Assembly: GCA_015179125.1 (NCBI GenBank)
Contig: WHVA01000083.1
Coordinates: forward strand, 1-64,000
DNA: 64,000 bases
Source: Gautieria morchelliformis
Taxonomy: Eukaryota > Basidiomycota > Agaricomycetes > Gomphales > Gomphaceae
Direction of reading: 5' to 3'
The notes beneath the pieces were generated by a model that worked only from the letters and a program-made list of their open reading frames with translations, did no database searches and was not told the DNA's origin. The position numbers and the translations under genes were made by a program. Shown here one piece after another: positions 1 to 64,000 of this stretch; position 1 is the stretch's first letter, and every line of letters starts with the position of its first letter.

Positions 1-259
1 TAAGGTAGAACAATGGCAAAGAACAAGGGTCGGGAAATCATATCTGACAACGAACTACAAGGGTGACCGGATATATGGTTTTGATGGATGGCGAGGTGGG
101 TCCGGTGGGTCCGAGTAATAGAGTCGAAAGAACAAGGGAAATGTACAAGGGGCGAAATGTCGGAAATGTCGGAGGGGCGGAACGTGTGGCGGAACTATTG
201 GAGAGGCGGAATGTATGGCGGAACTGAGGGTCGGAAATCGGAAATGAACGGTCGTAACA
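1..259 (-). mobile_element. Ty3/gypsy LTR fragment (Gypsy-2 family)
   Basis: This fossil LTR end is cut by the window's left edge. It matches, in the same orientation, the right part (about 27064-27324) of the 674-bp LTR at 26651-27324, including the terminal GTAACA. The minus-strand reading is inferred from that copy, where a gag start follows the LTR on the minus strand. Whether it is a solo LTR or part of a longer element to the left cannot be seen. About 26 bases of unassigned sequence separate it from the LINE that follows. Confidence 0.75.
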
Positions 260-285
260 TTCTCCCATAGATAGGACCGCTCTTT

Positions 286-3200
286 CACACCACTTTCACA
301 CTGCATGTGTACCCGGCACAGTGGAAGGACTCTGTCACAAAGGTCCTAAGAAAGCCTGGGAAAGCCGACTATACCATCCCCAGAGCATACAGGCCAATAG
401 CCCTCCTTGGCATGCTAGGCAAGATACTATCAGGGTGCATAGCCAAGGATATCATAAAGATGGCCAAAAGGCACTCACTCTTGCCAGACAACCACTATGG
501 ATGTCGGCCAGGTCGTTTTAGATTAAAATATTAAGTGATGCCTTTAGCAAACGAATTCTATTGCTTAGCGGTTGGGACCGCTATATTCGTCCCTCTCCTG
601 TGTGCTGACTAAGCCCCTTGAGACGCGTCCGGCACTGATGGATGGAAGTCACGTGACTGTGTCGACGGGAAAATGGTGTCGATCTAAGGAATAACTAAGT
701 CAAAAGGCTTCGCTTTTGAGGTAGTCTAGAGTAAGCAGTAATAATGAACTCTCAATGAAGAATTGGAGTAAACTATCGAGATCTAAGTTCTGTAGCTATC
801 AAACAAGACTACAGTGACTTCAGGGGGTGAAACAGTTGATTCTGGATGATTTATTCATACATTCGTAGTAGCTACTTATACTATATTAGTGGTAACTACT
901 AGTGTTCGAGATAGTGAGTCAATGGGTCGAAAAACTACTTGTAACTAGAGGGGTGACTAATTATAGTCATAAAGTCATGGGAGTGATGGGGATAGTGTCA
1001 GGGTTGTTTAAACTTTGGAATAGAGTCTTGTACCTATTATACAAAGCCCCTGTCTACATGGTGTCAAGATAGTAGTCAGCTTGTCGTGTCATGGAGTCCA
1101 ATAGAAAATAGAAATTAAATCTGTCCTGCCTAGCATAAATGCTAGGCTTGGTGATGGGGCCGTTGTCTCTGTGCCTCTTCTGTGGGGCAGCTAACTGAGT
1201 ACATGTATTATGGATGACATTCTGAAGTCACTCCACAATGTCCGGTGCTCCTGCGCAGTCTTCATTCCTCTGCGGCATTTGGTGCCCACACCTCCTCGGT
1301 GCCTGTGGCCTGGCACCTGTCGACGTCATGGCCAATACCATCAGTCGATAGGCGCGCTGTCTCTGATCGGCTGCACGTGGTCGACACCCGTGTCCCTGTA
1401 TCTTATCTAATCTGTAGATAAGATAGCTATTCGTGATGTCGTGTATCTGTCGTCTGTGTTGACGTCCGTCGGAAGTGTTGTTACTATTCCTTCTTAATCG
1501 TTTTTCTTTCTTTTCTTTTATTAGCTTCTTTGTACATAGATGACTTGGAATAAAATAATTGCGTCTATCATAACAGGTCGGACACCACTGATGCAATACA
1601 TCATGCAGTCAAAGCAGCCAAGGACACGCAGCGAAGGGGAAAGGTCCTAGGGCACTCTTTCCAGATATAAAGGGGCTCTCCCTAGTGTCATTCTAAGCAG
1701 GCTTACTCACAACATGAGATGCAGGGGTATCCCAAGTGAGTATATGGAATAGATGCACATCAAAATCCAGGGACGACACACCACACTCAGTTTCAATGAC
1801 TACAGCATGGAGGCCATGCAGATCAGGAAGGGTATGGACCAAGGATGCCCACTGCCAGCAGTGACATATCTCTTCTACAATGCCACTTTGTGGAAATCGC
1901 GAACAAGGGCAATGGCAAGAGCATCATAGGTTTTGTCAATGACACAACCCTCCTGGCAGAAGGTGTGGACTTTGAGGAAGCATTCAAGAAGCTGGCCAGC
2001 ATGATGACAAAGGACGGTGGTGGGCGAGACTGGGCTAAGACTCATGACTGTACACTGTACTTTCATGCTGGACAAGTTTGGGCTGATGGGATTTTCTATG
2101 AAACATGAAAAAGACCCCATGATGGCCAAGAACACCAGGCCAGTGACAAGGCTGACCATCATGATAGGACAGCACACCATACACCCAGCCATCATACACA
2201 AGTTCCTAGGGGTAATCCTCGGTCAAGAGCTTCACTTCAAAGAGCATGTGAACTATGCAGTACAAAAAGGGAACAAGTGGATGGGGAGATACAGGAGGCT
2301 TGCAAGGACAGCAAAGGGGGTAACAGCTAAGGACATGAGAAAATATTACCTAGCCATAGATATCCCAAAGATGCTATACGCAGCTGGCATTTTTCTTATA
2401 CCAGGCATGGCACGCTGAAAAGGAACAAAAGGGTATATCAACAAGCTGGCTAGAGTGCAGAGGCACACCATGCTTGCTATCACAGGGGCGATGAGATCCA
2501 CAGCAACTGACACCCTTGATGCGCATGCCAACCTGCTTTCATTCCACCTGCTACTTGCAAAGGTAATCCACAGAGCCGCAACATGGATCACATGCCTGCC
2601 AGACAGACACCTCTTAGCAAAGCATGCTGCCAGAGCCGCAAAGCACTACGTCTGGAGACACAGGTGGCCACTACATGAGATACAACACAGCAGCAGAGTG
2701 CAACCAGACTGAATGGAGAAGATAGAGACAATGGTGATGGGCCCCAAGTAAGCACCCATGTTCAAGATGGTCCTAGCACAGAAGAAGGAGCAAGCAATTG
2801 CACAGATCAAGAAAAACCTGGTGGATGTCAAGGTCTTCATGGATGGCTCCAGCATAGACAGTGGTGCTGTACAGGGGAGGGCATAGAGGCCAGAGTTGCA
2901 TGGCTGTACCTAGGGACTGATGAGGAACACACAGTCTTCAAGGCAGAGATAGCTGGGCCACACTGGGGGCAAAGATGCTAAGAGAGGAAAGGGGAGTGAG
3001 CTACACCATTGCACTGGACAGTCAGGCAGCAATACAGACGACAAGGGGAGAAAAGGTGGTGTCCGGTCAGTACATTTCAATGCTCTGTACCGGCAGATGG
3101 ATGCAGTCACAAAGCTGCAAAAAAGAGCAAAGGTAACGATGCAGTGGGTGATGGGCCATGAAGGGGTCAAGGGCCATGAGCAGATGGACGTGGAGGCCAA

Positions 3201-3490
3201 TAAGGTAGTGGCAGGGAAGACGAGCAAGGAGGAAGTGTTACCAATTGAGTGCCATGGGATCCTACCTGTCAGCAAGTCCACCAAGCTCCATACCACAAAG
3301 GGTTAAAAAACCAAGTGCAACAGCTGTTCCAAAGGTGTCCCAGAGCTAAGTTTGCACATGAGTATGATCCGTCAATGCCCTCACTGGCCTTTGCCAAGTT
3401 CAGCAATACCCTAGCATAAAGACATGCAACCCTCCAGGTGCAGTTATGCATGGGGCATATTCAGCTCAACAAACACCTATACAACATGGG
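286..3490 (+). pseudogene. LINE-E ORF2 remnant (RT and RNase H)
   Basis: The coding remnant of LINE-E spreads over all three plus frames. Readable blocks are RT fingers/palm (307-515), palm after the insertion (1581-1740, with a GMDQGCPLPA block near 1835), a thumb-like region with HKFLGVILGQELHFKEH (about 2017-2418) and KGYINKLARVQRH (about 2425-2460), the linker to RNase H (2455-2712) and the RNase H end (3097-3306). Several in-frame stops and frameshifts separate the blocks, and the FVDD-type active-site block is degraded (near 1930). No endonuclease or ORF1 is present. It is certainly non-functional. Confidence 0.85.
516..1575. mobile_element. 1.06-kb solo-LTR-like insertion in LINE-E
   Basis: This segment splits the RT reading between CRPGR and the following block. 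It is flanked by GGTCG at 511-515 and 1576-1580, a 5-bp direct repeat of LTR-element type. The right end reads CATAACA, preceded by a pyrimidine-rich stretch and an AATAAA-like block, as in an LTR. The left end (TTTTAGATT) is not a clean TG terminus. No coding potential was found, and it contains a small palindrome near 1128-1146. Family unassigned; a fossil. Confidence 0.55.
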
Positions 3491-3505
3491 GAAAGTTGAC
3501 TCACA

Positions 3506-3622
3506 TCGACATGGTCCAGACAGGCATGGATCGCCTGGGATAGGAGGTGAGTCCTGCGAAACCTTCGAGGTAATGCATATTCACGCACTCTGACAGGTCC
3601 CTTATGCAGGGAGCAAGCAAAC
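3506..3622. other. Unassigned piece left of solo LTR
   Basis: Nothing recognisable lies between the fading end of LINE-E and the solo LTR at 3623. It probably belongs to the decayed element continued at 4906-5276 and 6548-6920. Confidence 0.3.
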
Positions 3623-4905
3623 TGTCATGACACGTTTATTTCTCATATTCAGGTGCTCTGTCCTACCATTTGTCACTCCATCTCCGTGTTCGTTCCGATC
3701 GCCATTGTCATGTTCGGCAACCAATTCTCGCTGTTCGCAACAATGACCATGGTTATGCCGTCAACGAGCGATCGATGTCTTCGGGCTAACTTAGCAGTCA
3801 TTGTTGGGCCTATCACCTCCTCTCCTCGGCCCTCTTCCGATGGTGTTCTGACAATCGGATTGCCATGACCTATGTATTTCCTGCACCTTGCTACCCCCAT
3901 TCCCTCGTTCGCTACTCCTCCTCCGTGTTCGCTCGGCTTCGCCCCTCCCTTCGGCCACGCCTCCTCTATGTTCTCTCCATTCACCCTTCGCCGCATTTCA
4001 CCGAACCGCTATTCGCTGCTCGCACATTTCGCCAACAAGGCACGCCATCAAATACGATCAATACCATTTACCCGGCATGATGATTCATCACTAACCCCAT
4101 CATCTTCTTAAATCCAACCCCTTTGGGTTTTCGTATGGCCAAAGTATGTTCACGGAGCGTTCCTTCCATAGGTCGTGTGGGATCGACCCAGTGGACGAAG
4201 AGTCCGTGCAGGGTGACATGTATGCGGGTCCCAAGACATGGTTTCGTACATAAGTACCTTCGCCACCTTTACTCTCCGTCGTTTCATGTTCGCACCCCTC
4301 CCTCACTCTATTGTATGTATTGTATGTTTATTCCATCTCCTTAGTATCATGACTGCGCACCCCTATCCAACCCTGACTCGTGACGGCCTCTTTCCTATTC
4401 GCTGATACCGTACGAGCATTCGATATAAGTAGTTTACATTCGCATGTATATTCCCCAGTTCAATTATCATACGTCGTTTATCTTGTGCAGCTTTGAACTC
4501 ACCGTGGTCATCATCCTAAGCCTTCTCTTAGAGATTCCCATCTTCGACTAGCAAAGGACTTAGGCATCACTGGTGAGTTCTCATACTTCATCTTCGTTAC
4601 CTTAGCCTTCGAACCATTTTCTGTGCTGTTGGCGAAGGGCTCCAAAGGAGCACCTTCGCCAGTGAAGGGATTGTCGAGACTTAGACAGCCCTTCCGTGAG
4701 ACCTTGCACATTACATCGTCAAGAGTCACGGGCTATTTCACTACGACTGTAGATAGGGTGAGACCCGTTTAGGCAAACCCTCTTATCTTGTGAACATTCA
4801 TTGGTTCACCTATTCGCCGAATGGCATACTTATTTGCACAAGTTAATCAGGCATTCGCTGTGTTCACTAATACACGATATTAACGCTTGAAAACCAATCT
4901 TGACA
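3623..4905. mobile_element. Solo LTR S1 (TTCG-rich family)
   Basis: A 1283-bp segment with ends TGTCATGAC and CTTGACA, flanked on both sides by CAAAC (3618-3622 and 4906-4910), a 5-bp target duplication. It is colinear with the second copy at 5277-6547. The sequence is strikingly rich in TTCG/TTCGCC words. It contains a degenerate internal duplication (a second TGxCATGAC start near 3862) and a hairpin near 4631-4660 (GGCGAAGG paired with CCTTCGCC). The short ORFs inside are not coding. It is a fossil LTR without its internal region; superfamily undetermined. Confidence 0.8.
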
Positions 4906-5276
4906 CAAACGACCCAAATGGCAATCCTCGTAGTCCTTGACAATAGATATGAGGACCTTCGGCTTTTGCGCTAGGTCGTGAAATCCTTGCTTGTTCTGTA
5001 AATAGGCCTGTTACATCACGGTGTGAGTACTCCACTGCAATCACTTTGGCCTGCTGGGAACATGTACTCACCCATTGCTCCTGGCAGGAGTTTCAACGGT
5101 GCTTGGCCTTGGGCTCTTTGTGTGCTTGAAGAGCCTTTTGGATGTCATTGAGCATGGCAGTCTCTCATTGCTTTATTTCATTGACCTGGTGCAGTGCTTT
5201 ACTGAACTGCATCAGGGCTACTCCCATGTCATTAAGCCTGTTGCCCATGTGTGTGTGCTTGACACCTGTGAGGGTG
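4906..5276 (-). other. Decayed element between two solo LTRs
   Basis: This stretch hosts both solo LTRs. Its minus strand continues from 6548-6920, since both sides of each LTR share the target duplication. The minus-strand translation gives short polar, helical, Gag/ORF1-like blocks (for example MGNRLNDMGVALMQFSKA near 5250-5200), without a diagnostic domain. It is a fossil, heavily broken, of uncertain class. Confidence 0.4.
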
Positions 5277-6547
5277 TGTCATGACGCGTTTATTTCCTAT
5301 ACCCAGTAGCTCTGTCCTCCCCTTCATCACTCCACTTCTACGTTCGCTCCGTTCGCCCTTCGCCGAGTTCGCCAAACAACCTTGGCTACTCGCATCATTC
5401 ACCATGGCCAGGCCATCAGAGCACCATCAACGTCCTTTGGCTGGCTTGATAGTTCATCACTGGTCCTCTCACCCCCTTGGCTCAACCCCCTTTGGATGTT
5501 CCTCTGGCCGGATTGTCATGACCCATGTATTTCTTGCACCCAGCTATCCCTGTTTTCCCTCTACCACTCCTCATTCGTGTTCGCTCGGCTTCGCCCTGCC
5601 CCCTGACCACACCTCATCTATGACTGATGCATTCACCCTTCGCCACATTCGCCGAACGACCATTCGCTGTTCGCATCATTCGCCAGCAGGCACACCATCA
5701 AACACGATCAACATCCTCTACCTGGCGTGATGGTTCATCACTGGCCCCATCATCTTCCCGACGCAACCCCTTTAGGTGTTCACATGGCCAGGACACATTC
5801 GTGGGGCGCCCTAACCGTAGATCGTGTGGGATCAGCCCAGCAGATGAAGAGTCCATGCAGGGCAACATATATGCAGGTCTCAAGGCGTGTTTTCATACAT
5901 AGATAGGTGCCTTCGTCGTCTTTTCACCCCATCGTTTCACATTCGCACTCCTCCTTCTTTCTATTGTATACATGTTTTATCTTTTCTGTATCCTGACTGC
6001 GCACCCCTATCCAACCCTGACACAAGATGGCCTCTTTCCTATTCGCTAGCATCATACGAGCATTCGGTATAACTAGTCTACATTCGCATGTATATCCCCC
6101 AGTTCAATTATCATACGTCTATCTTGTGCAAAACTTGACCTCACTGTGACCATTGTCTTGAGCCCTCTCCTATAGATTCTTATCTTCGACCGGAGGAAGG
6201 CTTAAGCACCACTGGTGAGTTTCCATACTTCACCTTCATTACCTTAGCCTTCGAACTATTACCTGTGCTGTCAGCGAAGGGCTCCGAAGGAGCGCCTTCG
6301 CCGGTGAAAGGATTGTTGCTACTTAAACAACCTTTCCGTGACACCTTGCATGTTACATCATCAAGTGCCATGGGCTATTTTGCTACGACTGTAGATAGGG
6401 CAAGGTCCGTTAGGGCAGCCCTCTTATCTTCTGAACATTTATTGGTTCACCTTATTCGCCGAACGGCACACTTATTCGCACAAGTTATTCGGGCATTCAC
6501 TGTGTTCACTAATACACGATATTAACGCCTAAAAACCAATCTTGACA
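5277..6547. mobile_element. Solo LTR S2 (TTCG-rich family)
   Basis: The second, 1271-bp copy of the S1 LTR, with ends TGTCATGAC and CTTGACA. GGGTG flanks it at 5272-5276 and 6548-6552. It carries the same internal duplication (second TGTCATGAC near 5515) and the same GGCGAAGG...CCTTCGCC-type hairpin near 6274-6303. No internal region is present, so each copy is most simply the product of LTR-LTR recombination. A fossil. Confidence 0.82.
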
Positions 6548-6920
6548 GGGTGTTCCTATGCATGGTATCTGGCACCTGTTTGGTCATTGCTGCTGCCGCT
6601 GTCATGTCGTCAATGGCATCCATCCTGAAGCTCTTTTGACTTAAGCTCAAGTACTCTGAGCTCTGACTATTGTCAGTTGCTCATCTTTTACCACATCATT
6701 CCCTCTTGGGAAGGGCAGTTGACCAACTCCTTCAGTACCAAGCTCCACCTTGACTTGGGTCTCATCTCAAGACCCATGGGGATGGATGTGGCATCCTTCT
6801 TGTCTCATTCAGATGATGATGATGATGTTACTTGACCCTCCCCGTTGTTGACAGGCAAGGGCGACCTGGGGGCAAAGGCTGGCTCAGTGACACGTGCTCG
6901 GGGTGTTCCTTGTCCTCTTT
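6548..6920 (-). other. Decayed element, continuation
   Basis: The continuation, on the minus strand, of the element at 4906-5276. It contains a serine-rich stretch encoded by a (GAT)n-type run near 6810-6830 and no recognisable domain. It abuts the A-rich tail of LINE-F. Confidence 0.35.
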
Positions 6921-7304
6921 GTTTTTTTTTGTCTTCTTTTTATATCCAATTTTTTGTCTTTTGCGGCAGAGCCCTATGTAAGATGTAGCATACAGATCGC
7001 CCATCCAAATGTGAGTTATCTATCCTTCATATGTACCTTGACTTCGACATGTGTTCCTTAGGCAAAGCCCAGAGTAGGTCTGTGCCTGTGTGGGTGGGGT
7101 CATGGTTACCACGCGTCTGGTGTCATGACAGCGCTGTGTAGTGTTGTGCTGCCTCGCTGCCTTCTCTTCCCCATCCTGCTTCTTTCTGGGTTCCTTCCCT
7201 CGTCCTCTCCCACCCATGCTACTGCTTCTCCTCCTCTGGCAACTCCAGGTTTCCATATGTCTTTGCAAACCCCGTCTCATGTATAAACTGGAATAGGGCT
7301 TGGT
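6921..7304 (-). mobile_element. LINE-F, 3' end only
   Basis: A 5'-truncated LINE on the minus strand. Its 3' tail at 6947-6982 reads CTTACATAGGGCTCTGCC followed by a CAAAAGACA block and an A-rich tail. This is the tail motif shared with LINE-A, LINE-C and LINE-D. Upstream, the minus strand still encodes the last residues of ORF2 (FAKTYGNLELPEEE, matching FKDQYGNVALPP of LINE-D). The 5' truncation coincides with a 20-base G run. Non-functional. Confidence 0.75.
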
Positions 7305-7324
7305 GGGGGGGGGGGGGGGGGGGG
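7305..7324. repeat. Homopolymer of 20 G
   Basis: An uninterrupted run of G at the truncation point of LINE-F. Its exact length should not be trusted in any assembly. Confidence 0.9.
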
Positions 7325-8120
7325 AAGAGACCAATGGCGCATGCCGCCACCGGTTGCCCCAGTCAGCTAGGACATATGGTTCAGTGTTGAACCGCATCCA
7401 GAGCCGGCCACCCTCACAGGCGGCCACAAAACCCCAAGGAGATTTCTCGCAAGCTGGTCATATCAGAGGCTGACTCTGAAACGCAAGCCTAGAGCCTGAG
7501 GCCAAGCACTGGCAGCGGAAAGAAGCCGCCGCGGCGAGCCACCACACGCAGGCCCTTGAGCTGCTCCACCACGGGACCAGTGGAGTGTCCATCAACCGGT
7601 GTTGAACCATCCACCAAGACTGGGTATGGATGTCCCACTGATTTATCAGAGGGTTTGTTCCCGCAGTGATTAGATCAATCCATCCATAGTCATATAACTC
7701 ATAGATGTTATGAATGGGGCATGATATATTCAAATTTCGAGAGCATGTCAGATGAAAGAAACAAAGCACAAATAGCCCACGTGAATAAGGCTAGAGAATA
7801 GGCATGGTGCATACGAGAGAGTGAATAGCGTCTTTATCAAAGGGTAGGCGGTGAGACCACGGTAAGGTCAGCTGAGGTCATTATCGGCACAGAAACTATC
7901 ATCCGAACCCATGCCACCACCCGGGCCATGGCAAGTCTAGTGACGACGGGTCAAGCTACGAGACTGCGGCTGACTGAAATTTGCCGTTAGCACACAATGA
8001 TCAGACGCATTAATGTCATGAGAAATCTCATGCCTGGGTAGGGTCGAAGAGGAAGGGTAGGAATGACCGTGTGGTTCCTCTAAGCTGCTGCATAATGGTC
8101 AGCCGGCACTGTCGTGGAAA
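7325..8120. other. Downstream region of G1, repeated at other modules
   Basis: No gene is seen. From about 7650 the sequence repeats, with moderate divergence, at 16190-16686, 62700-63203 and, inverted, at 23174-23560. It is the 3' flank of each G copy. Landmarks are AACAAAGCACAAATAGCC and the ACCCGGGCCATGGCAA-type block. Confidence 0.6.
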
Positions 8121-9842
8121 TCATACTGGTATGTCGTACTCAACATCCGTATCTTCCTCACTATTCCCCGAATGTGGGACACAAGACAGCGGTGCCAGCA
8201 AAGACCTTTGACAGATATGAAAAGCAGAAAACGCCGCACAAGCTGGACATACGTTGTCTGTCTTTGCTGGTAGTTGGAGGGGCCTGTGTTCGCCTGACTC
8301 CCGCTGCTTGACGAATTGTTAAATGTTACACTACGGACACAGACTGACTAGCATGTACTGACGTGATGTGGTGTGACCTAGAACTTTGACCAACGTGTTG
8401 TCCACGGCTGTCCGTGGAAAAAGCGAAGATTGGCAAATGAACTTTGCCCCGATCCATCAATGCTTACCTGCTAGAACTACTACTGGATGCGACACGTCCG
8501 AGATTGGCTTCACTGTGTCCATAGCCATGGTGGGTAATAAATTCCATCTCAGAAAGTGACAGTAATACATCGTCGGTGAGATGAGTGCTTACCTTCGTGA
8601 ACTGTCGGGGCCAAACGCCTCCGTTTGATGACGAACATGACCAGGCTTCCAGGCATTCCCATCATAGGGCGCGTGCTTCAAAGAGGTCGCGTTACTTTCC
8701 GCCGTGTTGTGGCTGTGAATTGAAAGGCTGTCCAAGGGGAATCACAATGCGAACAGTTAGCTCGATATATGTATTGGATCTATGTTACTACCGTTCGCTG
8801 CTGGCCTGTGAAACTGACTCCACATCAAAGCTGGGATTACTACGCCCAGAGTCGGTCGAAGTTCGCTGCGTTGCAGCTGGTGTCGTATACCGAGTTACTC
8901 GTCCGGGAGGTGGAGGAAGGCCTGAAGATGTCGACGTTCGATCTGGCGGAGGAGAGGAGACGTGGAGAGAAAACGGGGAGTGTGAGTGAGGGGTGGCCGT
9001 GGATTTCCCCTTCGTTGGTGGCGATTCCTGGGCTAGCTTCTTCACTCTGCAAAATGCAATAAGTGTCAAGTATAGGAACTCGTGGAGTGGCCAGAGAAAA
9101 CAGTCATTCATTGGGAGATTAGCGCGTACATATCACTGTTGGACATGATAGGCCTATTGATGAGCATTTTTTTTCTCTCTTCGAGCTATCAACGCTTAGT
9201 CAATAAGCACAAATTGCCTCGCTAATGCGATTATTCACCTCTTTACCTTTAGCACAGTTAGCAATATGGAAATCAACAAGAAATGTAGACTTACGTTTCT
9301 GCTCTTGCGCTTCAAGCTATGCCATCATCAGTACTTAATGATCGAACGGTTCCCTATTCCGATCACTTCACCTGCTTCCCTTTACGATAGTCAAGATCTT
9401 ACTTAGTACCTGACAAGAAATATGTACTTACGTTTCATCTCTTCATCAGATCTCTCCTGGAGACGGCCGAGCTTATTCCATACATAGACCAAAAATGACA
9501 AAGGGTTAGCTCACCTTAAATTCCCGCTTGGTGTGGGCGATGTGATCCCGCACAGACTCGACAGTTCCAACATCGCTTGTCGCTTTCTTCCACCAATTCT
9601 TCTTCAATTCTTCCTCAATAATCTTGAGGTCTTTCTTCGCGCTTTGCAAGTGCTATCAAACGATTCAACCGATATCTGTGTTGGATAGCTTACTCATCTG
9701 CTTGGTCGCGTGTCGCCTGCGCAATCTCTGAGGATGTCGTCCCGGCTTTCTCCCGCTGGTCAACATATCCATTCAAATCCGCCATTTCTGCTGTGGCCAC
9801 TCGGTGTGTCTTCTTAGTTTCACCGTTGGGATTGAACTTCAT
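8121..9842 (-). CDS. G1, uncharacterised coiled-coil protein gene
   Basis: An intron-rich gene, read by comparison with its inverted copy G3. The start ATG is at 9842-9840 (MKFNPNGETKK) and the stop is at 8123-8121 after EEDTDVEYDIPV. Exon 1 is polar and helical (YVDQREKAGTTS). Exon 3 contains LGRLQERSDEEMK. Exon 4 is a 22-nt microexon (9295-9316, LEAQEQK), and exon 5 contains LEERKKMLINR. Then comes a Pro/Ser/Thr-rich exon, Ser/Gln-rich exons and an acidic C-terminus. Donors are mostly GTAAGY, including an intact GTAAGC near 8596 that is mutated in G3. As I read it, the exon 1/exon 2 junction is one base out of frame relative to G3, so this copy may be impaired. No domain of known function was recognised. 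It is transcribed divergently from K1. Confidence 0.6.
9295..9316 (-). other. 22-nt microexon of G1
   Basis: Bounded by ...GCATAG on the acceptor side and GTAAGT on the donor side (minus strand). The same 22-nt exon, with one difference, is at 21969-21990 in G3. Conservation of both splice sites in two inverted copies supports it. Confidence 0.65.
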
Positions 9843-10567
9843 GGCTCAAAGTGCAGAAGAGGCCGAACTGTGGGCGATTGCCAGTTTAGCTGCACTCGAG
9901 ACTTACGATCTGATCTTTTATGCTTGGAACCCGGGTGAGCATCCGACAGCCGCATTGCAGGTGCCACCTAGGGAGTCATTGAATCATATGTAACTCTATA
10001 GACAAGAACAATGAGAACAATGCACGCGGCAATGCAATAGCTGCAAATGCTTCTGGCATTTGACAGGTACCGCCTTCGACCAGATAACCGAGAATCATAG
10101 TTGCCCACGGCCTGAGCACGGGACCCCGGTGAAGTGGTAAGCGGGTGGCTCTCGCTTGTGAACATGGACTACTAATCCATTCTTGGTTTGCTTGCCATAC
10201 GCTTCCTTTACTATAAAGACACTAAGTGTATAGTCACAGCTTGTATATAGACTCAGTACGCTTGCGGCACTTCACTATACAACTTGTGTGCTTGATGCAC
10301 AAGGGGGTATTGTGGCTCACAATGATCAGTGGCGCGCCACAGATGTAGTTGATCGGGGAACCATCTATAATACATTCAATGTTGCAAATTTCAGTGATGA
10401 GCCACACTCGATCCATGGCCCGTGGCCCGGTGTATTGAGAAGCGCTGACATCGCGTCGATTATCCTTATCTGTCCACGAACCGGGCAATTGGCATGTGAT
10501 TTACGAGTCGACAATGGCAAAGCGCTGCATGTCCGCATGCGGAAACAAGACGGGAAGCTGAATATAT
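9843..10567. promoter_or_regulatory. Divergent G1/K1 intergenic region
   Basis: The shared upstream region of G1 (minus) and K1 (plus). It is repeated in inverted order between K3 and G3 (about 20711-21445). It includes the palindrome at 10329-10340 and decayed first-exon sequence of K1 from about 10490. A TATA-like CTATAAAG lies near 10212. Regulation from a common region is inferred from geometry only. Confidence 0.5.
10329..10340. promoter_or_regulatory. GTGGCGCGCCAC palindrome
   Basis: A perfect 12-bp palindrome upstream of K1. Identical 12-mers lie at 12736, 18088, 20905, 52415 and 52581, all in module non-coding DNA. A dimeric transcription-factor site is one explanation. Confidence 0.5.
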
Positions 10568-12080
10568 ATGTACGGGACCCCGTGGACCGCGTGTAACAAC
10601 CTTTTCGGTGTCCCAGTCGTTCCAATGCGCGAGCCTTATTCACTGCGCAACGACGAAGTAAGGTGGGTTGAGCTACAACCATACTTGCTATCCCGAGGGT
10701 ACCAGCTTCGCCCTAGGTACCAACCTGGCTGGGTTGGTTCCTGGAAGGCGACTAATGGCATGGCGTTATACCACGAAGACTCGCGTTCAGCCAGGGTACG
10801 TCCCACCAATGTCCCATCATTCCAGGTTAGCTAAACTAACTTACGCTAGTATATGAATGTGCTAGATGCAAGGCGGGTTGAGGATGATGTCAAAGTTATT
10901 CTCAAACGGGCCCCCACCACTACCCAAGAAATACCCATTGCTCGCTACCTTTCTTCGGAGGCGTTATTGTCAGATCCCCGTAATCGTTCTGTCCGTATAT
11001 TAGACGTGATACTCTTACCTGGAGACGATGAATGGGCTTTACTTGTCATGCCATACCTCAGATGGTTCGATGATCCCCATTTCCAATTTCGGGCAGAATG
11101 TGTAGAATTTTTCCGGCAAATGCTCCAGGTATGCTATAACCTTTTCTTTGGCAGAGCACTTGTTGAATGTTTCTGCAGGGACTAGAATTCATGCATGAAC
11201 ACAATGTGGCTCACAGGTGAATGCCTTACATATCCCATCTGATTTTTGATCTCATGCGCCCGTTTGCGCAGAGATGCATGTCATGGAAACATCGTGATGG
11301 ACTCGAGCAGACTGATCCCCAAAGGTTTTCATTTTACTTCCCAGTGGTCACATACTGGCGTCCCCGGATTCCCCTTTACCTATACCACTCGCTTAGCCGT
11401 GGCCCCAGTAGATTATTTCTTCATTGATTTTGGCCTCTCTACACGGTTCGCAAGCTTCGAAGACAGGCATCTAGTGACAGGCATGGCAGGCCAGAATAAA
11501 ACGGTGCCAGAACTGTCATATGACATTCCCTACGACCCATTCAAGGTGGACATTTACCACTTGGGAGGCGTTTTTGCTGAAATAGTCGAGGTGTGTAGCC
11601 CCTTATCGATATATAGTGTTTTTTCTTACAGACACAGGATTATCATCGTCTTGGCATATTCCAGCCCCTTGCGACTGCCATGATGCACCAAGATGCGTCG
11701 CAACGACCTGACGCATCTTCGGCCCTCGCTCAATTTGAACGCATCGCATCTGGACTCGGATCTCGGGAACTGAATTCGCGAGTGTTACTGTACAAGAAGT
11801 CGCGCTACGCACGGATGTGCAGGAGGATACGGGAACATCTGGCGTACTGGGTTTGTTTGACTTTTATCTCCCTCTTTTTTCCAAAACCTTACTGTTGTAT
11901 TACTCTCAGGATGGGGATGAAGAAGCAAAAAGATCTTTGCTTCGAATGCCGTTTCGGATCATAATTCGACGAAAGAACACAGAGTCAGAGAAAAGAAAGT
12001 CTTCCAAGGCTAGTGCTACAACATACGGCGACTCAGGGAGCAAGCCAGTGGTACCGTTCCGCGAGAAAACAATGCCATGA
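10568..12080 (+). CDS. K1, kinase-like protein
   Basis: A protein-kinase-fold gene read over six exons: ...-10795, 10850-11128, 11179-11216, 11272-11590, 11632-11850 and 11910-12080, with introns of 41-59 nt. Exon 1 has the family signature RGYQLRPRYQPGWVGSWK. Exon 2 has the candidate beta-3 lysine (DDVKVILKRA). The splice between exons 3 and 4 builds the catalytic loop HRDACHGN (HRD and Asn). Exon 4 carries the Mg-binding DFG (FFIDFGLS), VPEL for APE, and VDIYHLGGVF. Exon 5 has RPDASSAL (subdomain XI Arg). No glycine-rich loop is visible. The conserved stretch before MREPYSL is frameshifted relative to K3 and K5, so the true start is uncertain (10568 or 10625) and this copy may be damaged at its N-terminus. 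Substrate unknown; a fungus-specific kinase expansion (FunK1-like or other) is possible. Confidence 0.7.
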
Positions 12081-12239
12081 TGTTTGGTGGTAACGTCTCT
12101 TTCTGATTTTGTTGTTGTAGCCCTTGAAAACAAATTGATTGCAAATATGAGCATTCTCCAGCTCCACGTAAGTAGGCAGAGTCGCTAACGATGCCCTGGG
12201 CTTGCTTCCGATTGAGCCCCTACTAGCGGCTCGACCTAT

Positions 12240-12500
12240 AAGGGACATATGTAAGGTGCGATTGGTTGTGTGGCCTCGCTCTTGAAACGGACGAACGCCT
12301 GCTACGCAATACGTTACATCTTTCAGCTATTCTACTCTCATAAACTGAGCTGCTCGGATATCAGGATCAGTGGGCCCGGTTCGCCCAAAATGCCGGCTAT
12401 CTATGCATGCTCAAAATGTCTTTTCTTCTTGATCGTGTGGCGTGTACGAGATCGTGCCCGATGTAGGCTTTGACGTCCAATTAATGGATTCTTCAATAGC
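12240..12500 (+). pseudogene. H1, truncated H-gene remnant
   Basis: Follows K1 on the same strand. It contains the segment corresponding to LLGYQDQWARFAQNAGYLCM of H2 but lacks the first exon and is frame-broken (an in-frame TGA precedes that block). It ends at the conserved block around 12470-12500, also found at 13240-13270 and 18340-18370 in inverted orientation. Confidence 0.5.
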
Positions 12501-12956
12501 TCAGGTCAGGGAACTCCGATGTTCCGCTGGCTTAAAATGCTGCGGGTCCCGTGATAAGTAAGCGAAGGTGCTCATTGTTGAGATGGAATGGCACTTATAT
12601 TGTTATCAGTCGAATTAGGGAACAGATCGCGATAATCTCCCTCCAGACTCTCATGGATCAATGACAGCATTGAAATTGTAGCAACCATCAGCGTGTGACC
12701 CTTCTGGACACGGTCAGTACCACGGGGCGCGGAGTGTGGCGCGCCACAGAGTCCTCATGGCCACGGTAATTCCACCGCGGTGTTGTGGCGCGCTACAGGC
12801 GACGGTGTAGGTTCATTGAATGCGCACAGTCCAGCTATTGAGACGTCGCCGTCAAAAAGTAACAATTAATTATTAGAAAACAATGTCCATGCATACAGGA
12901 CGCAAGTTTGCAAGTTTTGGGTGGAAATTAAGGACTCGATCACTTACCGGTAGACA
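12500..12956. promoter_or_regulatory. Module spacer with two palindromes
   Basis: Non-coding. It is an inverted copy of 17900-18350 and related to 52385-52740. It carries the perfect palindrome at 12736-12747 and a one-mismatch copy at 12785-12796 (GTGGCGCGCTAC). It lies between the H1 remnant and an unrelated-strand K fragment, so it marks a rearrangement junction at about 12957. Confidence 0.5.
12736..12747. promoter_or_regulatory. GTGGCGCGCCAC palindrome
   Basis: A perfect copy, extended by one base each side to TGTGGCGCGCCACA. A near copy follows 49 bases later. Confidence 0.5.
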
Positions 12957-13206
12957 CTAGCTCGGAACCATGGGTCCTGCCAACCAACTCACTGGGCTTG
13001 AGCGCGAATCTTCATGCAAGATCGCAAGGCCTGGCATTATTTGCCTTCCAGGAACCCACCCAGCCAGGGCGGTACCTGTGGCGGAGCTGGTAGCCTCTGG
13101 AATGCAAATACGGTTGGTACTTAACCCACGGTAACTCGTCTGCTCGCAGAGCAAAAGGGTCATGCATCATGCATTCGAGCGACTCCCAAGAGGGTGATTT
13201 TCCCAC
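12957..13206 (-). pseudogene. K N-terminal exon fragment
   Basis: Encodes only the first kinase exon (HDPFALRADELPWVKYQPYL, then RPGWVGSWKANN) with a frameshift before HEDSRSS. It most resembles K4 (YLHSRGYQLR) rather than K1-K3. It is fused directly to the end of H2 on one side and to spacer DNA on the other, with no catalytic exons. A rearrangement product. Confidence 0.65.
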
Positions 13207-13236
13207 GCGGGGGTCTCTCGAGGCGGCTTGCCATAT

Positions 13237-13821
13237 TCAGAACTCCCGGGCTATTGAAGACTCCATTAATCGGACGTCAAAGCTTACATAGGGCACGAGC
13301 TCGTGCACGCCACACGATGTATCGATCTCCTCATTGAAATGCTTCATCGGTCTGGGTAAGCATGTTCCCACTGTACTTATGTGAAAAGAAGAACAAGAAA
13401 TTTTGAGCATGCATAGATAGCCGGCATTTTGGGCGAACCGAGCCCACTGGTCCTGATATCCGAGCAGCTCAGTTTGTGAGAGTAGGATTATTGCAAGGCG
13501 TAACGTATTGCGTAGCAGGCAGCGTGAGGACTCTGGAGTTAAGGCCTGAGGGCTCTGTATGACAGCCATGGGTCGGGGAGGTATACTGATGCTGCAGTCA
13601 CCATACATTGAATGAGGGAAATTTGGGGAGTGTGTGGAGCATGTGCACGGGTATTTAGTCTGACATGGTACTGTCGGGGAGGTCGGGATGTTAGTGAGCA
13701 TGAGTTTACCTTCCAGCCACAGCTCCCCCGCATCGGCGGAGCCTATGGCACGGTTAGAGATATATGAAGCGAGAAGACTCACTTCCTCCGGCACATCCTT
13801 TACAAGTGCAAAGCCACACAT
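13237..13821 (-). CDS. H2, uncharacterised protein gene
   Basis: Best preserved H copy, 163 bases downstream of K2 on the same strand. The open frame starts MCGFALVKDVPEEV. A GT...AG intron of 42 nt (GTAAACTC...CCGACAG, with a CTAAC branch-like motif) near 13670-13711 is conserved in H3. Removing it keeps the frame, but the unspliced frame is also open. Recognisable features are a Pro-rich middle and a helical block LRLAIILLSQTELLGYQDQ followed by WARFAQNAGYLCML. The C-terminus (FDVRLMESSI) is conserved in all copies. No known domain was recognised and there is no signal peptide. It may be coding or a degenerate segment of the duplicated module. Confidence 0.4.
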   Translation of the reverse strand: MCGFALVKDVPEEVSLLASYISNRAIGSADAGELWLEGKLMLTNIPTSPTVPCQTKYPCTCSTHSPNFPHSMYGDCSISIPPRPMAVIQSPQALTPESSRCLLRNTLRLAIILLSQTELLGYQDQWARFAQNAGYLCMLKISCSSFHISTVGTCLPRPMKHFNEEIDTSCGVHELVPYVSFDVRLMESSIAREF

Positions 13822-13983
13822 CCAATCGTACCTTGCATATGTCCTTTATACTCGATGATCGAGCTTATCGTAGGGGCTCGATAGGAATCAAGCCCGGGAT
13901 ATTCGTTGGCTCTGCCTACTTACGTGGAGATGGAGAATACTCATGTTTGCAATCAATCGTTTTCCAAGGATACAACAACAAGC

Positions 13984-15392
13984 TCAGACAGAGACGTTAC
14001 CACCAAACATCATGGCCCCTGTATTGTTTTCTGGTGAAGCGCCGTATGTTGTATCACTAGCCTTGGACCTGTTCCCTTTCTCCGACTGTTTGTTTGGCCG
14101 AATTAAGATCCAAGACGGCATATGAAGCGAAAATATTATGGCTCCTTCATTTCCTTCCTGAAGACAACATAGTCTAGCCGTTCCCGTATCCTCTTGCACG
14201 TTCGCGCGTAGAGCGACTTCTTGTAGAGTAGAATCCGGGATTTGAGTGCCCGAGATCCAAGTCTAGATGTGATGCGTTCAAACTGAGCCAGGGCCGAAGA
14301 TGCGTCAGGTCGTTGAGACGGATCTTGGTGCATCATGGCAGTCGCAAGGGGCTGGAATATACCAAGACCATGATAATTCTGTGTCTGTGAGCAAAGACAC
14401 TATATATCGATATGGGGATACACACCTCGACTAATTCTGCAAAAACGCCTCCCAAATGGTAAATGTCCACTTTGAAGGGGTCGTAGGGAATGTCATACGA
14501 CAGTTCTGGCACCGTTTTATTCCGGGCTGCCATCCCTGTCACCAGGCGCCTGTCTTCGAGGCTTGCAAACCGTGTAGAGAGGCCAAAATCAATGAAGAAA
14601 TAATCTACTGGGGCCACGGCTAAGCGGGTGGTATATGTAAATCCCTCGGCGGATGGGACGCCAGTGTGTGACCACTGGTCAGTAAAATGATACCCTTTGG
14701 GGATCAGTCTACTCGAGTCCATCACGATGTTTCCATGACATGCATCTCTACCCAAACGCGAGCATGAGATCAAAAATCAGATGGGGTATGCAATACATTC
14801 ACCTGTGGGCCACATTGTGTTCATGCATGAATTCTAGTCCCTGCAGAAATATTCAACAAGTGCTCACAAAGACGAGGTCATAGCATACCTGGAGCGATTG
14901 CCGGAAAAATTCTACACACTCTGCCCGAAATTGGAAATGGGGATCATCGAATCGTCTGAGGTATGGCATGACAAGTAAAGCCCATTCATCGTCTCCAGGT
15001 AAGAGTATCACGTCTAATATACGGACAGTGCGATTTCGGGGGTCTGACAATAACGCCTCTGAAGAAAGGTAGCGGGCGATAGGTAGTTCTTGGGTCGTCG
15101 TGGGGACGTGCTTGAGAATAACCTTAACATCATCCTCAACCCGCATCGCATCTATCACATTCATATACTGGCATAAAATCGTTTATCTAGCCTGGAATAG
15201 CGAGACATTGGTCGGACGCACCCTGGTTGAATGTGAGTCTTCGTATAAGAAAGGTTCGTTATTGTTGGCCTTCCAGGGACCAACCCAGCCAGGTTGGTAC
15301 CTAGGGCGGAGCTGGTACCCTCTGGACAGCAAGTATGGTTGTAGCTTAACCCACTTTACTTCGTCGTCGCGCAGTGAAAAGGGCTCGCGCAT
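13984..15392 (-). CDS. K2, kinase-like protein (impaired ends)
   Basis: The same six-exon plan as K1 on the minus strand. First exon MREPFSLRDDEVKWVKLQPY; first intron about 15168-15221. Second exon has DDVKVILKH and YLRRFDDPHFQF. Catalytic loop is HRDACHGN across a splice, DFG in FFIDFGLSTRFAS, and VDIYHLGGVFAELVE. The C-terminal lobe has RPDASSALAQFERI. The fifth intron has shrunk to a remnant without a donor, so the frame either ends soon after RERLDYVV or lacks the normal tail, and the last exon is shortened (ends near 13984). The stretch upstream of 15392 is broken by a stop after FVRDPVDRR. The kinase core is open; overall probably a decaying paralogue. Confidence 0.6.
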
Positions 15393-16686
15393 TTGAGGGA
15401 CTGGGACAGCTCGCAGATCAACGGCGGTCCACGGGGTCCCGCACGAAGACGAACCGGGCTACTTACATAAATGCGACATAAAGTTTCCTGGACTTCCGAC
15501 CACGGCGAGGGATGTCGCAGAGAAACGGAAGGAACGTACTTTACGATTCTCAATCGCCTGAAGCGATTCAGATGTACCGCCTCATCGCGAATACCGCCAG
15601 GAAGTACGCGCAACACTTGAGTAAATTCAGTCTCGTTATTCACATGTTGGTCTCAGTAGATCAATTGCCGGGTTCGTGGACAGACAAGCTAGGGTCGTGG
15701 TGATCTCGGGACTGAACGCGATGACAGTGTTGAAGCTATCACCAGCATGAGACTCTTCTTAGACACCGGACCACGGGCCATGGAGTGTGCCTCAGCACTG
15801 AATTTTCCACGGCATTGAATGTATTCTGGAGACAGTATGCATCAAGCTTTCGGACATATCTGTACATCAAGCAATAACGTGTTAAGTACTATAGCCCTTG
15901 CCAGTGAAGCGCCGCAAGCGTACTGGGTCTATTCAAGCTGTGACTACTTATTATACTCTTGACAAGAATTGGTTTGTAGTCCACGTTCACAATCAAGAGT
16001 CTGAAGCCGCTTCGCACTTGGTAGTAATGGTCCCCGGTTATCTATCAATATTTGGTCGAAGCTGTGTTCTGGACGATATATGTCAACCGCCAGAAGCATT
16101 TCGCAGGTGTTGTATTGCCGCGTGTATGGTTCTTGTTTATAGAGCTCAATTCGACAACTCCCTATATAGTAGCTAGTCCGGACGGCTCATACCCCTTGGA
16201 TCTCTAAGCAGGATCCAGAACTCGGCCGGGACCTTTCGTGACTTCCTGATTAGATGAATCCATAGTTGTAACTCATAGATGTTATGAATAGGACATATAT
16301 TCAAATTTCGAGAGCATGTTAGATCAAGAAACAAAGCACAAATAGCCCACGTGAATAAGACTAGAGAACAGGCATGGTGCATATGATAGTGAATAGGGTC
16401 TTTATCAAAGGGTTCGCGGTGAGACCACAGTAGGTCAGCTGAGGTCATTATCGGCACAGAAACTACCATCCGAACCCGTGCCACCACCCGGGCCATGGCA
16501 AGTCTAGTGACGACCGGTCAAGCTACCAGACTGCAGGTGACTGAAATTTGCAGTTAGCACACAATGATCAACGCATTGATGTCGTGAAAAATCTCATGCC
16601 TAGGTAGGGTCGTAGAGGAAGGGTAGGAATGACGGTATGGTTCCTCTGAGCTGCTGCATAATGGTCAGCTGGCACTGTCGTGGAAA
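15393..16686. other. K2 upstream and G2 downstream region
   Basis: No gene. 15400-15650 holds broken K first-exon sequence. 15700-16170 corresponds to the K3 upstream region, but a segment including the GTGGCGCGCCAC palindrome is missing. 16190-16686 is the 3' flank of G, in an orientation opposite to that expected for a divergent K/G pair. The join near 16170-16190 is therefore a rearrangement junction. Confidence 0.5.
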
Positions 16687-17638
16687 TCATACTGGTATGT
16701 CGTACTCATCATCCGTATCTTCCTCACTATGCTCCGAATGAGGGACAGCGCTGCTGGCTTGGGAAACTGACTCCCAGTCGATGCTGGGTGCACGCCTAGA
16801 TTCGGTTGAAGTTCGCGTTGCAGCTGATGTCGTATATTGCTTTGTTCTTCCAGGTGGCAGAGGGAGGCCAGAGGGGGAGGAGGTGGAAGCAGATTTCCCT
16901 ATGTTTCGTAGCTTGTCCTCGGCTATCCACTTCTCTCTGAAAACGAGAAAGTTACCGATCAGCGTATCCTAACTGAGCTTGTGTAGTGGCCAGAGAAAAC
17001 AGCCAATTAGGGAGGAGATGAATGCATACCTATCGCTGTGAGCCATGATCGGCCTACTGATGAGCGTTTGCTCTGCTTCACGCTATCGCATAGTCGTCAA
17101 TAATGCAAGAACTTTGCAGGTGCAGTTATAGTAATTTACCTTTCTCCCTTTGGGTAGCGAAACACAATCAGCTAGCTTGACAAGTAATCGATAAACTTAC
17201 TTTCCATCTCTTCATCAGACTTTTCCTGCAGACGGCCGAGGTTATTCCACTAAATCAATCAAAGAGACTAATGACGGGATAGCTCACTTGGAAGTCACGC
17301 TGGCTTTGGGAGATGCCCTCTCGTATACGATTAAGAGAAGATACAACGTCAGGAGATACGCTTTTCCACCTCTTCTTCTTCGCCTTTTCCTCTAAAGGCT
17401 TGAGCTGCCTCGTTACCCTTTGACATGCGAATGTGTGTCAAACATCCAGGGTAATACCAAGGGGATAGCTTACTCTTCAACGTATTCAAGAGCCATGTTT
17501 GCGATGTCTGGAGTTGTGGTCCCTTTGTCAGTCCGCTGCTGAACACCTTCCTTGTAATCATTCGCTGCCTCCCATATTGCTTGAGCGTCCTTGACAACAT
17601 TCTGGTTCGCGTGGGGAGGCCATGGCATGGTTCAACTT
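16687..17638 (-). CDS. G2, shortened coiled-coil protein gene
   Basis: A diverged G copy. Start at 17638 (MPWPPHANQNVVKDAQAIW). Exon 2 encodes VTRQLKPLEEKAKKKRWKSV and SQSQRDFQ; exon 3 has NLGRLQEKSDEEME. Next is REAEQTLISRPIMAHSD, which replaces two microexons of G1/G3. Then comes a shortened Pro/Ser/Thr exon running straight into SEHSEEDTDDEYDIPV and the stop at 16687-16689. The middle Ser/Gln exons of G1/G3 are absent, so this is an internally deleted but apparently open version. Introns keep GTAAGY/GTGAGC donors. Function unknown; charged helices suggest a coiled coil. Confidence 0.55.
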
Positions 17639-18399
17639 TGGTCTCAGGCTGGTGGCTGCAGATTCGGAATTGGCTGACTGGTCCGCGTCTTTTATACCTT
17701 GAACCGGACCAGTATCCGGATAACAATTCAAGTTGACAGCTGACAGCCAGGGCCTTCACGGTCAGCCCTGCAGAAAGGACCATGCACGCGACAATCTTGA
17801 GCATGCTTCTGGGATTTGCTCGGCTTTGAGGCATGAAGCTTCGACCTGATGATCGATAATTCGCTGCTAGAAGCGAACCGACCAGATTAAGCCACCGGCG
17901 TCTCAGGACCCGTGGTTCCGAGTGTCTACCGGTAAGTGTAAAGATCGAGTCATTAATTTCCACTCAAAACTTCAAACTTGCGTTCTGTATGCATAGCCAT
18001 TGTCCTCTAATAATTAATCGTTACTTTTCGATGGAGACGTCTCAATAGCTGGACTGTGCGCCAATGAACCCACACAGTCACCTAGCTGTGGCGCGCCACA
18101 CTCCGTGCCCCCGTGGTCCTGACCGCGCCCAGAAGCCTCGGACACATGCTGATTGATGGTTGCTAGAATTTCAATGCTGTCATTGAGCCATGAGAGTCTG
18201 GAGGGAGATTATCTCGATCTGTTCCCCAATTCGACTTATAACAATATAAGTGCCATTCCATCTCAACAATGAGCACCTTCGCTTACTTATCACGGGACCC
18301 GCAGCATTTTTAGCCAGCGGAACATCGGAGTTCCCAGACCTGGGCTATTGAACACTCCATTAATCGGACGTCAAAGCCTACATCGGGCACGATCTCGTA
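17639..18399. promoter_or_regulatory. G2 upstream / H3 downstream spacer
   Basis: Non-coding module spacer. Its left part (17640-17770) recurs at 50967-51078 and its right part recurs inverted at 12500-12956 and at 52385-52740. It contains the perfect palindrome at 18088-18099 and a TTTTATACC-type AT block near 17690 about 55 bases upstream of the G2 start. Confidence 0.45.
18088..18099. promoter_or_regulatory. GTGGCGCGCCAC palindrome
   Basis: A perfect copy, about 450 bases upstream of the G2 start. Confidence 0.5.
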
Positions 18400-18926
18400 C
18401 ACGCCACACGAAGCATCGATCTCCTCCTTGGAATGCCTCATCGGTGTGGGGACATATTCCCACTGTACTTAGGTGACAAGAAGAACAAGACATTTTGAGC
18501 ATGCACAGATAGCCGGCATGTTGGGCGAACCGGGCCCACTGATCCTGATATCCGAGCGGCTCAGTTTGTGAGAGTAAAATAGCTGAAAGACGTAACGTAT
18601 TGCGTAACAGGCAGAATTCGGGTTCTTGAGCAGGGTGTTAGGGCCTGAAGCCTGAGGTGTCTGTGCGACAGCCATGGATCGAGGAGGTATACTGAGGCTG
18701 CAGCCAACAAACATTGAGAGAGGGAGCTTTTAGAGCGTGTGGAGCATAGGCGCGGGTATTTAGTCGGAAATGGTACTATCGAGGAGGTCGGGATGTTAGT
18801 GAGATTAAATTTACCTTCCAGCCACAGTCCGCGGTCCGCATCGGCTGAGCCTATGGCACGGTCGGAGATGTATAGAGCAAGGGAGCGAGAAGACTCGGAA
18901 CATTTCCTCCGGCTCGTCCGTTTCAA
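18400..18926 (-). pseudogene. H3, frame-broken H copy
   Basis: Downstream of K3, same strand. The first exon reads MKRTSRRKCSESSRSLALYI then SDRAIGSADADRGLWLE; the intron (GTAAATTTAATC...CTCGATAG) matches H2. After it the similarity to H2 switches between frames, ending with LGYQDQWARF-type sequence out of frame, so this copy is probably non-functional. The last block (MESSI-equivalent) is at about 18340-18370. Confidence 0.45.
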
Positions 18927-19123
18927 GAGGCCACAACCAATCGCACCTTACATATACATATGTCCCTTATACATCGAGCCGCTCGTAGGGGCTCAATCGG
19001 AAGCAAGCCCAGGACACCGCTAGCGACTCTGCCTACTTACGTGGAGATAGAGAATGCTCACGTTTGCAATCAAATATTTTCAAAGATTACAACAACAAAA
19101 TCAGGAGACGTTACCACCAAACC

Positions 19124-20710
19124 TCATGGCCCCTGCATTGTTTTCTCTTGGAACGGAAGCACTGGCTTGCTCCCTGGGGCGCTGTATGTTGTGGCACTAG
19201 TCTTGGATGTGTTTCCTTTCTCCGACTGATTTTTTGCTCGACTTATGATCCAAGACGGCATATGAAGCGAGAATACTATTGCTCCTTCATCTCCTTCCTA
19301 AAGCCAACAGTATGAGTTTGGACAAAGGGGAGAGATAAATATCTAGCAAACCGAGCACACTAGCCGTTCCCGTATCCTCTTGCACGTTCGCGCGTACAGC
19401 GACTTCTTGTAGAGTAGAATTCGCGAATTGAGTTCCCGTGATCCCAGTCTAGATGCGATGCATTCAAACTGAGCCAGGGCCGAAGATGCGCCAGGCCGTT
19501 GGGACGGATCTTGGTGCATCATGGCAGTCGCAAGGGGCTGGAATATACCAAGACCATGATAATTCTGTGTCTGTGAGAGAAGAACACTATATATCGATAA
19601 GGGGCTACATACCTCGATTAATTCAGCGAAAACGCCTCCCAAGTGGTAAATGTCCACCTTGAATGGGTCGTAGGGAATGTCATATGACAGTTCTGGTACC
19701 GTTTTATTCTGGCCCGCCATGCCTGTCACTAGTTGCCTGTCTTCGAAGCTTGCGAACCGTGTAGAGAGGCCAAAATCAATGAAGAAATAATCTACTGGGG
19801 CCACGGCTAAGCGAGTGGTATATGTAAAGGGGGATGGGATGCCAGTATGTGTCCACTGGAGAGTAAAATGATACCCTTTGGGGATCAGTCTACTCGAGTC
19901 CATCACGATGTTTCCATGACATGCATCTCTACCCAAACGCGAGGATGAGCTCACAGATCAGATGGGATATGTAAAGCATTCACCTGTGGGCCACATTGTG
20001 TTCATGCATGAATTCTAGTCCCTGCAGAAACATTCAACGAGGGCTCTGCCAAAGAAGAGGTTAAAGAATACCTGAAGCGATTGCCGGAAAAATTCTACAC
20101 ATTCTGCCCGAAATTGGAAATGGGGATCATCGAATCGTCGGAGGTATGGCATGACCAACAAGGCCCATTCATCGTCTCCAGGTAAGGGTATCACATCTAA
20201 TATACGGACAGCGCGGTTTCGGGGATCTGACAATAAAGCCTCTGAAGAAAGGTAGCGAGCAATGGGTATTTCTTGGGTAGTAGTGGGGGCCCGTTTGAGA
20301 ATAACTTTGACATCATCCTCAACCCGCCTTGCATCTAGCACATTCATATACTAGCGTAAGTTAGTTTAGCTAACCTGGAATGGTGAGACATTGGTCGGAC
20401 GCACCCTGGCTGAACGCGAGTCTTCGTGGTATAACGGAACGCCATTATTCGCCTTCCAGGAACCAACCCAGCCAGGTTGGTACCTAGGGCGAAGCTGGTA
20501 CCCTCTGGACAGCAAGTATGGTTGTAGCTCAACCCACCGTACTTCGTCGTCGCGCAGCTCATAGGGCTCGGGCCTCATGAACGACTGGGACGCCGAAAAG
20601 GTTGCCACACGCCACATGGGGTCCACGGGGTCCCGTACATATATATTCGGCTCCCTAAGTTTCCGCATGCGGACATCCAGCGCTTTGCCCGTATTTGACT
20701 CGTAAATCAC
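19124..20710 (-). CDS. K3, kinase-like protein
   Basis: The longest open K copy. The frame upstream of the first intron is continuous: SNTGKALDVRMRK, YVRDPVDPMWRV, ELRDDEVRWVELQPYLLSRG, then RPRYQPGWVGSWK. The following exons give DDVKVILKRAPTT, YLRRFDDPHFQF, the spliced HRDACHGN loop, FFIDFGLSTRFAS, VDIYHLGGVFAELIE, RPGASSALAQFE, and a last exon EGDEGAIVFSLHMPSW ending at 19124. Intron 5 is about 50 nt (GTTTGC...GCTTTAG). No in-frame break was seen, but the initiator ATG was not found with certainty: the frame is open from 20710 and a first exon may lie further right. No glycine-rich loop is visible. Divergent from G3. Confidence 0.7.
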
Positions 20711-21445
20711 ATGCCATCATGTTTAGACTCATTGCCCGGTGCGTGGACAGATAAGCTAGGATCGCGATAATCGTAGCGATGTCAGCGCTGAACTTCTCAA
20801 TACAGCGGGCCACGGGCCATGGATCGAGTGTGGCTCATCACTCAGATTTCCAAGAGATTGAATGTATTATAGATGGTTCCCTGATCAACTTATCGCTGAC
20901 GTTTGTGGCGCGCCACTGATCATTGTGAGCCACACGGCTCACACCCCTCTTATTCTGGAGACATGCATCAAGCACATAAGTTGTATAGCCCTTGAAGTGC
21001 CGCAAGCGTACTGAGTCTATACAAATTGTGACTATACACTTAGTGTCTTCATAGTAAAGGCACGCAACCCAAGAATGGGTTAACAGTCCATGTTCACAAG
21101 CGAGAGCCAGCCGCTTCGCACTTCAACTGACAGCGGCGAGGCGCCGGGACACCGTGCTCAGGCCGTGGGCAACTATGATTCCCGGTTACCTGGTCGAAGG
21201 CGGTACATGTCAGATGCCAGAAGCATTCGCAGCTATTGTATTGCCGCGTGCATTGTTCTCATTGTTCTTGTGAGTCTATAGAGCTTACATATGATTCAAT
21301 GACTCCCTAGGTGGCACCTGCAATGCGGCTACAGGATGCTCACCCGGGTTCCAAGCATAAAAGATCAGATCGTAAGTCTCGAGTGCAGCTAAACTGGAAA
21401 GTGCCCACAGTTCGACACCCCAGCCTCTCCTCTCTTTGAGCCATA
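20711..21445. promoter_or_regulatory. Divergent K3/G3 intergenic region
   Basis: An inverted counterpart of 9843-10567. It contains the perfect palindrome at 20905-20916 and the CAATCATTGTGAGCC-like neighbourhood conserved at K1. It serves as the 5' region of both K3 (minus) and G3 (plus). Confidence 0.5.
20905..20916. promoter_or_regulatory. GTGGCGCGCCAC palindrome
   Basis: A perfect copy between K3 and G3, at the position equivalent to the copy at 10329 upstream of K1. Confidence 0.5.
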
Positions 21446-23173
21446 ATGTTCAATCGCAACCGTGAAACTAAGGAGATACTCCGAGCGGCCACAGCAGAAA
21501 TGGAGGCTTTGGATGGCTATGTTGACGAGCGGGAAAAAGCAGGGACAACATCTTTGGAGATTGTGGAGACCGCGCGCGGCCGGTCAGGGGAGTAAGCTAT
21601 CCAACACAGAAATGGGTTGAGTAATCTGACAGCCACTTGCAAAGGGTGAAGAAATACCTCAAGCCTATCGAGGAAGAATTGAAGAAGAGGACATGGAGGA
21701 AAGCGACCACCGACGTTGGAACTGTCGAAGTTTTGCGGGAGCACATCGCCAAAACCAAGCGTGATTTTAAGGTGAGCGATCCCTTTGTCATTTTTGATCT
21801 ATGTGTGGAATAAGCTCGGCCGTCTCCAGGACGGATCTGATGATGAGATGAAACGTAAGTTTATATTTCTTGGTACTTGACAAGAAGTTGACTATCGTAA
21901 AGGGAAGGAGGTGAAGTGATTGGAATAGTGAACCACCGTTCCATCATTAAGTACTGACGATGGGATAGCTTGAAGCGCAAAAGCAGAAACGTAAGTCCAC
22001 ATTTCTTGTCGATTTCCATACTGCTGACTGTGCCGAAGGTAAAGAGGTAACAATCGCATTAGCGAGGCAACTTGTGCTTATTGACTAAGCGTTGATAGCT
22101 CGAAGAGAGAAAAAAAATGCTCATCAATAGGCCTATCATGGCCAACAGTGATATGTACGCGTTAATCTCCCAATGATTGACAGTCGTCTTCTCTGGGCAC
22201 TCCACTAGTTCCTATACTTGACACTTAATTTGCATTTTGCAGAGTGAAGAAGCTAGCCCAGGAATCGCCACCAACGAAGGGGAAATCCACGACCACCTCT
22301 CACTCACACTCCCCCTTTTCTCTCCAGGTCTCCTCTCCCCCGCCAGATCGAACGTCAACATCCTCAGGCCTTCCTCCACCACCTGGACGAGTAACTCGGT
22401 ATACGACACCAGCTGCAACGCAGCGAACTTCGACCGAATCTGGGCGTAGTAATCCCAGCTTTGATGTGGAGTCAGTTTCACAGGCCAGCAGCGAACGGTA
22501 GTAACATAGATCCAATACATATATCGAGCTAACTGTTGGCATTGTGATTCCCCTTGGACAGCCTTTCAATTCACAGCCGCAACACGGCGGAGAGTAATGC
22601 GACCTCTTTGAAACACGCGCCCTATGATGATAATGCCAGGAAGCCTGGTCATGTTCGTCATCAAACGGAGGCGTTTGGCCCCGACAGTTCACGAAGATAA
22701 GCACTCATCTCACCGACGATGTATTACACTTTCTGAGATGGAATTTATTGCCCACTATGGCTATGGTCACAGTGAAGCCAATCTCGGGCGTGTCGCATCC
22801 AGTAGTGGTTCTAGGAGGTAAGCATTGATGGATCCCGGGGGCAAAGTTCGTTTGCCAATCTTCACCTGTTCCAGGGACAGCCGTGGACAGCATGTCGGTC
22901 AAATTTCTAGGTCACACCACGGCGTCACGTCAGTAATGGTAGTCAGTCTGTGTCCGTAGCGTAACATTTAACAATTCGTCAAGCAGCGGTAGTCAGGCGC
23001 ACGCAGGTCCTTCAAACTACCAGCAAGGCCACAGTCTACAGACAACGTATGTCCAGCTCCTGCGGCGTCTTCTGCTTCTTACTCATATCTGTCAAAGGTT
23101 TTCGCTAGAACCGCTGTCTCGTGTCACGCATTCGGGGCATAGTGAGGAAGATACGGATGATGAGTACGAATAA
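21446..23173 (+). CDS. G3, coiled-coil protein gene with microexons
   Basis: The most readable G copy. Exons as read: 21446-21591 (MFNRNRETKEILRAATAEME), 21633-21771 (LKPIEEELKKRTWRKATTDV and TKRDFK), 21815-21854 (LGRLQDGSDDEMK), 21969-21990 (22 nt, LEAQKQK), 22099-22154 (LEERKKMLINRPIMANSD), 22243-22497 (KKLAQESPPTKGKS, Pro/Ser/Thr-rich), 22562-about 22698 (HSRNTAESNATSLKHAP), then Ser/Gln-rich exons (GPSNYQQGHS) and the acidic end EEDTDDEYE with the stop at 23171-23173. One donor near 22699 reads ATAAGC where G1 has GTAAGC, so splicing there may fail. Highly charged helices suggest a coiled coil; no catalytic motif, signal peptide or membrane segment was seen. Function unknown; paired head-to-head with the kinase K3. 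Confidence 0.6.
21969..21990 (+). other. 22-nt microexon of G3
   Basis: Acceptor GATAG before it and donor GTAAGT after it; encodes LEAQKQK plus one base. The counterpart in G1 is at 9295-9316. Confidence 0.65.
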
Positions 23174-23746
23174 CAGCGTGATTTCCACGAAAGGCCGTGC
23201 CGGCTGACCATTATGCTCAGATGAAAGGCCCGGGTGGTGGCACGGGTTCGGATGATAATTCTGTGCCGATAGTGACCTCAACTGCTCTACCGTGCGCTCA
23301 CCCGAATAGCTACCACTTGAGAAAGACCCTATTCCCTCTCTCTTATGCACCATGCCTATTCTCTAGCCTGATTCCCGTTGGCTATTTGTGTTTTGTCTCT
23401 TGGATCTAACATGCCCTCGAAATTTGAATATATGTCCCAGTGATAACATATATGGTTCTGACTATAAATTGACCTAATCAATGACAAGAAGTCACGAAAG
23501 GTCCTGAGTTCTCGATCCTGTTAGAGATCCAAGGGGTATGAACCGGTGACTTCGTTACCAGATGATGTACGCGTGCCTGGTCACCATCTATCTAATTTTC
23601 TCCCCTTGTCCGAGTCTGCATGTAGATGTATTTGCTCGCCGTCTCAGGCTGCATATGACACAGCGCGCCACACACACGCCAACTCCCTCGTCACATCCGC
23701 GCGGGCAAACACAGGACCACCTAGCACACGCCAGCAGTGAAGCGAA
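23174..23746. other. G3 3' flank up to the LINE-B insertion
   Basis: 23174-23560 is the inverted copy of the G 3' flank at 7650-8120 and 16190-16686. 23560-23746 has no counterpart that I recognise and no gene. Confidence 0.5.
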
Positions 23747-23759
23747 TGTCACGGCCGAC
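23747..23759. repeat. Target duplication of LINE-B, left
   Basis: TGTCACGGCCGAC, repeated exactly at 46069-46081 after the LINE-B poly-A tail. Confidence 0.9.
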
Positions 23760-23837
23760 CTTTCTGCCATAATTACCACCTTAGCTACGCTCAAAAAACA
23801 CTCTTTACATACATAACACCCACCAACCCTCGCGCTG

Positions 23838-24853
23838 ATGTCGAACGACGCGTCGACGAGCGGTGCGAGGGGCAGAAACACGCCCACGCGACGGGCACCA
23901 GCGCCTACGACCATGGCACAAGCGAACCTAGACACCCAAGGCCGAATCCAGCCCAGGACAACAATCAGCACAACGAAGGAGAAACAGCCAGAGCAGACGA
24001 AGCGAGTCGAGGTCCTGGGAGAGAAGAGGGTGCAGGCGGGACGGCCAGCCACAAGAGGTGCAGCGCAGGACCCAGAGTGCCTCACCAGGGAGGAGATAAG
24101 AGACTTACCGGGACAGGAGATCAGGGACTCCGATGAAGGTAGGATCTACCTTGAACGTACCTTGCTGACAGTTCCGGGCGCATCCTGGACGACCGACACG
24201 CTGTCCACCGCCATACTGCAAGTGACACAATACAAAGGAGTACCGCGGCAGGCTGTCAACGCGCTGCGGTCCATCGCATTCGTGATGGAAAGCATCGAGG
24301 ACGACACGAGATACGAGAGAGTTATGTGCCGAGTAAAAGAGAGTCTTGCAGCGGAAGGAAACGCTCTCTCAATCAAAGTGGCGGAGGCCACAGAAATGCT
24401 CGACAAAGCCACGGCAGCTGCGGATGCCACAGCCAAGCTATCCCGCCAGATCGCCGAGGACGCGGCGACGGCGGTGAAGACGATGCAGACGGCGTCGAAC
24501 ACGGTCGCCACCTCAGCAACAGATCAACGAAACCAGTACCTCCTATCGAGACGCGATGGTGAAGGTGGCGGACATCACGCAACGGGCACCGGCCAGCGCA
24601 CCCACCCTCGATGCCAGGGTCCGGGCGAGGGAAGGAATAAAGCAGAGACAAGTCCTGGTGGATGCTGCGGCCCTGGGGGAGCGCATACTGGCAGAAATGG
24701 ACAACGCCGGCCTGATGACCCGGGCGAACGAAATCATCAGCGCTATGGACACGGAAGGGGTCCGCACTGTTATTAGCACGAGGAGACTCACGAACGGAGG
24801 GGTGCTATTCGAGCTCAATGACGAGGCAGCGGCGAGGTGGCTCAACGGAGCTG
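23838..24853 (+). pseudogene. LINE-B ORF1, N-terminal part
   Basis: The first part of the RNA-binding ORF1 protein, starting MSNDASTSGARGRNTPTRRA. It is rich in Arg/Pro at first, then has an alanine-rich helical, coiled-coil-like stretch (ATEMLDKATAAADATAKLSR). One frameshift lies near 24525-24535, after which the reading continues as MVKVADITQRAPASAP to ARWLNGA, where LINE-A is inserted. The reading resumes in register at 40799. Confidence 0.8.
24844..24853. repeat. Target duplication of LINE-A, left
   Basis: AACGGAGCTG in LINE-B ORF1, repeated at 40789-40798 after the LINE-A tail; the first A or two may belong to the tail. Confidence 0.85.
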
Positions 24854-25002
24854 GAAAAACTTTCTCACGCTAACCACATCCACCAAAATACTCCAAACTC
24901 ATTTTCTCGAACACACACTACATAAAGCGATAGCTAGAGACCATCTAGCGATCGTCGTACAGAGTAGACAAGCTTCTCCAAAAACAAGCAAACAAAAAGA
25001 CC

Positions 25003-26242
25003 ATGCCGAGTACCACAGACCCGGCGATGCCTGCCACGTCACAAGGCCAGGGGACCCGAACCAGAGCATCGAACCAACCTGCTCACTCAAGGAGCAAGGC
25101 GGAACTGCTTACGGACCCTAGCTCATCCATACAGAGCAAAGAAAACGCACGAGCGTTCCTCGACAGGAACGGCTTCCTTCCCAAAGACGACACGCCATCG
25201 CTCAAACAGATCGGCTATGTTTTGCTGTCCATAGCACACAGCCCAGGCGCGAAACTGGTACAGGAAGGGGCAAGGGCGGTCGCGATGGTCCTAATGGACA
25301 GCGCAGCAAAAAGCACGGCGGACACAACGGTGCAGTATGTCGAAAAGAGTCTGGCCGCTGTCTTCGACAGGCTAAGCGACGCGGCCAACACCGCCAAGGA
25401 AGCTATGGTGACGCTGAGGACAACGGCAGAGCAGGCACAGAAGGTGGTGGGAGAGGCGAGTGAGGCACACCGCATGTGAGAGGAAGGTGCAGGAGGGGCA
25501 ACAACGGCAGGCACAACGTACACGGCGGCCCTACGGGGCAACGTCCCACTATCCCACCCAAGCAACCTAGCAAAAGCAAAAGCAAGGGAGTGCCAAGTGC
25601 TGATTGATAAGGAGCCCAGCGCGGAACAAAACGCGTTAGCAACACTATCAGAGTGGGAGATAGTTACCAAGGCTAACAAAGCCATGGCCCCACTTGGGGA
25701 ACTCAAAGGAGACACAGAGGTAATTTTCATCGGGGCCAAAATACTAACGAACGGGGGAGTCGTACTAGATCTCAGCAAGCCGCAAGGAGCGAAGTGGATC
25801 CAAGCGCATAGGGAGGCGTTCATAGAGAAGTTCAGCGGCACATCCATGGTGAAAGATAGAGCAGTATCTGTGCTTGTGGAGTATGTACCGATCAACCACT
25901 CACCTGAAGCTCTAGCAGAACACAGGAAAATCGAACGAGATTCCAAAATACCGGCTGACAGCCTCGTGGCGACTCGATGGATAAAGCCCACCCATAGATG
26001 AACAGAAGGCCAACGGTCGGCGCACCTGATAGCGAGATTCGCCACCACCGAGGCGGCCAATATAGCTATCAGGGACGGGATGATAGTGGTGGGGAAGCGA
26101 GTGTGGGCGAGGAGGATGAGACGCAAGCCCCGCCGCTGCCTCAAATGCCAAAGATACAATGCGAGGCACATGGCGGCGGAATGCGAAGGACAGGAGACAT
26201 GCGGCACATGCGGGAAAAGCCATAAGACGACAGAGTGTGACA
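25003..26242 (+). pseudogene. LINE-A ORF1 (zinc-knuckle protein), truncated
   Basis: Starts MPSTTDPAMPATSQGQGTRT and stays in a single frame up to the gypsy boundary, apart from two in-frame TGA codons (25477-25479 and 25999-26001). Similar to LINE-C ORF1 throughout: AELLTDPSSSIQSKENARAF, AALRGNVPLSHPSNLAKAKA, FSGTSMVKDRAVSVLVEYVP. Two zinc-knuckle-like blocks remain near the end (CLKCQRYNARHMAAEC and CGTCGKSHKTTEC). In this family ORF1 binds the element RNA. The third, aspartate-rich tail seen in LINE-C is lost. Confidence 0.85.
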
Positions 26243-27324
26243 TGATGGGTTGGCGGGAATCTGAGGTGGGATTGGCGGTGGAGGACCGCCTGGGGGACCG
26301 CCGGGTGGGCCGCCATGAGGGCCGCCTGGAGGTGGTCCTGGTGGAGGTGGTGGTGGTGGAGCTGGGCGTCGGAATGATGCTGCTGTTTGTTCGCCGCTGC
26401 TACTCGTCGAATTTCTGTCATAGTCGGGATTGTCGTCGGGATTAGCGTTGGGAACTTCTTCGAATCGTTGCGGAAAAGCATCGGAGAGCTCATCGTCAGA
26501 ACGAGAGCTACCGGAGGGTTCCGCGTGCCTTGGTGCTGCGGATCTAAGGCTGCCAAAATAAGAGAGAGCTTCGACAGCTCCTGCTCGAGCTGAAGTAGCT
26601 GTGGTACGAGGAGGCATAGTGATAGTTATCGGGTGGGAATCAGATAATACTGTTACGTATCGAGATTTCCGCTAAGTCAGAACTGGAAAGGACAGCGGCT
26701 TCAACTTATAGGTTGCACCCCCAATGAACTATCGTCCTAAGTATTTCAGAATTGAGTTGGAAGTCGGAAAGTACTGAGCCAAAGGTTTGGTCGGAACTTG
26801 GGTCGGAATGACGGAAGGCGGAGAGAGACTGAGATCTTGCTAGACTCGCTGTGCTAAGAACAGGAGATGGAGCGAAGGAAATCAAGTATCGAAGGTGATT
26901 ATCTGATTGCAGAATAACAGACATACATGAGGGGGTTTTATACAAAGCGCAGAACAACAAGTAATGGTATGGTACTAAGCAAGTTCCGGAGGAAGCGGAA
27001 GTCGAGTAGACAATGTGTGGGAACTAACTATTGGGAACAATGGGACTACAAGGGGGGTTCAGGGTAAGGTAGAACAATGGCAAAGAACAAGGGGTCGGGA
27101 AAACATATCTGACAACGAACTACAAGGGTGACCGGATATGTGGTTTTGATGGACGATGAAACGGGTCCGGTGGGTCCGAGTAATAGAGTCGAAAGAACAA
27201 GGGAGTAGAACAATGGGCGGAATGTCGGAAATGTCGGAGGGGTGGAAAGTGTTGCGGAAGTATCTGAGGGGCGGAAGGTGTGGCGGAACTGAGGGTCGGA
27301 AGTCGGAAATGAACAGTTGTAACA
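26243..27324 (-). mobile_element. Gypsy-2 fragment: LTR plus start of gag
   Basis: A fossil Ty3/gypsy piece on the minus strand: an LTR at 26651-27324 (674 bp, TGTTAC...GTAACA), a short leader, then the beginning of a gag-like frame at 26617 (MPPRTTATSARAGAVE, then a Pro/Gly-rich stretch). It stops where LINE-A ORF1 begins, so it is incomplete. It sits in the gag of the neighbouring Gypsy-1 piece. The same LTR family is at 1-259. Confidence 0.75.
26651..27324 (-). repeat. Gypsy-2 LTR
   Basis: A 674-bp LTR with short inverted ends (TGTTAC/GTAACA), next to the start of a gag frame; built of many CGGAAxTCGGAA-like words. A fossil. Confidence 0.75.
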
Positions 27325-29185
27325 ATCTGTTGGCAAGGTGGTTTACTTTCAAAATCCACTGCGCTAAAGTATCTGGATTACCATCCCATTCTGGAACGAT
27401 TTCCGGACGCAGCTTATTATCAAAGTAAGCTTCAGTCTTGCTTTGTCTGTGACTGGTGTCATGATCAACTAGTCTTTTTCTAAAGCCATCCCCCCTGCCT
27501 GGACTAGGCTTTCTACCATCTCCATTGTCACTGTCATCCCCGTCATCTCCTGGTGGACCTCCACCTGCATTACCCAAAGGCTGGCCATCATTGTTGTCTG
27601 AAGGTCTAGCCATTGGCCGAGGTACTTTAGGTGATTCTGAAGTATCCGAGTCTGATGAGCTATTGTCATCATCAGGAGGTTTCTTGTCTCTAAGAATTGC
27701 TTCGAACTTAGAAACTGGATAGGAATGAGTGGGAACCATAGGAGTAGGTGTCTCTGGTACACTGAAGATGGTTTGTCTTCTAGTGTGCTTGGAGGGATTA
27801 AACATCTCATCTAAACCTTCAGAATTCGAAAGCTTGGTTGGATTCTGATGGTAAGGTGAAGTGATGACCGAAGAAAGATGAGGGCCTCTGTTGTAGGCTA
27901 CTGACTGTCTACGCTTGATCTGCTGATGGTCTACTGGACTATCCGTACTAAATCCCACTCTTGGAATAGTAGTTTGGGAAGTTCTAGGTATTCTCATCTG
28001 CTCTCGAGTAGGGTCTGTAGGCATAGCCATGTGCGGAGGAGACTCTCTTGTAATAGAGCTTTCAGCAACAACTGAATGTGTTTTAGCTCCATCAAACAGT
28101 TGATCGGCTAGGCATTTTCTTGAATATGCTACATGAGCTGCATGATACCTCTTGCAGAACATATCCATGTTATTAGGATTGCTAGGGACAGAAGGAAAAG
28201 CTGGCGAAGATATATTATCTTTGGAAGCGAGCCTGTATGTTCCTTTGTCTTTTGCTACAATATCCCAATAAAATGCTATGAAGTTTTCTGCATCTTCACG
28301 CAAGGTGACACAGAGCATTTCAATGTCTTGTAAGCGCCATATAGAATCATTGGACCATTCCTGTGGCAATGTAGGAATTCTAGGTGCTGGTAATGAAAGT
28401 GCAACTAGTGTTCCTTGCCTTCGTTCAGCAATTCTGGTCAAGGTAGAAACCAGATATTCGTACTTGCTTTTGTCAAACTGATACCCTATCACTCCTTTGT
28501 CAAAAGACTGAGCAGGGTGAGCAGTTAGAGCCGAGTCTAGGATCATAAGCTCATGCCGGAACAATCTGTCCGCGCAAGGTGCAAGAGCTCTGAAGCCTGG
28601 AGCTGCAGTTCTGTCAAGTACATTTTCCGCAATGCTGAGAAGTTCATCCCTTCTTTCCCATAGCTTATCATCTTCTCTGACTAGCTTTCTGCTACCAGCG
28701 GTTTTAAACACTGGATGAGATGACACATCAAGTAGATACATGGGCGGAAGAGGACCAGGAAGTAAAGGGCCATTGAAATCCCAGTCAACTGTGTTGGCAG
28801 GTTGGACTTCAGGTGATTCCGAGCGATAGCTTGCTTGCCTACCAGTTTGGCATAGAAGCGCTGGATCTTCTACCATACGAGTAGTAGGGCTTGTTGACCT
28901 CTCATGAACCATTGGGGAAGGCATTAGTGAGGGGGGTTTAACAGGTGTTTGCGTTGGGGTGCTGTAAGCAGACATCTGTAGTCTTGGTTTACCGGTTTGT
29001 ATGTCTCTTGGAAGGTAAACTTCGAATCGAGGGTTTGTATGAGTAGGAGTAGAGGTAGGTTTAAGATAAGGAGGAGGAGAAGATGGATTAGAAACCGCTT
29101 CAGATCTTGGTAAGTAACCTTCTTCTGAAATGTTTTCTGATGACTTGGCAAGCGAACCCGAAACCAAGGTAATCGATTTAGCCAC
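27325..29185 (-). pseudogene. Gypsy-1 gag region, first part
   Basis: A long frame downstream of the LTR and primer-site region: a Ser/Pro-rich N-terminal part, a helical middle (ERRDELLSIAENVLDRTA), an acidic Asp/Ser run, and the start of the capsid-type domain (RPEIVPEWDGNPDTLAQWIL). It is cut off by the Gypsy-2 LTR. A fossil. Confidence 0.7.
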
Positions 29186-29252
29186 AGTGACCTTGACCTA
29201 TCTAGTGCAATCAGCTAAGCAACTGCTAAGTGATTCCCAGAACGTCCACCAC

Positions 29253-30676
29253 TGTTTTGGAACCCGTTGAACTAAATGTAAAACTGTCGTGTTAAACACA
29301 ATTCTAAAGTTCAATCAGAGATTTGACTTTACAAGCACATGCAAGCTTCGAAACTATTTTAACGGAGAACCCAATTAAGAAATTATACTCCGGTGAACAA
29401 TCAGAATCAGTATTGGTACAGGAAGTGTAGCAATAGAGATTTAACTGAACACGTGTAGTTCTTAGATTGTGCAATACTTTGTGAGGTCAAAGAATGTTAT
29501 TAGGCGTCCAAGGGTCCAGATACTTTAAGGGGGAAAGCTACCTAGAGTCTTAGGACCGCGGGTCGAGTGAATTAAAGACAACAATAATCCCCAAGACGTG
29601 AAAAGATAGTTCTGCGCTTGAACTCTTCCTCAGTTCAAGTATGTCACTATTCTTGTGGCTTTTCTGGTTTTCCAACTCAACAAACGTAGGATATTAACTC
29701 ACTTACCCTGAGTTAGGTTAATATCTGCAGTGCGTTGATTGATCAAGAAAGAGCAATTACTCAAAAGGCTATTAACCCACTTAACTCAGAGTTAAGTTAA
29801 TAATCTATTGTGTGAATTGAATAACTAATAACCAAGTCTATTAGATCACTGCTCAGAGTGGCGTCTAATGGTAAAGGATTACTAATCAGTTACTCTTAGT
29901 AATGTTGCTGTTCGCAGCATGATTAGTCAGAGCCTGCTGCAATTAAAATAGAGCACTCTTGTACTTCTCAGAGCCAATCAGAGTTGCTGCAATCTTAGAC
30001 TGTAGCCAAGTCAGTGAGCCAGTACTTCGGTACAAGGCTGTGTTGAAGTCACACTTCAGTTACTCAAGGTATGAGTGGTTTGGGTGAAAGATGATTGATT
30101 GCTTCACTGCTAAAACTGCAGGCTATTTATACTGTATCTATCTAGCTTATGTAACTACTGCTAGGAACCTTGTAGAGGCTTCTACTACTGTGAAGAACCT
30201 TGTGGAAGCTTAGAGAAGCTTCAGGAAAGGTTTGGAAACTATTGGAAGGCTGTGGAAGGTTCTATTGCTATATTGGGTTAAAGTCACAGCTCTGTGACAG
30301 TAAAGCTAAGAGTATGTAAGAAACTCCCACGCTCATGTGATTATCATGTGACGAAGGAAAGTCATGTGACTTCATGCTGGATTGAGGTCATGTGACTGTG
30401 TCATGTGATTGTCAGGTGACCGTAGATAATCAAGTGACTTTGAGGTCAGGTGATTGTCAGGTGACTGTGGATGATCAGGTGACTTTGAGCTGTTTTTGAG
30501 GTCATGTGATAGTCATGTGACCGTGGGGGATTCTTAGCTAAACTATCTATCTTGTGGACCCAATGTGAGTGTAGCATAGAAATATTAATACAACCTTTCT
30601 TGAGGACATTTGAAACTAATTAACTACCTAGTAAGTGTTCATAAATAGGTAGCTACTTTGTGGACGATCCCTAACA
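29253..30676 (-). repeat. Gypsy-1 LTR, complete
   Basis: A 1424-bp LTR with minus-strand ends TGTTAGGG and CCAAAACA. A purine tract (AAAGGGGGGATAG) lies immediately upstream on the minus strand and a primer-site-like TGGTGGACGTTC immediately downstream. It contains tandem motifs related to TCATGTGAC/TCAGGTGAC near 30330-30520. It works as the 3' LTR of the pol part and the 5' LTR of the gag part. Confidence 0.8.
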
Positions 30677-30893
30677 CTATCCCCCCTTTCAAATGTTCGC
30701 TTTAGACCAATTCTACATCTTCAAAATTCACTGAAGAATTCCTGGAAGGTGCTGGTGTCGCAGGGTACTGGTCAGAGTTGATGCGAGTATTGAAAGATGG
30801 TTTTGGAGACAAGTAGTCGATAGTAGAAGGATGAATAAAATAGGGATAACCGAGGGCGGCCTGTTCTTCGAATAGCTGCGCAAAGGAAGGCTG

Positions 30894-31775
30894 TCATTTA
30901 ATGACTTGCTTGTTATGGTTGTTATGCTCGGTGTCAATGACAGGATGGATAGAGGAACAGTGAGCTTTGTTAGAAGATTCTCCCTTGAGAGTCGAATTGC
31001 TAGGAGATGAGTCACGAGTTCTCTTGCAGCTCTGTCGCTCCGTACGGACTCCAAGAGTGTAAGCTTTTGGTTCAAGCCAATGCTCACGTTCGGCTTTGTT
31101 GGAAATAGTCGTAGTATAACGGGTACAAGTGTTGAAACTCATATCTTCGCTGTAACGACGTCTGAGGGCCTCATAGAAGGGAAACTTTGTGGTAAGGTCC
31201 ATGTATGCGTCATCATCATCGTCCTTGATGCTGAGCAAGGTCTTGCCAGGTTCAAGAGGCCACTTCCAGGTGCAGTCCTCGAGATAGACGCAGTTTTCTT
31301 TTGCTTTAGCAGTCCACGCAGTGAGTTGATGGCTCGTCTGCTGCCACCTTTCAATCCATGACTCTATTTCGCTTTTCTCTCCAGGGATTTTCAAGAAATT
31401 GAAAGCGAGGTAATTGTCGGGTGGAATGGGAGCGCGTATCATGCTGATTTCGTGATATTTTTCGTCAGGAATGGTGAGTGGGAGTGTATTGGAATCAACA
31501 TCTCCTTTCCAGCCTGCGGCGGCGGCAAGGATGTATCGACACTTCATGCGCACGGCTTCCCAGATACTGTCTGCAAGTTCAGGACGGAGGTAGACATAAG
31601 TCTTTCCGAATAGGAAGACAGTCGTCTAGTCGTGATGTCCAGGTTTGTAGTATTCAAAGTTGTCGGTGTGCTGGAACTCGAACTGAGGCATGGACACCGT
31701 GGCTTGAACAACTTTGTCTCCATCGTGTGAGAGTTGGTAGTCAATTGATGTTACAGGTGGGAAAAGAGACATGGA
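30894..31775 (-). pseudogene. Extra ORF between integrase and LTR of Gypsy-1
   Basis: A coding-like region in the position where some Ty3/gypsy elements carry a third gene. Readable pieces include MSLFPPVTSIDYQLSHDGDK near its start, ECRYILAAAAG-like sequence near 31540 and ESWIERWQQTSHQLTAWTAK further on, with a basic Ser-rich end. I see no signal peptide, furin-like site or membrane segment, so it does not look like an envelope protein. Identity unknown. A broken fossil. Confidence 0.5.
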
Positions 31776-31961
31776 GAGAGATGGATAAGATTTCGATTGA
31801 GTGATGCTAGATAAGTTGAGAGACTGTTTTTTGGATTTTTCAAGAGTTCTTTCTAATTTTTATGCGTTTTCTTGGACTAGATAATTATATTCGTACACCG
31901 TTTTTTCAAGACACGAAAACTGAGAGAAGGTTCTAGGTGAGTCTGATCAGCTCTAGAGTCT

Positions 31962-34900
31962 TCATTTCCTTCCTTGACTTTCGTCCCATTCTCGCACAAC
32001 GTCCGGTGCGTTTTTCAAATGTTTTCGTGTTAACCATTCATTGAATTGAGGTCCATATCCAACGAATCTGGTCAATAATTCTTCGGTACATCTTCCGTTT
32101 CTCGCAGCTCTCCAGCAAGACTTGATGATTTTCTCCACTTCATACTCAGGTACTTCGGAGAAATCAGCCCTATCGAGATGCTTCCTGGGACGATCTCCAA
32201 ATTCTACCGGTGAGTCATTGTATTTCTGAAGGTGTGCCACGTTTAGCACAGGATGTAGTCCGTATGATGCGGGCATCCTCAGCCAGTACGTGATAGGACT
32301 AATTTTTTCTAGAACTTCGAAAGGTCCATCATAGCGCATCTGGAGCTTTCGTCCTAGCCCACGCTTATTTTTCAATAAGGCTAAGGTGTGTGGATTTATT
32401 ACAACTTGATCTCCAACTTCAAATTCGCTGATAAGCCGGTTTCGGTTGTAATTCTTTTGCTGCGCAACTTGAGAAAATTGTATAGCCTCCTTGGCTTGTG
32501 ACCTGTGAGTATCAAATTTTTCCATGAATTCCTTGGCTTTCTCGCTCTCAAACATCTCTGTTTCAGACGAGGGGTCCTGTTTGCTAAACTCCGGACGTGC
32601 AACTGCTTCGATCGGCTGGTGCAACAAGGTCGACTCAGTCAGGGGCTGGTATCGGTAGAGTAGCAATGCAGGTGAGAAATTCGTTGCTGAATGTGGAGTG
32701 GTGTTGTATGCAAGGCTAAATCCGTTAAGTAGGGTAGACCAGTCGTTCAAGCTGGAATTGACATATGTTCGCAACCCAACTTCGAGGATTTGGTTCATAA
32801 CCTCAGTTTGACCGTCCGCCTGGGGATGGTGAGCCGTAGTGAGTGCCCTTTTCATTTGTAATTTCTCACAGATGACCTTCCAGAATGATCCGGTCCATTT
32901 GGAATCACGATCAGTTATGATCTGTCTAGGTAAGCCATACTTGGTGACTAGGTGCGTGAAAAATAATAGGGCCGTTTGCTCCTCATTGACCGTACTCTTA
33001 GTAGGGATAAAGATGGCGTATTTGGTGAGTTTATCCACTACTACAAGTATGTTATCGAAACCACTGCTGAGGGGGAGCTCAGGAATAAAGTCCATGCTCA
33101 CGACTTCAAAGGGTCGTTCTGGAATCGGTATTGGTTGGAGCAGTCCTATGGGTGCGTGTTTCCGTGGTTTAGCCTTCTGACAGATATCACAGCTAACAAT
33201 GAATCGTTTCAAGTGTCTACTCATTTTAGGCCAGTAGTACACGCTTGCTAATCGATTGTAGGTCTTGTGATACCCAGCATGCGCCGCTTCAGTAAGTTTG
33301 TCATGTGTTTCGCTCATGATTTCCACTTGCTGATTTTTTGGTACACATAGCCTTCGATTTCCGTTCCAGTCTTCGAAGAATAACAGTCCATTGTCATCTT
33401 CTGAAAATAATGGTTGGCTAGGTGTGTTCCAGTTCTCTGTTCCGCGCAATTCCTTTCTGATCCTACTGAAGTAAGGATCGGAATCATATCCTGTTGTGAA
33501 CTTGCTGATCTCTTCTGATGCCAGAGCAGCTTGTAAGTTGAAAGATCGTGAGCCTGTGTAGCTGATGTTTAGATTTTTATTTTTTACAGGTTCGGCCGAT
33601 TGCAAGCTGACTTCTGTCTCGAAAATTGAAGGTAAGGCTCGTGCATTTTCATCTTCAAATTCTGCTACTAATCGAAGTGTTCTGGCTTCGAAATCAGGAG
33701 CTATTTCCGAGTAGAGATCGGTGAGTGAGTCTTGTTCTGGACTCAAGACTGTGTGCGTTGATTTATCTACCACAGGACCATCTTGATGTGGTACGTTTCG
33801 TCAAAGTCGTGAAATAGGGTCTACGTTTGAGTGTACTCGTCCGGCATGATGTACGATCTTGAGGTCAGGGTAGGCTGCGAATACAGTTCCCCATGTGAGC
33901 AGTCTTCTATTCACGTTTTGAAATGTTCGACTCCAAACTAATGCTGCATGGTCTGTGATAGCCGTAATCCTTTCTCCTTCAATGTAGGGCTGGAACTTCA
34001 CTAATCCATCTCTTAGTGCCAATGCTTCTCGTTCTGTTGGTGAGTAGTTTCGTTCTGCTGGTTTAAGTGTTCTAGACCAGTAGGCTATCACTCTTTCTAC
34101 ATTGACCACTGTATCTTCAAAGTTCTGATTCCAATTTTCGTTAGGTACCAGTTCTTCTGTATTAGAGATGGAGATTACGAGTTGTGGGACAGGTTTCTTA
34201 GACATGAATGCCGCTTGTAATTTATCATAGGCCTTGGTGCCCTTTAAATCACAAATTTTTATTGGATGGACTTGCTGCAAGATAGCTGCAATTCCGACAT
34301 CACATGCATCTGAATAAACTCTATATCCCAACCCAGGAATAGCATAAGCTCTAACGGGGGAGCTCACTAGTGCAAGTTTTGCAAGTTCAAATGCTTCTTG
34401 CTGAGTTTGAGTCCATTCCCAGTGAGCTTCCTTTTTCAGTAGTTCAAATAAGGGAGCTACTATCCATGCATAGAAGGGGATGTATGCAGAAAAATAAACC
34501 ATCATTCCAAGGAAGGTTTGTAATTCATGCAAATTTTTCGGTTCTGCTAGTTCTAATATTGCATCCACCTTTTCTTTATGAGTGGAAAGTCCTAACCTTG
34601 ACACTTTTTTTCCCAATAGCATTAGAGACTGAAATGCTATATGACATTTGGCAGGTGCTAAGGTGAGTCCTGACTTTGAAATAGCTCTAAAGACTTGATC
34701 CAAATGCTGGAGGTGATCATCAAAGGTTTTAGAGTAGATTACAATGTCATCAATATAGACTAGTGAAAATATCCATAGAAATGGTGCAAGGACATTCTGC
34801 ATCACACGTTGGAAGGCACTCGGGCCGTTTCTGTAACCAAAAGGCAAACATCTGAATTGGTACAGGCCTCGGTGTGTTCTGAAAGCAGTTTTCTCCTTGG

Positions 34901-36957
34901 CATCATCAGCTAATTTTAGCTGGGTGAACCCTGATAAGGCATCTAAGGTGGTAAGCCATTACGAACCAGTAAGGGCTTGCAATATGGCATCCTGTCTGGG
35001 CAATGGAAACTCATCTGGTATTGCTTTCTCATTCAGCTTTCTGTAGTCAATACACATACGAGGCTTCCCATGGCGATAGGAAATCAGAGCAGGAAATCCC
35101 CAAGGACTTTTGGATGGTTCAATGACTTCAAGTTGGAGCCACGTGTCCATTTGTTTGTCAATTACTTCCCGCTTGGCAGGTGAAGCATTGTATGGAGGAA
35201 GAGAGACCTTCGTTGCTCCCGGTCGTAAGGGAATTTCTACCTTAGCATCATAATTTCCAAGCCTTCCATCCAAGCCAAATGCATTGTGATGCTTTTTGAC
35301 ATGTTTTTTCAAGGTAAGAAGTTGTGAGCTATTGAGATCAGGTGAGAAATCAACTTCGTCAAGTAATTTAGCCTTTGGGACTTCCTCTGCAGGATGTTCT
35401 TGGGTTTTAGGTCCACCGTTTGATAAATCTTCAATTTCAGGACTGGAGTCTGAGGTATCCTCAGTTGTAGCCTCTGAAAATTGATGTGCTACTGCTCTGA
35501 TCAGCTTAGAGTGCTGGTCAAGCATGGTAAGCTTGTCAGAATCAAGCTTTGAAGGGCAGTCTAACCATGAGTTAGGATTCCTGGCATGTCCAAGTAGTTG
35601 CCCTTGATGAATGGTAACTGAACTCTTGGAGAAGTTATTCACATGCAACTGAGGTTGTTGCCTGGAAACAATTGCATCTGAGATTCCATAGAAATCTTCT
35701 ACACCTCTGTTGGAGTGTAAAATCTTTTCTACATATACTTCATTGGAGTTGCCAGGAAAGTAGACAGCTACCGGAACTGCGGCAGCACTTTCAGGTGGAA
35801 TTGTAACAGATTCTAGTGCGCGTACGTTTGAGTCGGCAATCCGAGCTCTAATCTGTCTCTTGGTTTTCTTAAGACATCGATGAGCTTTGAACTTAGCTAA
35901 TAAGGATGGCAAATTAGGTAAAGTTCTAATTTTAAATGTGTGCCCATTTTCATCTTGCAAAGATGTTCCAACTGAATTCTGGATGATGGTGTGATGACCA
36001 GAAGTTCCAAATGTAAGGTAGCTTTCTGTTCCTTCTCTCATGATTGAGATGGAGTATTGATCCGCAAAGTCATTCCAAGGATTACTGGTGTAGTCATTCC
36101 TTTTACAACATATGCCTCAACTTCAATCTGGACAGGACCAGAATCAGTGTCAAAGAATATTGGTAAGGTGACAAAGCCTGATATTTTGGAAGTACCAGTA
36201 ACCTGAATAAGGTTGACTTTTTGGCCTGTTTTAACTTTTGGAGGATTGGTCATTGAGGACAAAGCTTTCTGGGATATAAGTGTGATGTCTGAGCCTGAAT
36301 CCGCAACTAGTGTCTGCTGGTTCTTCTCATATTCATTGAGCCACACTTTAGTAGTCGTAGCATTTGATCCCAAGAATGCACATCCTGCTGGCCTGGACAT
36401 GTACCGTTTCAATTTCAGCAAAGAGTTAGGAGCCCAACTAGTCAGTTTGGATCCCCCAAGGAAAGTAGAAACATGTTTGGCTTCACGCATGAGCCTGCGA
36501 TGTTCTTTCCGGCCTTTGGGAGTGACTTTCAAGTCAGTTGTTGTACTCTTAGACGAAATATCAGGTAATGTTGTTTCCTCTATGTGATTTGATCCCCCCT
36601 GACAAGATATACCCTTTAAGAGACTCATGTTAGGTCGAACTATGTTGCACTGTGCAGCATCAGGTCGATCAGATTCAGAATCCTCAGGATTTTCTTGATC
36701 AGTCGTATTACTAGCTTCAGTGGAGGCTGTCATAAAATTGGTACGAGCTTTGTCCAAGTTTTCTTCTTCAGTCTCACTGTCCGTATCATAATACAGGGCA
36801 TCATAGGCTTGCTGAGCTTCCATCCCTTCAGGAGTTAGGGCTACGTAATTAGAACGAGCTCTACGAGGTCCTGTCTTGGAATGTTTGCACTCATTGTCCC
36901 AATGCTTTCTGCTACCACAATGTCTACAACCTCTAGCACCTTTCTGTTCAGGTGTGC
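31962..36957 (-). pseudogene. Gypsy-1 pol region (PR, RT, RNase H, IN)
   Basis: Domains in order: zinc knuckle (CRHCGSRKHWDNEC), aspartic protease (LVADSGSDITLIS), RT (KPRMCIDYRKLNE and VYIDDIVIYSK), RNase H, integrase with an H-H-C-C zinc part (CDICQKAK), a catalytic core (DFIPELP, ITDRDSKW, HHPQADGQTE) and a chromodomain-like C-terminus (YEVEKIIKSCW). This order (RT before integrase) defines Ty3/gypsy. The region is broken, with about three or four breaks. Confidence 0.9.
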
Positions 36958-36958
36958 G

Positions 36959-37943
36959 TTTCCAAACCTTTCCTGAAGCTTCTCTAAGCTTCCACAAGGT
37001 TCTTCACAGTAGTAGAAGCCTCTACAAGGTTCCTAGCAGTAGTTACATAAGCTAGATAGATACAGTATAAATAGCCTGCAGTTTTAGCAGTGAAGCAATC
37101 AATCATCTTTCACCCAAACCACTCATACCTTGAGTAACTGAAGTGTGACTTCAACACAGCCTTGTACCGAAGTACTGGTCACTGACTTGGCTACAGTCTA
37201 AGATTGCAGCAACTCTGATTGGCTCTGAGAAGTACAAGAGTGCTCTATTTTAATTGCAGCAGGCTCTGACTAATCGTGCTGCGAACAGCAACATTACTAA
37301 GAGTAACTGATTAGTAATCCTTTACCATTAGACGCCACTCTGAGCAGTGATCTAATAGACTTGGTTATTAGTTATTCAATTCACACAATAGATTATTAAC
37401 TTAACTCTGAGTTAAGTGGGTTAATAGCCTTTTGAGTAATTGCTCTTTCTTGATCAATCAACGCACTGCAGATATTAACCTAACTCAGGGTAAGTGAGTT
37501 AATATCCTACGTTTGTTGAGTTGGAAAACCAGAAAAGCCACAAGAATAGTGACATACTTGAACTGAGGAAGAGTTCAAGTGCAGAACTATCTTTTCACGT
37601 CTTGGGGAATATTGTTGTCTTTAATTCACTCGGCCCGCAGTCCTAAGACTCTAGGTAGCTTTCCCCCTTAAAGTATCTGGACCCTTGGATGCCTAATAAC
37701 ATTCTTTGACCTCACAAAGTATTGCACAATCTAAGAACTACACGTGTTCAGTTAAATCTCTATTGCTACACTTCCTGTACCAATACTGATTCTGATTGTT
37801 CACCGGAGTATAATTTCTTAATTGGGTTCTCCGTTAAAATAGTTTCGAAGCTTGCGTGTGCTTGTAAAGTCAAATCTCTGATTGAACTTTAGAATTGTGT
37901 TTAACACGACAGTTTTACATTTAGTTCAACGGGTTCCAAAACA
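36959..37943 (+). repeat. Gypsy-1 LTR fragment, inverted
   Basis: The reverse complement of about 29253-30235, ending in CCAAAACA at 37943 and lacking the TGTTAGGG end. It joins pol on the left and LINE-A ORF2 on the right. An inverted LTR pair cannot result from ordinary integration. A fossil. Confidence 0.85.
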
Positions 37944-40574
37944 CTTTCCGGAGTTCGGCCCAACAAATGAAAACACCTCGACCGACGGCTTGTACCCTCC
38001 AGAAGCGTTCCCGTTTACCCACATCACCGACGACCAGATCCGAAGGGCAATAGCTAAGCTGAACCCCTTTAAAGCTCCGGGCATGAACGGAATACCTAAT
38101 GTACTAATCAAGCAGTGCGCAAACACGTTGATCAGCTACTTAGGCCCTCTGTTCAAGGCCACGTTCACTCTCGTGACATACCCTGATCAATGGCGAGACT
38201 CGGTCACACGGGTACTGCGAAAACCAGCAAAAACAGATTACGCAGCCCCAGGAGCGTATCGCCTGATAGCGCTGCTCGACACAATTGGAAAGGTCCTCTC
38301 GTCTTGCATGGCAGAAGACCTAGTAAAGATGACAGAACTCAAACACCTGCTGCCCAGCAACCACTTTGGGTGCAGACTGGGCCGCACTGCTACTGACGCG
38401 ATACACTACACGGTCAGCGCAGCGAAGGACGCGTGGAGACGGGGGAAAGTCCTAGGCCTTCTCTTTCTGGACATCAAAGGCGCGTTCCCTAGTATCACAT
38501 TAGACAGGCTGATACACAATATGAGACTGAGAGGGATCCCCCAAGAATATACCAGCTGGATCAGGAGGAAAGTCGAGGGGAGGTGAACCACGATGAGCTT
38601 CGACGACTTCACTACACCAATGATGGAGGTCAGAAGAGGCATGGATCAGGGGTGTCCGCTTTCGGCGATCACGTATCAGTACTACAACGGGGACCTCCTT
38701 GAGGTGGTACGCACGGCGAGAGGGGAAGATGCGGTCGGGTTTGTAGATGACACCACGATACTAGCGGAAGGGAAGAGCCTGCAAGAAGCGTTTAACAAGC
38801 TAGCCGACATAATGACGAGAGATGAGGGAGCGCTGACATGGGCACACACGCATAAGTGCCAATTTGCCGTCGACAAGTTTGGACTGATGGGACTCACCAG
38901 GAAAAGAGAGAGGGACCCATCAGCGGACAAAAAGACAAAGCCCATAGCACGACCGTCGATCAAAATAGGCCAGCACACGATCGAGCCAACCACGACGCAC
39001 AAGTTCTTGGGAGTGCTACTCGACCAAGAGCTCAGGTTCAAAGACCACACCAACTATGCGCTGGCCAAGGGGGAGAGGTTTATCAACCAGTACAAGAGGT
39101 TGGCAAAACCGTCCAAAGGAACTGTGGCCAAACACATGCGAAGATACTATCTAGCGGTAGCCGTACCCAGAATGCTTTATGCCGCTGACGTGTTTCTTGT
39201 CCCAGGCTCGGAAAGAAGCAAGGGCACGAAAGGTTTCATAAACAAGCTTGCCAGGGTTCAACGACAAGCTGCGCTATTCATCACCGGCACCATGAGATCT
39301 ACCGCTAACGACCTGCTAGATGCCCACGCGAACCTACTACCGTTCCACCTCCTAGTATCCAAAGTCATCCACAGAACCACCATACGCATGGTATGCCTGC
39401 CAGAAGCCCACCCGCTCGCACCGAGGATCCGAAGAGCAGCCAAAAGGTACGTCAAGCGGCACCGCGCCCCCCTCCATGAAATACTGCACGCGTATGGACT
39501 CGACCCAGACCGTATGGAGAAAATACAGCCGGTCGTGCTCGGTCCCAAATGGGAGCCCGCTTTCAAGATCAGGATCCCAAGTGATAAGGAACGGGCGATC
39601 GAGGAAGTCAGGATCGACAGCGCAGACATCAAAATATTTTCGGACGGCTCATGTATTGATGGGGGGGTCGGCGCGCAGCAATACTATACAACAAGGGTAT
39701 AGAGACAAAGGTAGTGCAACTATACCTAGGACCAGAGGAGGAACACACGGTGTTCGAGGCGGAGCTGGTGGGGGCAGCATTAGGAGCAAAACTGCTGAAC
39801 AAAGAGAGACAAACAAGATACATGATCGCGGCCAACAATCAAGCAGTGATACAGACGATGAGGCGAGAGAGTTCAATATCTGGGCAATATCTGGTCAACG
39901 CGCTGCATCGACAGATAGAGGGAGTGGTTGCCCAATGGGCAAAGACCGAAGTCATAATGAGATGGGTTCCCGGACATGAGGGAGTGCGCGGGAACGAAAG
40001 GGCGGACGAGGAGGCCAAAAGAGCGGCGAGGGGAGAGTCCAGCCAGGAGCAATGCATACCCAGAGAGTGCAGGGGGCGATTGCTGGCGAGCAAATCGGCA
40101 GAGCTGCAGAGACATCAGAGGGAGCTCAGAGGACAGGCGAAGGCAACATTTGCTAAGTCCCCGCGCGCAGCTATCGCACACAGAACAGACCCCTCACTAC
40201 CATCTGCAGCGTTTGCCAGACTCACAGAAAGAATGCCGCGCAAGCACGCGACGCTGCTAGTACAGCTCAGGACAGGGCACGTAGCGTTGAACAAGCACTT
40301 AGCAAAGATCGGCAAGGCGCCATCACCCAAGTGCCCGGCATGCAGAAGGGCCAATGAAACGGTACACCACTACCTGTTCAGATGTCCAAGCTACGCAAAA
40401 CAGAGGGAAGCACTCAAACGAGAGCTACGCAGAGGAGCAGACTCGATGAGAGTCCTACTGGCCAGACCCAAGGCAATGAAATCGCTGTTCAGTTACATCC
40501 AAGCCACGAGGAGGTTCGAGGAGACGTTCGGCGATCTAACTCTAAGGGAAGAGACAGGCAGGAATGGTGAATGA
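37944..40574 (+). pseudogene. LINE-A ORF2 (RT, RNase H, zinc end)
   Basis: The second ORF of LINE-A from just ahead of RT. RT blocks: RRAIAKLNPFKAPGMNGIPN, YRLIALLDTIGKV, LLFLDIKGAFPS, MDQGCPLSAITYQ and the active site GFVDDTTILAEG. RNase H has FSDGSCIDGG, FEAELVGAALGA, ANNQAV (the usual D-N of DNQ is N-N here) and WVPGHEGVRGNERADEEAK. The end has a zinc motif CPAC...HHYLFRC. An in-frame TGA (38584-38586) interrupts RT and a frameshift near 39670-39715 interrupts RNase H. The endonuclease domain is missing. Non-functional. Confidence 0.88.
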
Positions 40575-40788
40575 CAAGGAGGCAGAGAGCACAACGGAGG
40601 AGTGAAGAAGAATTCCCCCCGCCCACACAGGCACGGACAGGCTCAGGGCTTGGCCCAAGAGCGCAAGTAGAGATTGAGAAACATAGGACAGATAGAGATA
40701 AATTGCGACCGGCGATATGTATACCTTGTCTTACATAGGGCTCTGCCCCAAAAGACAATAAATTGGATTATAAAAAATAAAAAATAAA

Positions 40789-40798
40789 AACGGAGCTG
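40789..40798. repeat. Target duplication of LINE-A, right
   Basis: AACGGAGCTG, matching 24844-24853; the LINE-B reading frame continues from here in register. Confidence 0.85.
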
Positions 40799-41676
40799 AG
40801 CGCAGAGTGGGATTCACAGAGGCGCTTGCGCCAGATGCGAGGATGAAGGCGCAGCTATTCTCGCTGGTACTACAATTTGTCCCACTCCACTTCATACCGG
40901 AGCGCAAGGAGGAGCTAAGGGAGATGGAGAAAGTCAACCGCCTGTCGCATGGCGCAATCGATAAGGCAAGATGGATCAAGCCCAGACAGCACAGGGCGGC
41001 GAACCAGACCTGCGGCCACACCCTCATCACCTTCACCACGCCCGAGGTAGCCAACAAGATACTGACAGATGGGTTGATCGTGTGTCAGAAGCGCGTCTAT
41101 GCCGAGAAGTGCAAGAAGGAGCCCACCCGCTGTCTTAAATGTCAGGGATGGAACCATATGTCCTATGCCTGTCCGCAAGGACATGACACATGCGGCACCT
41201 GCGGAGGACGCCACAGGACGTCCGCTTGCGACCAAACGAGGCTGTACTGCGTCTCATGCAAATCTGTGGAACGCGCAAGCTGGGCCAGAACATGTCCGGT
41301 ATTTCAGAGTAAGTGCGTCGAGCTAGACACTAGACTCCTCGAGAACCAGATGCCCTATTTCCCCACTGAGGAGGCATGGACCCATGTGTCTCAACTGCCA
41401 AAGATTCCCCCCCCGATCCCGACGCCCACCTTTCCGACATTCGCACCACAGCAGGACACGGGATGGGAGGTAGTAGCACGTCGGAGGGGCAAGTACAGGC
41501 AGACAACGCTCCCATACAGGCAAGGCTCAACGGGACGGCAGCTGTGGCCAGCGCCCCAGCAGGATCCTGTCAACGAGGGTGCTGCGCCCCCCCCTGACGG
41601 CCTTAACCAGGGCCCCACCGTGCGGTGGGGCAACACAGGCAGAGAAGGTGAGCCACCCCTACCAGAGCAATACTGA
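40799..41676 (+). CDS. LINE-B ORF1, C-terminal part
   Basis: The remainder of LINE-B ORF1. The block ERRVGFTEALAPDARMKAQL follows directly on the sequence left of LINE-A. Next comes a conserved middle (FVPLHFIPERKEELREMEKV, RWIKPRQHRA) and three CCHC-like knuckles (CLKCQGWNHMSYAC, CGTCGGRHRTSAC, CVSCKSVERASWARTC), typical for binding element RNA. The C-terminus is Pro-rich. The stop codon TGA overlaps the ATG of ORF2 by one base (TGATG at 41674-41678), a layout suited to termination-reinitiation. Open throughout, but separated from its N-terminal part by the LINE-A insertion. Confidence 0.85.
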
Positions 41677-44600
41677 TGTCCTACACAACAGGACCAACAC
41701 CAACGAGACTGAGAATATTTCAACAGAACCTCAATAAATCGGACAAGGCGCAGTACGACCTCATCAACTCCGCGATTCATAAAGAGTGGGACCTAGTACT
41801 ACTACAAGAGCCGTACATTGATACGCTAGGGAATACGAAGGCTAACCATAACTGGCACGTCCTATACCCCACTTCTCATTTGACTAACACCACCGTGAAG
41901 AGAACAGTAGTCCTGGTCAATGCTGTGATGGATACCAACACATGGTCGCAGATGTCGCTCCAGGGGACGAACGACGTGGTGGTGGTGCAGCTCAAGCATC
42001 CCCAGGGCAAGACTACGATCTTCAACATCTATAACAACTGCGAACACTCGGAGTCACTGCAGGCCATCGAAAACTTCATAGAACTAGAGCGAGGCAACAT
42101 CATCCAGCAGGAAACAGACTCCATGGTCTGGTGCGGCGACTTTAATCGCCACCACCCTATGTGGGACGAGGAAAGGAACCATCATCTGTTCACCGCTGAG
42201 GCCACTAGAGACGCAGAGGAGCTGCTATCGCTGCTAGCAGAATACAACATGGTGATGGCCCTCCCGAAGCGAACGCCCACTCTGCAATCGATGTCGACCA
42301 AGAATTGGACCAGGGTCGACAACGTGTTTTGCACGGACAACGTTGCTGGCTCCATCATCACTTGCGACACCGACCGGAGAAGGCGCGGCCCAGGGACCGA
42401 CCACATCCCTATTCTCACAACACTGGATATCAGGGTGGAGGTCAAAGAGCCGGAGCCGTTCCGAAACGTCAGAATGGTCGACTGGGACCACTTCCGGGAG
42501 CAGCTGGCAGAGCAGCTGGAGGAGGTACCGGATGCAAGGGAACTCGGCACTGAGGCCGAGTTCGCCAGAGCAGTCAATGCACTGACGAGGGCCATCCAAG
42601 ACACCATCGACATCGTGGTGCCGCTGTCAAAGCCAGTCCCGCACTCGCGCAGATGGTGGACCAGGGAGTTGCCGGAGCTTAAGAAAACAAAGAATAGGCT
42701 GAACCACAAATCTTACCTCCACCGCGCGATAGCTGACCACCACTCACACGCAGAACTCAAGGACGTCAACGAAAAGTACAGCAAAGCGATCAGCAGGTCA
42801 AAGGCGCAGCACTGGGCCGATTACTTGGAGGATCTCAACGAAGGGCTTCTATGGTCAGCGAACAAGTATCTGTCCAATCCAGCCTCGGACGGCGGCAAGT
42901 CTCGAATCCCGTCGCTACAGGTAGCAGCGCCCAGCGGCGCCGTGCAAATGGCAGAAACCAACAAAGAGAAGAGCCTAGCCCTAGCAGCGGCCTTCTTCCC
43001 ACCCAAGCCCGTCGAATCACAGGTACCGACAGACTATCGTTACCCAAAGCACGTCTGCCACAGCTTCCAGCTTCATGAGGACCAGATCAGGCGTCAGATC
43101 AACAAACTGAAGCCGCATAAGGCCCCAGGCGACGATGGGATCCCAAACATAGTACTGAAGGAGGCGGTAGATTTGATCGCTGAGCACCTCCTCTATATCT
43201 TTCGTGCCACCTTCACGCTGAAAACTTACAGTGATAGCTGGAGATCCTGGATTACAGTGGTGCTATGGAAACCGGGCAAGGCCCGCTACGACACTCCAAA
43301 ATCCTACCGCCCCATAGCCCTACTCAACACTATAGGAAAGCTGTTAACGGCGATAGTCGCAGAAGACCTGGTTTACCTTACCGAGAAACACAATCTCTTG
43401 CCAGCCAATCACTTTGGCGGGATGCCCGGCAGGACGACCACCGACTCCCTCCACCTCGTAGTCAACAGGATCAAAGGAGCGTGGAGAAGGAAGAAGGTAG
43501 CGGTAATGTTATTCCTTGACATCGAGGGAGCGTTCCCGAACGCAGTAACGGATCGGCTCCTGCACAACATGAGGAAGAGAAGAGTGCCAGAAGAGTTTGT
43601 GAACTTCGTGGGACGGATGCTGGCCGGCCGACGCACCAGGATCAAGTTCGACGATCACCTCTCGGACTGGGTGCACATAGACAACGGGATTGGGCAGAGG
43701 GACCCGCTCTCTATGATTCTCTACCTCTACTATAATGCTGACCTCATAGATATCGCTGACAGAAAAGGGCAGGCCGTGGTGGCGTACGTCGACGACGCCA
43801 ACCTCTACTCAGAAGGCGACACCTACGAGGAAGCGTACGAGGGACTGAGGGAGATGCTGCTCAAGGAGGGGGGGGGGCGAAAGAGTGGACATTGGCCCAC
43901 CACTCCAGATTCGAAAAGTCCAAGTTCGCGATAGTGGGGTTCTCGAGATGCCGGATGGAAGACCCTGCAAGACCGGGCAAAACCAAGTGAGACATAAGAC
44001 CCCACTTCACGTACGAGGACACCGTTGTCCAGCCAACATCAGCACATAAGTTCCTAGGGGTCTTCTTGGACGAGGAACTGCGATGGAAAGATCAGGCTGA
44101 GAAGGCAGTGGCAAAAGTGGCTAAGTGGACATTACTGGCTCGCAGACTAACTAAACCCTCCACAGGGGTACGTGCAACATACATGAGGCAGCTATACAGC
44201 GCAGTGGCAATACCCAAATTCACGTACGCTGCTGATGTCTGGTACACGCCGGTGCAGAAAAACCGAGGGGAGGGGAGAGCGACAGGGTCTGTGGGTGTGG
44301 TGCGTAAGCTAACATCTGTGCAGCGCATGGCTACCATCACTATCACTGGAGCGATGCGCACGACCGCGAGCGACATCCTGGAGGTCCTCGCCAACATCCA
44401 ACCGATAGAGCTCCTCCTCCTAGGCATCTGCTACAAGGCAGCCAGCCGCATCGCAACCCTCCCCAAGTCCCACCCTCTACACCGGCCAGCTCGCTCCTGC
44501 GCCCGTCGCCTAGTAAAGAAGCACCTGGCACCACTACACAGGATCCTCCACCGCTTCAGCCTCGACCCAGACTCCCTCGAAGTCATCCAGCCCTTCGTCC

Positions 44601-45573
44601 ATGCTCCCGACGCTCCCAGGCTGTTCGTCATGGAGATAGCGGAGTCGAGGGAGGAATCTAGGGAAGCGGACGCTCAGAACATAGCAGATGCCAAGGTCTA
44701 CGCTGACGGGTCAGGACTAGAGGGCAACGCGGTGGCGGTGGCGATACTATACAGGGCGGGGAGAAAGGTAGCCACGTTACAATACCACCTGGGCCCACTC
44801 GCGGACCACACCACGTATGAGGCGGAGGCGGTGGGTGTCATCCTGGCGCTGGAGCTGCTAAGTCGGGAAAAGGGCTTAAGCCCAAGCCGGCGCAGCACTT
44901 TCTGGGACGCATCCACAACATGGCCAACAGGATGGCGATGCCCTCGAGGAGACGCAACGTGCGCCTCAAGATCACGTGGATCTCAGGTCACGACGACGTG
45001 GAAGGCAATGAGGCCGCGGATGCGGCAGCAAAAGGGGCAGCAGCTGGAGAGAGCAGTCAGATAAGTAGGCTCCCGCCCTTCTTAGTGGCTGACGCGCTCC
45101 CACGCAGTCTGGCCGCCGCAAGGCAGGAGTTCAAAACAGGCAACAGGCACAGCTGGAGAGAGCAATGGAAAGCGTCGCCCCGGTGCGGGAGGATGGCAAA
45201 AATCGACGACAGCCTACCCTCACGTGCCTACCTCAGAGACAGGGCGGGCCTCACTCGAGCGCAGACCAGCCTGATTACGCAGCTGCGCACAGGTCACGCC
45301 CCGCTCAACAAACACCTCTACCGGGTCAAGCAGATGCCATCCCCGCTGTGCCTGGCGTGCCACAGGGCCGACGAGACGGTCCACCACTTCCTCTTCGAAT
45401 GTGGAGCGCATGAGCACGCACGTCACAGGCTGAGACGGAAGCTGGGCAGAAAGTCAGGGTCCATCAAGGAGCTCCTGGGTGCAAAGAACTCGATGGAGAC
45501 ATTACTGGGATACGTAGCGGCGACAGGCAGGCTGAAATCGGCATTCGGTGATGTTTCCCCGTCACTCACTTAA
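41676..45573 (+). pseudogene. LINE-B ORF2 (endonuclease, RT, RNase H)
   Basis: Domains in order: APE-type endonuclease (LLQEPYIDTLG, WCGDFNRHHPMW, TDHIPILTTLD), RT (KLKPHKAPGDDGIPN, YRPIALLNTIGKL, MLFLDIEGAFPN, active site AYVDDANLYSEG), RNase H (VYADGSGLEGNAVA, YEAEAVGVILALELL, WISGHDDVEGNEAADAAAK) and a C-terminal zinc motif (CLACHRADETVHHFLFEC). A frameshift lies at a G run near 43870-43877, an in-frame TGA near 43989, and a second frameshift near 44880 inside RNase H. It is distinct enough from LINE-A and LINE-C ORF2 to be another family. Non-functional as it stands. Confidence 0.9.
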
Positions 45574-46053
45574 AAGTATAAGATAACTAGCTTGACAGGG
45601 ACACTAGAATACAAGATGGCAGACAACACCGTTGCGCCAACGCGCGACCAAAACCCCCAAAACATCTCACCCACACCGCTCGCGCAGCAACGCGTACCAA
45701 CTCGTCGCAGCAAGACCAAGAAGAAGTCGGTGGACCCCTTTTTACCTTCGACTGCGGCGCTCCCACACGTCTTGCCAGCCCGCCTCGGCGGCCGAGCACT
45801 TAGAAAGCCAGACCACCCACACACTAGAACAACCAACAGGGGAACGGGAGTACTTACCTCAAAAGAGTGGGGCGAGAAACGGCTCAAGGAGCCGGGCTGG
45901 CGGGGGGCAGGGAGCCCGTCGTCAGTGCACTCGCTCGCTCGAGGACGCAGAGGGATGGGAGCCCTAGCGAGCGAGAGGGAAGGCCCACCCAGTTTTAGTA
46001 CAACGCGTGTAGCGACCAACATAGGCCTAGCCTGGGGTCGATTAAAATGACAT
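45574..46053 (+). other. LINE-B 3' UTR
   Basis: Lies between the ORF2 stop and the A tail. A 152-codon open frame (45592-46050, containing MADNTVAPTRDQNPQNISP) spans nearly all of it. It has no recognisable domain, and its openness may be chance in GC-rich DNA. Confidence 0.6.
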
Positions 46054-46068
46054 AAAAAAAAAAAAAAT

Positions 46069-46081
46069 TGTCACGGCCGAC
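46069..46081. repeat. Target duplication of LINE-B, right
   Basis: TGTCACGGCCGAC, identical to 23747-23759. Confidence 0.9.
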
Positions 46082-46454
46082 AACGCTATGAAAACGCTGG
46101 GGCCATGCCGCCACCAGTTGAATATGAATCACGCCCCAACAGACACTGGCCCTCGCCACGCCACGGTTCCGCGATGCGCATGAACGATGAGTTGACGTGA
46201 CGAGCAGGACTGATACAGGGACCTTGTGGACCTGTGCACCCCAATTCCCTGGTCTGTTCCACTCATTCTCGTTCTTATATATCTTTCCCCTTGCATAAAA
46301 CATAGAATACTTATCCATCATGATGTAGAGTATGGTTCCGTGTAGAGGGTTACAGTATGTATTGACACTCGAATCATTGGTTGTTGTCACTGGAATCAAT
46401 TGCATTGGATAAGAAGGGCATCGGCAGCCATAACTGCCGAAGAGAAGCAGAATT
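46082..46454. other. Unassigned sequence right of LINE-B
   Basis: No gene or repeat recognised. It begins with a short block GCCATGCCGCCACC also seen near 7340. Before the LINE insertion it adjoined 23560-23746. Confidence 0.3.
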
Positions 46455-47345
46455 TTACGCACAAGGTAGCTGCTTAACTTCTTCCTCAAACTCTGGGTCT
46501 TCTAGGTACTTGACGACGTGCCAGAAAAACCCGACAAATCACAGCCAACCCGGAGAGACCCTGGGTGGCATAATCGGGTAGAATATTATGTCGATGATGT
46601 TCGTCTTAAGACCGTTGGTATGAGCTTGACAGGAACTACCTTGGACAGCTTTGAGCTGAGATACAAAGTGAGACGTGATGCGGACGAGAGGATGTACACC
46701 AATGAAATACTTCTTTGAACAGTGCTTTGAGTTTTGCAGGGGGACAATCAATAATAAATTCCCCGAGTGCCGGAACGTGATCTACGAGCTCATAAGACCT
46801 CGGGATATGTTCTTGTCTAAACAGCATACACGGTAAAATCGTGGATAAGACGAAGAAGGAAGGTGGATCGCAACAGGAGGGCCATATTGTTTGGTGTATG
46901 TTTCGGGGTGGGCTGCTGGGAGCAATTATTTGAGGTAGCTATTGTCCGTGAAAGCAACAACTACGCGTGCACACCGATCTCGCCAGGGCTCGTTTGGGGC
47001 CTTTCTAAGTGTTTGGTCAGGCAGGATATAACACCGTGAGCAACTCGGATGGGCTCGTCAGCACCACATACCGTTTTTTAGGCCCAGTCTCTCCAATTTC
47101 ATCGTCTGAGCCCTCAACGGTAGAACGGGCGCATTTGCCACGGGAGGACTGTGATACATTGGGAGAGAGTGTAGCGACTTTGGCATTGGATTAGAGGCAA
47201 AGGGAAGCTCGCCTGTAGGTACCGAAGTTGAGGGAGGCATTAGGCGAGTTGTGACAAGGCAGATAATGGGTCTTATAGTATAGAAGCGGAACACGGCTCT
47301 GGGAGTACAGATAAGGGAGGATCGTCCGTACGTACATCGAGGTGT
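46455..47345 (-). pseudogene. Remnant of a fungal gene, possibly DUF6698-like
   Basis: The minus strand shows three coding-like blocks in different frames: SDDEIGETGPKKRYVVLTSP near 47090-47030; SYELVDHVPALGEFIIDCPP followed by AKLKALFKEVFHW near 46800-46700; and FFWHVVKYLEDPEFEEEVKQ near 46525-46465, ending in a stop. The order (acidic/basic N-terminus, a helical PALxEFIxxxP block, a FYxxVxxxLEDPEExEEV-like end) resembles the basidiomycete DUF6698 family from memory. The central part of such a protein is missing and frames change, so it is probably a pseudogene. A spliced gene of another family remains possible. Confidence 0.35.
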
Positions 47346-47753
47346 TGGTGCAACAGCCATATTGGGGAACTTTTGGAGTGTCGAAACCTGGAAATGGTTA
47401 CATCACAGGGTTGGGCGTGTTAGAGAAATTGAATTTATCTCCGTTCCGACATTTATCGTGCGTTCCAACCGCCGCACTCCCGCTTAGATGGAGACTGATG
47501 ACTCGGCATGATACGAGAAGCATCCCACGCGCATCTCTTTAAAGGCCGAGGCCACATAGACAAATCGAAGCTTACTCTCCTCGTGCCTTATACACCATGC
47601 ATTCGTCTCGCAGAGCTGCGAGGCTAACAAAACACCAGGTTATTCGTTGGCGGCACTGCTTGCGCATGTGCAGCTAGAGAATGCTCATGTTTTCAATCTA
47701 TGTTTTTCGAAGGTTACATGAAGTCGAAAAGAGGCGTTCGTTACCAACAAGCC
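47346..47753. other. K4 downstream region
   Basis: No clear H copy is found here. 47600-47700 resembles the 3' flanks of the other K genes (a GAGAATGCTCATGTTTxCAATC-type block). Confidence 0.4.
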
Positions 47754-49301
47754 TCATGGCCTCTGTATTATTTCCACATGGAGATCTAGTGCTGACTTGC
47801 TTCCTGAGTCGCCGGATGTCGTAGCACTCGTCTTGCATGTGCCTCCTATCACCGACTTGGTATTCCTTCGCCGAAGTATGATCTGGGACAGGACTTGAGA
47901 CAAACGCCCTATTACAGTGTCGTCCCCTTCCTGAGAGTAAAACAACGGTAAGAAATATTAGAAGTGGAGAGGTAAGGATTAAACAAACCGAGTGCTCCAA
48001 TCCTTTCCGTATCTTCCTGCACGTCCGCGCGTAGAGCGACTTCTCGTAGAGTAAGACCCTCGATTTGAGTGCCTGAGATCCTAGCGTAGACACAATGGTT
48101 TCGAACTGAACCAGAGCTGATGATGCATCAGGCCGTTGCGCCGGATTTCGGCGCATCATAGCAGTCACAAGAGGCTGGAATACAACAAGACCATGATAGT
48201 TCTGTGTCTGTGATTGAAGATACTATATATCGATAAGCCATTGGCCACACACCTCGACTAATTCTTCAAAAACGCCTCCTAAATGGTAAATGTCCACTTT
48301 GAAAGGGTCGTATGGGACTTCATATGACAATTCTGGTACAGTTTTATTCTGGCCTGCCATGCCTGTCACTAGGTGCCTCTCTTCAAAGCTTGCGAAGTGA
48401 GAAGACAGCCCAAAATCAACGAAGAAATAATCCACTGGACCCACGGCTAGACGGGTTGTATGTGTAATCCTTCTGATGGGGGCGCCATCATGCGCCGATT
48501 GTAAAAAAAAATAGAAACCTCCTGGTATCAGCCTGCTCGAGTCCATCATGATATTCCCATGACACGCATCCCTGAAAAACTTGTTGGCAAGAACTCAAAT
48601 ATGAGACGAGGTAGGTTACCTGTGGGCTACGTTGTGTTCATGCATGAACTCTAGTCCCTGCAGAAAATTGGAAAACCCAACAAAAAAATTCTGGTACGAA
48701 ATGCTGACTTACCTGGAGCGATTGCCGGAAAAATTCTACGCATTCCACTCGAAACTGGAAATGGGGATGATCGAATTGCCTTAGGTACGGCATGACCAGC
48801 AGGGCCCACTCGTCATCGTCAGGAAGAGGTATCACATCTAATAAACGAACAGTCCGATTTCTGGGATCTGACAGGAGCGCCTCAGACGATAGATAGCGAG
48901 CGATGGGCAATTCTTTGGTGGTGGTGGGAACTCTCTTCAGAGTAACTTTGATATCATCCTCGATGCGCCTAGCATCGATCACGTTCATATGCTAGTAGAT
49001 CACTTTTTTCAACAAAGAATCACAGTCAGAATTTAAACTAACTCACTGGGCTTGAGTACGAATCTTCATGGTAGAACGGAAGGCCATTATTTGCCTTCCA
49101 GGAACCCACCCAGCCAGGGCGGTACCTGGGGCGGAGCTGGTAGCCTCTGGAATGCAAATACGGTTGGTACTTCACCCACAGTAACTCGTCCTTTCGCAGA
49201 GAAAAAGGCTCATGCATTCGCGCGACTGGGCCTGAGGCCTGAGGTTTCACAGGGGGTACACGGGGTCTGAATCCGACCGTCACGGTCCGCAGGTCACGCA
49301 C
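47754..49301 (-). CDS. K4, kinase-like protein (diverged copy)
   Basis: The same six-exon architecture on the minus strand, but clearly the most diverged full copy. N-terminal exon: VRDLRTVTVGFRPRVPPVKP, MHEPFSLRKDELLWVKYQPY, RPGWVGSWKANNG. Intron 1 is about 55 nt with GTGAGT/CTACTAG sites. Later exons: DDIKVTLKRVPTT (candidate lysine), YLRQFDHPHFQF, spliced HRDACHGNIMMD, FFVDFGLSSHFAS (DFG), VDIYHLGGVFEELVE, RPDASSALVQFE, and a final exon EGDDTVIGRLSQ ending at 47754. No break was seen in this span. The first Met that fits the family is at 49217; the frame is open to 49301 and earlier exons may have been displaced by LINE-D, inserted about 90 bases upstream. Possibly functional if transcription still reaches it. 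Confidence 0.7.
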
Positions 49302-49384
49302 GCGCCATACGCCTGGTGCCTCCCGGCATCAACGGCCGCTGACTTTCGGCGGCGCTGGCAACTACCATTTGAAGCATTCGCGCC

Positions 49385-50613
49385 CACTCCCACCCACTCT
49401 CGATCGGCACCGAACACGTTCAGAGAGAACGAGGAGAGCGGCTAGGAGGTACGTCAAACGCCACAGATCGCCGTTACACGAGATGATGCACGCCTTCGAG
49501 CTGAATCCAGACACAATGGAGAAGATCCATACGGTGGTGCTCGGGCCCAAGTGGGCCCCGGCATTCAACGCAAGGATCCCACCGTCCAAGGAGAAGGCGA
49601 AGGAGGAGATAGATGCTGATGAAGAAGAAGTGGTAGTATACACGGACGGATCCTGCATAGAGGGCGGAGTAGGGGCTGCAGCGGTGATGTACAAGAACGG
49701 GAGGGAATGCAAGACGACAAGGCTGTACATGGGCCCAGAACATGAGCACACCGTCTTCGAAGCGGAACTAGCAGGCGCAGCCATAGGGGCGAAGATGCTC
49801 AACATGGAACGCGGAGGCAGATACACCATTGCCCTGGACAACCAAGCGGCTATACAGACAACGAGAAAAGAGTGCGCAATTCCCGGTCAATATCTCATCA
49901 ACGCAGTCCATAGACAAATTCAGGGCGTAGTGCAACAACAGCCGGGAGCCAAAATCACTATGAGATGGGTACCAGGGCACGAAGGGGTAGCAGGGAACGA
50001 GAGGGCGGATGAGGAGGCGAAGAAGGCGGCGAGCGGAGAGACCAGCGAGGAGAGGGACATACCAATCGAGTGCTGGGGAACGATGCCAACGAGCAGAACA
50101 GCAGAGGTCCAGAGACACGGCACGAGTCTGAAGCAGAGAGCGAGGGAAATCTTCGCTAAGTCACCTAGAGCTATGCGAGCGCACGAGATTGACCCCACCA
50201 TGCCGTCAGCAGCCTTCGTGAAAATCACGAAGAACAGGCCGCGCAAGCAGGCCAGCCTACTCGTACAGCTAAGGACGGGACATATACCGTTAAACAAGTA
50301 CTTGCACAAGATAGGAAAAGCGGAATCGCCCTTGTGCCAGGCGTGCGGGAGCGCGCAGGAGACGGTGCAGCACTACCTGTTTCAGTGCCGGGCATACAAG
50401 GAGCAGAGGCAAAAGCTGGAGAGAAAGCTGAAACGGGGAGCGAGGTCCCTAAAAACACTGCTAGGCGGGCACAAGGCGCTAGAGCATCTATTTGGATATA
50501 TACAGGACACGAAAAGGTTCAAAGATCAATACGGAAACGTAGCCCTACCACCGGCGAAAGAGGACACACGAGGAAGAGCAGACGGACGACAGCGCAGGGA
50601 GAGAAGGCGCTAA
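49385..50613 (+). CDS. LINE-D ORF2 fragment (RNase H domain)
   Basis: An uninterrupted frame encoding the ORF2 C-terminus: a linker (RYVKRHRSPLHEMMHAF, VLGPKWAPAFNA), RNase H with its acidic set (VVYTDGSCIEGG, FEAELAGAAIGA, IALDNQAAIQT, WVPGHEGVAGNERADEEAKK), then the zinc motif CQACGSAQETVQHYLFQC and a basic tail. Endonuclease and RT are absent because of 5' truncation. The open frame indicates a recent insertion. The first codons (from 49369) come from flanking DNA. Confidence 0.85.
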
Positions 50614-50798
50614 ACACACACCTCGCCCACGAAGGCATGGACACGCTCGAGGCAATGCCTCTTGAGCATACGCAGAGCATAGAGGTCTAAAGGAGAGGCG
50701 GGCCAAACGCAAGGAAGAAACTGTAAATACCGTCTTACATAGGGTGCTGCCCCAAAAGACGTAAAATTGGAAAAAAAAAAAAAAAAAAAAAAAAAAAA
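49385..50798 (+). mobile_element. LINE-D, 5'-truncated LINE
   Basis: Contains only the last third of ORF2, the 3' UTR with the shared tail motif (CTTACATAGGGTGCTGCC at 50734-50751, then CAAAAGACGTAAAATTGG) and a 28-base A tail (50771-50798). Similarity to LINE-A and LINE-C starts near 49400; the exact 5' edge and a target duplication could not be fixed. Typical of incomplete target-primed reverse transcription. It lies just upstream of K4 in opposite orientation. Confidence 0.88.
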
Positions 50799-51078
50799 CG
50801 TCCCATCGGACGTCGCTCGCACCCAACGCCAAGTGGCGGCCATCGGTGCACCGTCAAGTCCCGCGAGGAACCTCGTCACCCCTCGCTCCTCCTTTGAGGT
50901 GAGCGCTCTCACTCGCCATCGCATGGCCCGGGAAGAACATGGAACACCGTTCGACTATGGTCACTAGTGGCTGCAGGTGCGGAATTGGTGAGCTGGTCCC
51001 AGTCTTTATACCTCGAACCGGACCAGCATCCGGGTAGCATTTCAAGTTGACAAGTGTCGGGGCGGAGTCATTGACGGT
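50799..51078. other. Flank between LINE-D and the hAT-like element
   Basis: 50799-50966 is unassigned. 50967-51078 repeats the region just upstream of G2 (17645-17770), showing that another module copy was here. No G coding exon is recognised. Confidence 0.45.
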
Positions 51079-51372
51079 TAGTGATGGGCATGGCCTGGCC
51101 CAGGCCGCGGGCCAAGCCAGGCCGAGCCGCCAATAGGCCGGGCCAAGCCAGGCCAAAGCCGAGCCAGGAAGCCGTGGCCTGGCAAGCGCCTAAATACAAG
51201 ATCTTCGGTCACAAAAAAGGATATGTCTGCTCTGATACTGGCAGCGAATATAATTTTTTTCGATGATAGCGTAGTTACAGTCTGCTTATCCCTTACTCTT
51301 TACCCCACTTGCTATACCCCGCCCTCGCATCGCTGATTCTGATAGCGAAATTGAGGCAGTTAACGGCGCCGA

Positions 51373-51423
51373 CAGTCACAAGCACCAGACGTATGGTGAA
51401 ACCCAGTGCGGCGTTGCGTGATC
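51373..51423. repeat. 51-bp direct repeat, copy 1
   Basis: Begins CAGTCACAAGCACC and ends GCGTTGCGTGATC; repeated with a few changes at 51825-51875, enclosing about 400 bases of very GC-rich DNA. Confidence 0.8.
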
Positions 51424-51444
51424 GTTAGGATCCCCTAACGATCA
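51419..51444. repeat. Perfect inverted repeat, 11-bp arms
   Basis: TGATCGTTAGG, a 4-base centre ATCC, then CCTAACGATCA. It sits at the end of the first direct repeat inside the hAT-like element; it may be a footprint or the end of another small element. Confidence 0.8.
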
Positions 51445-51824
51445 AAAATGTCCCGCTCATGCTGCTTCTCCTCCGTGCGCGCGACACCTCGAGCTTCTTC
51501 CTAATCGCTGCGCGCTCCCTCTCGCGCTCCTCGCCAGTCTTCTCGTTCTCGCCTTCGCCGCGCTCCCCGTCCTCCTCGTCCGCGCTGGATGTGTCGATGT
51601 CCATGCCCGCGCCTGCAGCGCCCAGCTAGCCGCGCGTCGCCGCGCTCCACAGTGCTAATCCGCACGCGCTTCATCTGCCTGCCATCCGCGTCCCCACGCT
51701 CGGCCTCTGCGACCGGAGCAGCTCGTGGCCCGTCCCCGGCGCCCCGCCGCACTCCGTGCGTCGCGGATGCGCACTGTCCAGACCGTGGGGTTGTGCTCTG
51801 CGCGATGGGCCGGGGCATGCGTCG

Positions 51825-51875
51825 CAGTCACAAGCACCGGACATGTGGTGAAACCCAGTGCGGCGTTGCGTGATC
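51825..51875. repeat. 51-bp direct repeat, copy 2
   Basis: The partner of 51373-51423; here it is followed by CCTAAATGTGACCC rather than by the palindrome. Confidence 0.8.
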
Positions 51876-52414
51876 CCTAAATGTGACCCGGCAACGCATC
51901 AAGAAGACAGGTGCAGGAGACAAAACAGCCCCGATGATATCATCGACAACGAGGAGGAGCTTGAATACCTTTTGGTACGCTACATACAATATAAGAATGA
52001 TATCTTGTCTACAAGGCTATTCCCCCACCAACAGGCCATGGCCCAAGCCAAGGCCAAGCCGGAGCCGAGCCAGGCCAAGTGCTAATGGCCTGGCTCAGGG
52101 TTTTAGCAAGCCAAAGCCGGGGCGAGCCGGGCCAAAGCCACGGCTTTCAGGCCAAGCCAGGCCATGCCCATCACTATCAATAATGGTGCAGTCACTCATG
52201 CAGCCCTGCAGAAAGGAGGATGCACGTGACAACCTCGAGCATGCTTCTTCTATTTATTCTGCCTTGGAGCGTGAAGCTTTGACCTGATAATCGATAATTG
52301 CTACAAGCGAACTGACCAGTAAGCTTGTGCCACCGGCGTCTCACCCGAGGTTCCGAGTCAGCAGGGGGTTTAGTAAGTGATTTGAGCCATTTACAGTAAT
52401 TCCACCGCTGTGTT

Positions 52415-52426
52415 GTGGCGCGCCAC
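52415..52426. promoter_or_regulatory. GTGGCGCGCCAC palindrome
   Basis: Perfect copy, in the context TTGTGGCGCGCCACAGG, as at 12785. Confidence 0.5.
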
Positions 52427-52580
52427 AGGTGAGGGTGAGAGCCTCCTCTTAAGTGTGGGTTCGCTGAATGCACACAGTCCTACTATAGAGATGTAACCAT
52501 TAATTATTAGTGGACAATGGGCATCGGCCGCCCAGGTTTGGCGAGTTTTGAGGGGAATTACTCTGGCCCATGAGAACTCA

Positions 52581-52592
52581 GTGGCGCGCCAC
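52581..52592. promoter_or_regulatory. GTGGCGCGCCAC palindrome
   Basis: Perfect copy, 166 bases after the previous one. Confidence 0.5.
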
Positions 52593-52789
52593 GCTCCATG
52601 GTCCCGCAGTACTGGCCGTGCCCAGAAGGGACCCACGCTCATGTTGAGCCATGAGACTCTGGAGGGAGATTATCTGTTCCCCAATTCAATTGATAACAAT
52701 AGAAATGGCATTTCATCTAGACAGTGAATTACTTCGCTTACTTATCAGCGGACCCGCAGCACTCCAAGTGAGCGGTACAGCTGAATTCC

Positions 52790-52974
52790 CTGCTGGGGTA
52801 TTGAAGACTCCATTAATCGAACGTCAAAGCCTAGGGCACGATCTCGTACATGCCACGCGATGTATTGATCTCCTCCTTCGAATGAACCGAGCCCACTGAT
52901 CTTGATATCCGAGCAGCTGGCAGACTGCCCAATATGGAATGTGCTTGGTAGAGCAGAATTGAATGACGAATACA
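52790..52974 (-). pseudogene. H5 remnant, cut by LINE-C
   Basis: Contains the H C-terminal block (FDVRLMESSI) and a piece resembling LGYQDQWARF, with the part between shortened. LINE-C is inserted at its right end. Confidence 0.5.
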
Positions 52975-52984
52975 TTGCAAGACA
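52975..52984. repeat. Target duplication of LINE-C, left
   Basis: TTGCAAGACA, repeated exactly at 58958-58967. Confidence 0.88.
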
Positions 52985-53135
52985 AAACAGACTTTCTCAC
53001 ACTAACCACATCCACCAAAAAAACTCAAAACCCCAAATCTCGCACACACACACATTTTCGCGATAGCTAGACCGCCTCAGGCGACACACAGCTATCAATC
53101 CATCGTTTCCCCAAAAAGAAGCGATCCAAAAGGCC

Positions 53136-54785
53136 ATGCCAGCCAACTCAGACCCCCCACCGCCGCCCTCCCAGTCACAAGGGCACGGCAACCGCATGAG
53201 AGCCAATGCGCAAAACGTTAGCCCGAAAACCAGAGCCGAGCTTATCGCAGACCCCAGCTCATCCATCCGGACGAAAGAGGCCGCCCGTGGCTACCTGGAC
53301 AGAAATGGATACTTGGCAAAGGACGACCGACCCTCGATAGAACAGCTCAGCTACACGTTACTGTCCATAGCCCAAAGTACCGGCGCCAAAGCAGTACAAG
53401 AAGGAGCCAGGGCAGTGGCAATACTCATGTTAGATGACACAGCCAGCCGAGCGGGAGAGGCCATAGCCCAGTACGTCGAAAAGAGTCTGTCGCCCTTCCT
53501 AGACAAGGTCACAGCCGTGATAGACAATGCCAAAGAAGCTGCGCAAACTGCGAGAACCAGGGAAGAGAATGGGGGGCCCAGGGCCTCAGGCACCACATAC
53601 GCGGCAGCACTAAGAGGGAATGTCCCGCTGTCGCACCCGAACAATCTGGCGAAGGCCAAGGCCAGGGAATGTCAAGTCCTAATTGACAAAGACCCGAGTG
53701 CGACACGCAACATGCTAACGCAACTCTCTGAGTGGGAGCTGGTCACCAAAGCCAACGAAGCTATCAAGCAGCTGGAGGAGTTGAGGGGAGAAACGGAGGT
53801 AGCGTTTATAGGGGCTAAAATCCTCAACAACGGGGGAATAGTGCTGGATCTCAGCACGCCCCTTGGAGCCAAGTGGATACAAACCCATAGGAAAGCATTC
53901 ATGGAAAAATTCAGCGGCACGTCGGTGGTCAAGGACAGGGCGGTATCGGTAATAGTGGAATACGTACCAATCGCCCACACATCGGATGCACTGTCGGAAT
54001 TCAAGAAAGTAGAACGAGACTCTAAAATCCCAGACGGCAGCCTCATATCCACGCGCTGGATAAAGCCGATCCACAGGAGAATGGAGGGCCAGCGGACCGC
54101 GCACTTAATAGCGAAGTTCACCTCGACCGGAGCTGCCAACGTAGCAATCAGGGATGGACTCATCATCACAGGAAAGCGTACCTGGGCAAGACGAATGAAG
54201 AGGGAACCCCGCAGATGCCTGAAATGCCAAAAATACAACGCACGCCATATGGCCGCGGAGTGCAACAGCCCAGACACGTGCGGCACTTGTGGAAAGGCAC
54301 ACAAGACAACTGACTGCGAAGAGACCGATCCAGCCAAGTTCTCGTGCGCCAACTGCAACCGACAGGGTCACGCGTCATGGGACCGCACTTGCCCAAAGTT
54401 CAGAGAGATGTGTCAGGCGGTGGAGAAGGCAGACCCAGAGAACACCTACAAATTCTTCCCAAACGAAGAACCCTGGACGTGGGAGCAGCAGGGCATGGAG
54501 GGCGAAGTGGCGGACGCAGGGGATTTGATAAGACAGAGCTACATGCAACAACACGTGAGACAGAGAGAAGTGATTGAAGCATACAGGAGCGGGGGGATGA
54601 ACACATACAGCTGGGGCCAGGAACAAAGGGGCATGAGCAATCCCAGGATAGGACACAACGATGGGGGCTGGAATGGAAGGGACACAAGACAAAGAACCCT
54701 CGATGACTATGGGATTGGGGCCGACCAAGCGAACAGCCAACACCGAGAAGACTACGACAACTTCACTGACGCATACAGAGGATGA
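53136..54785 (+). CDS. LINE-C ORF1, RNA-binding zinc-knuckle protein
   Basis: 549 residues, uninterrupted. Start MPANSDPPPPPSQSQGHGNR, first ATG after the 5' UTR and matching the LINE-A start. An N-terminal helical domain (AELIADPSSSIRTKEAARGY to about residue 150) is followed by a conserved central domain (AALRGNVPLSHPNNLAKAKA; EFKKVERDSKIPDGSLISTR). Three CCHC-like knuckles lie at about residues 363-425 (CLKCQKYNARHMAAEC, CGTCGKAHKTTDC, CANCNRQGHASWDRTC). A Gln/Gly/Asp-rich tail follows. In this LINE class ORF1 packages element RNA into a particle for reverse transcription. The stop overlaps the ORF2 start as ATGA. Confidence 0.92.
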   Translation: MPANSDPPPPPSQSQGHGNRMRANAQNVSPKTRAELIADPSSSIRTKEAARGYLDRNGYLAKDDRPSIEQLSYTLLSIAQSTGAKAVQEGARAVAILMLDDTASRAGEAIAQYVEKSLSPFLDKVTAVIDNAKEAAQTARTREENGGPRASGTTYAAALRGNVPLSHPNNLAKAKARECQVLIDKDPSATRNMLTQLSEWELVTKANEAIKQLEELRGETEVAFIGAKILNNGGIVLDLSTPLGAKWIQTHRKAFMEKFSGTSVVKDRAVSVIVEYVPIAHTSDALSEFKKVERDSKIPDGSLISTRWIKPIHRRMEGQRTAHLIAKFTSTGAANVAIRDGLIITGKRTWARRMKREPRRCLKCQKYNARHMAAECNSPDTCGTCGKAHKTTDCEETDPAKFSCANCNRQGHASWDRTCPKFREMCQAVEKADPENTYKFFPNEEPWTWEQQGMEGEVADAGDLIRQSYMQQHVRQREVIEAYRSGGMNTYSWGQEQRGMSNPRIGHNDGGWNGRDTRQRTLDDYGIGADQANSQHREDYDNFTDAYRG

Positions 54786-57700
54786 GTAACAACAACAACA
54801 AGTCAAAACAACTGCGGGTCAGACAACAAAATGCTAACAAATCCCTCACCACAACTGTAGATATGTTTGCGAAATGCCCACCTGACAAGTACGACATTAT
54901 AGCAGTGCAAGAGCCCTACATCGACTTCCTTGGCAACGCCAGGGCTACCCCGCACTGGCACTCCATATACCCCAAAACGCATTACAGCGACAACAACAGA
55001 CGCACAAGGTCAATGATCCTGGTCAACAAGAAGTTAACGACGAACGAGTGGGCAGCGATAGATGTAGGCACACCAGACATCACGGCAATGAAAATCAAGA
55101 CAAACATGGGTATAGTCGTAATATATAATTTCTACTGTGATTGTACAAACGCTGACAGCATCCGGGACATACGGAGACATCTACAGGATCAGGCAATAAC
55201 CGGCAACCCAAATAATGAGGAAGTGGCAGGCATGCTCTGGGTAGGAGACTTTAACAGACACCATCCACAGTGGGACGACAACAGAAACTCGCACTTGTTC
55301 ACAAGACACAACCTGGACGCTGCCCAGCTACTGATCGACACCACTGTGGAACGCGACATGCAGATGGTGCTACCCAAAGGCCTACCAACCCTTAGAGCTA
55401 TGTCAACGGGCAACTACACGCGCCCTGACAATGTCTTCCTATCAACACCCATCGTCGAAGCTCTAGTCAGCTGCGCACCAGTCCTGGAAGACCAGCCGGC
55501 AAAAAGCGACCACTATCCGGTGGACACGGTCATAGATGTTCTCACTACAGAGATGAGCGGCACTCAAAAGTACAACTATAGGAAAGTCGATTGGAAGGCC
55601 TTCGAGAAGGAGCTGGCGGCCAAGCTGGCGACTGGGATACAGAGCCCAACCCCCCCACTGCGCGAGAGTTTCAGCAGAATCTAGATGTCCTGATGACGGC
55701 GATCTTAGAGACCGTAGAAGAGATAGTTCCCAAAACTAAGCCGTCCCCCTATATGAAGCGCTGGTGGTCACTAGAACTGACGCATCTCAGAGCAGAAGCT
55801 AGGAAGCTATGCAGGAATTCCCTTGCCCACAGAAACGACCTCGCTCATGACACGCATGCGAAGTACAAGGAGGCTAGGAACCAGTACGCAAGCGCGATCG
55901 AAAAGTCCAAACGCGAGCACTGGGACGACTTTCTAGAAAGCGTCGACCAAAAGACGGTGTGGACAGCACATAGATATGCATCAGCGGATCCCTCAGATGG
56001 TGGAAGAACGCGGGTCCCAACACTATCAGCTAAGCGAGAGGACGGATCCACCTGGGTCGCTGACACCAATGACCGAAAAGCTGAGATGTTATTCGAGACC
56101 TTTTTCCCTAGGACTGCAGCACCGGACACAAGTGACCCAGCAGAATACACTTATCCCCCGGAGGCGTTCGACTTCGCACCAGTCACAGACGAGCAAATCA
56201 GGCGCGCCATCAGCAAGCTGAACTCATTCAAGGCTCCGGGAATGAACGGTATCCCCAACGTCATAATAAAACAGTGCACTAACACCCTGCTACCATACCT
56301 AGGGCCTCTGTTCCGTGCAACATTCAGCCTAGAAGTCTACCCATCGCAATGGCGTGACTCGATCACGCAAGTCCTACGCAAGCCCGGAAAGCCTGACTAC
56401 ACCATCCCAGGAGCATACCGACCAATAGCACTGCTCGACACAATAGGGAAAGTGCTTTCAGCTTGTGTGGCAGAAGACTTAGTCAAAATGACAGAGCTCA
56501 AGCGGCTGCTGCCAGGAAACCACTATGGGTGCAGACCAGGACGCACGACCACTGACGCCATACATTATACGGTAAGTGCCGCGAAAGACGCATGGAGAAG
56601 AGGCAAAGTCCTAGGGCTCCTCTTTCTAGACATCAAGGGCGCTTTCCCGAGTGTCATCCTAGAGCAACTGACCCACAACATGCGCAAGAGAGGCATACCA
56701 CAGATATATACTGAATGGATCAAGCGTAAGGTCAAAGGGCGGCGGACCATAGTGAGCTTCGATGACTACAGCACGCAGATGATAGAAATAGGCCGGGGGA
56801 TGGATCAAGGGTGCCCATTATCAGCAATTGCCTACCAGTTTTATAATGTGGATTTGCTGGAGGTGGTCAACCCGCACAAAGGGGAGGATGCCGTGGGCTT
56901 TGTGGACGACACAACAATAATCGCAGAGGGGAACGATCTTCAGGAGGCCTTCGATAAGTTGACGGACATAATGACTCGGAATGAAGGAGCGCTGGAATGG
57001 GCCATAACACATGAGTGCCATTTTGCCATAGAAAAGTTTGGACTAATGGGACTCACCAGAAAGAGAGAATGTGACCCAACAGGAACCAAGAAGTCCAGAC
57101 CGATCCACAGGCCCACCATCAAGATCGGACACCACACGGTCCAACCGTCTCTCACACACAAGTTCCTAGGTATTGTCATGGACCAGGAGCTAAGATTCAG
57201 GGAGCATGCAAACTATACGCTGGCAAAGGGGGACAGGTTCATCAACCAGTACAGACGGCTGGCGAAACCCTCCAAGGGAGTGGCAGCGAGACACATGCGC
57301 AAATATTACTTATCGGTAGCAGTCCCGAAGGTTCTGTACGCGGCTGACGTTTTCCTCGTGCCAGGGACCAAGCGAAATAAGGGCACGAAGGGGCACATAA
57401 ACAAGCTTGCAAGGATTCAAAGACAAGCAGCCCTATTTATCACAGGCGCCATGCGAACCACTGCTAATGACACCCTAGATGCACACGCCGGTCTGCTACC
57501 ATTTCCCCTCCTCGTAGCCAAGGTCATCCACAGGGCAGCGGTGCGCATGGCGTGTCTACCAGAATATCACCCGCTCGCACCGAAGATCTTGCGATCTGCC
57601 AACAGATATGTCAAGAGACACCGATCACCGCTACATGAGGTCATGCATGCCTTCAACCTAGAACCCAACCGCATGGAGAAAATCCACCTGATAGTCCTAG

Positions 57701-58734
57701 GACCGAAGTGGGAACCAGCGTTCAAGATACACATAGCCACAGACAAAGACCGAGCGGTAGATGAGGTTGAAGCAGATGGCGCAGGAGTCAAGATATTCTC
57801 CGACGGCTCCTCAATAGATGGCGGGGTAGGGGCGGTGGCAGTTCTATATGAGGGAGGGGTTGAAAAGCAAGCGGTAAGGCTGTATCTAGGAGCAGAGAGC
57901 GAGCACACAGTGTTCGAGGCAGAACTAGTGGGAGCGGCACTTGGAGCAAAATTACTAAACAGGACCAGACAGGCGAGGTACATGATTGCGGTCGACAACC
58001 AGGCAGCACTCCTGACAACGAGAAAGGAGAAGGCAATTTCAGGCCAACACCTGATAAACGCGCTCCACAGACAGGTCAAAGGAGTTCTACTACAACAACC
58101 GACTGCAAACCTGGTCATGAGGTGGGTGCCGGGGCACGAGGGGGTGCTGCATGAGAGAGCGGACGAAGAGGCCAAAAAAGCGGCGAGGGGGGAGTCCAGC
58201 GAGGAGATGCTGATCCCAATAGAATGCAGAGGCAACATCCCCATCAGCAAGGCGGCGGAGCTGCAGAGATATCACAAGGAGATCAAAAGACAGGCAAAGA
58301 TGGCATTTGCTAAGTCACCTCACGCTGACATTGCACACAAAATTGACCCGTCGATGCCATCTACAGCGTTCACCAGGCTTAGCACCGCAATGCCCAGGAA
58401 ACACGCCGCCCTACTAGTACAGCTCAGGACCGGACACGTAGCCCTTAACAAGCACCTAGCCAAAATCGGAAAGGAAACATCGCCCAAGTGCCCAGCGTGT
58501 AAAGTGGCAGACAAGACCGTGCATCACTACCTATTCAGGTGTCCAACGTACGCAAGACAGAGGAAGGAGTTGACGAGGGAGCTGCGCAGGGGAGCGAGCT
58601 CTGCGAGAGTCTTGCTGGCTAGACCCAAAGCGATGGGACCACTCTTCAAGTATATCAGAGACACGAAGAGATTCGAAAAAGCGTACGGGGACTTAACACT
58701 TCCCCAAGAGTCAGGGGAAAGAGGGACAGGATAG
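54782..58734 (+). CDS. LINE-C ORF2, endonuclease-RT-RNase H (one frameshift)
   Basis: Starts at the ATG overlapping the ORF1 stop (MSNNNNKSKQLRVRQQNANK). The APE-type endonuclease has VQEPYIDFLGNARA, WVGDFNRHHPQWDD and SDHYPVDTV. A single frame change lies in the C run near 55652-55658; the second frame then stays open to 58734. RT: AISKLNSFKAPGMNGIPN, YRPIALLDTIGKV, LLFLDIKGAFPS, MDQGCPLSAIAYQ, active site GFVDDTTIIAEG. RNase H: IFSDGSSIDGGVGA, FEAELVGAALGA, IAVDNQAAL, WVPGHEGVLHERADEEAKK. C-terminal zinc motif: CPACKVADKTVHHYLFRC. It nicks target DNA and copies the RNA at the nick. All catalytic residues I can check are present. Confidence 0.92.
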
Positions 58735-58957
58735 AGAGGGAGCGGAAATGGACGGAAACCAGAAGCGGAACAACTTTCACCTCGCCCACACAGGCACGGA
58801 CATGCTCAGGGCTTCGCCCGCGAAGCACAAGTAGAGACCGAGAAATATAGGGCAGATAGAACATTCATTTGAGACCGGCGTTTTGTATGCTTTGTCTTAC
58901 ATAGGGCACTGCCCCAAAAGACAATAAATTGGATTATAAAAAAAAAAAAAAAAAAAG

Positions 58958-58967
58958 TTGCAAGACA
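58958..58967. repeat. Target duplication of LINE-C, right
   Basis: TTGCAAGACA, matching 52975-52984. Confidence 0.88.
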
Positions 58968-60149
58968 TCAAGCGGATGCAGGATCCTGATATGGAACTCG
59001 GGGGGGTGGGGGGTGGCGGCGCTAAAGACGTCTGACGTGGGAAGCGTACGTCAGCTGGGGAAGTCTGTAAGGAGAACTGATTCAGTGCTTCTTACAGATT
59101 TTCCCAGCTGACCACCACTCTCGACCTCTACTCACCTCGAGATATATGGGACTGACCTGGGGAGCTGGGTAGGGAGGGATGGGTGGTGAGGCTTGAAGAG
59201 CAGTAGGAGCAGGTGCCGTCGGGAGAGGCATAGACGGGTATAGAGGGAGCGATATGGCGGTGACAGGACTTCACCTTGGGGTGGGTGCGCCTGTGTGAGA
59301 AGTCGCCACTGATGGTGCCGTGGGCGCAGACGGATCTAAGTACTGTTTAGCTAGTCGCTTATAACTTCGGGAGAGGTTTAGACAGTTGCGAGAACTTGGA
59401 GGCGGTGTGCGTGGACGGAGCCGAAATCACTAATGTGGGGACGTCCAAGGAAGCGACATCGAGACAAGCAGGACACAACAAGGCAGGGCGAAAGCTGAAA
59501 GAGTGCGCATTGTAGACTGGGTGTGGTGGAACCTGCAGGAAACCAAAAAATGTATTTGGGTACCCGGTAGATACAGTCCATATATATCTAGGTTTGGACG
59601 GCGATCATTGATGGCGGCAACGATCGGGCTTCGCACCCAAAAGCCTCGGGCTTAAGGGTCAGGCTCGGGCTTGCTAAATCTCAAGCAGCCCTCGCAGCGG
59701 GCTTTCCGAGGGCCGGGAAGACACTAGAACTGATGCAGAACCGACGTGCAGTCGACGACATGTGCTAGAGGGAATATGGCGTTTTTATCCTATCCATAGT
59801 TCAGGAATAAGAAGGGCGAATAACAAAAGAAAAAAGAAAATTAAACCTGACCTCAACTGCCAACCCTTACTGGTGCGTCTGCTTCGGTTAGAAAACAGGA
59901 TAGTCAATCGGACCGTTTTGCAGGCTTTATGGATGTTCTTCCTCTGTGCATAAGTAAAATCCCAGAACCCCGTCCCATATCCGCAACCCAGCCCAGGAGT
60001 TTTTCGCTTATTGTATCAAACGGTCTCTTTCGTATGCAGACATGACTCACTGCGGGCTCTTTCGAACGTGTTTCGGGTCATGCCCACACACATTCTCTAT
60101 TATTTATTGACCTACCATACAGCTAATAATTTCTGAGGGATGTTAATCT
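58968..60149. other. Unassigned region between LINE-C and K5
   Basis: No gene recognised. Contains the hairpin at 59052-59110 and, near 59620-59730, four CGGGCTT-type words reminiscent of subterminal repeats of a decayed DNA transposon. Confidence 0.4.
59052..59110. repeat. 59-nt near-perfect hairpin
   Basis: Left arm CAGCTGGGGAAGTCTGTAAG, right arm CTTACAGATTTTCCCAGCTG (two mismatches). The pairing continues inward (ACTGA/TCAGT) almost to the centre. It is either a very small palindromic element or a potential hairpin RNA. Confidence 0.75.
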
Positions 60150-60311
60150 GGTTTAGGCAAGCCTCTCGTAGGGGCTAAATCGGAATCAGGCCCAGGATAT
60201 TCGCCGGCGACACTGCCTACTTACGTGGAGCTGGAGAATGCTCATATTTGCAATCAATTTGTTTTTAAGGGCTACAACAACAATATAAGAAAGAGACGTT
60301 ACCACGGAACC

Positions 60312-61758
60312 TCATGGCATTGTTTTCTCGTGGAACGGTAGCACTGACTTGCTCCCTGAGTCGCCGTATGTTGTAGCACTAGCCTTGGACGTGTTTCCTG
60401 ACTCTGTGTTCTTTCGTCGAATTATGATCCGAAACGGCACTCGAAGCAAACATCTTTTTGCTTCTCCATCCCCTTCCTGAGAGTAAAACAACAGTAAGAT
60501 TTTGGAAAAAGGGAGATAAAAGTCAAACAAACCCAGTACGCCAGATGTTCCCGTATCCGCCTGCATATCCGTGCGTAGCGCGACTTCTTGTACAGTAACA
60601 CTCGCGAATTCAATTCCCGAGATCCGAGTCCAGATGCGATGCGTTCAAATTGAGCCAGGGCCGAAGATGCATCAGGTCGTTGCGACGGATCTTGGTGCAT
60701 CATGGCAGTCGCAAGCGGCTGGAATATACTAAGACCATGATAATTCTGTGTCTGTGAGCAAAGATACTATATATGGATAAGGGGCTACACACCTCGACTA
60801 ATTCTGCAAAAACGCCTCCCAATTGGTAAATGTCCACTTTGAAGGGGTCGTAGGGAATGTCATACGACAGTTCTGGCACCGTTTTATTCTGACCTCCCAT
60901 CCCTAACTCCAGGTGCCTGTCTTCGAAGCTTGCGAACCATGTAGAGAGGCCAAAATCAATGAAGAAATAATCTACAGGCGCCACAGCTAAGCGGGTGGTA
61001 TAGGTAAATCCCTCGGCGGATGGGACGCCAGTATGTGACCACTGGGAAGTAAAATGAAACCCTTTGGGAATCAGTCTGCTCGAGTCCATCATGATGTTTC
61101 CATGACATGCATCTCTACCCAAACGCGCGCATGAGATCAAAAGTCAGATGGGATATGTAAGTTATTCACCTGTGGGCAATATTGTGTTCATGCATAAATT
61201 CTAGTCCCTGAAGAATTATTCAACAAGTGCTCCAAAGACGAGGTTATAGCTTACCTGAAGCGATTGCCGGAAAAATTCTACACATTCTGACCGAAATTGG
61301 AAATGGGGATCATCGAATTGTCTGAGGTATGGCATGACCAACAAGGCCCATTCATCGTCGCCAGGTAAGGGTATCACGTCTAATATACGGACAGCGCGAT
61401 TTCTGGGATCTGACAATAGCGCCTCGGAGGAAAGATAGCGGGAGGTAGGTAATTCTTGGGTGGTAGTGGGGACCCGCTTTAGAATAACTTTGGCATCATC
61501 CTCGACCCGCGTCGCATCTATCACATTCATATACTAGCATAAATTCGTTAAGCTAACCTGGAATAGTGAGACATTCGTCGGACGCACCCTGGTCGGACGC
61601 GAGTCTTCGTGGTATAACGGAATGCCATTATTCGCCTTCCAGGAACCAACCCATCCAGGTTGGTATCTAGGGCGGAGCTGGTACCCTCTGGATAGCAAGT
61701 ATGGTTGGAGCTCAACCCACTTTACTTCATCGTCGAATAGTGAATAAGGCTCTTGCAT
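60312..61758 (-). CDS. K5, kinase-like protein
   Basis: Six-exon kinase copy. First exon: YVRDPVHRRVTTLSIPVARM (continuous upstream of the family Met at 61758), EPYSLFDDEVKWVELQPYLL, RPRYQPGWVGSWK. Then DDAKVILKRVPTT, YLRQFDDPHFQF, spliced EHNIAHRDACHGNIMMD, FFIDFGLSTWFAS, VDIYQLGGVFAELVE, RPDASSALAQFERI, and last exon EGDGEAKRCLLRV ending at 60312. Intron sites match K1-K4 (donor GTGCGT in intron 1). No break was seen in the kinase core; the 5' first exon further right is not resolved. Together with K3 and K4, one of the best candidates for an expressed member. No glycine-rich loop is apparent. Confidence 0.7.
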
Positions 61759-63203
61759 TCGAGCGACTGGGATACTTAAGGTTGTCACACGGCGGTGCAC
61801 GGGGTCCCGTACATATATATATAGACGCGCCGCTTACCGTAATCACAACACACACACGCCCATTTACATAAACCAACGAAGGTTGTTTACAAGAATAATT
61901 ATTCCGACCACGGTGGAGGGACTTCGCAGAGGGAGAATGGAACACATACGATTGTTACTCTCAGACTGTGCGCCGGCGTCCAAGTGAACCACACTAGTCT
62001 TCACTACTAGTAGCCAGGCCGATGAATTCAGCTGTGCCACCACGTCATCAACTTAGCAAGAATACCGCGGGTTGTGTGCTAAATACGCGCGATACTTACA
62101 GTAACTTCATTCGCGTATATAAATCATTTAATTATATCTTATGTTGTTCCCAGTATAGTAGAATTGCCGGGTTCGTCGACAGAGGTACAAGCTAGGATCG
62201 ATCGTGATAATCTCGAGACGCCCGACGTGAGCCATCAGCATGAAACACTTCGTAGTACACCGGAGCACGGGTGGCTCATCAGTGAAATTTCCAGGACATT
62301 GAATGTATTATAGACAGTGGTTCCCTGATGAGCTCATTCCATCGCTGACATCTGGCGCGTCACTGATCACTGTGAATCAGACCCCCTTCACCTGTACCTC
62401 AAGGTAAAGGAAGCGTATGCGTGGCAAAGCAAACAAGCCAAGAATGGGTCAGTAGTCCATGTTCACAAGCGAGAGCCAGAAGCCGCCTCGCACTTACTGA
62501 CTTTCTTGAATCCCTGAGCCTCGTGTCACTATAATGATTCCCGGTTATCTGTCGATGGTCGAAGCTGCGTTCAGGACAGTGTATAACATGTCACAGCCGG
62601 GTGCATTGTTCTGGTCTATAGAGCTCTATGCGAAAGCTCCCTAGCCTACGATACAGCTGAGCTAGTAGAGTACTGATGACGAAGTCACCAGCTCATACTC
62701 TCTAAATAGGATCGAGAACTCAGGATCTTTCTTGACTTCGTGATTAGGTGAATCATAGTCAGAAACGTAGATGTTATAATATGCATGCGACATATATTCA
62801 AACTTCGCCGAAGAGCATGTTAGATCCAAGAAACAAAGCACAAATAGCCTACGTGAATCAGGCTGCTACTAGAGAATAAGCATGGTGCATATGACAGAGG
62901 GAATAGGGTCTTTCTGAAATAGTAGGTGGGTGAGACCACGGTATCTCTGTTGAGGTCATTATCGGTACAGAAATGATCATCCGAACCCGTGCCACCACCC
63001 GGGCCATGGCAACTTGAAGTCTATTAACGGCGGGCCAAGCTACCAGACTGCAGGTGACTGAAATTTGCAGTTAGCACACAATGATCAACGCATTAATGTC
63101 GTGAGAAATCTCATGCTTGGGTAGGGTTGTAGAGGAAGGGTAGGAATGACCGTATGATTCCTCTGAGCTGCTGCATAATGGTCAGCCGGCACAGTCGTGG
63201 AGA
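61759..63203. other. K5 upstream region joined to a G 3' flank
   Basis: 61759-62680 corresponds to the upstream region of the other K genes, with a decayed palindrome at 62352-62363 (CTGGCGCGTCAC, two changes). 62700-63203 is the G 3' flank. The G exons that should lie between are absent, as at K2. Confidence 0.5.
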
Positions 63204-63262
63204 TCATACTGGTATGTCGTACTCATCATCCGTATCTTCCTCACTATGCTCCGAATGAGGGA
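63204..63262 (-). pseudogene. G5, last-exon fragment
   Basis: Encodes PHSEHSEEDTDDEYDIPV and stop, identical in protein to the end of G2. The copia LTR begins inside this exon at 63263, so the rest of G5, if present, lies beyond the window. Confidence 0.65.
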
Positions 63263-63483
63263 TGTTAGTAATCGGGACGATGACACCGCCGAGGCAGAGC
63301 CGGCACGCATTTAGCCGGAGGTTCGAGATCGCTCTCGACCCCGGGTTGCTGGTGCACCGGCATCGCATCGGCACAGCAGCTCGAAGAGATTGGTAATATA
63401 GGAACATCATAATTAGTATATAAGGACAGATGATCTTGTACAGATCGTAGAATATCAGATTATTATATCTCCTTCGTTCCACA
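63263..63483 (+). repeat. Ty1/copia 5' LTR
   Basis: A short (221 bp) LTR with TG...CA ends, an AT-rich TATATAAGG-type promoter block near 63416-63424, and gag downstream. Confidence 0.78.
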
Positions 63484-63562
63484 GGTTATGGGCCCCGCGC
63501 ATAACTAAACTACTACAAATCTAACTACGCTCTATACTCCAATAACTCAATACCGATCAACG

Positions 63563-64000
63563 ATGTCGAGTAGCAACAACACGTACAAGATCAACCCCTT
63601 GAACGGGGATAATTACGCGGCGTGGCGCCGGCGGCTCGAGTGGATACTCGATGACTTAGATCTGTGGGACGTGGCTATCGGCAGGGAGATGGAACTGAGA
63701 CCGGCAGATGCCGACAACGTCACTGCGACCGAGCAGCAGGAGATCGACGATTGGAGAAGGAAGGACAAGAAGGCCAGAAAAGAGATTTGCCTCAGAGTTG
63801 CTGATGAACAACTAGTTTACATCAATCAGACGATGTCTGCGTTTGCTGTATGGACTAGTCTACAAGCTATATTCGAATCTAAGGGAGCAGTGGGGATTGT
63901 AAATCTCCGAAGAGATTTCTTCCGGATGCTTGCCGAGGACGGCGCGAACATGGAGGAGCACGTACGCAAGCTCCGCGGCATTCAACAGGAACTGAATGCG
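63563..64000 (+). CDS. Ty1/copia gag, partial
   Basis: Begins MSSSNNTYKINPLNGDNYAA, followed by WRRRLEWILDDLDLWDV, the usual N-terminal domain of copia Gag (retrotransposon gag/UBN2 type). Next comes a helical part with LRVADEQLVYINQTMSAFAV and LRRDFFRMLAEDGANMEEHV. It forms the particle shell in this family. Cut by the window end at about residue 146. Confidence 0.85.
   Translation, partial: MSSSNNTYKINPLNGDNYAAWRRRLEWILDDLDLWDVAIGREMELRPADADNVTATEQQEIDDWRRKDKKARKEICLRVADEQLVYINQTMSAFAVWTSLQAIFESKGAVGIVNLRRDFFRMLAEDGANMEEHVRKLRGIQQELNA

What the first reader, a model, noticed from the sequence alone, without database searches (positions are those of the whole stretch)
8121..23173. Amplified K-G-H gene module with a large inverted duplication
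A kinase-like gene, a divergently transcribed coiled-coil gene and a third gene recur as a unit. G1-K1-H1 (8.1-12.5 kb) and H3-K3-G3 (18.35-23.2 kb) are inverted copies around a third, rearranged set (K2, H2, G2). More copies are at 47.7-49.3, 50.97-52.97 and 60.3-63.26 kb. Repeated co-amplification of the same partners suggests a functional link or a selfish block. I know of no described system of this composition.
Basis: partly seen in the sequence, partly recalled or inferred. Interest (0 to 1): 0.75.

Follow-up and report, generated by a model that had tools for sequence, protein, structure and literature searches.

The report
Tandem-amplified kinase and orphan-gene block
A truffle-like forest fungus carries a repeatedly duplicated block holding a kinase gene, of which many copies stay usable, and an orphan gene that mostly decays; this looks like ordinary local gene duplication rather than a new kind of system.

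Summary
The window is contig C926 of Gautieria morchelliformis (Gomphales). The repeats are real: 8090-12294 and 23216-18914 are inverted copies (87% over 4354 columns), with a third set between. K is an active-looking protein kinase of an Agaricomycete family; 9 of the 10 copies I projected are open and under purifying selection (pooled omega 0.26), though other K places are partial. G is a real, spliced, annotated 12-exon gene: a helical N-terminal part of low constraint and a disordered tail, partly under purifying selection (exons 7-8, 0.29). My searches found G only in Gautieria. Most of 12 projected G copies are damaged. H shows no clear coding signal; it begins with the kinase's last exon. 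Divergent G-K is not the rule: elsewhere G, K and spacer run head to tail (5-6 kb period), and the three divergent pairs group together, as if from one inversion. Of 21 K places 10 lie within 2.1 kb of a G; of 20 G places 8 have no K that close. Copies share no common end. Best reading: tandem and segmental duplication in a transposon-rich region, with K the selected gene and G partly hitchhiking. A kinase-partner role for G remains possible. Low to moderate interest.

The parts
10625..11856 (+). K1, kinase gene, open over the five exons of K3 (start by my projection)
14139..15392 (-). K2, kinase gene = annotated protein P0002 (350 aa, 5 exons)
19346..20578 (-). K3, kinase gene = annotated protein P0001 (342 aa, 5 exons)
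47983..49220 (-). K4, diverged kinase copy (dN 0.13-0.15, dS 0.74-0.99 against the main clade), open over the K3 exons, no G within 13 kb; start approximate
60315..61758 (-). K5, kinase gene = annotated protein P0003 (395 aa, 6 exons)
13027..13164 (-). fragment of a K first exon, left between H1 and H2
8031..9840 (-). G1, orphan gene; divergent from K1; annotated only in part (P0123, 7954-9111); two splice acceptors of the family changed
16557..17628 (-). G2 = annotated P0127 (232 aa); lacks exons 7-10; same strand as K2
21446..23173 (+). G3, divergent from K3; exon 7 donor lost, exon 11 frame shifted; none of the annotated proteins that I placed maps here
63114..63281 (-). 3' end of a G copy (G5), same strand as K5
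11900..12980 (+). H1: K last-exon homologue plus spacer, no clear coding signal
13237..14169 (-). H2: same; holds a 194-aa ORF
17904..19309 (-). H3: same
50964..52918 (-). H-type spacer remnant split by a dispersed element (about 51.05-52.19 kb)
8090..12294 (+). left arm of the inverted duplication (partner 18914-23216)
18914..23216 (-). right arm of the inverted duplication

Best explanation
A local gene cluster grown by ordinary duplication. The unit, about 5-6 kb, is G, then K, then a non-coding spacer (H), head to tail on one strand. Unequal exchange multiplied it (inferred from the period); one inversion made G and K divergent, and that form was copied as whole blocks to G1-K1, G3-K3 and contig C36 (inferred from the trees). 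Transposable elements broke up the array. K encodes a kinase with a complete catalytic apparatus apart from the glycine-rich loop, and many copies are kept open by selection: this is shown. That extra K dose or variety is what is selected, and that G (helical bundle plus disordered Ser-rich tail) is mainly carried along, is inferred. If G has a role, I think it most likely acts as a K substrate or adaptor through its conserved tail; nothing here tests that.
For: Period: K3 to K2 start 5.2 kb; G to G start 5.9 kb on C656 and 5.7 kb on C774, with K between on the same strand. Block identity and agreeing K and G subtrees for the divergent block. K: 9 of 10 projected copies open over the K3 exons, pooled omega 0.26 (bootstrap 0.21-0.31) for those 9; catalytic Lys in 32 of 34, and Glu, HRD His and Asp, catalytic Asn and DFG Asp in 34 of 34 aligned proteins; kinase fold at pLDDT 93 with PDB kinases as matches. 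G: of 12 copies projected, only the C774 35-kb copy has all 12 exons without visible damage. No end common to the copies.
Against: K also decays: of 21 K places, 9 are shown open, one (C36) is frameshifted, and the other 11 are fragments, partial or not projected. Exons 7-8 of the G tail are under purifying selection (7 copies, omega 0.29, bootstrap 0.17-0.52), so G is not simply junk. G and K lie together on four contigs. I had no expression data. C656, C774 and C36 may in part be alternative haplotypes, so copy numbers may be inflated.
Confidence: 0.65

Rival explanations
1. A functional two-gene module: G is the dedicated partner or substrate of K, and selection keeps them together.
For: Ten of 21 K places have a G within 2.1 kb and 12 of 20 G places a K; part of the G tail is conserved; whole-block duplications kept the pair.
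Against: Most projected G copies are damaged while 9 of 10 projected K copies are open; G was not found outside Gautieria, K was; 8 of 20 G places have no K within 2.1 kb; 11 of 21 K places, fragments included, have no G that close, among them the open K4 and C926-92 kb copies.
Confidence: 0.2
2. A selfish or mobile block that carries K and G as cargo.
For: Dispersed solo G copies on C1, C237 and C915; a transposon-rich region; a dispersed repeat that holds about 250 bp of G sequence. G1's similarity to most other copies starts within a narrow stretch, 7677-7760.
Against: That stretch is no common end: other copies match one another some 300-600 bp beyond it, and the C36 and C926-80 kb copies match G1 further out. 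Head-to-tail period. The ORFs of the 8-23 kb stretch are at most 204 aa; two of them were run against Pfam and gave no mobile-element match, but the units were not scanned systematically.
Confidence: 0.08
3. Partly an assembly effect: unmerged haplotypes of a dikaryon make one array look like several.
For: The C36 copy is 95-100% identical over most pieces of 7.7-12.3 kb (82-89% in the G N-terminal and G-K spacer pieces) and 97% over window 6.6-8.3 kb; small contigs C656 and C774 carry arrays.
Against: The window alone holds K1-K5 and G1-G3, with K dS 0.21-0.99 among K1-K5, too diverged for alleles of one gene; window 2.0-3.6 kb gave no match on C36 among the 40 scored of 289 candidates.
Confidence: 0.07

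Closest known systems
Agaricomycete kinase-like family (PF00069, unnamed in what I read; e.g. Hysterangium, Sphaerobolus, Piloderma, Mycena proteins)
   Same: K belongs here: up to 54% identity to proteins of other genera, near full-length alignment, same catalytic residues, same absence of GxGxxG
   Different: In Gautieria one subclade is multiplied in a unit with G
FunK1 fungal kinases (PF17667)
   Same: Expanded fungal kinases; matches also occur elsewhere in this genome
   Different: K does not reach the PF17667 cut-off (10.9 bits against 24.1)
FslK, the TK-related fungal kinases (PMC3937382, passages read)
   Same: Agaricomycete expansion
   Different: K matches Pkinase far better than PK_Tyr_Ser-Thr; no FslK sequence was compared
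Tandem, lineage-specific gene arrays in fungi (general knowledge, recalled)
   Same: Local duplication of a functional gene together with orphan neighbours
   Different: No difference in mechanism that I can show

Membership tests
Eukaryotic protein kinase (PF00069) | Domain match above the curated cut-off | tested here: met
   37.7-40.5 bits against cut-off 31.7 for 4 of 4 K proteins
Eukaryotic protein kinase (PF00069) | Catalytic Lys, Glu, HRD Asp, Asn and DFG Asp | tested here: met
   Lys 32 of 34, the others 34 of 34; DFG Phe and Gly 30 of 34 each
Eukaryotic protein kinase (PF00069) | Glycine-rich loop GxGxxG | tested here: not met
   0 of 34; all sampled members of the family lack it, so it is a trait of the family
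FunK1 (PF17667) | Match above the curated cut-off | tested here: not met
   Best 10.9 bits against 24.1; 1 of 4 K proteins listed at all at E <= 10
FslK | Closer to tyrosine kinases than to other kinases | tested here: inconclusive
   PF00069 E 2e-9 against PF07714 E 0.0067 for P0001; FslK's own tree not rebuilt
MLKL/HeLo-like four-helix domain (recalled lead for G) | Sequence or fold match | tested here: inconclusive
Mobile block | Fixed ends shared by copies | tested here: not met
   G1 diverges from most copies at 7677-7760, but those copies match each other further out, and C36 and C926-80 kb match G1 further out
Mobile block | Target-site duplications at unit ends | not tested
   No fixed ends to test

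The most novel reading that the evidence does not exclude
G and K form a lineage-specific signalling or self-recognition pair in Gautieria: K phosphorylates the conserved part of the disordered tail of G, while the loosely constrained helical domain of G varies between copies and gives the array its specificity.
Probability: 0.1. Interest if true: 0.6.

Novelty: new member of a known kind. Interest (0 to 1): 0.3.

Why it matters
It is a clear case of a functional kinase and an apparently taxon-restricted orphan gene multiplied together, with the two genes meeting different fates. It could serve to study how orphan genes spread by hitchhiking, and whether mushroom-fungus kinase expansions are driven by dose. 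As a new system it has little support.

Tried and rejected
H as a third gene: of 180 scored windows over six frames, the lowest omega was 0.44. K exon windows in the right frame reached 0.10-0.27, but one K window on the wrong strand scored 0.18, so the scan is not fully specific. Of 292 pairwise indels in H 90 were multiples of three; over the whole K region, introns included, 97 of 239, so that contrast is weak.

Positive selection on the G N-terminus: exon 1 omega 1.24 (bootstrap 0.73-2.30) and 1.39 without bootstrap, so not shown. Other G exons: exon 2 0.65, exon 6 0.49, exon 9 0.52, exon 10 0.31, exon 11 0.97; so the tail is not constrained throughout. Annotated-model pairs of G gave 0.34-0.99, partly from poor models. 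The row labelled E7+E8+E10 was computed from exons 7 and 8 only.

RNA families and tRNAs: none reported in the window. Papers: nine searches listed no paper whose title or abstract start describes this array; (Gautieria with 'kinase-like domain') found 0 papers. I saw search listings, passages of PMC7550596 and passages of PMC3937382, nothing else.

Rows dropped: truncated K copy C656_15 left out; frameshifted C36_256 left out of omega; K places on C36 (146 and 187 kb), C656 (13.8 and 25.9 kb), C774 (19 kb), C577, C230, C659 and C1 and the 13.0-kb fragment were never projected; damaged G copies left out of each omega group as listed; P0007, P0122 and P0125 did not map exactly. The K and G places were typed and include fragments; distant K-like loci (identity under 50%), the four G fragments inside a dispersed repeat (C232, C804, C823, C588) and a few matches under 60 bases were not put in the lists.

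Full report
Origin. The window is G000:C926:1-64000, an assembly of 122 Mb in 1113 contigs. The kinase read from 19346-20578 equals a protein filed under Gautieria morchelliformis on a 293,166-base contig, the length of C926. The species is in Gomphales, Agaricomycetes.

The repeats. Self-BLAST confirms the inverted pair 8090-12294 / 23216-18914 (87.1%, 4354 columns) and extends it weakly to 7696/23457 and 12979/17904. K2-H2-G2 lie between. K4 (47.98-49.2 kb) and K5 (60.3-61.8 kb) are further kinase copies. The block at 50.97-52.97 kb is an H-type spacer split by an element with many relatives in the genome (40 of 273 candidates scored). Its ends carry a short inverted repeat, visible.

K. Ten copies (five in the window, two more on C926, one each on C36, C656 and C774) were projected on the K3 exons. 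Nine are open; the C36 copy is frameshifted in exon 1. A further truncated copy (C656) was dropped, and ten other K places, mostly partial, were not projected; so of 21 K places nine are shown open. Pairwise dN/dS has median 0.21 over 36 pairs; pooled omega is 0.26 (0.21-0.31). The family gave 349 proteins with E <= 0.001 among 1882 candidates, 120 listed; the named ones are mushroom-forming and related fungi as far as I recognise the names. Over 34 aligned members the catalytic residues are kept and GxGxxG is absent. AlphaFold2 gives pLDDT 93, and Foldseek finds CASK, PAK, CaMKII and CDK2 chains among its best rows at TM-scores near 0.5. K is not FunK1.

G. Two searches of about 5.8 billion proteins returned 7 proteins (1953 candidates, E <= 1) and 9 proteins (7990 candidates, a capped list, E <= 10), all from Gautieria. 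The method needs shared short words and similar length, so distant relatives can be missed. The complete model P0121 (367 aa, C774) has 12 exons. Projecting these on 12 copies shows the exon frames and most GT and AG sites kept across copies, so G is, or was, a real gene. Damage is common: a shared stop in exon 7 on C1, C237 and C656-18 kb; frame changes in C656-4, C656-10 and C774-41; exons 7-10 missing in G2; donor loss and frameshift in G3; 3' end lost in C926-84. G1 and its C36 relative are near complete, with two changed acceptors and partial annotated models. Constraint differs along the protein: N-terminal exons 0.65-1.24 with bootstrap ranges that include 1; tail exons 7-8 at 0.29 (0.17-0.52); exon 9 at 0.52 and exon 11 at 0.97.

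H. After K's fifth exon and a 56-58-base intron, two annotated kinases (P0003, P0004) have a sixth coding exon of 162-174 bases that lies in H. The rest has no clear conserved frame.

Arrangement. On C656 the order along one strand is G (3.1 kb), K (6.0), G (9.0), truncated K (15.6), G (18.1), with K fragments at 13.8-14.4 kb; on C774, read on the minus strand, G (42.7), K (39.7), G (37.0); in the window, read on the minus strand, K3, H3, G2, K2, H2. Divergent pairs are G1/K1, G3/K3 and C36, which group together in both trees (K: K1 with C36 0.999, joined with K3 and the C926-92 kb copy at 0.799; G: G1 with C36 0.999, joined with G3 and C926-80 kb at 1.000). So divergent transcription looks derived, most simply by one inversion; G1's similarity to the same-strand copies stops at 7677-7760, which may mark the breakpoint. 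Elsewhere the two trees do not clearly match: K5 pairs with the C774 K (1.000), while G5 and the G upstream of that K do not pair, with low support. One pair (C926 84/87 kb) is convergent.

Together or apart. Of 21 K places, fragments included, 10 have a G within 2.1 kb. Of 20 G places, fragments included, 12 have a K that close; the eight others are C1 (3), C237 (2), C915, C926-80 kb and an N-terminal piece on C774 (typed). More distant K-like loci of this genome and four G fragments inside a dispersed repeat were not counted. These counts are not independent events, because blocks were copied whole.

Conclusion. The simplest account is tandem and segmental duplication in a transposon-rich region, with K maintained in many copies and G mostly decaying. 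A K-G functional link is open and testable.

Noticed in passing
window 29253-30239 and 36958-37943: 987-bp repeats, 99% alike but inverted, flank a region with Ty3/gypsy-type RT, RNase H, integrase and chromodomain ORFs; LTRs should be direct. 40 full-length places were scored of 367 candidates, and contig C431 has another inverted pair about 5-6 kb apart. Real or an assembly effect is open.
   Followed up: partly
L039, L040, L041, L044 (contigs C232, C804, C823, C588): A dispersed repeat, up to 3.5 kb of it 96-99% alike between copies, carries about 250 bp of G exon 2 and what follows it: a gene fragment captured by a repeat, or the reverse.
   Followed up: partly
window about 51053-52187: Dispersed element of about 1.1 kb with short inverted ends (TAGTGATGGGC...), with many relatives in the genome; looks hAT-like from recall.
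   Followed up: partly
contig C1, about 101 kb and 179 kb: Two G copies with equal scores against P0121, suggesting a recent duplication within C1.
   Followed up: no
contig C915, 68.9-75.1 kb: A G copy split by about 5.7 kb of other sequence.
   Followed up: no
window 38024-40790 and 56183-58956: Two repeats 72.5% alike with A-rich 3' ends, next to or overlapping LINE-type ORFs (RT, endonuclease, RNase H at 41.7-43.9 and 55.6-58.7 kb); a piece of the same 3' end lies at 6921-7099.
   Followed up: no
window 3623-4905 and 5277-6547: Direct duplication, 78% alike, left of the block; not identified.
   Followed up: no
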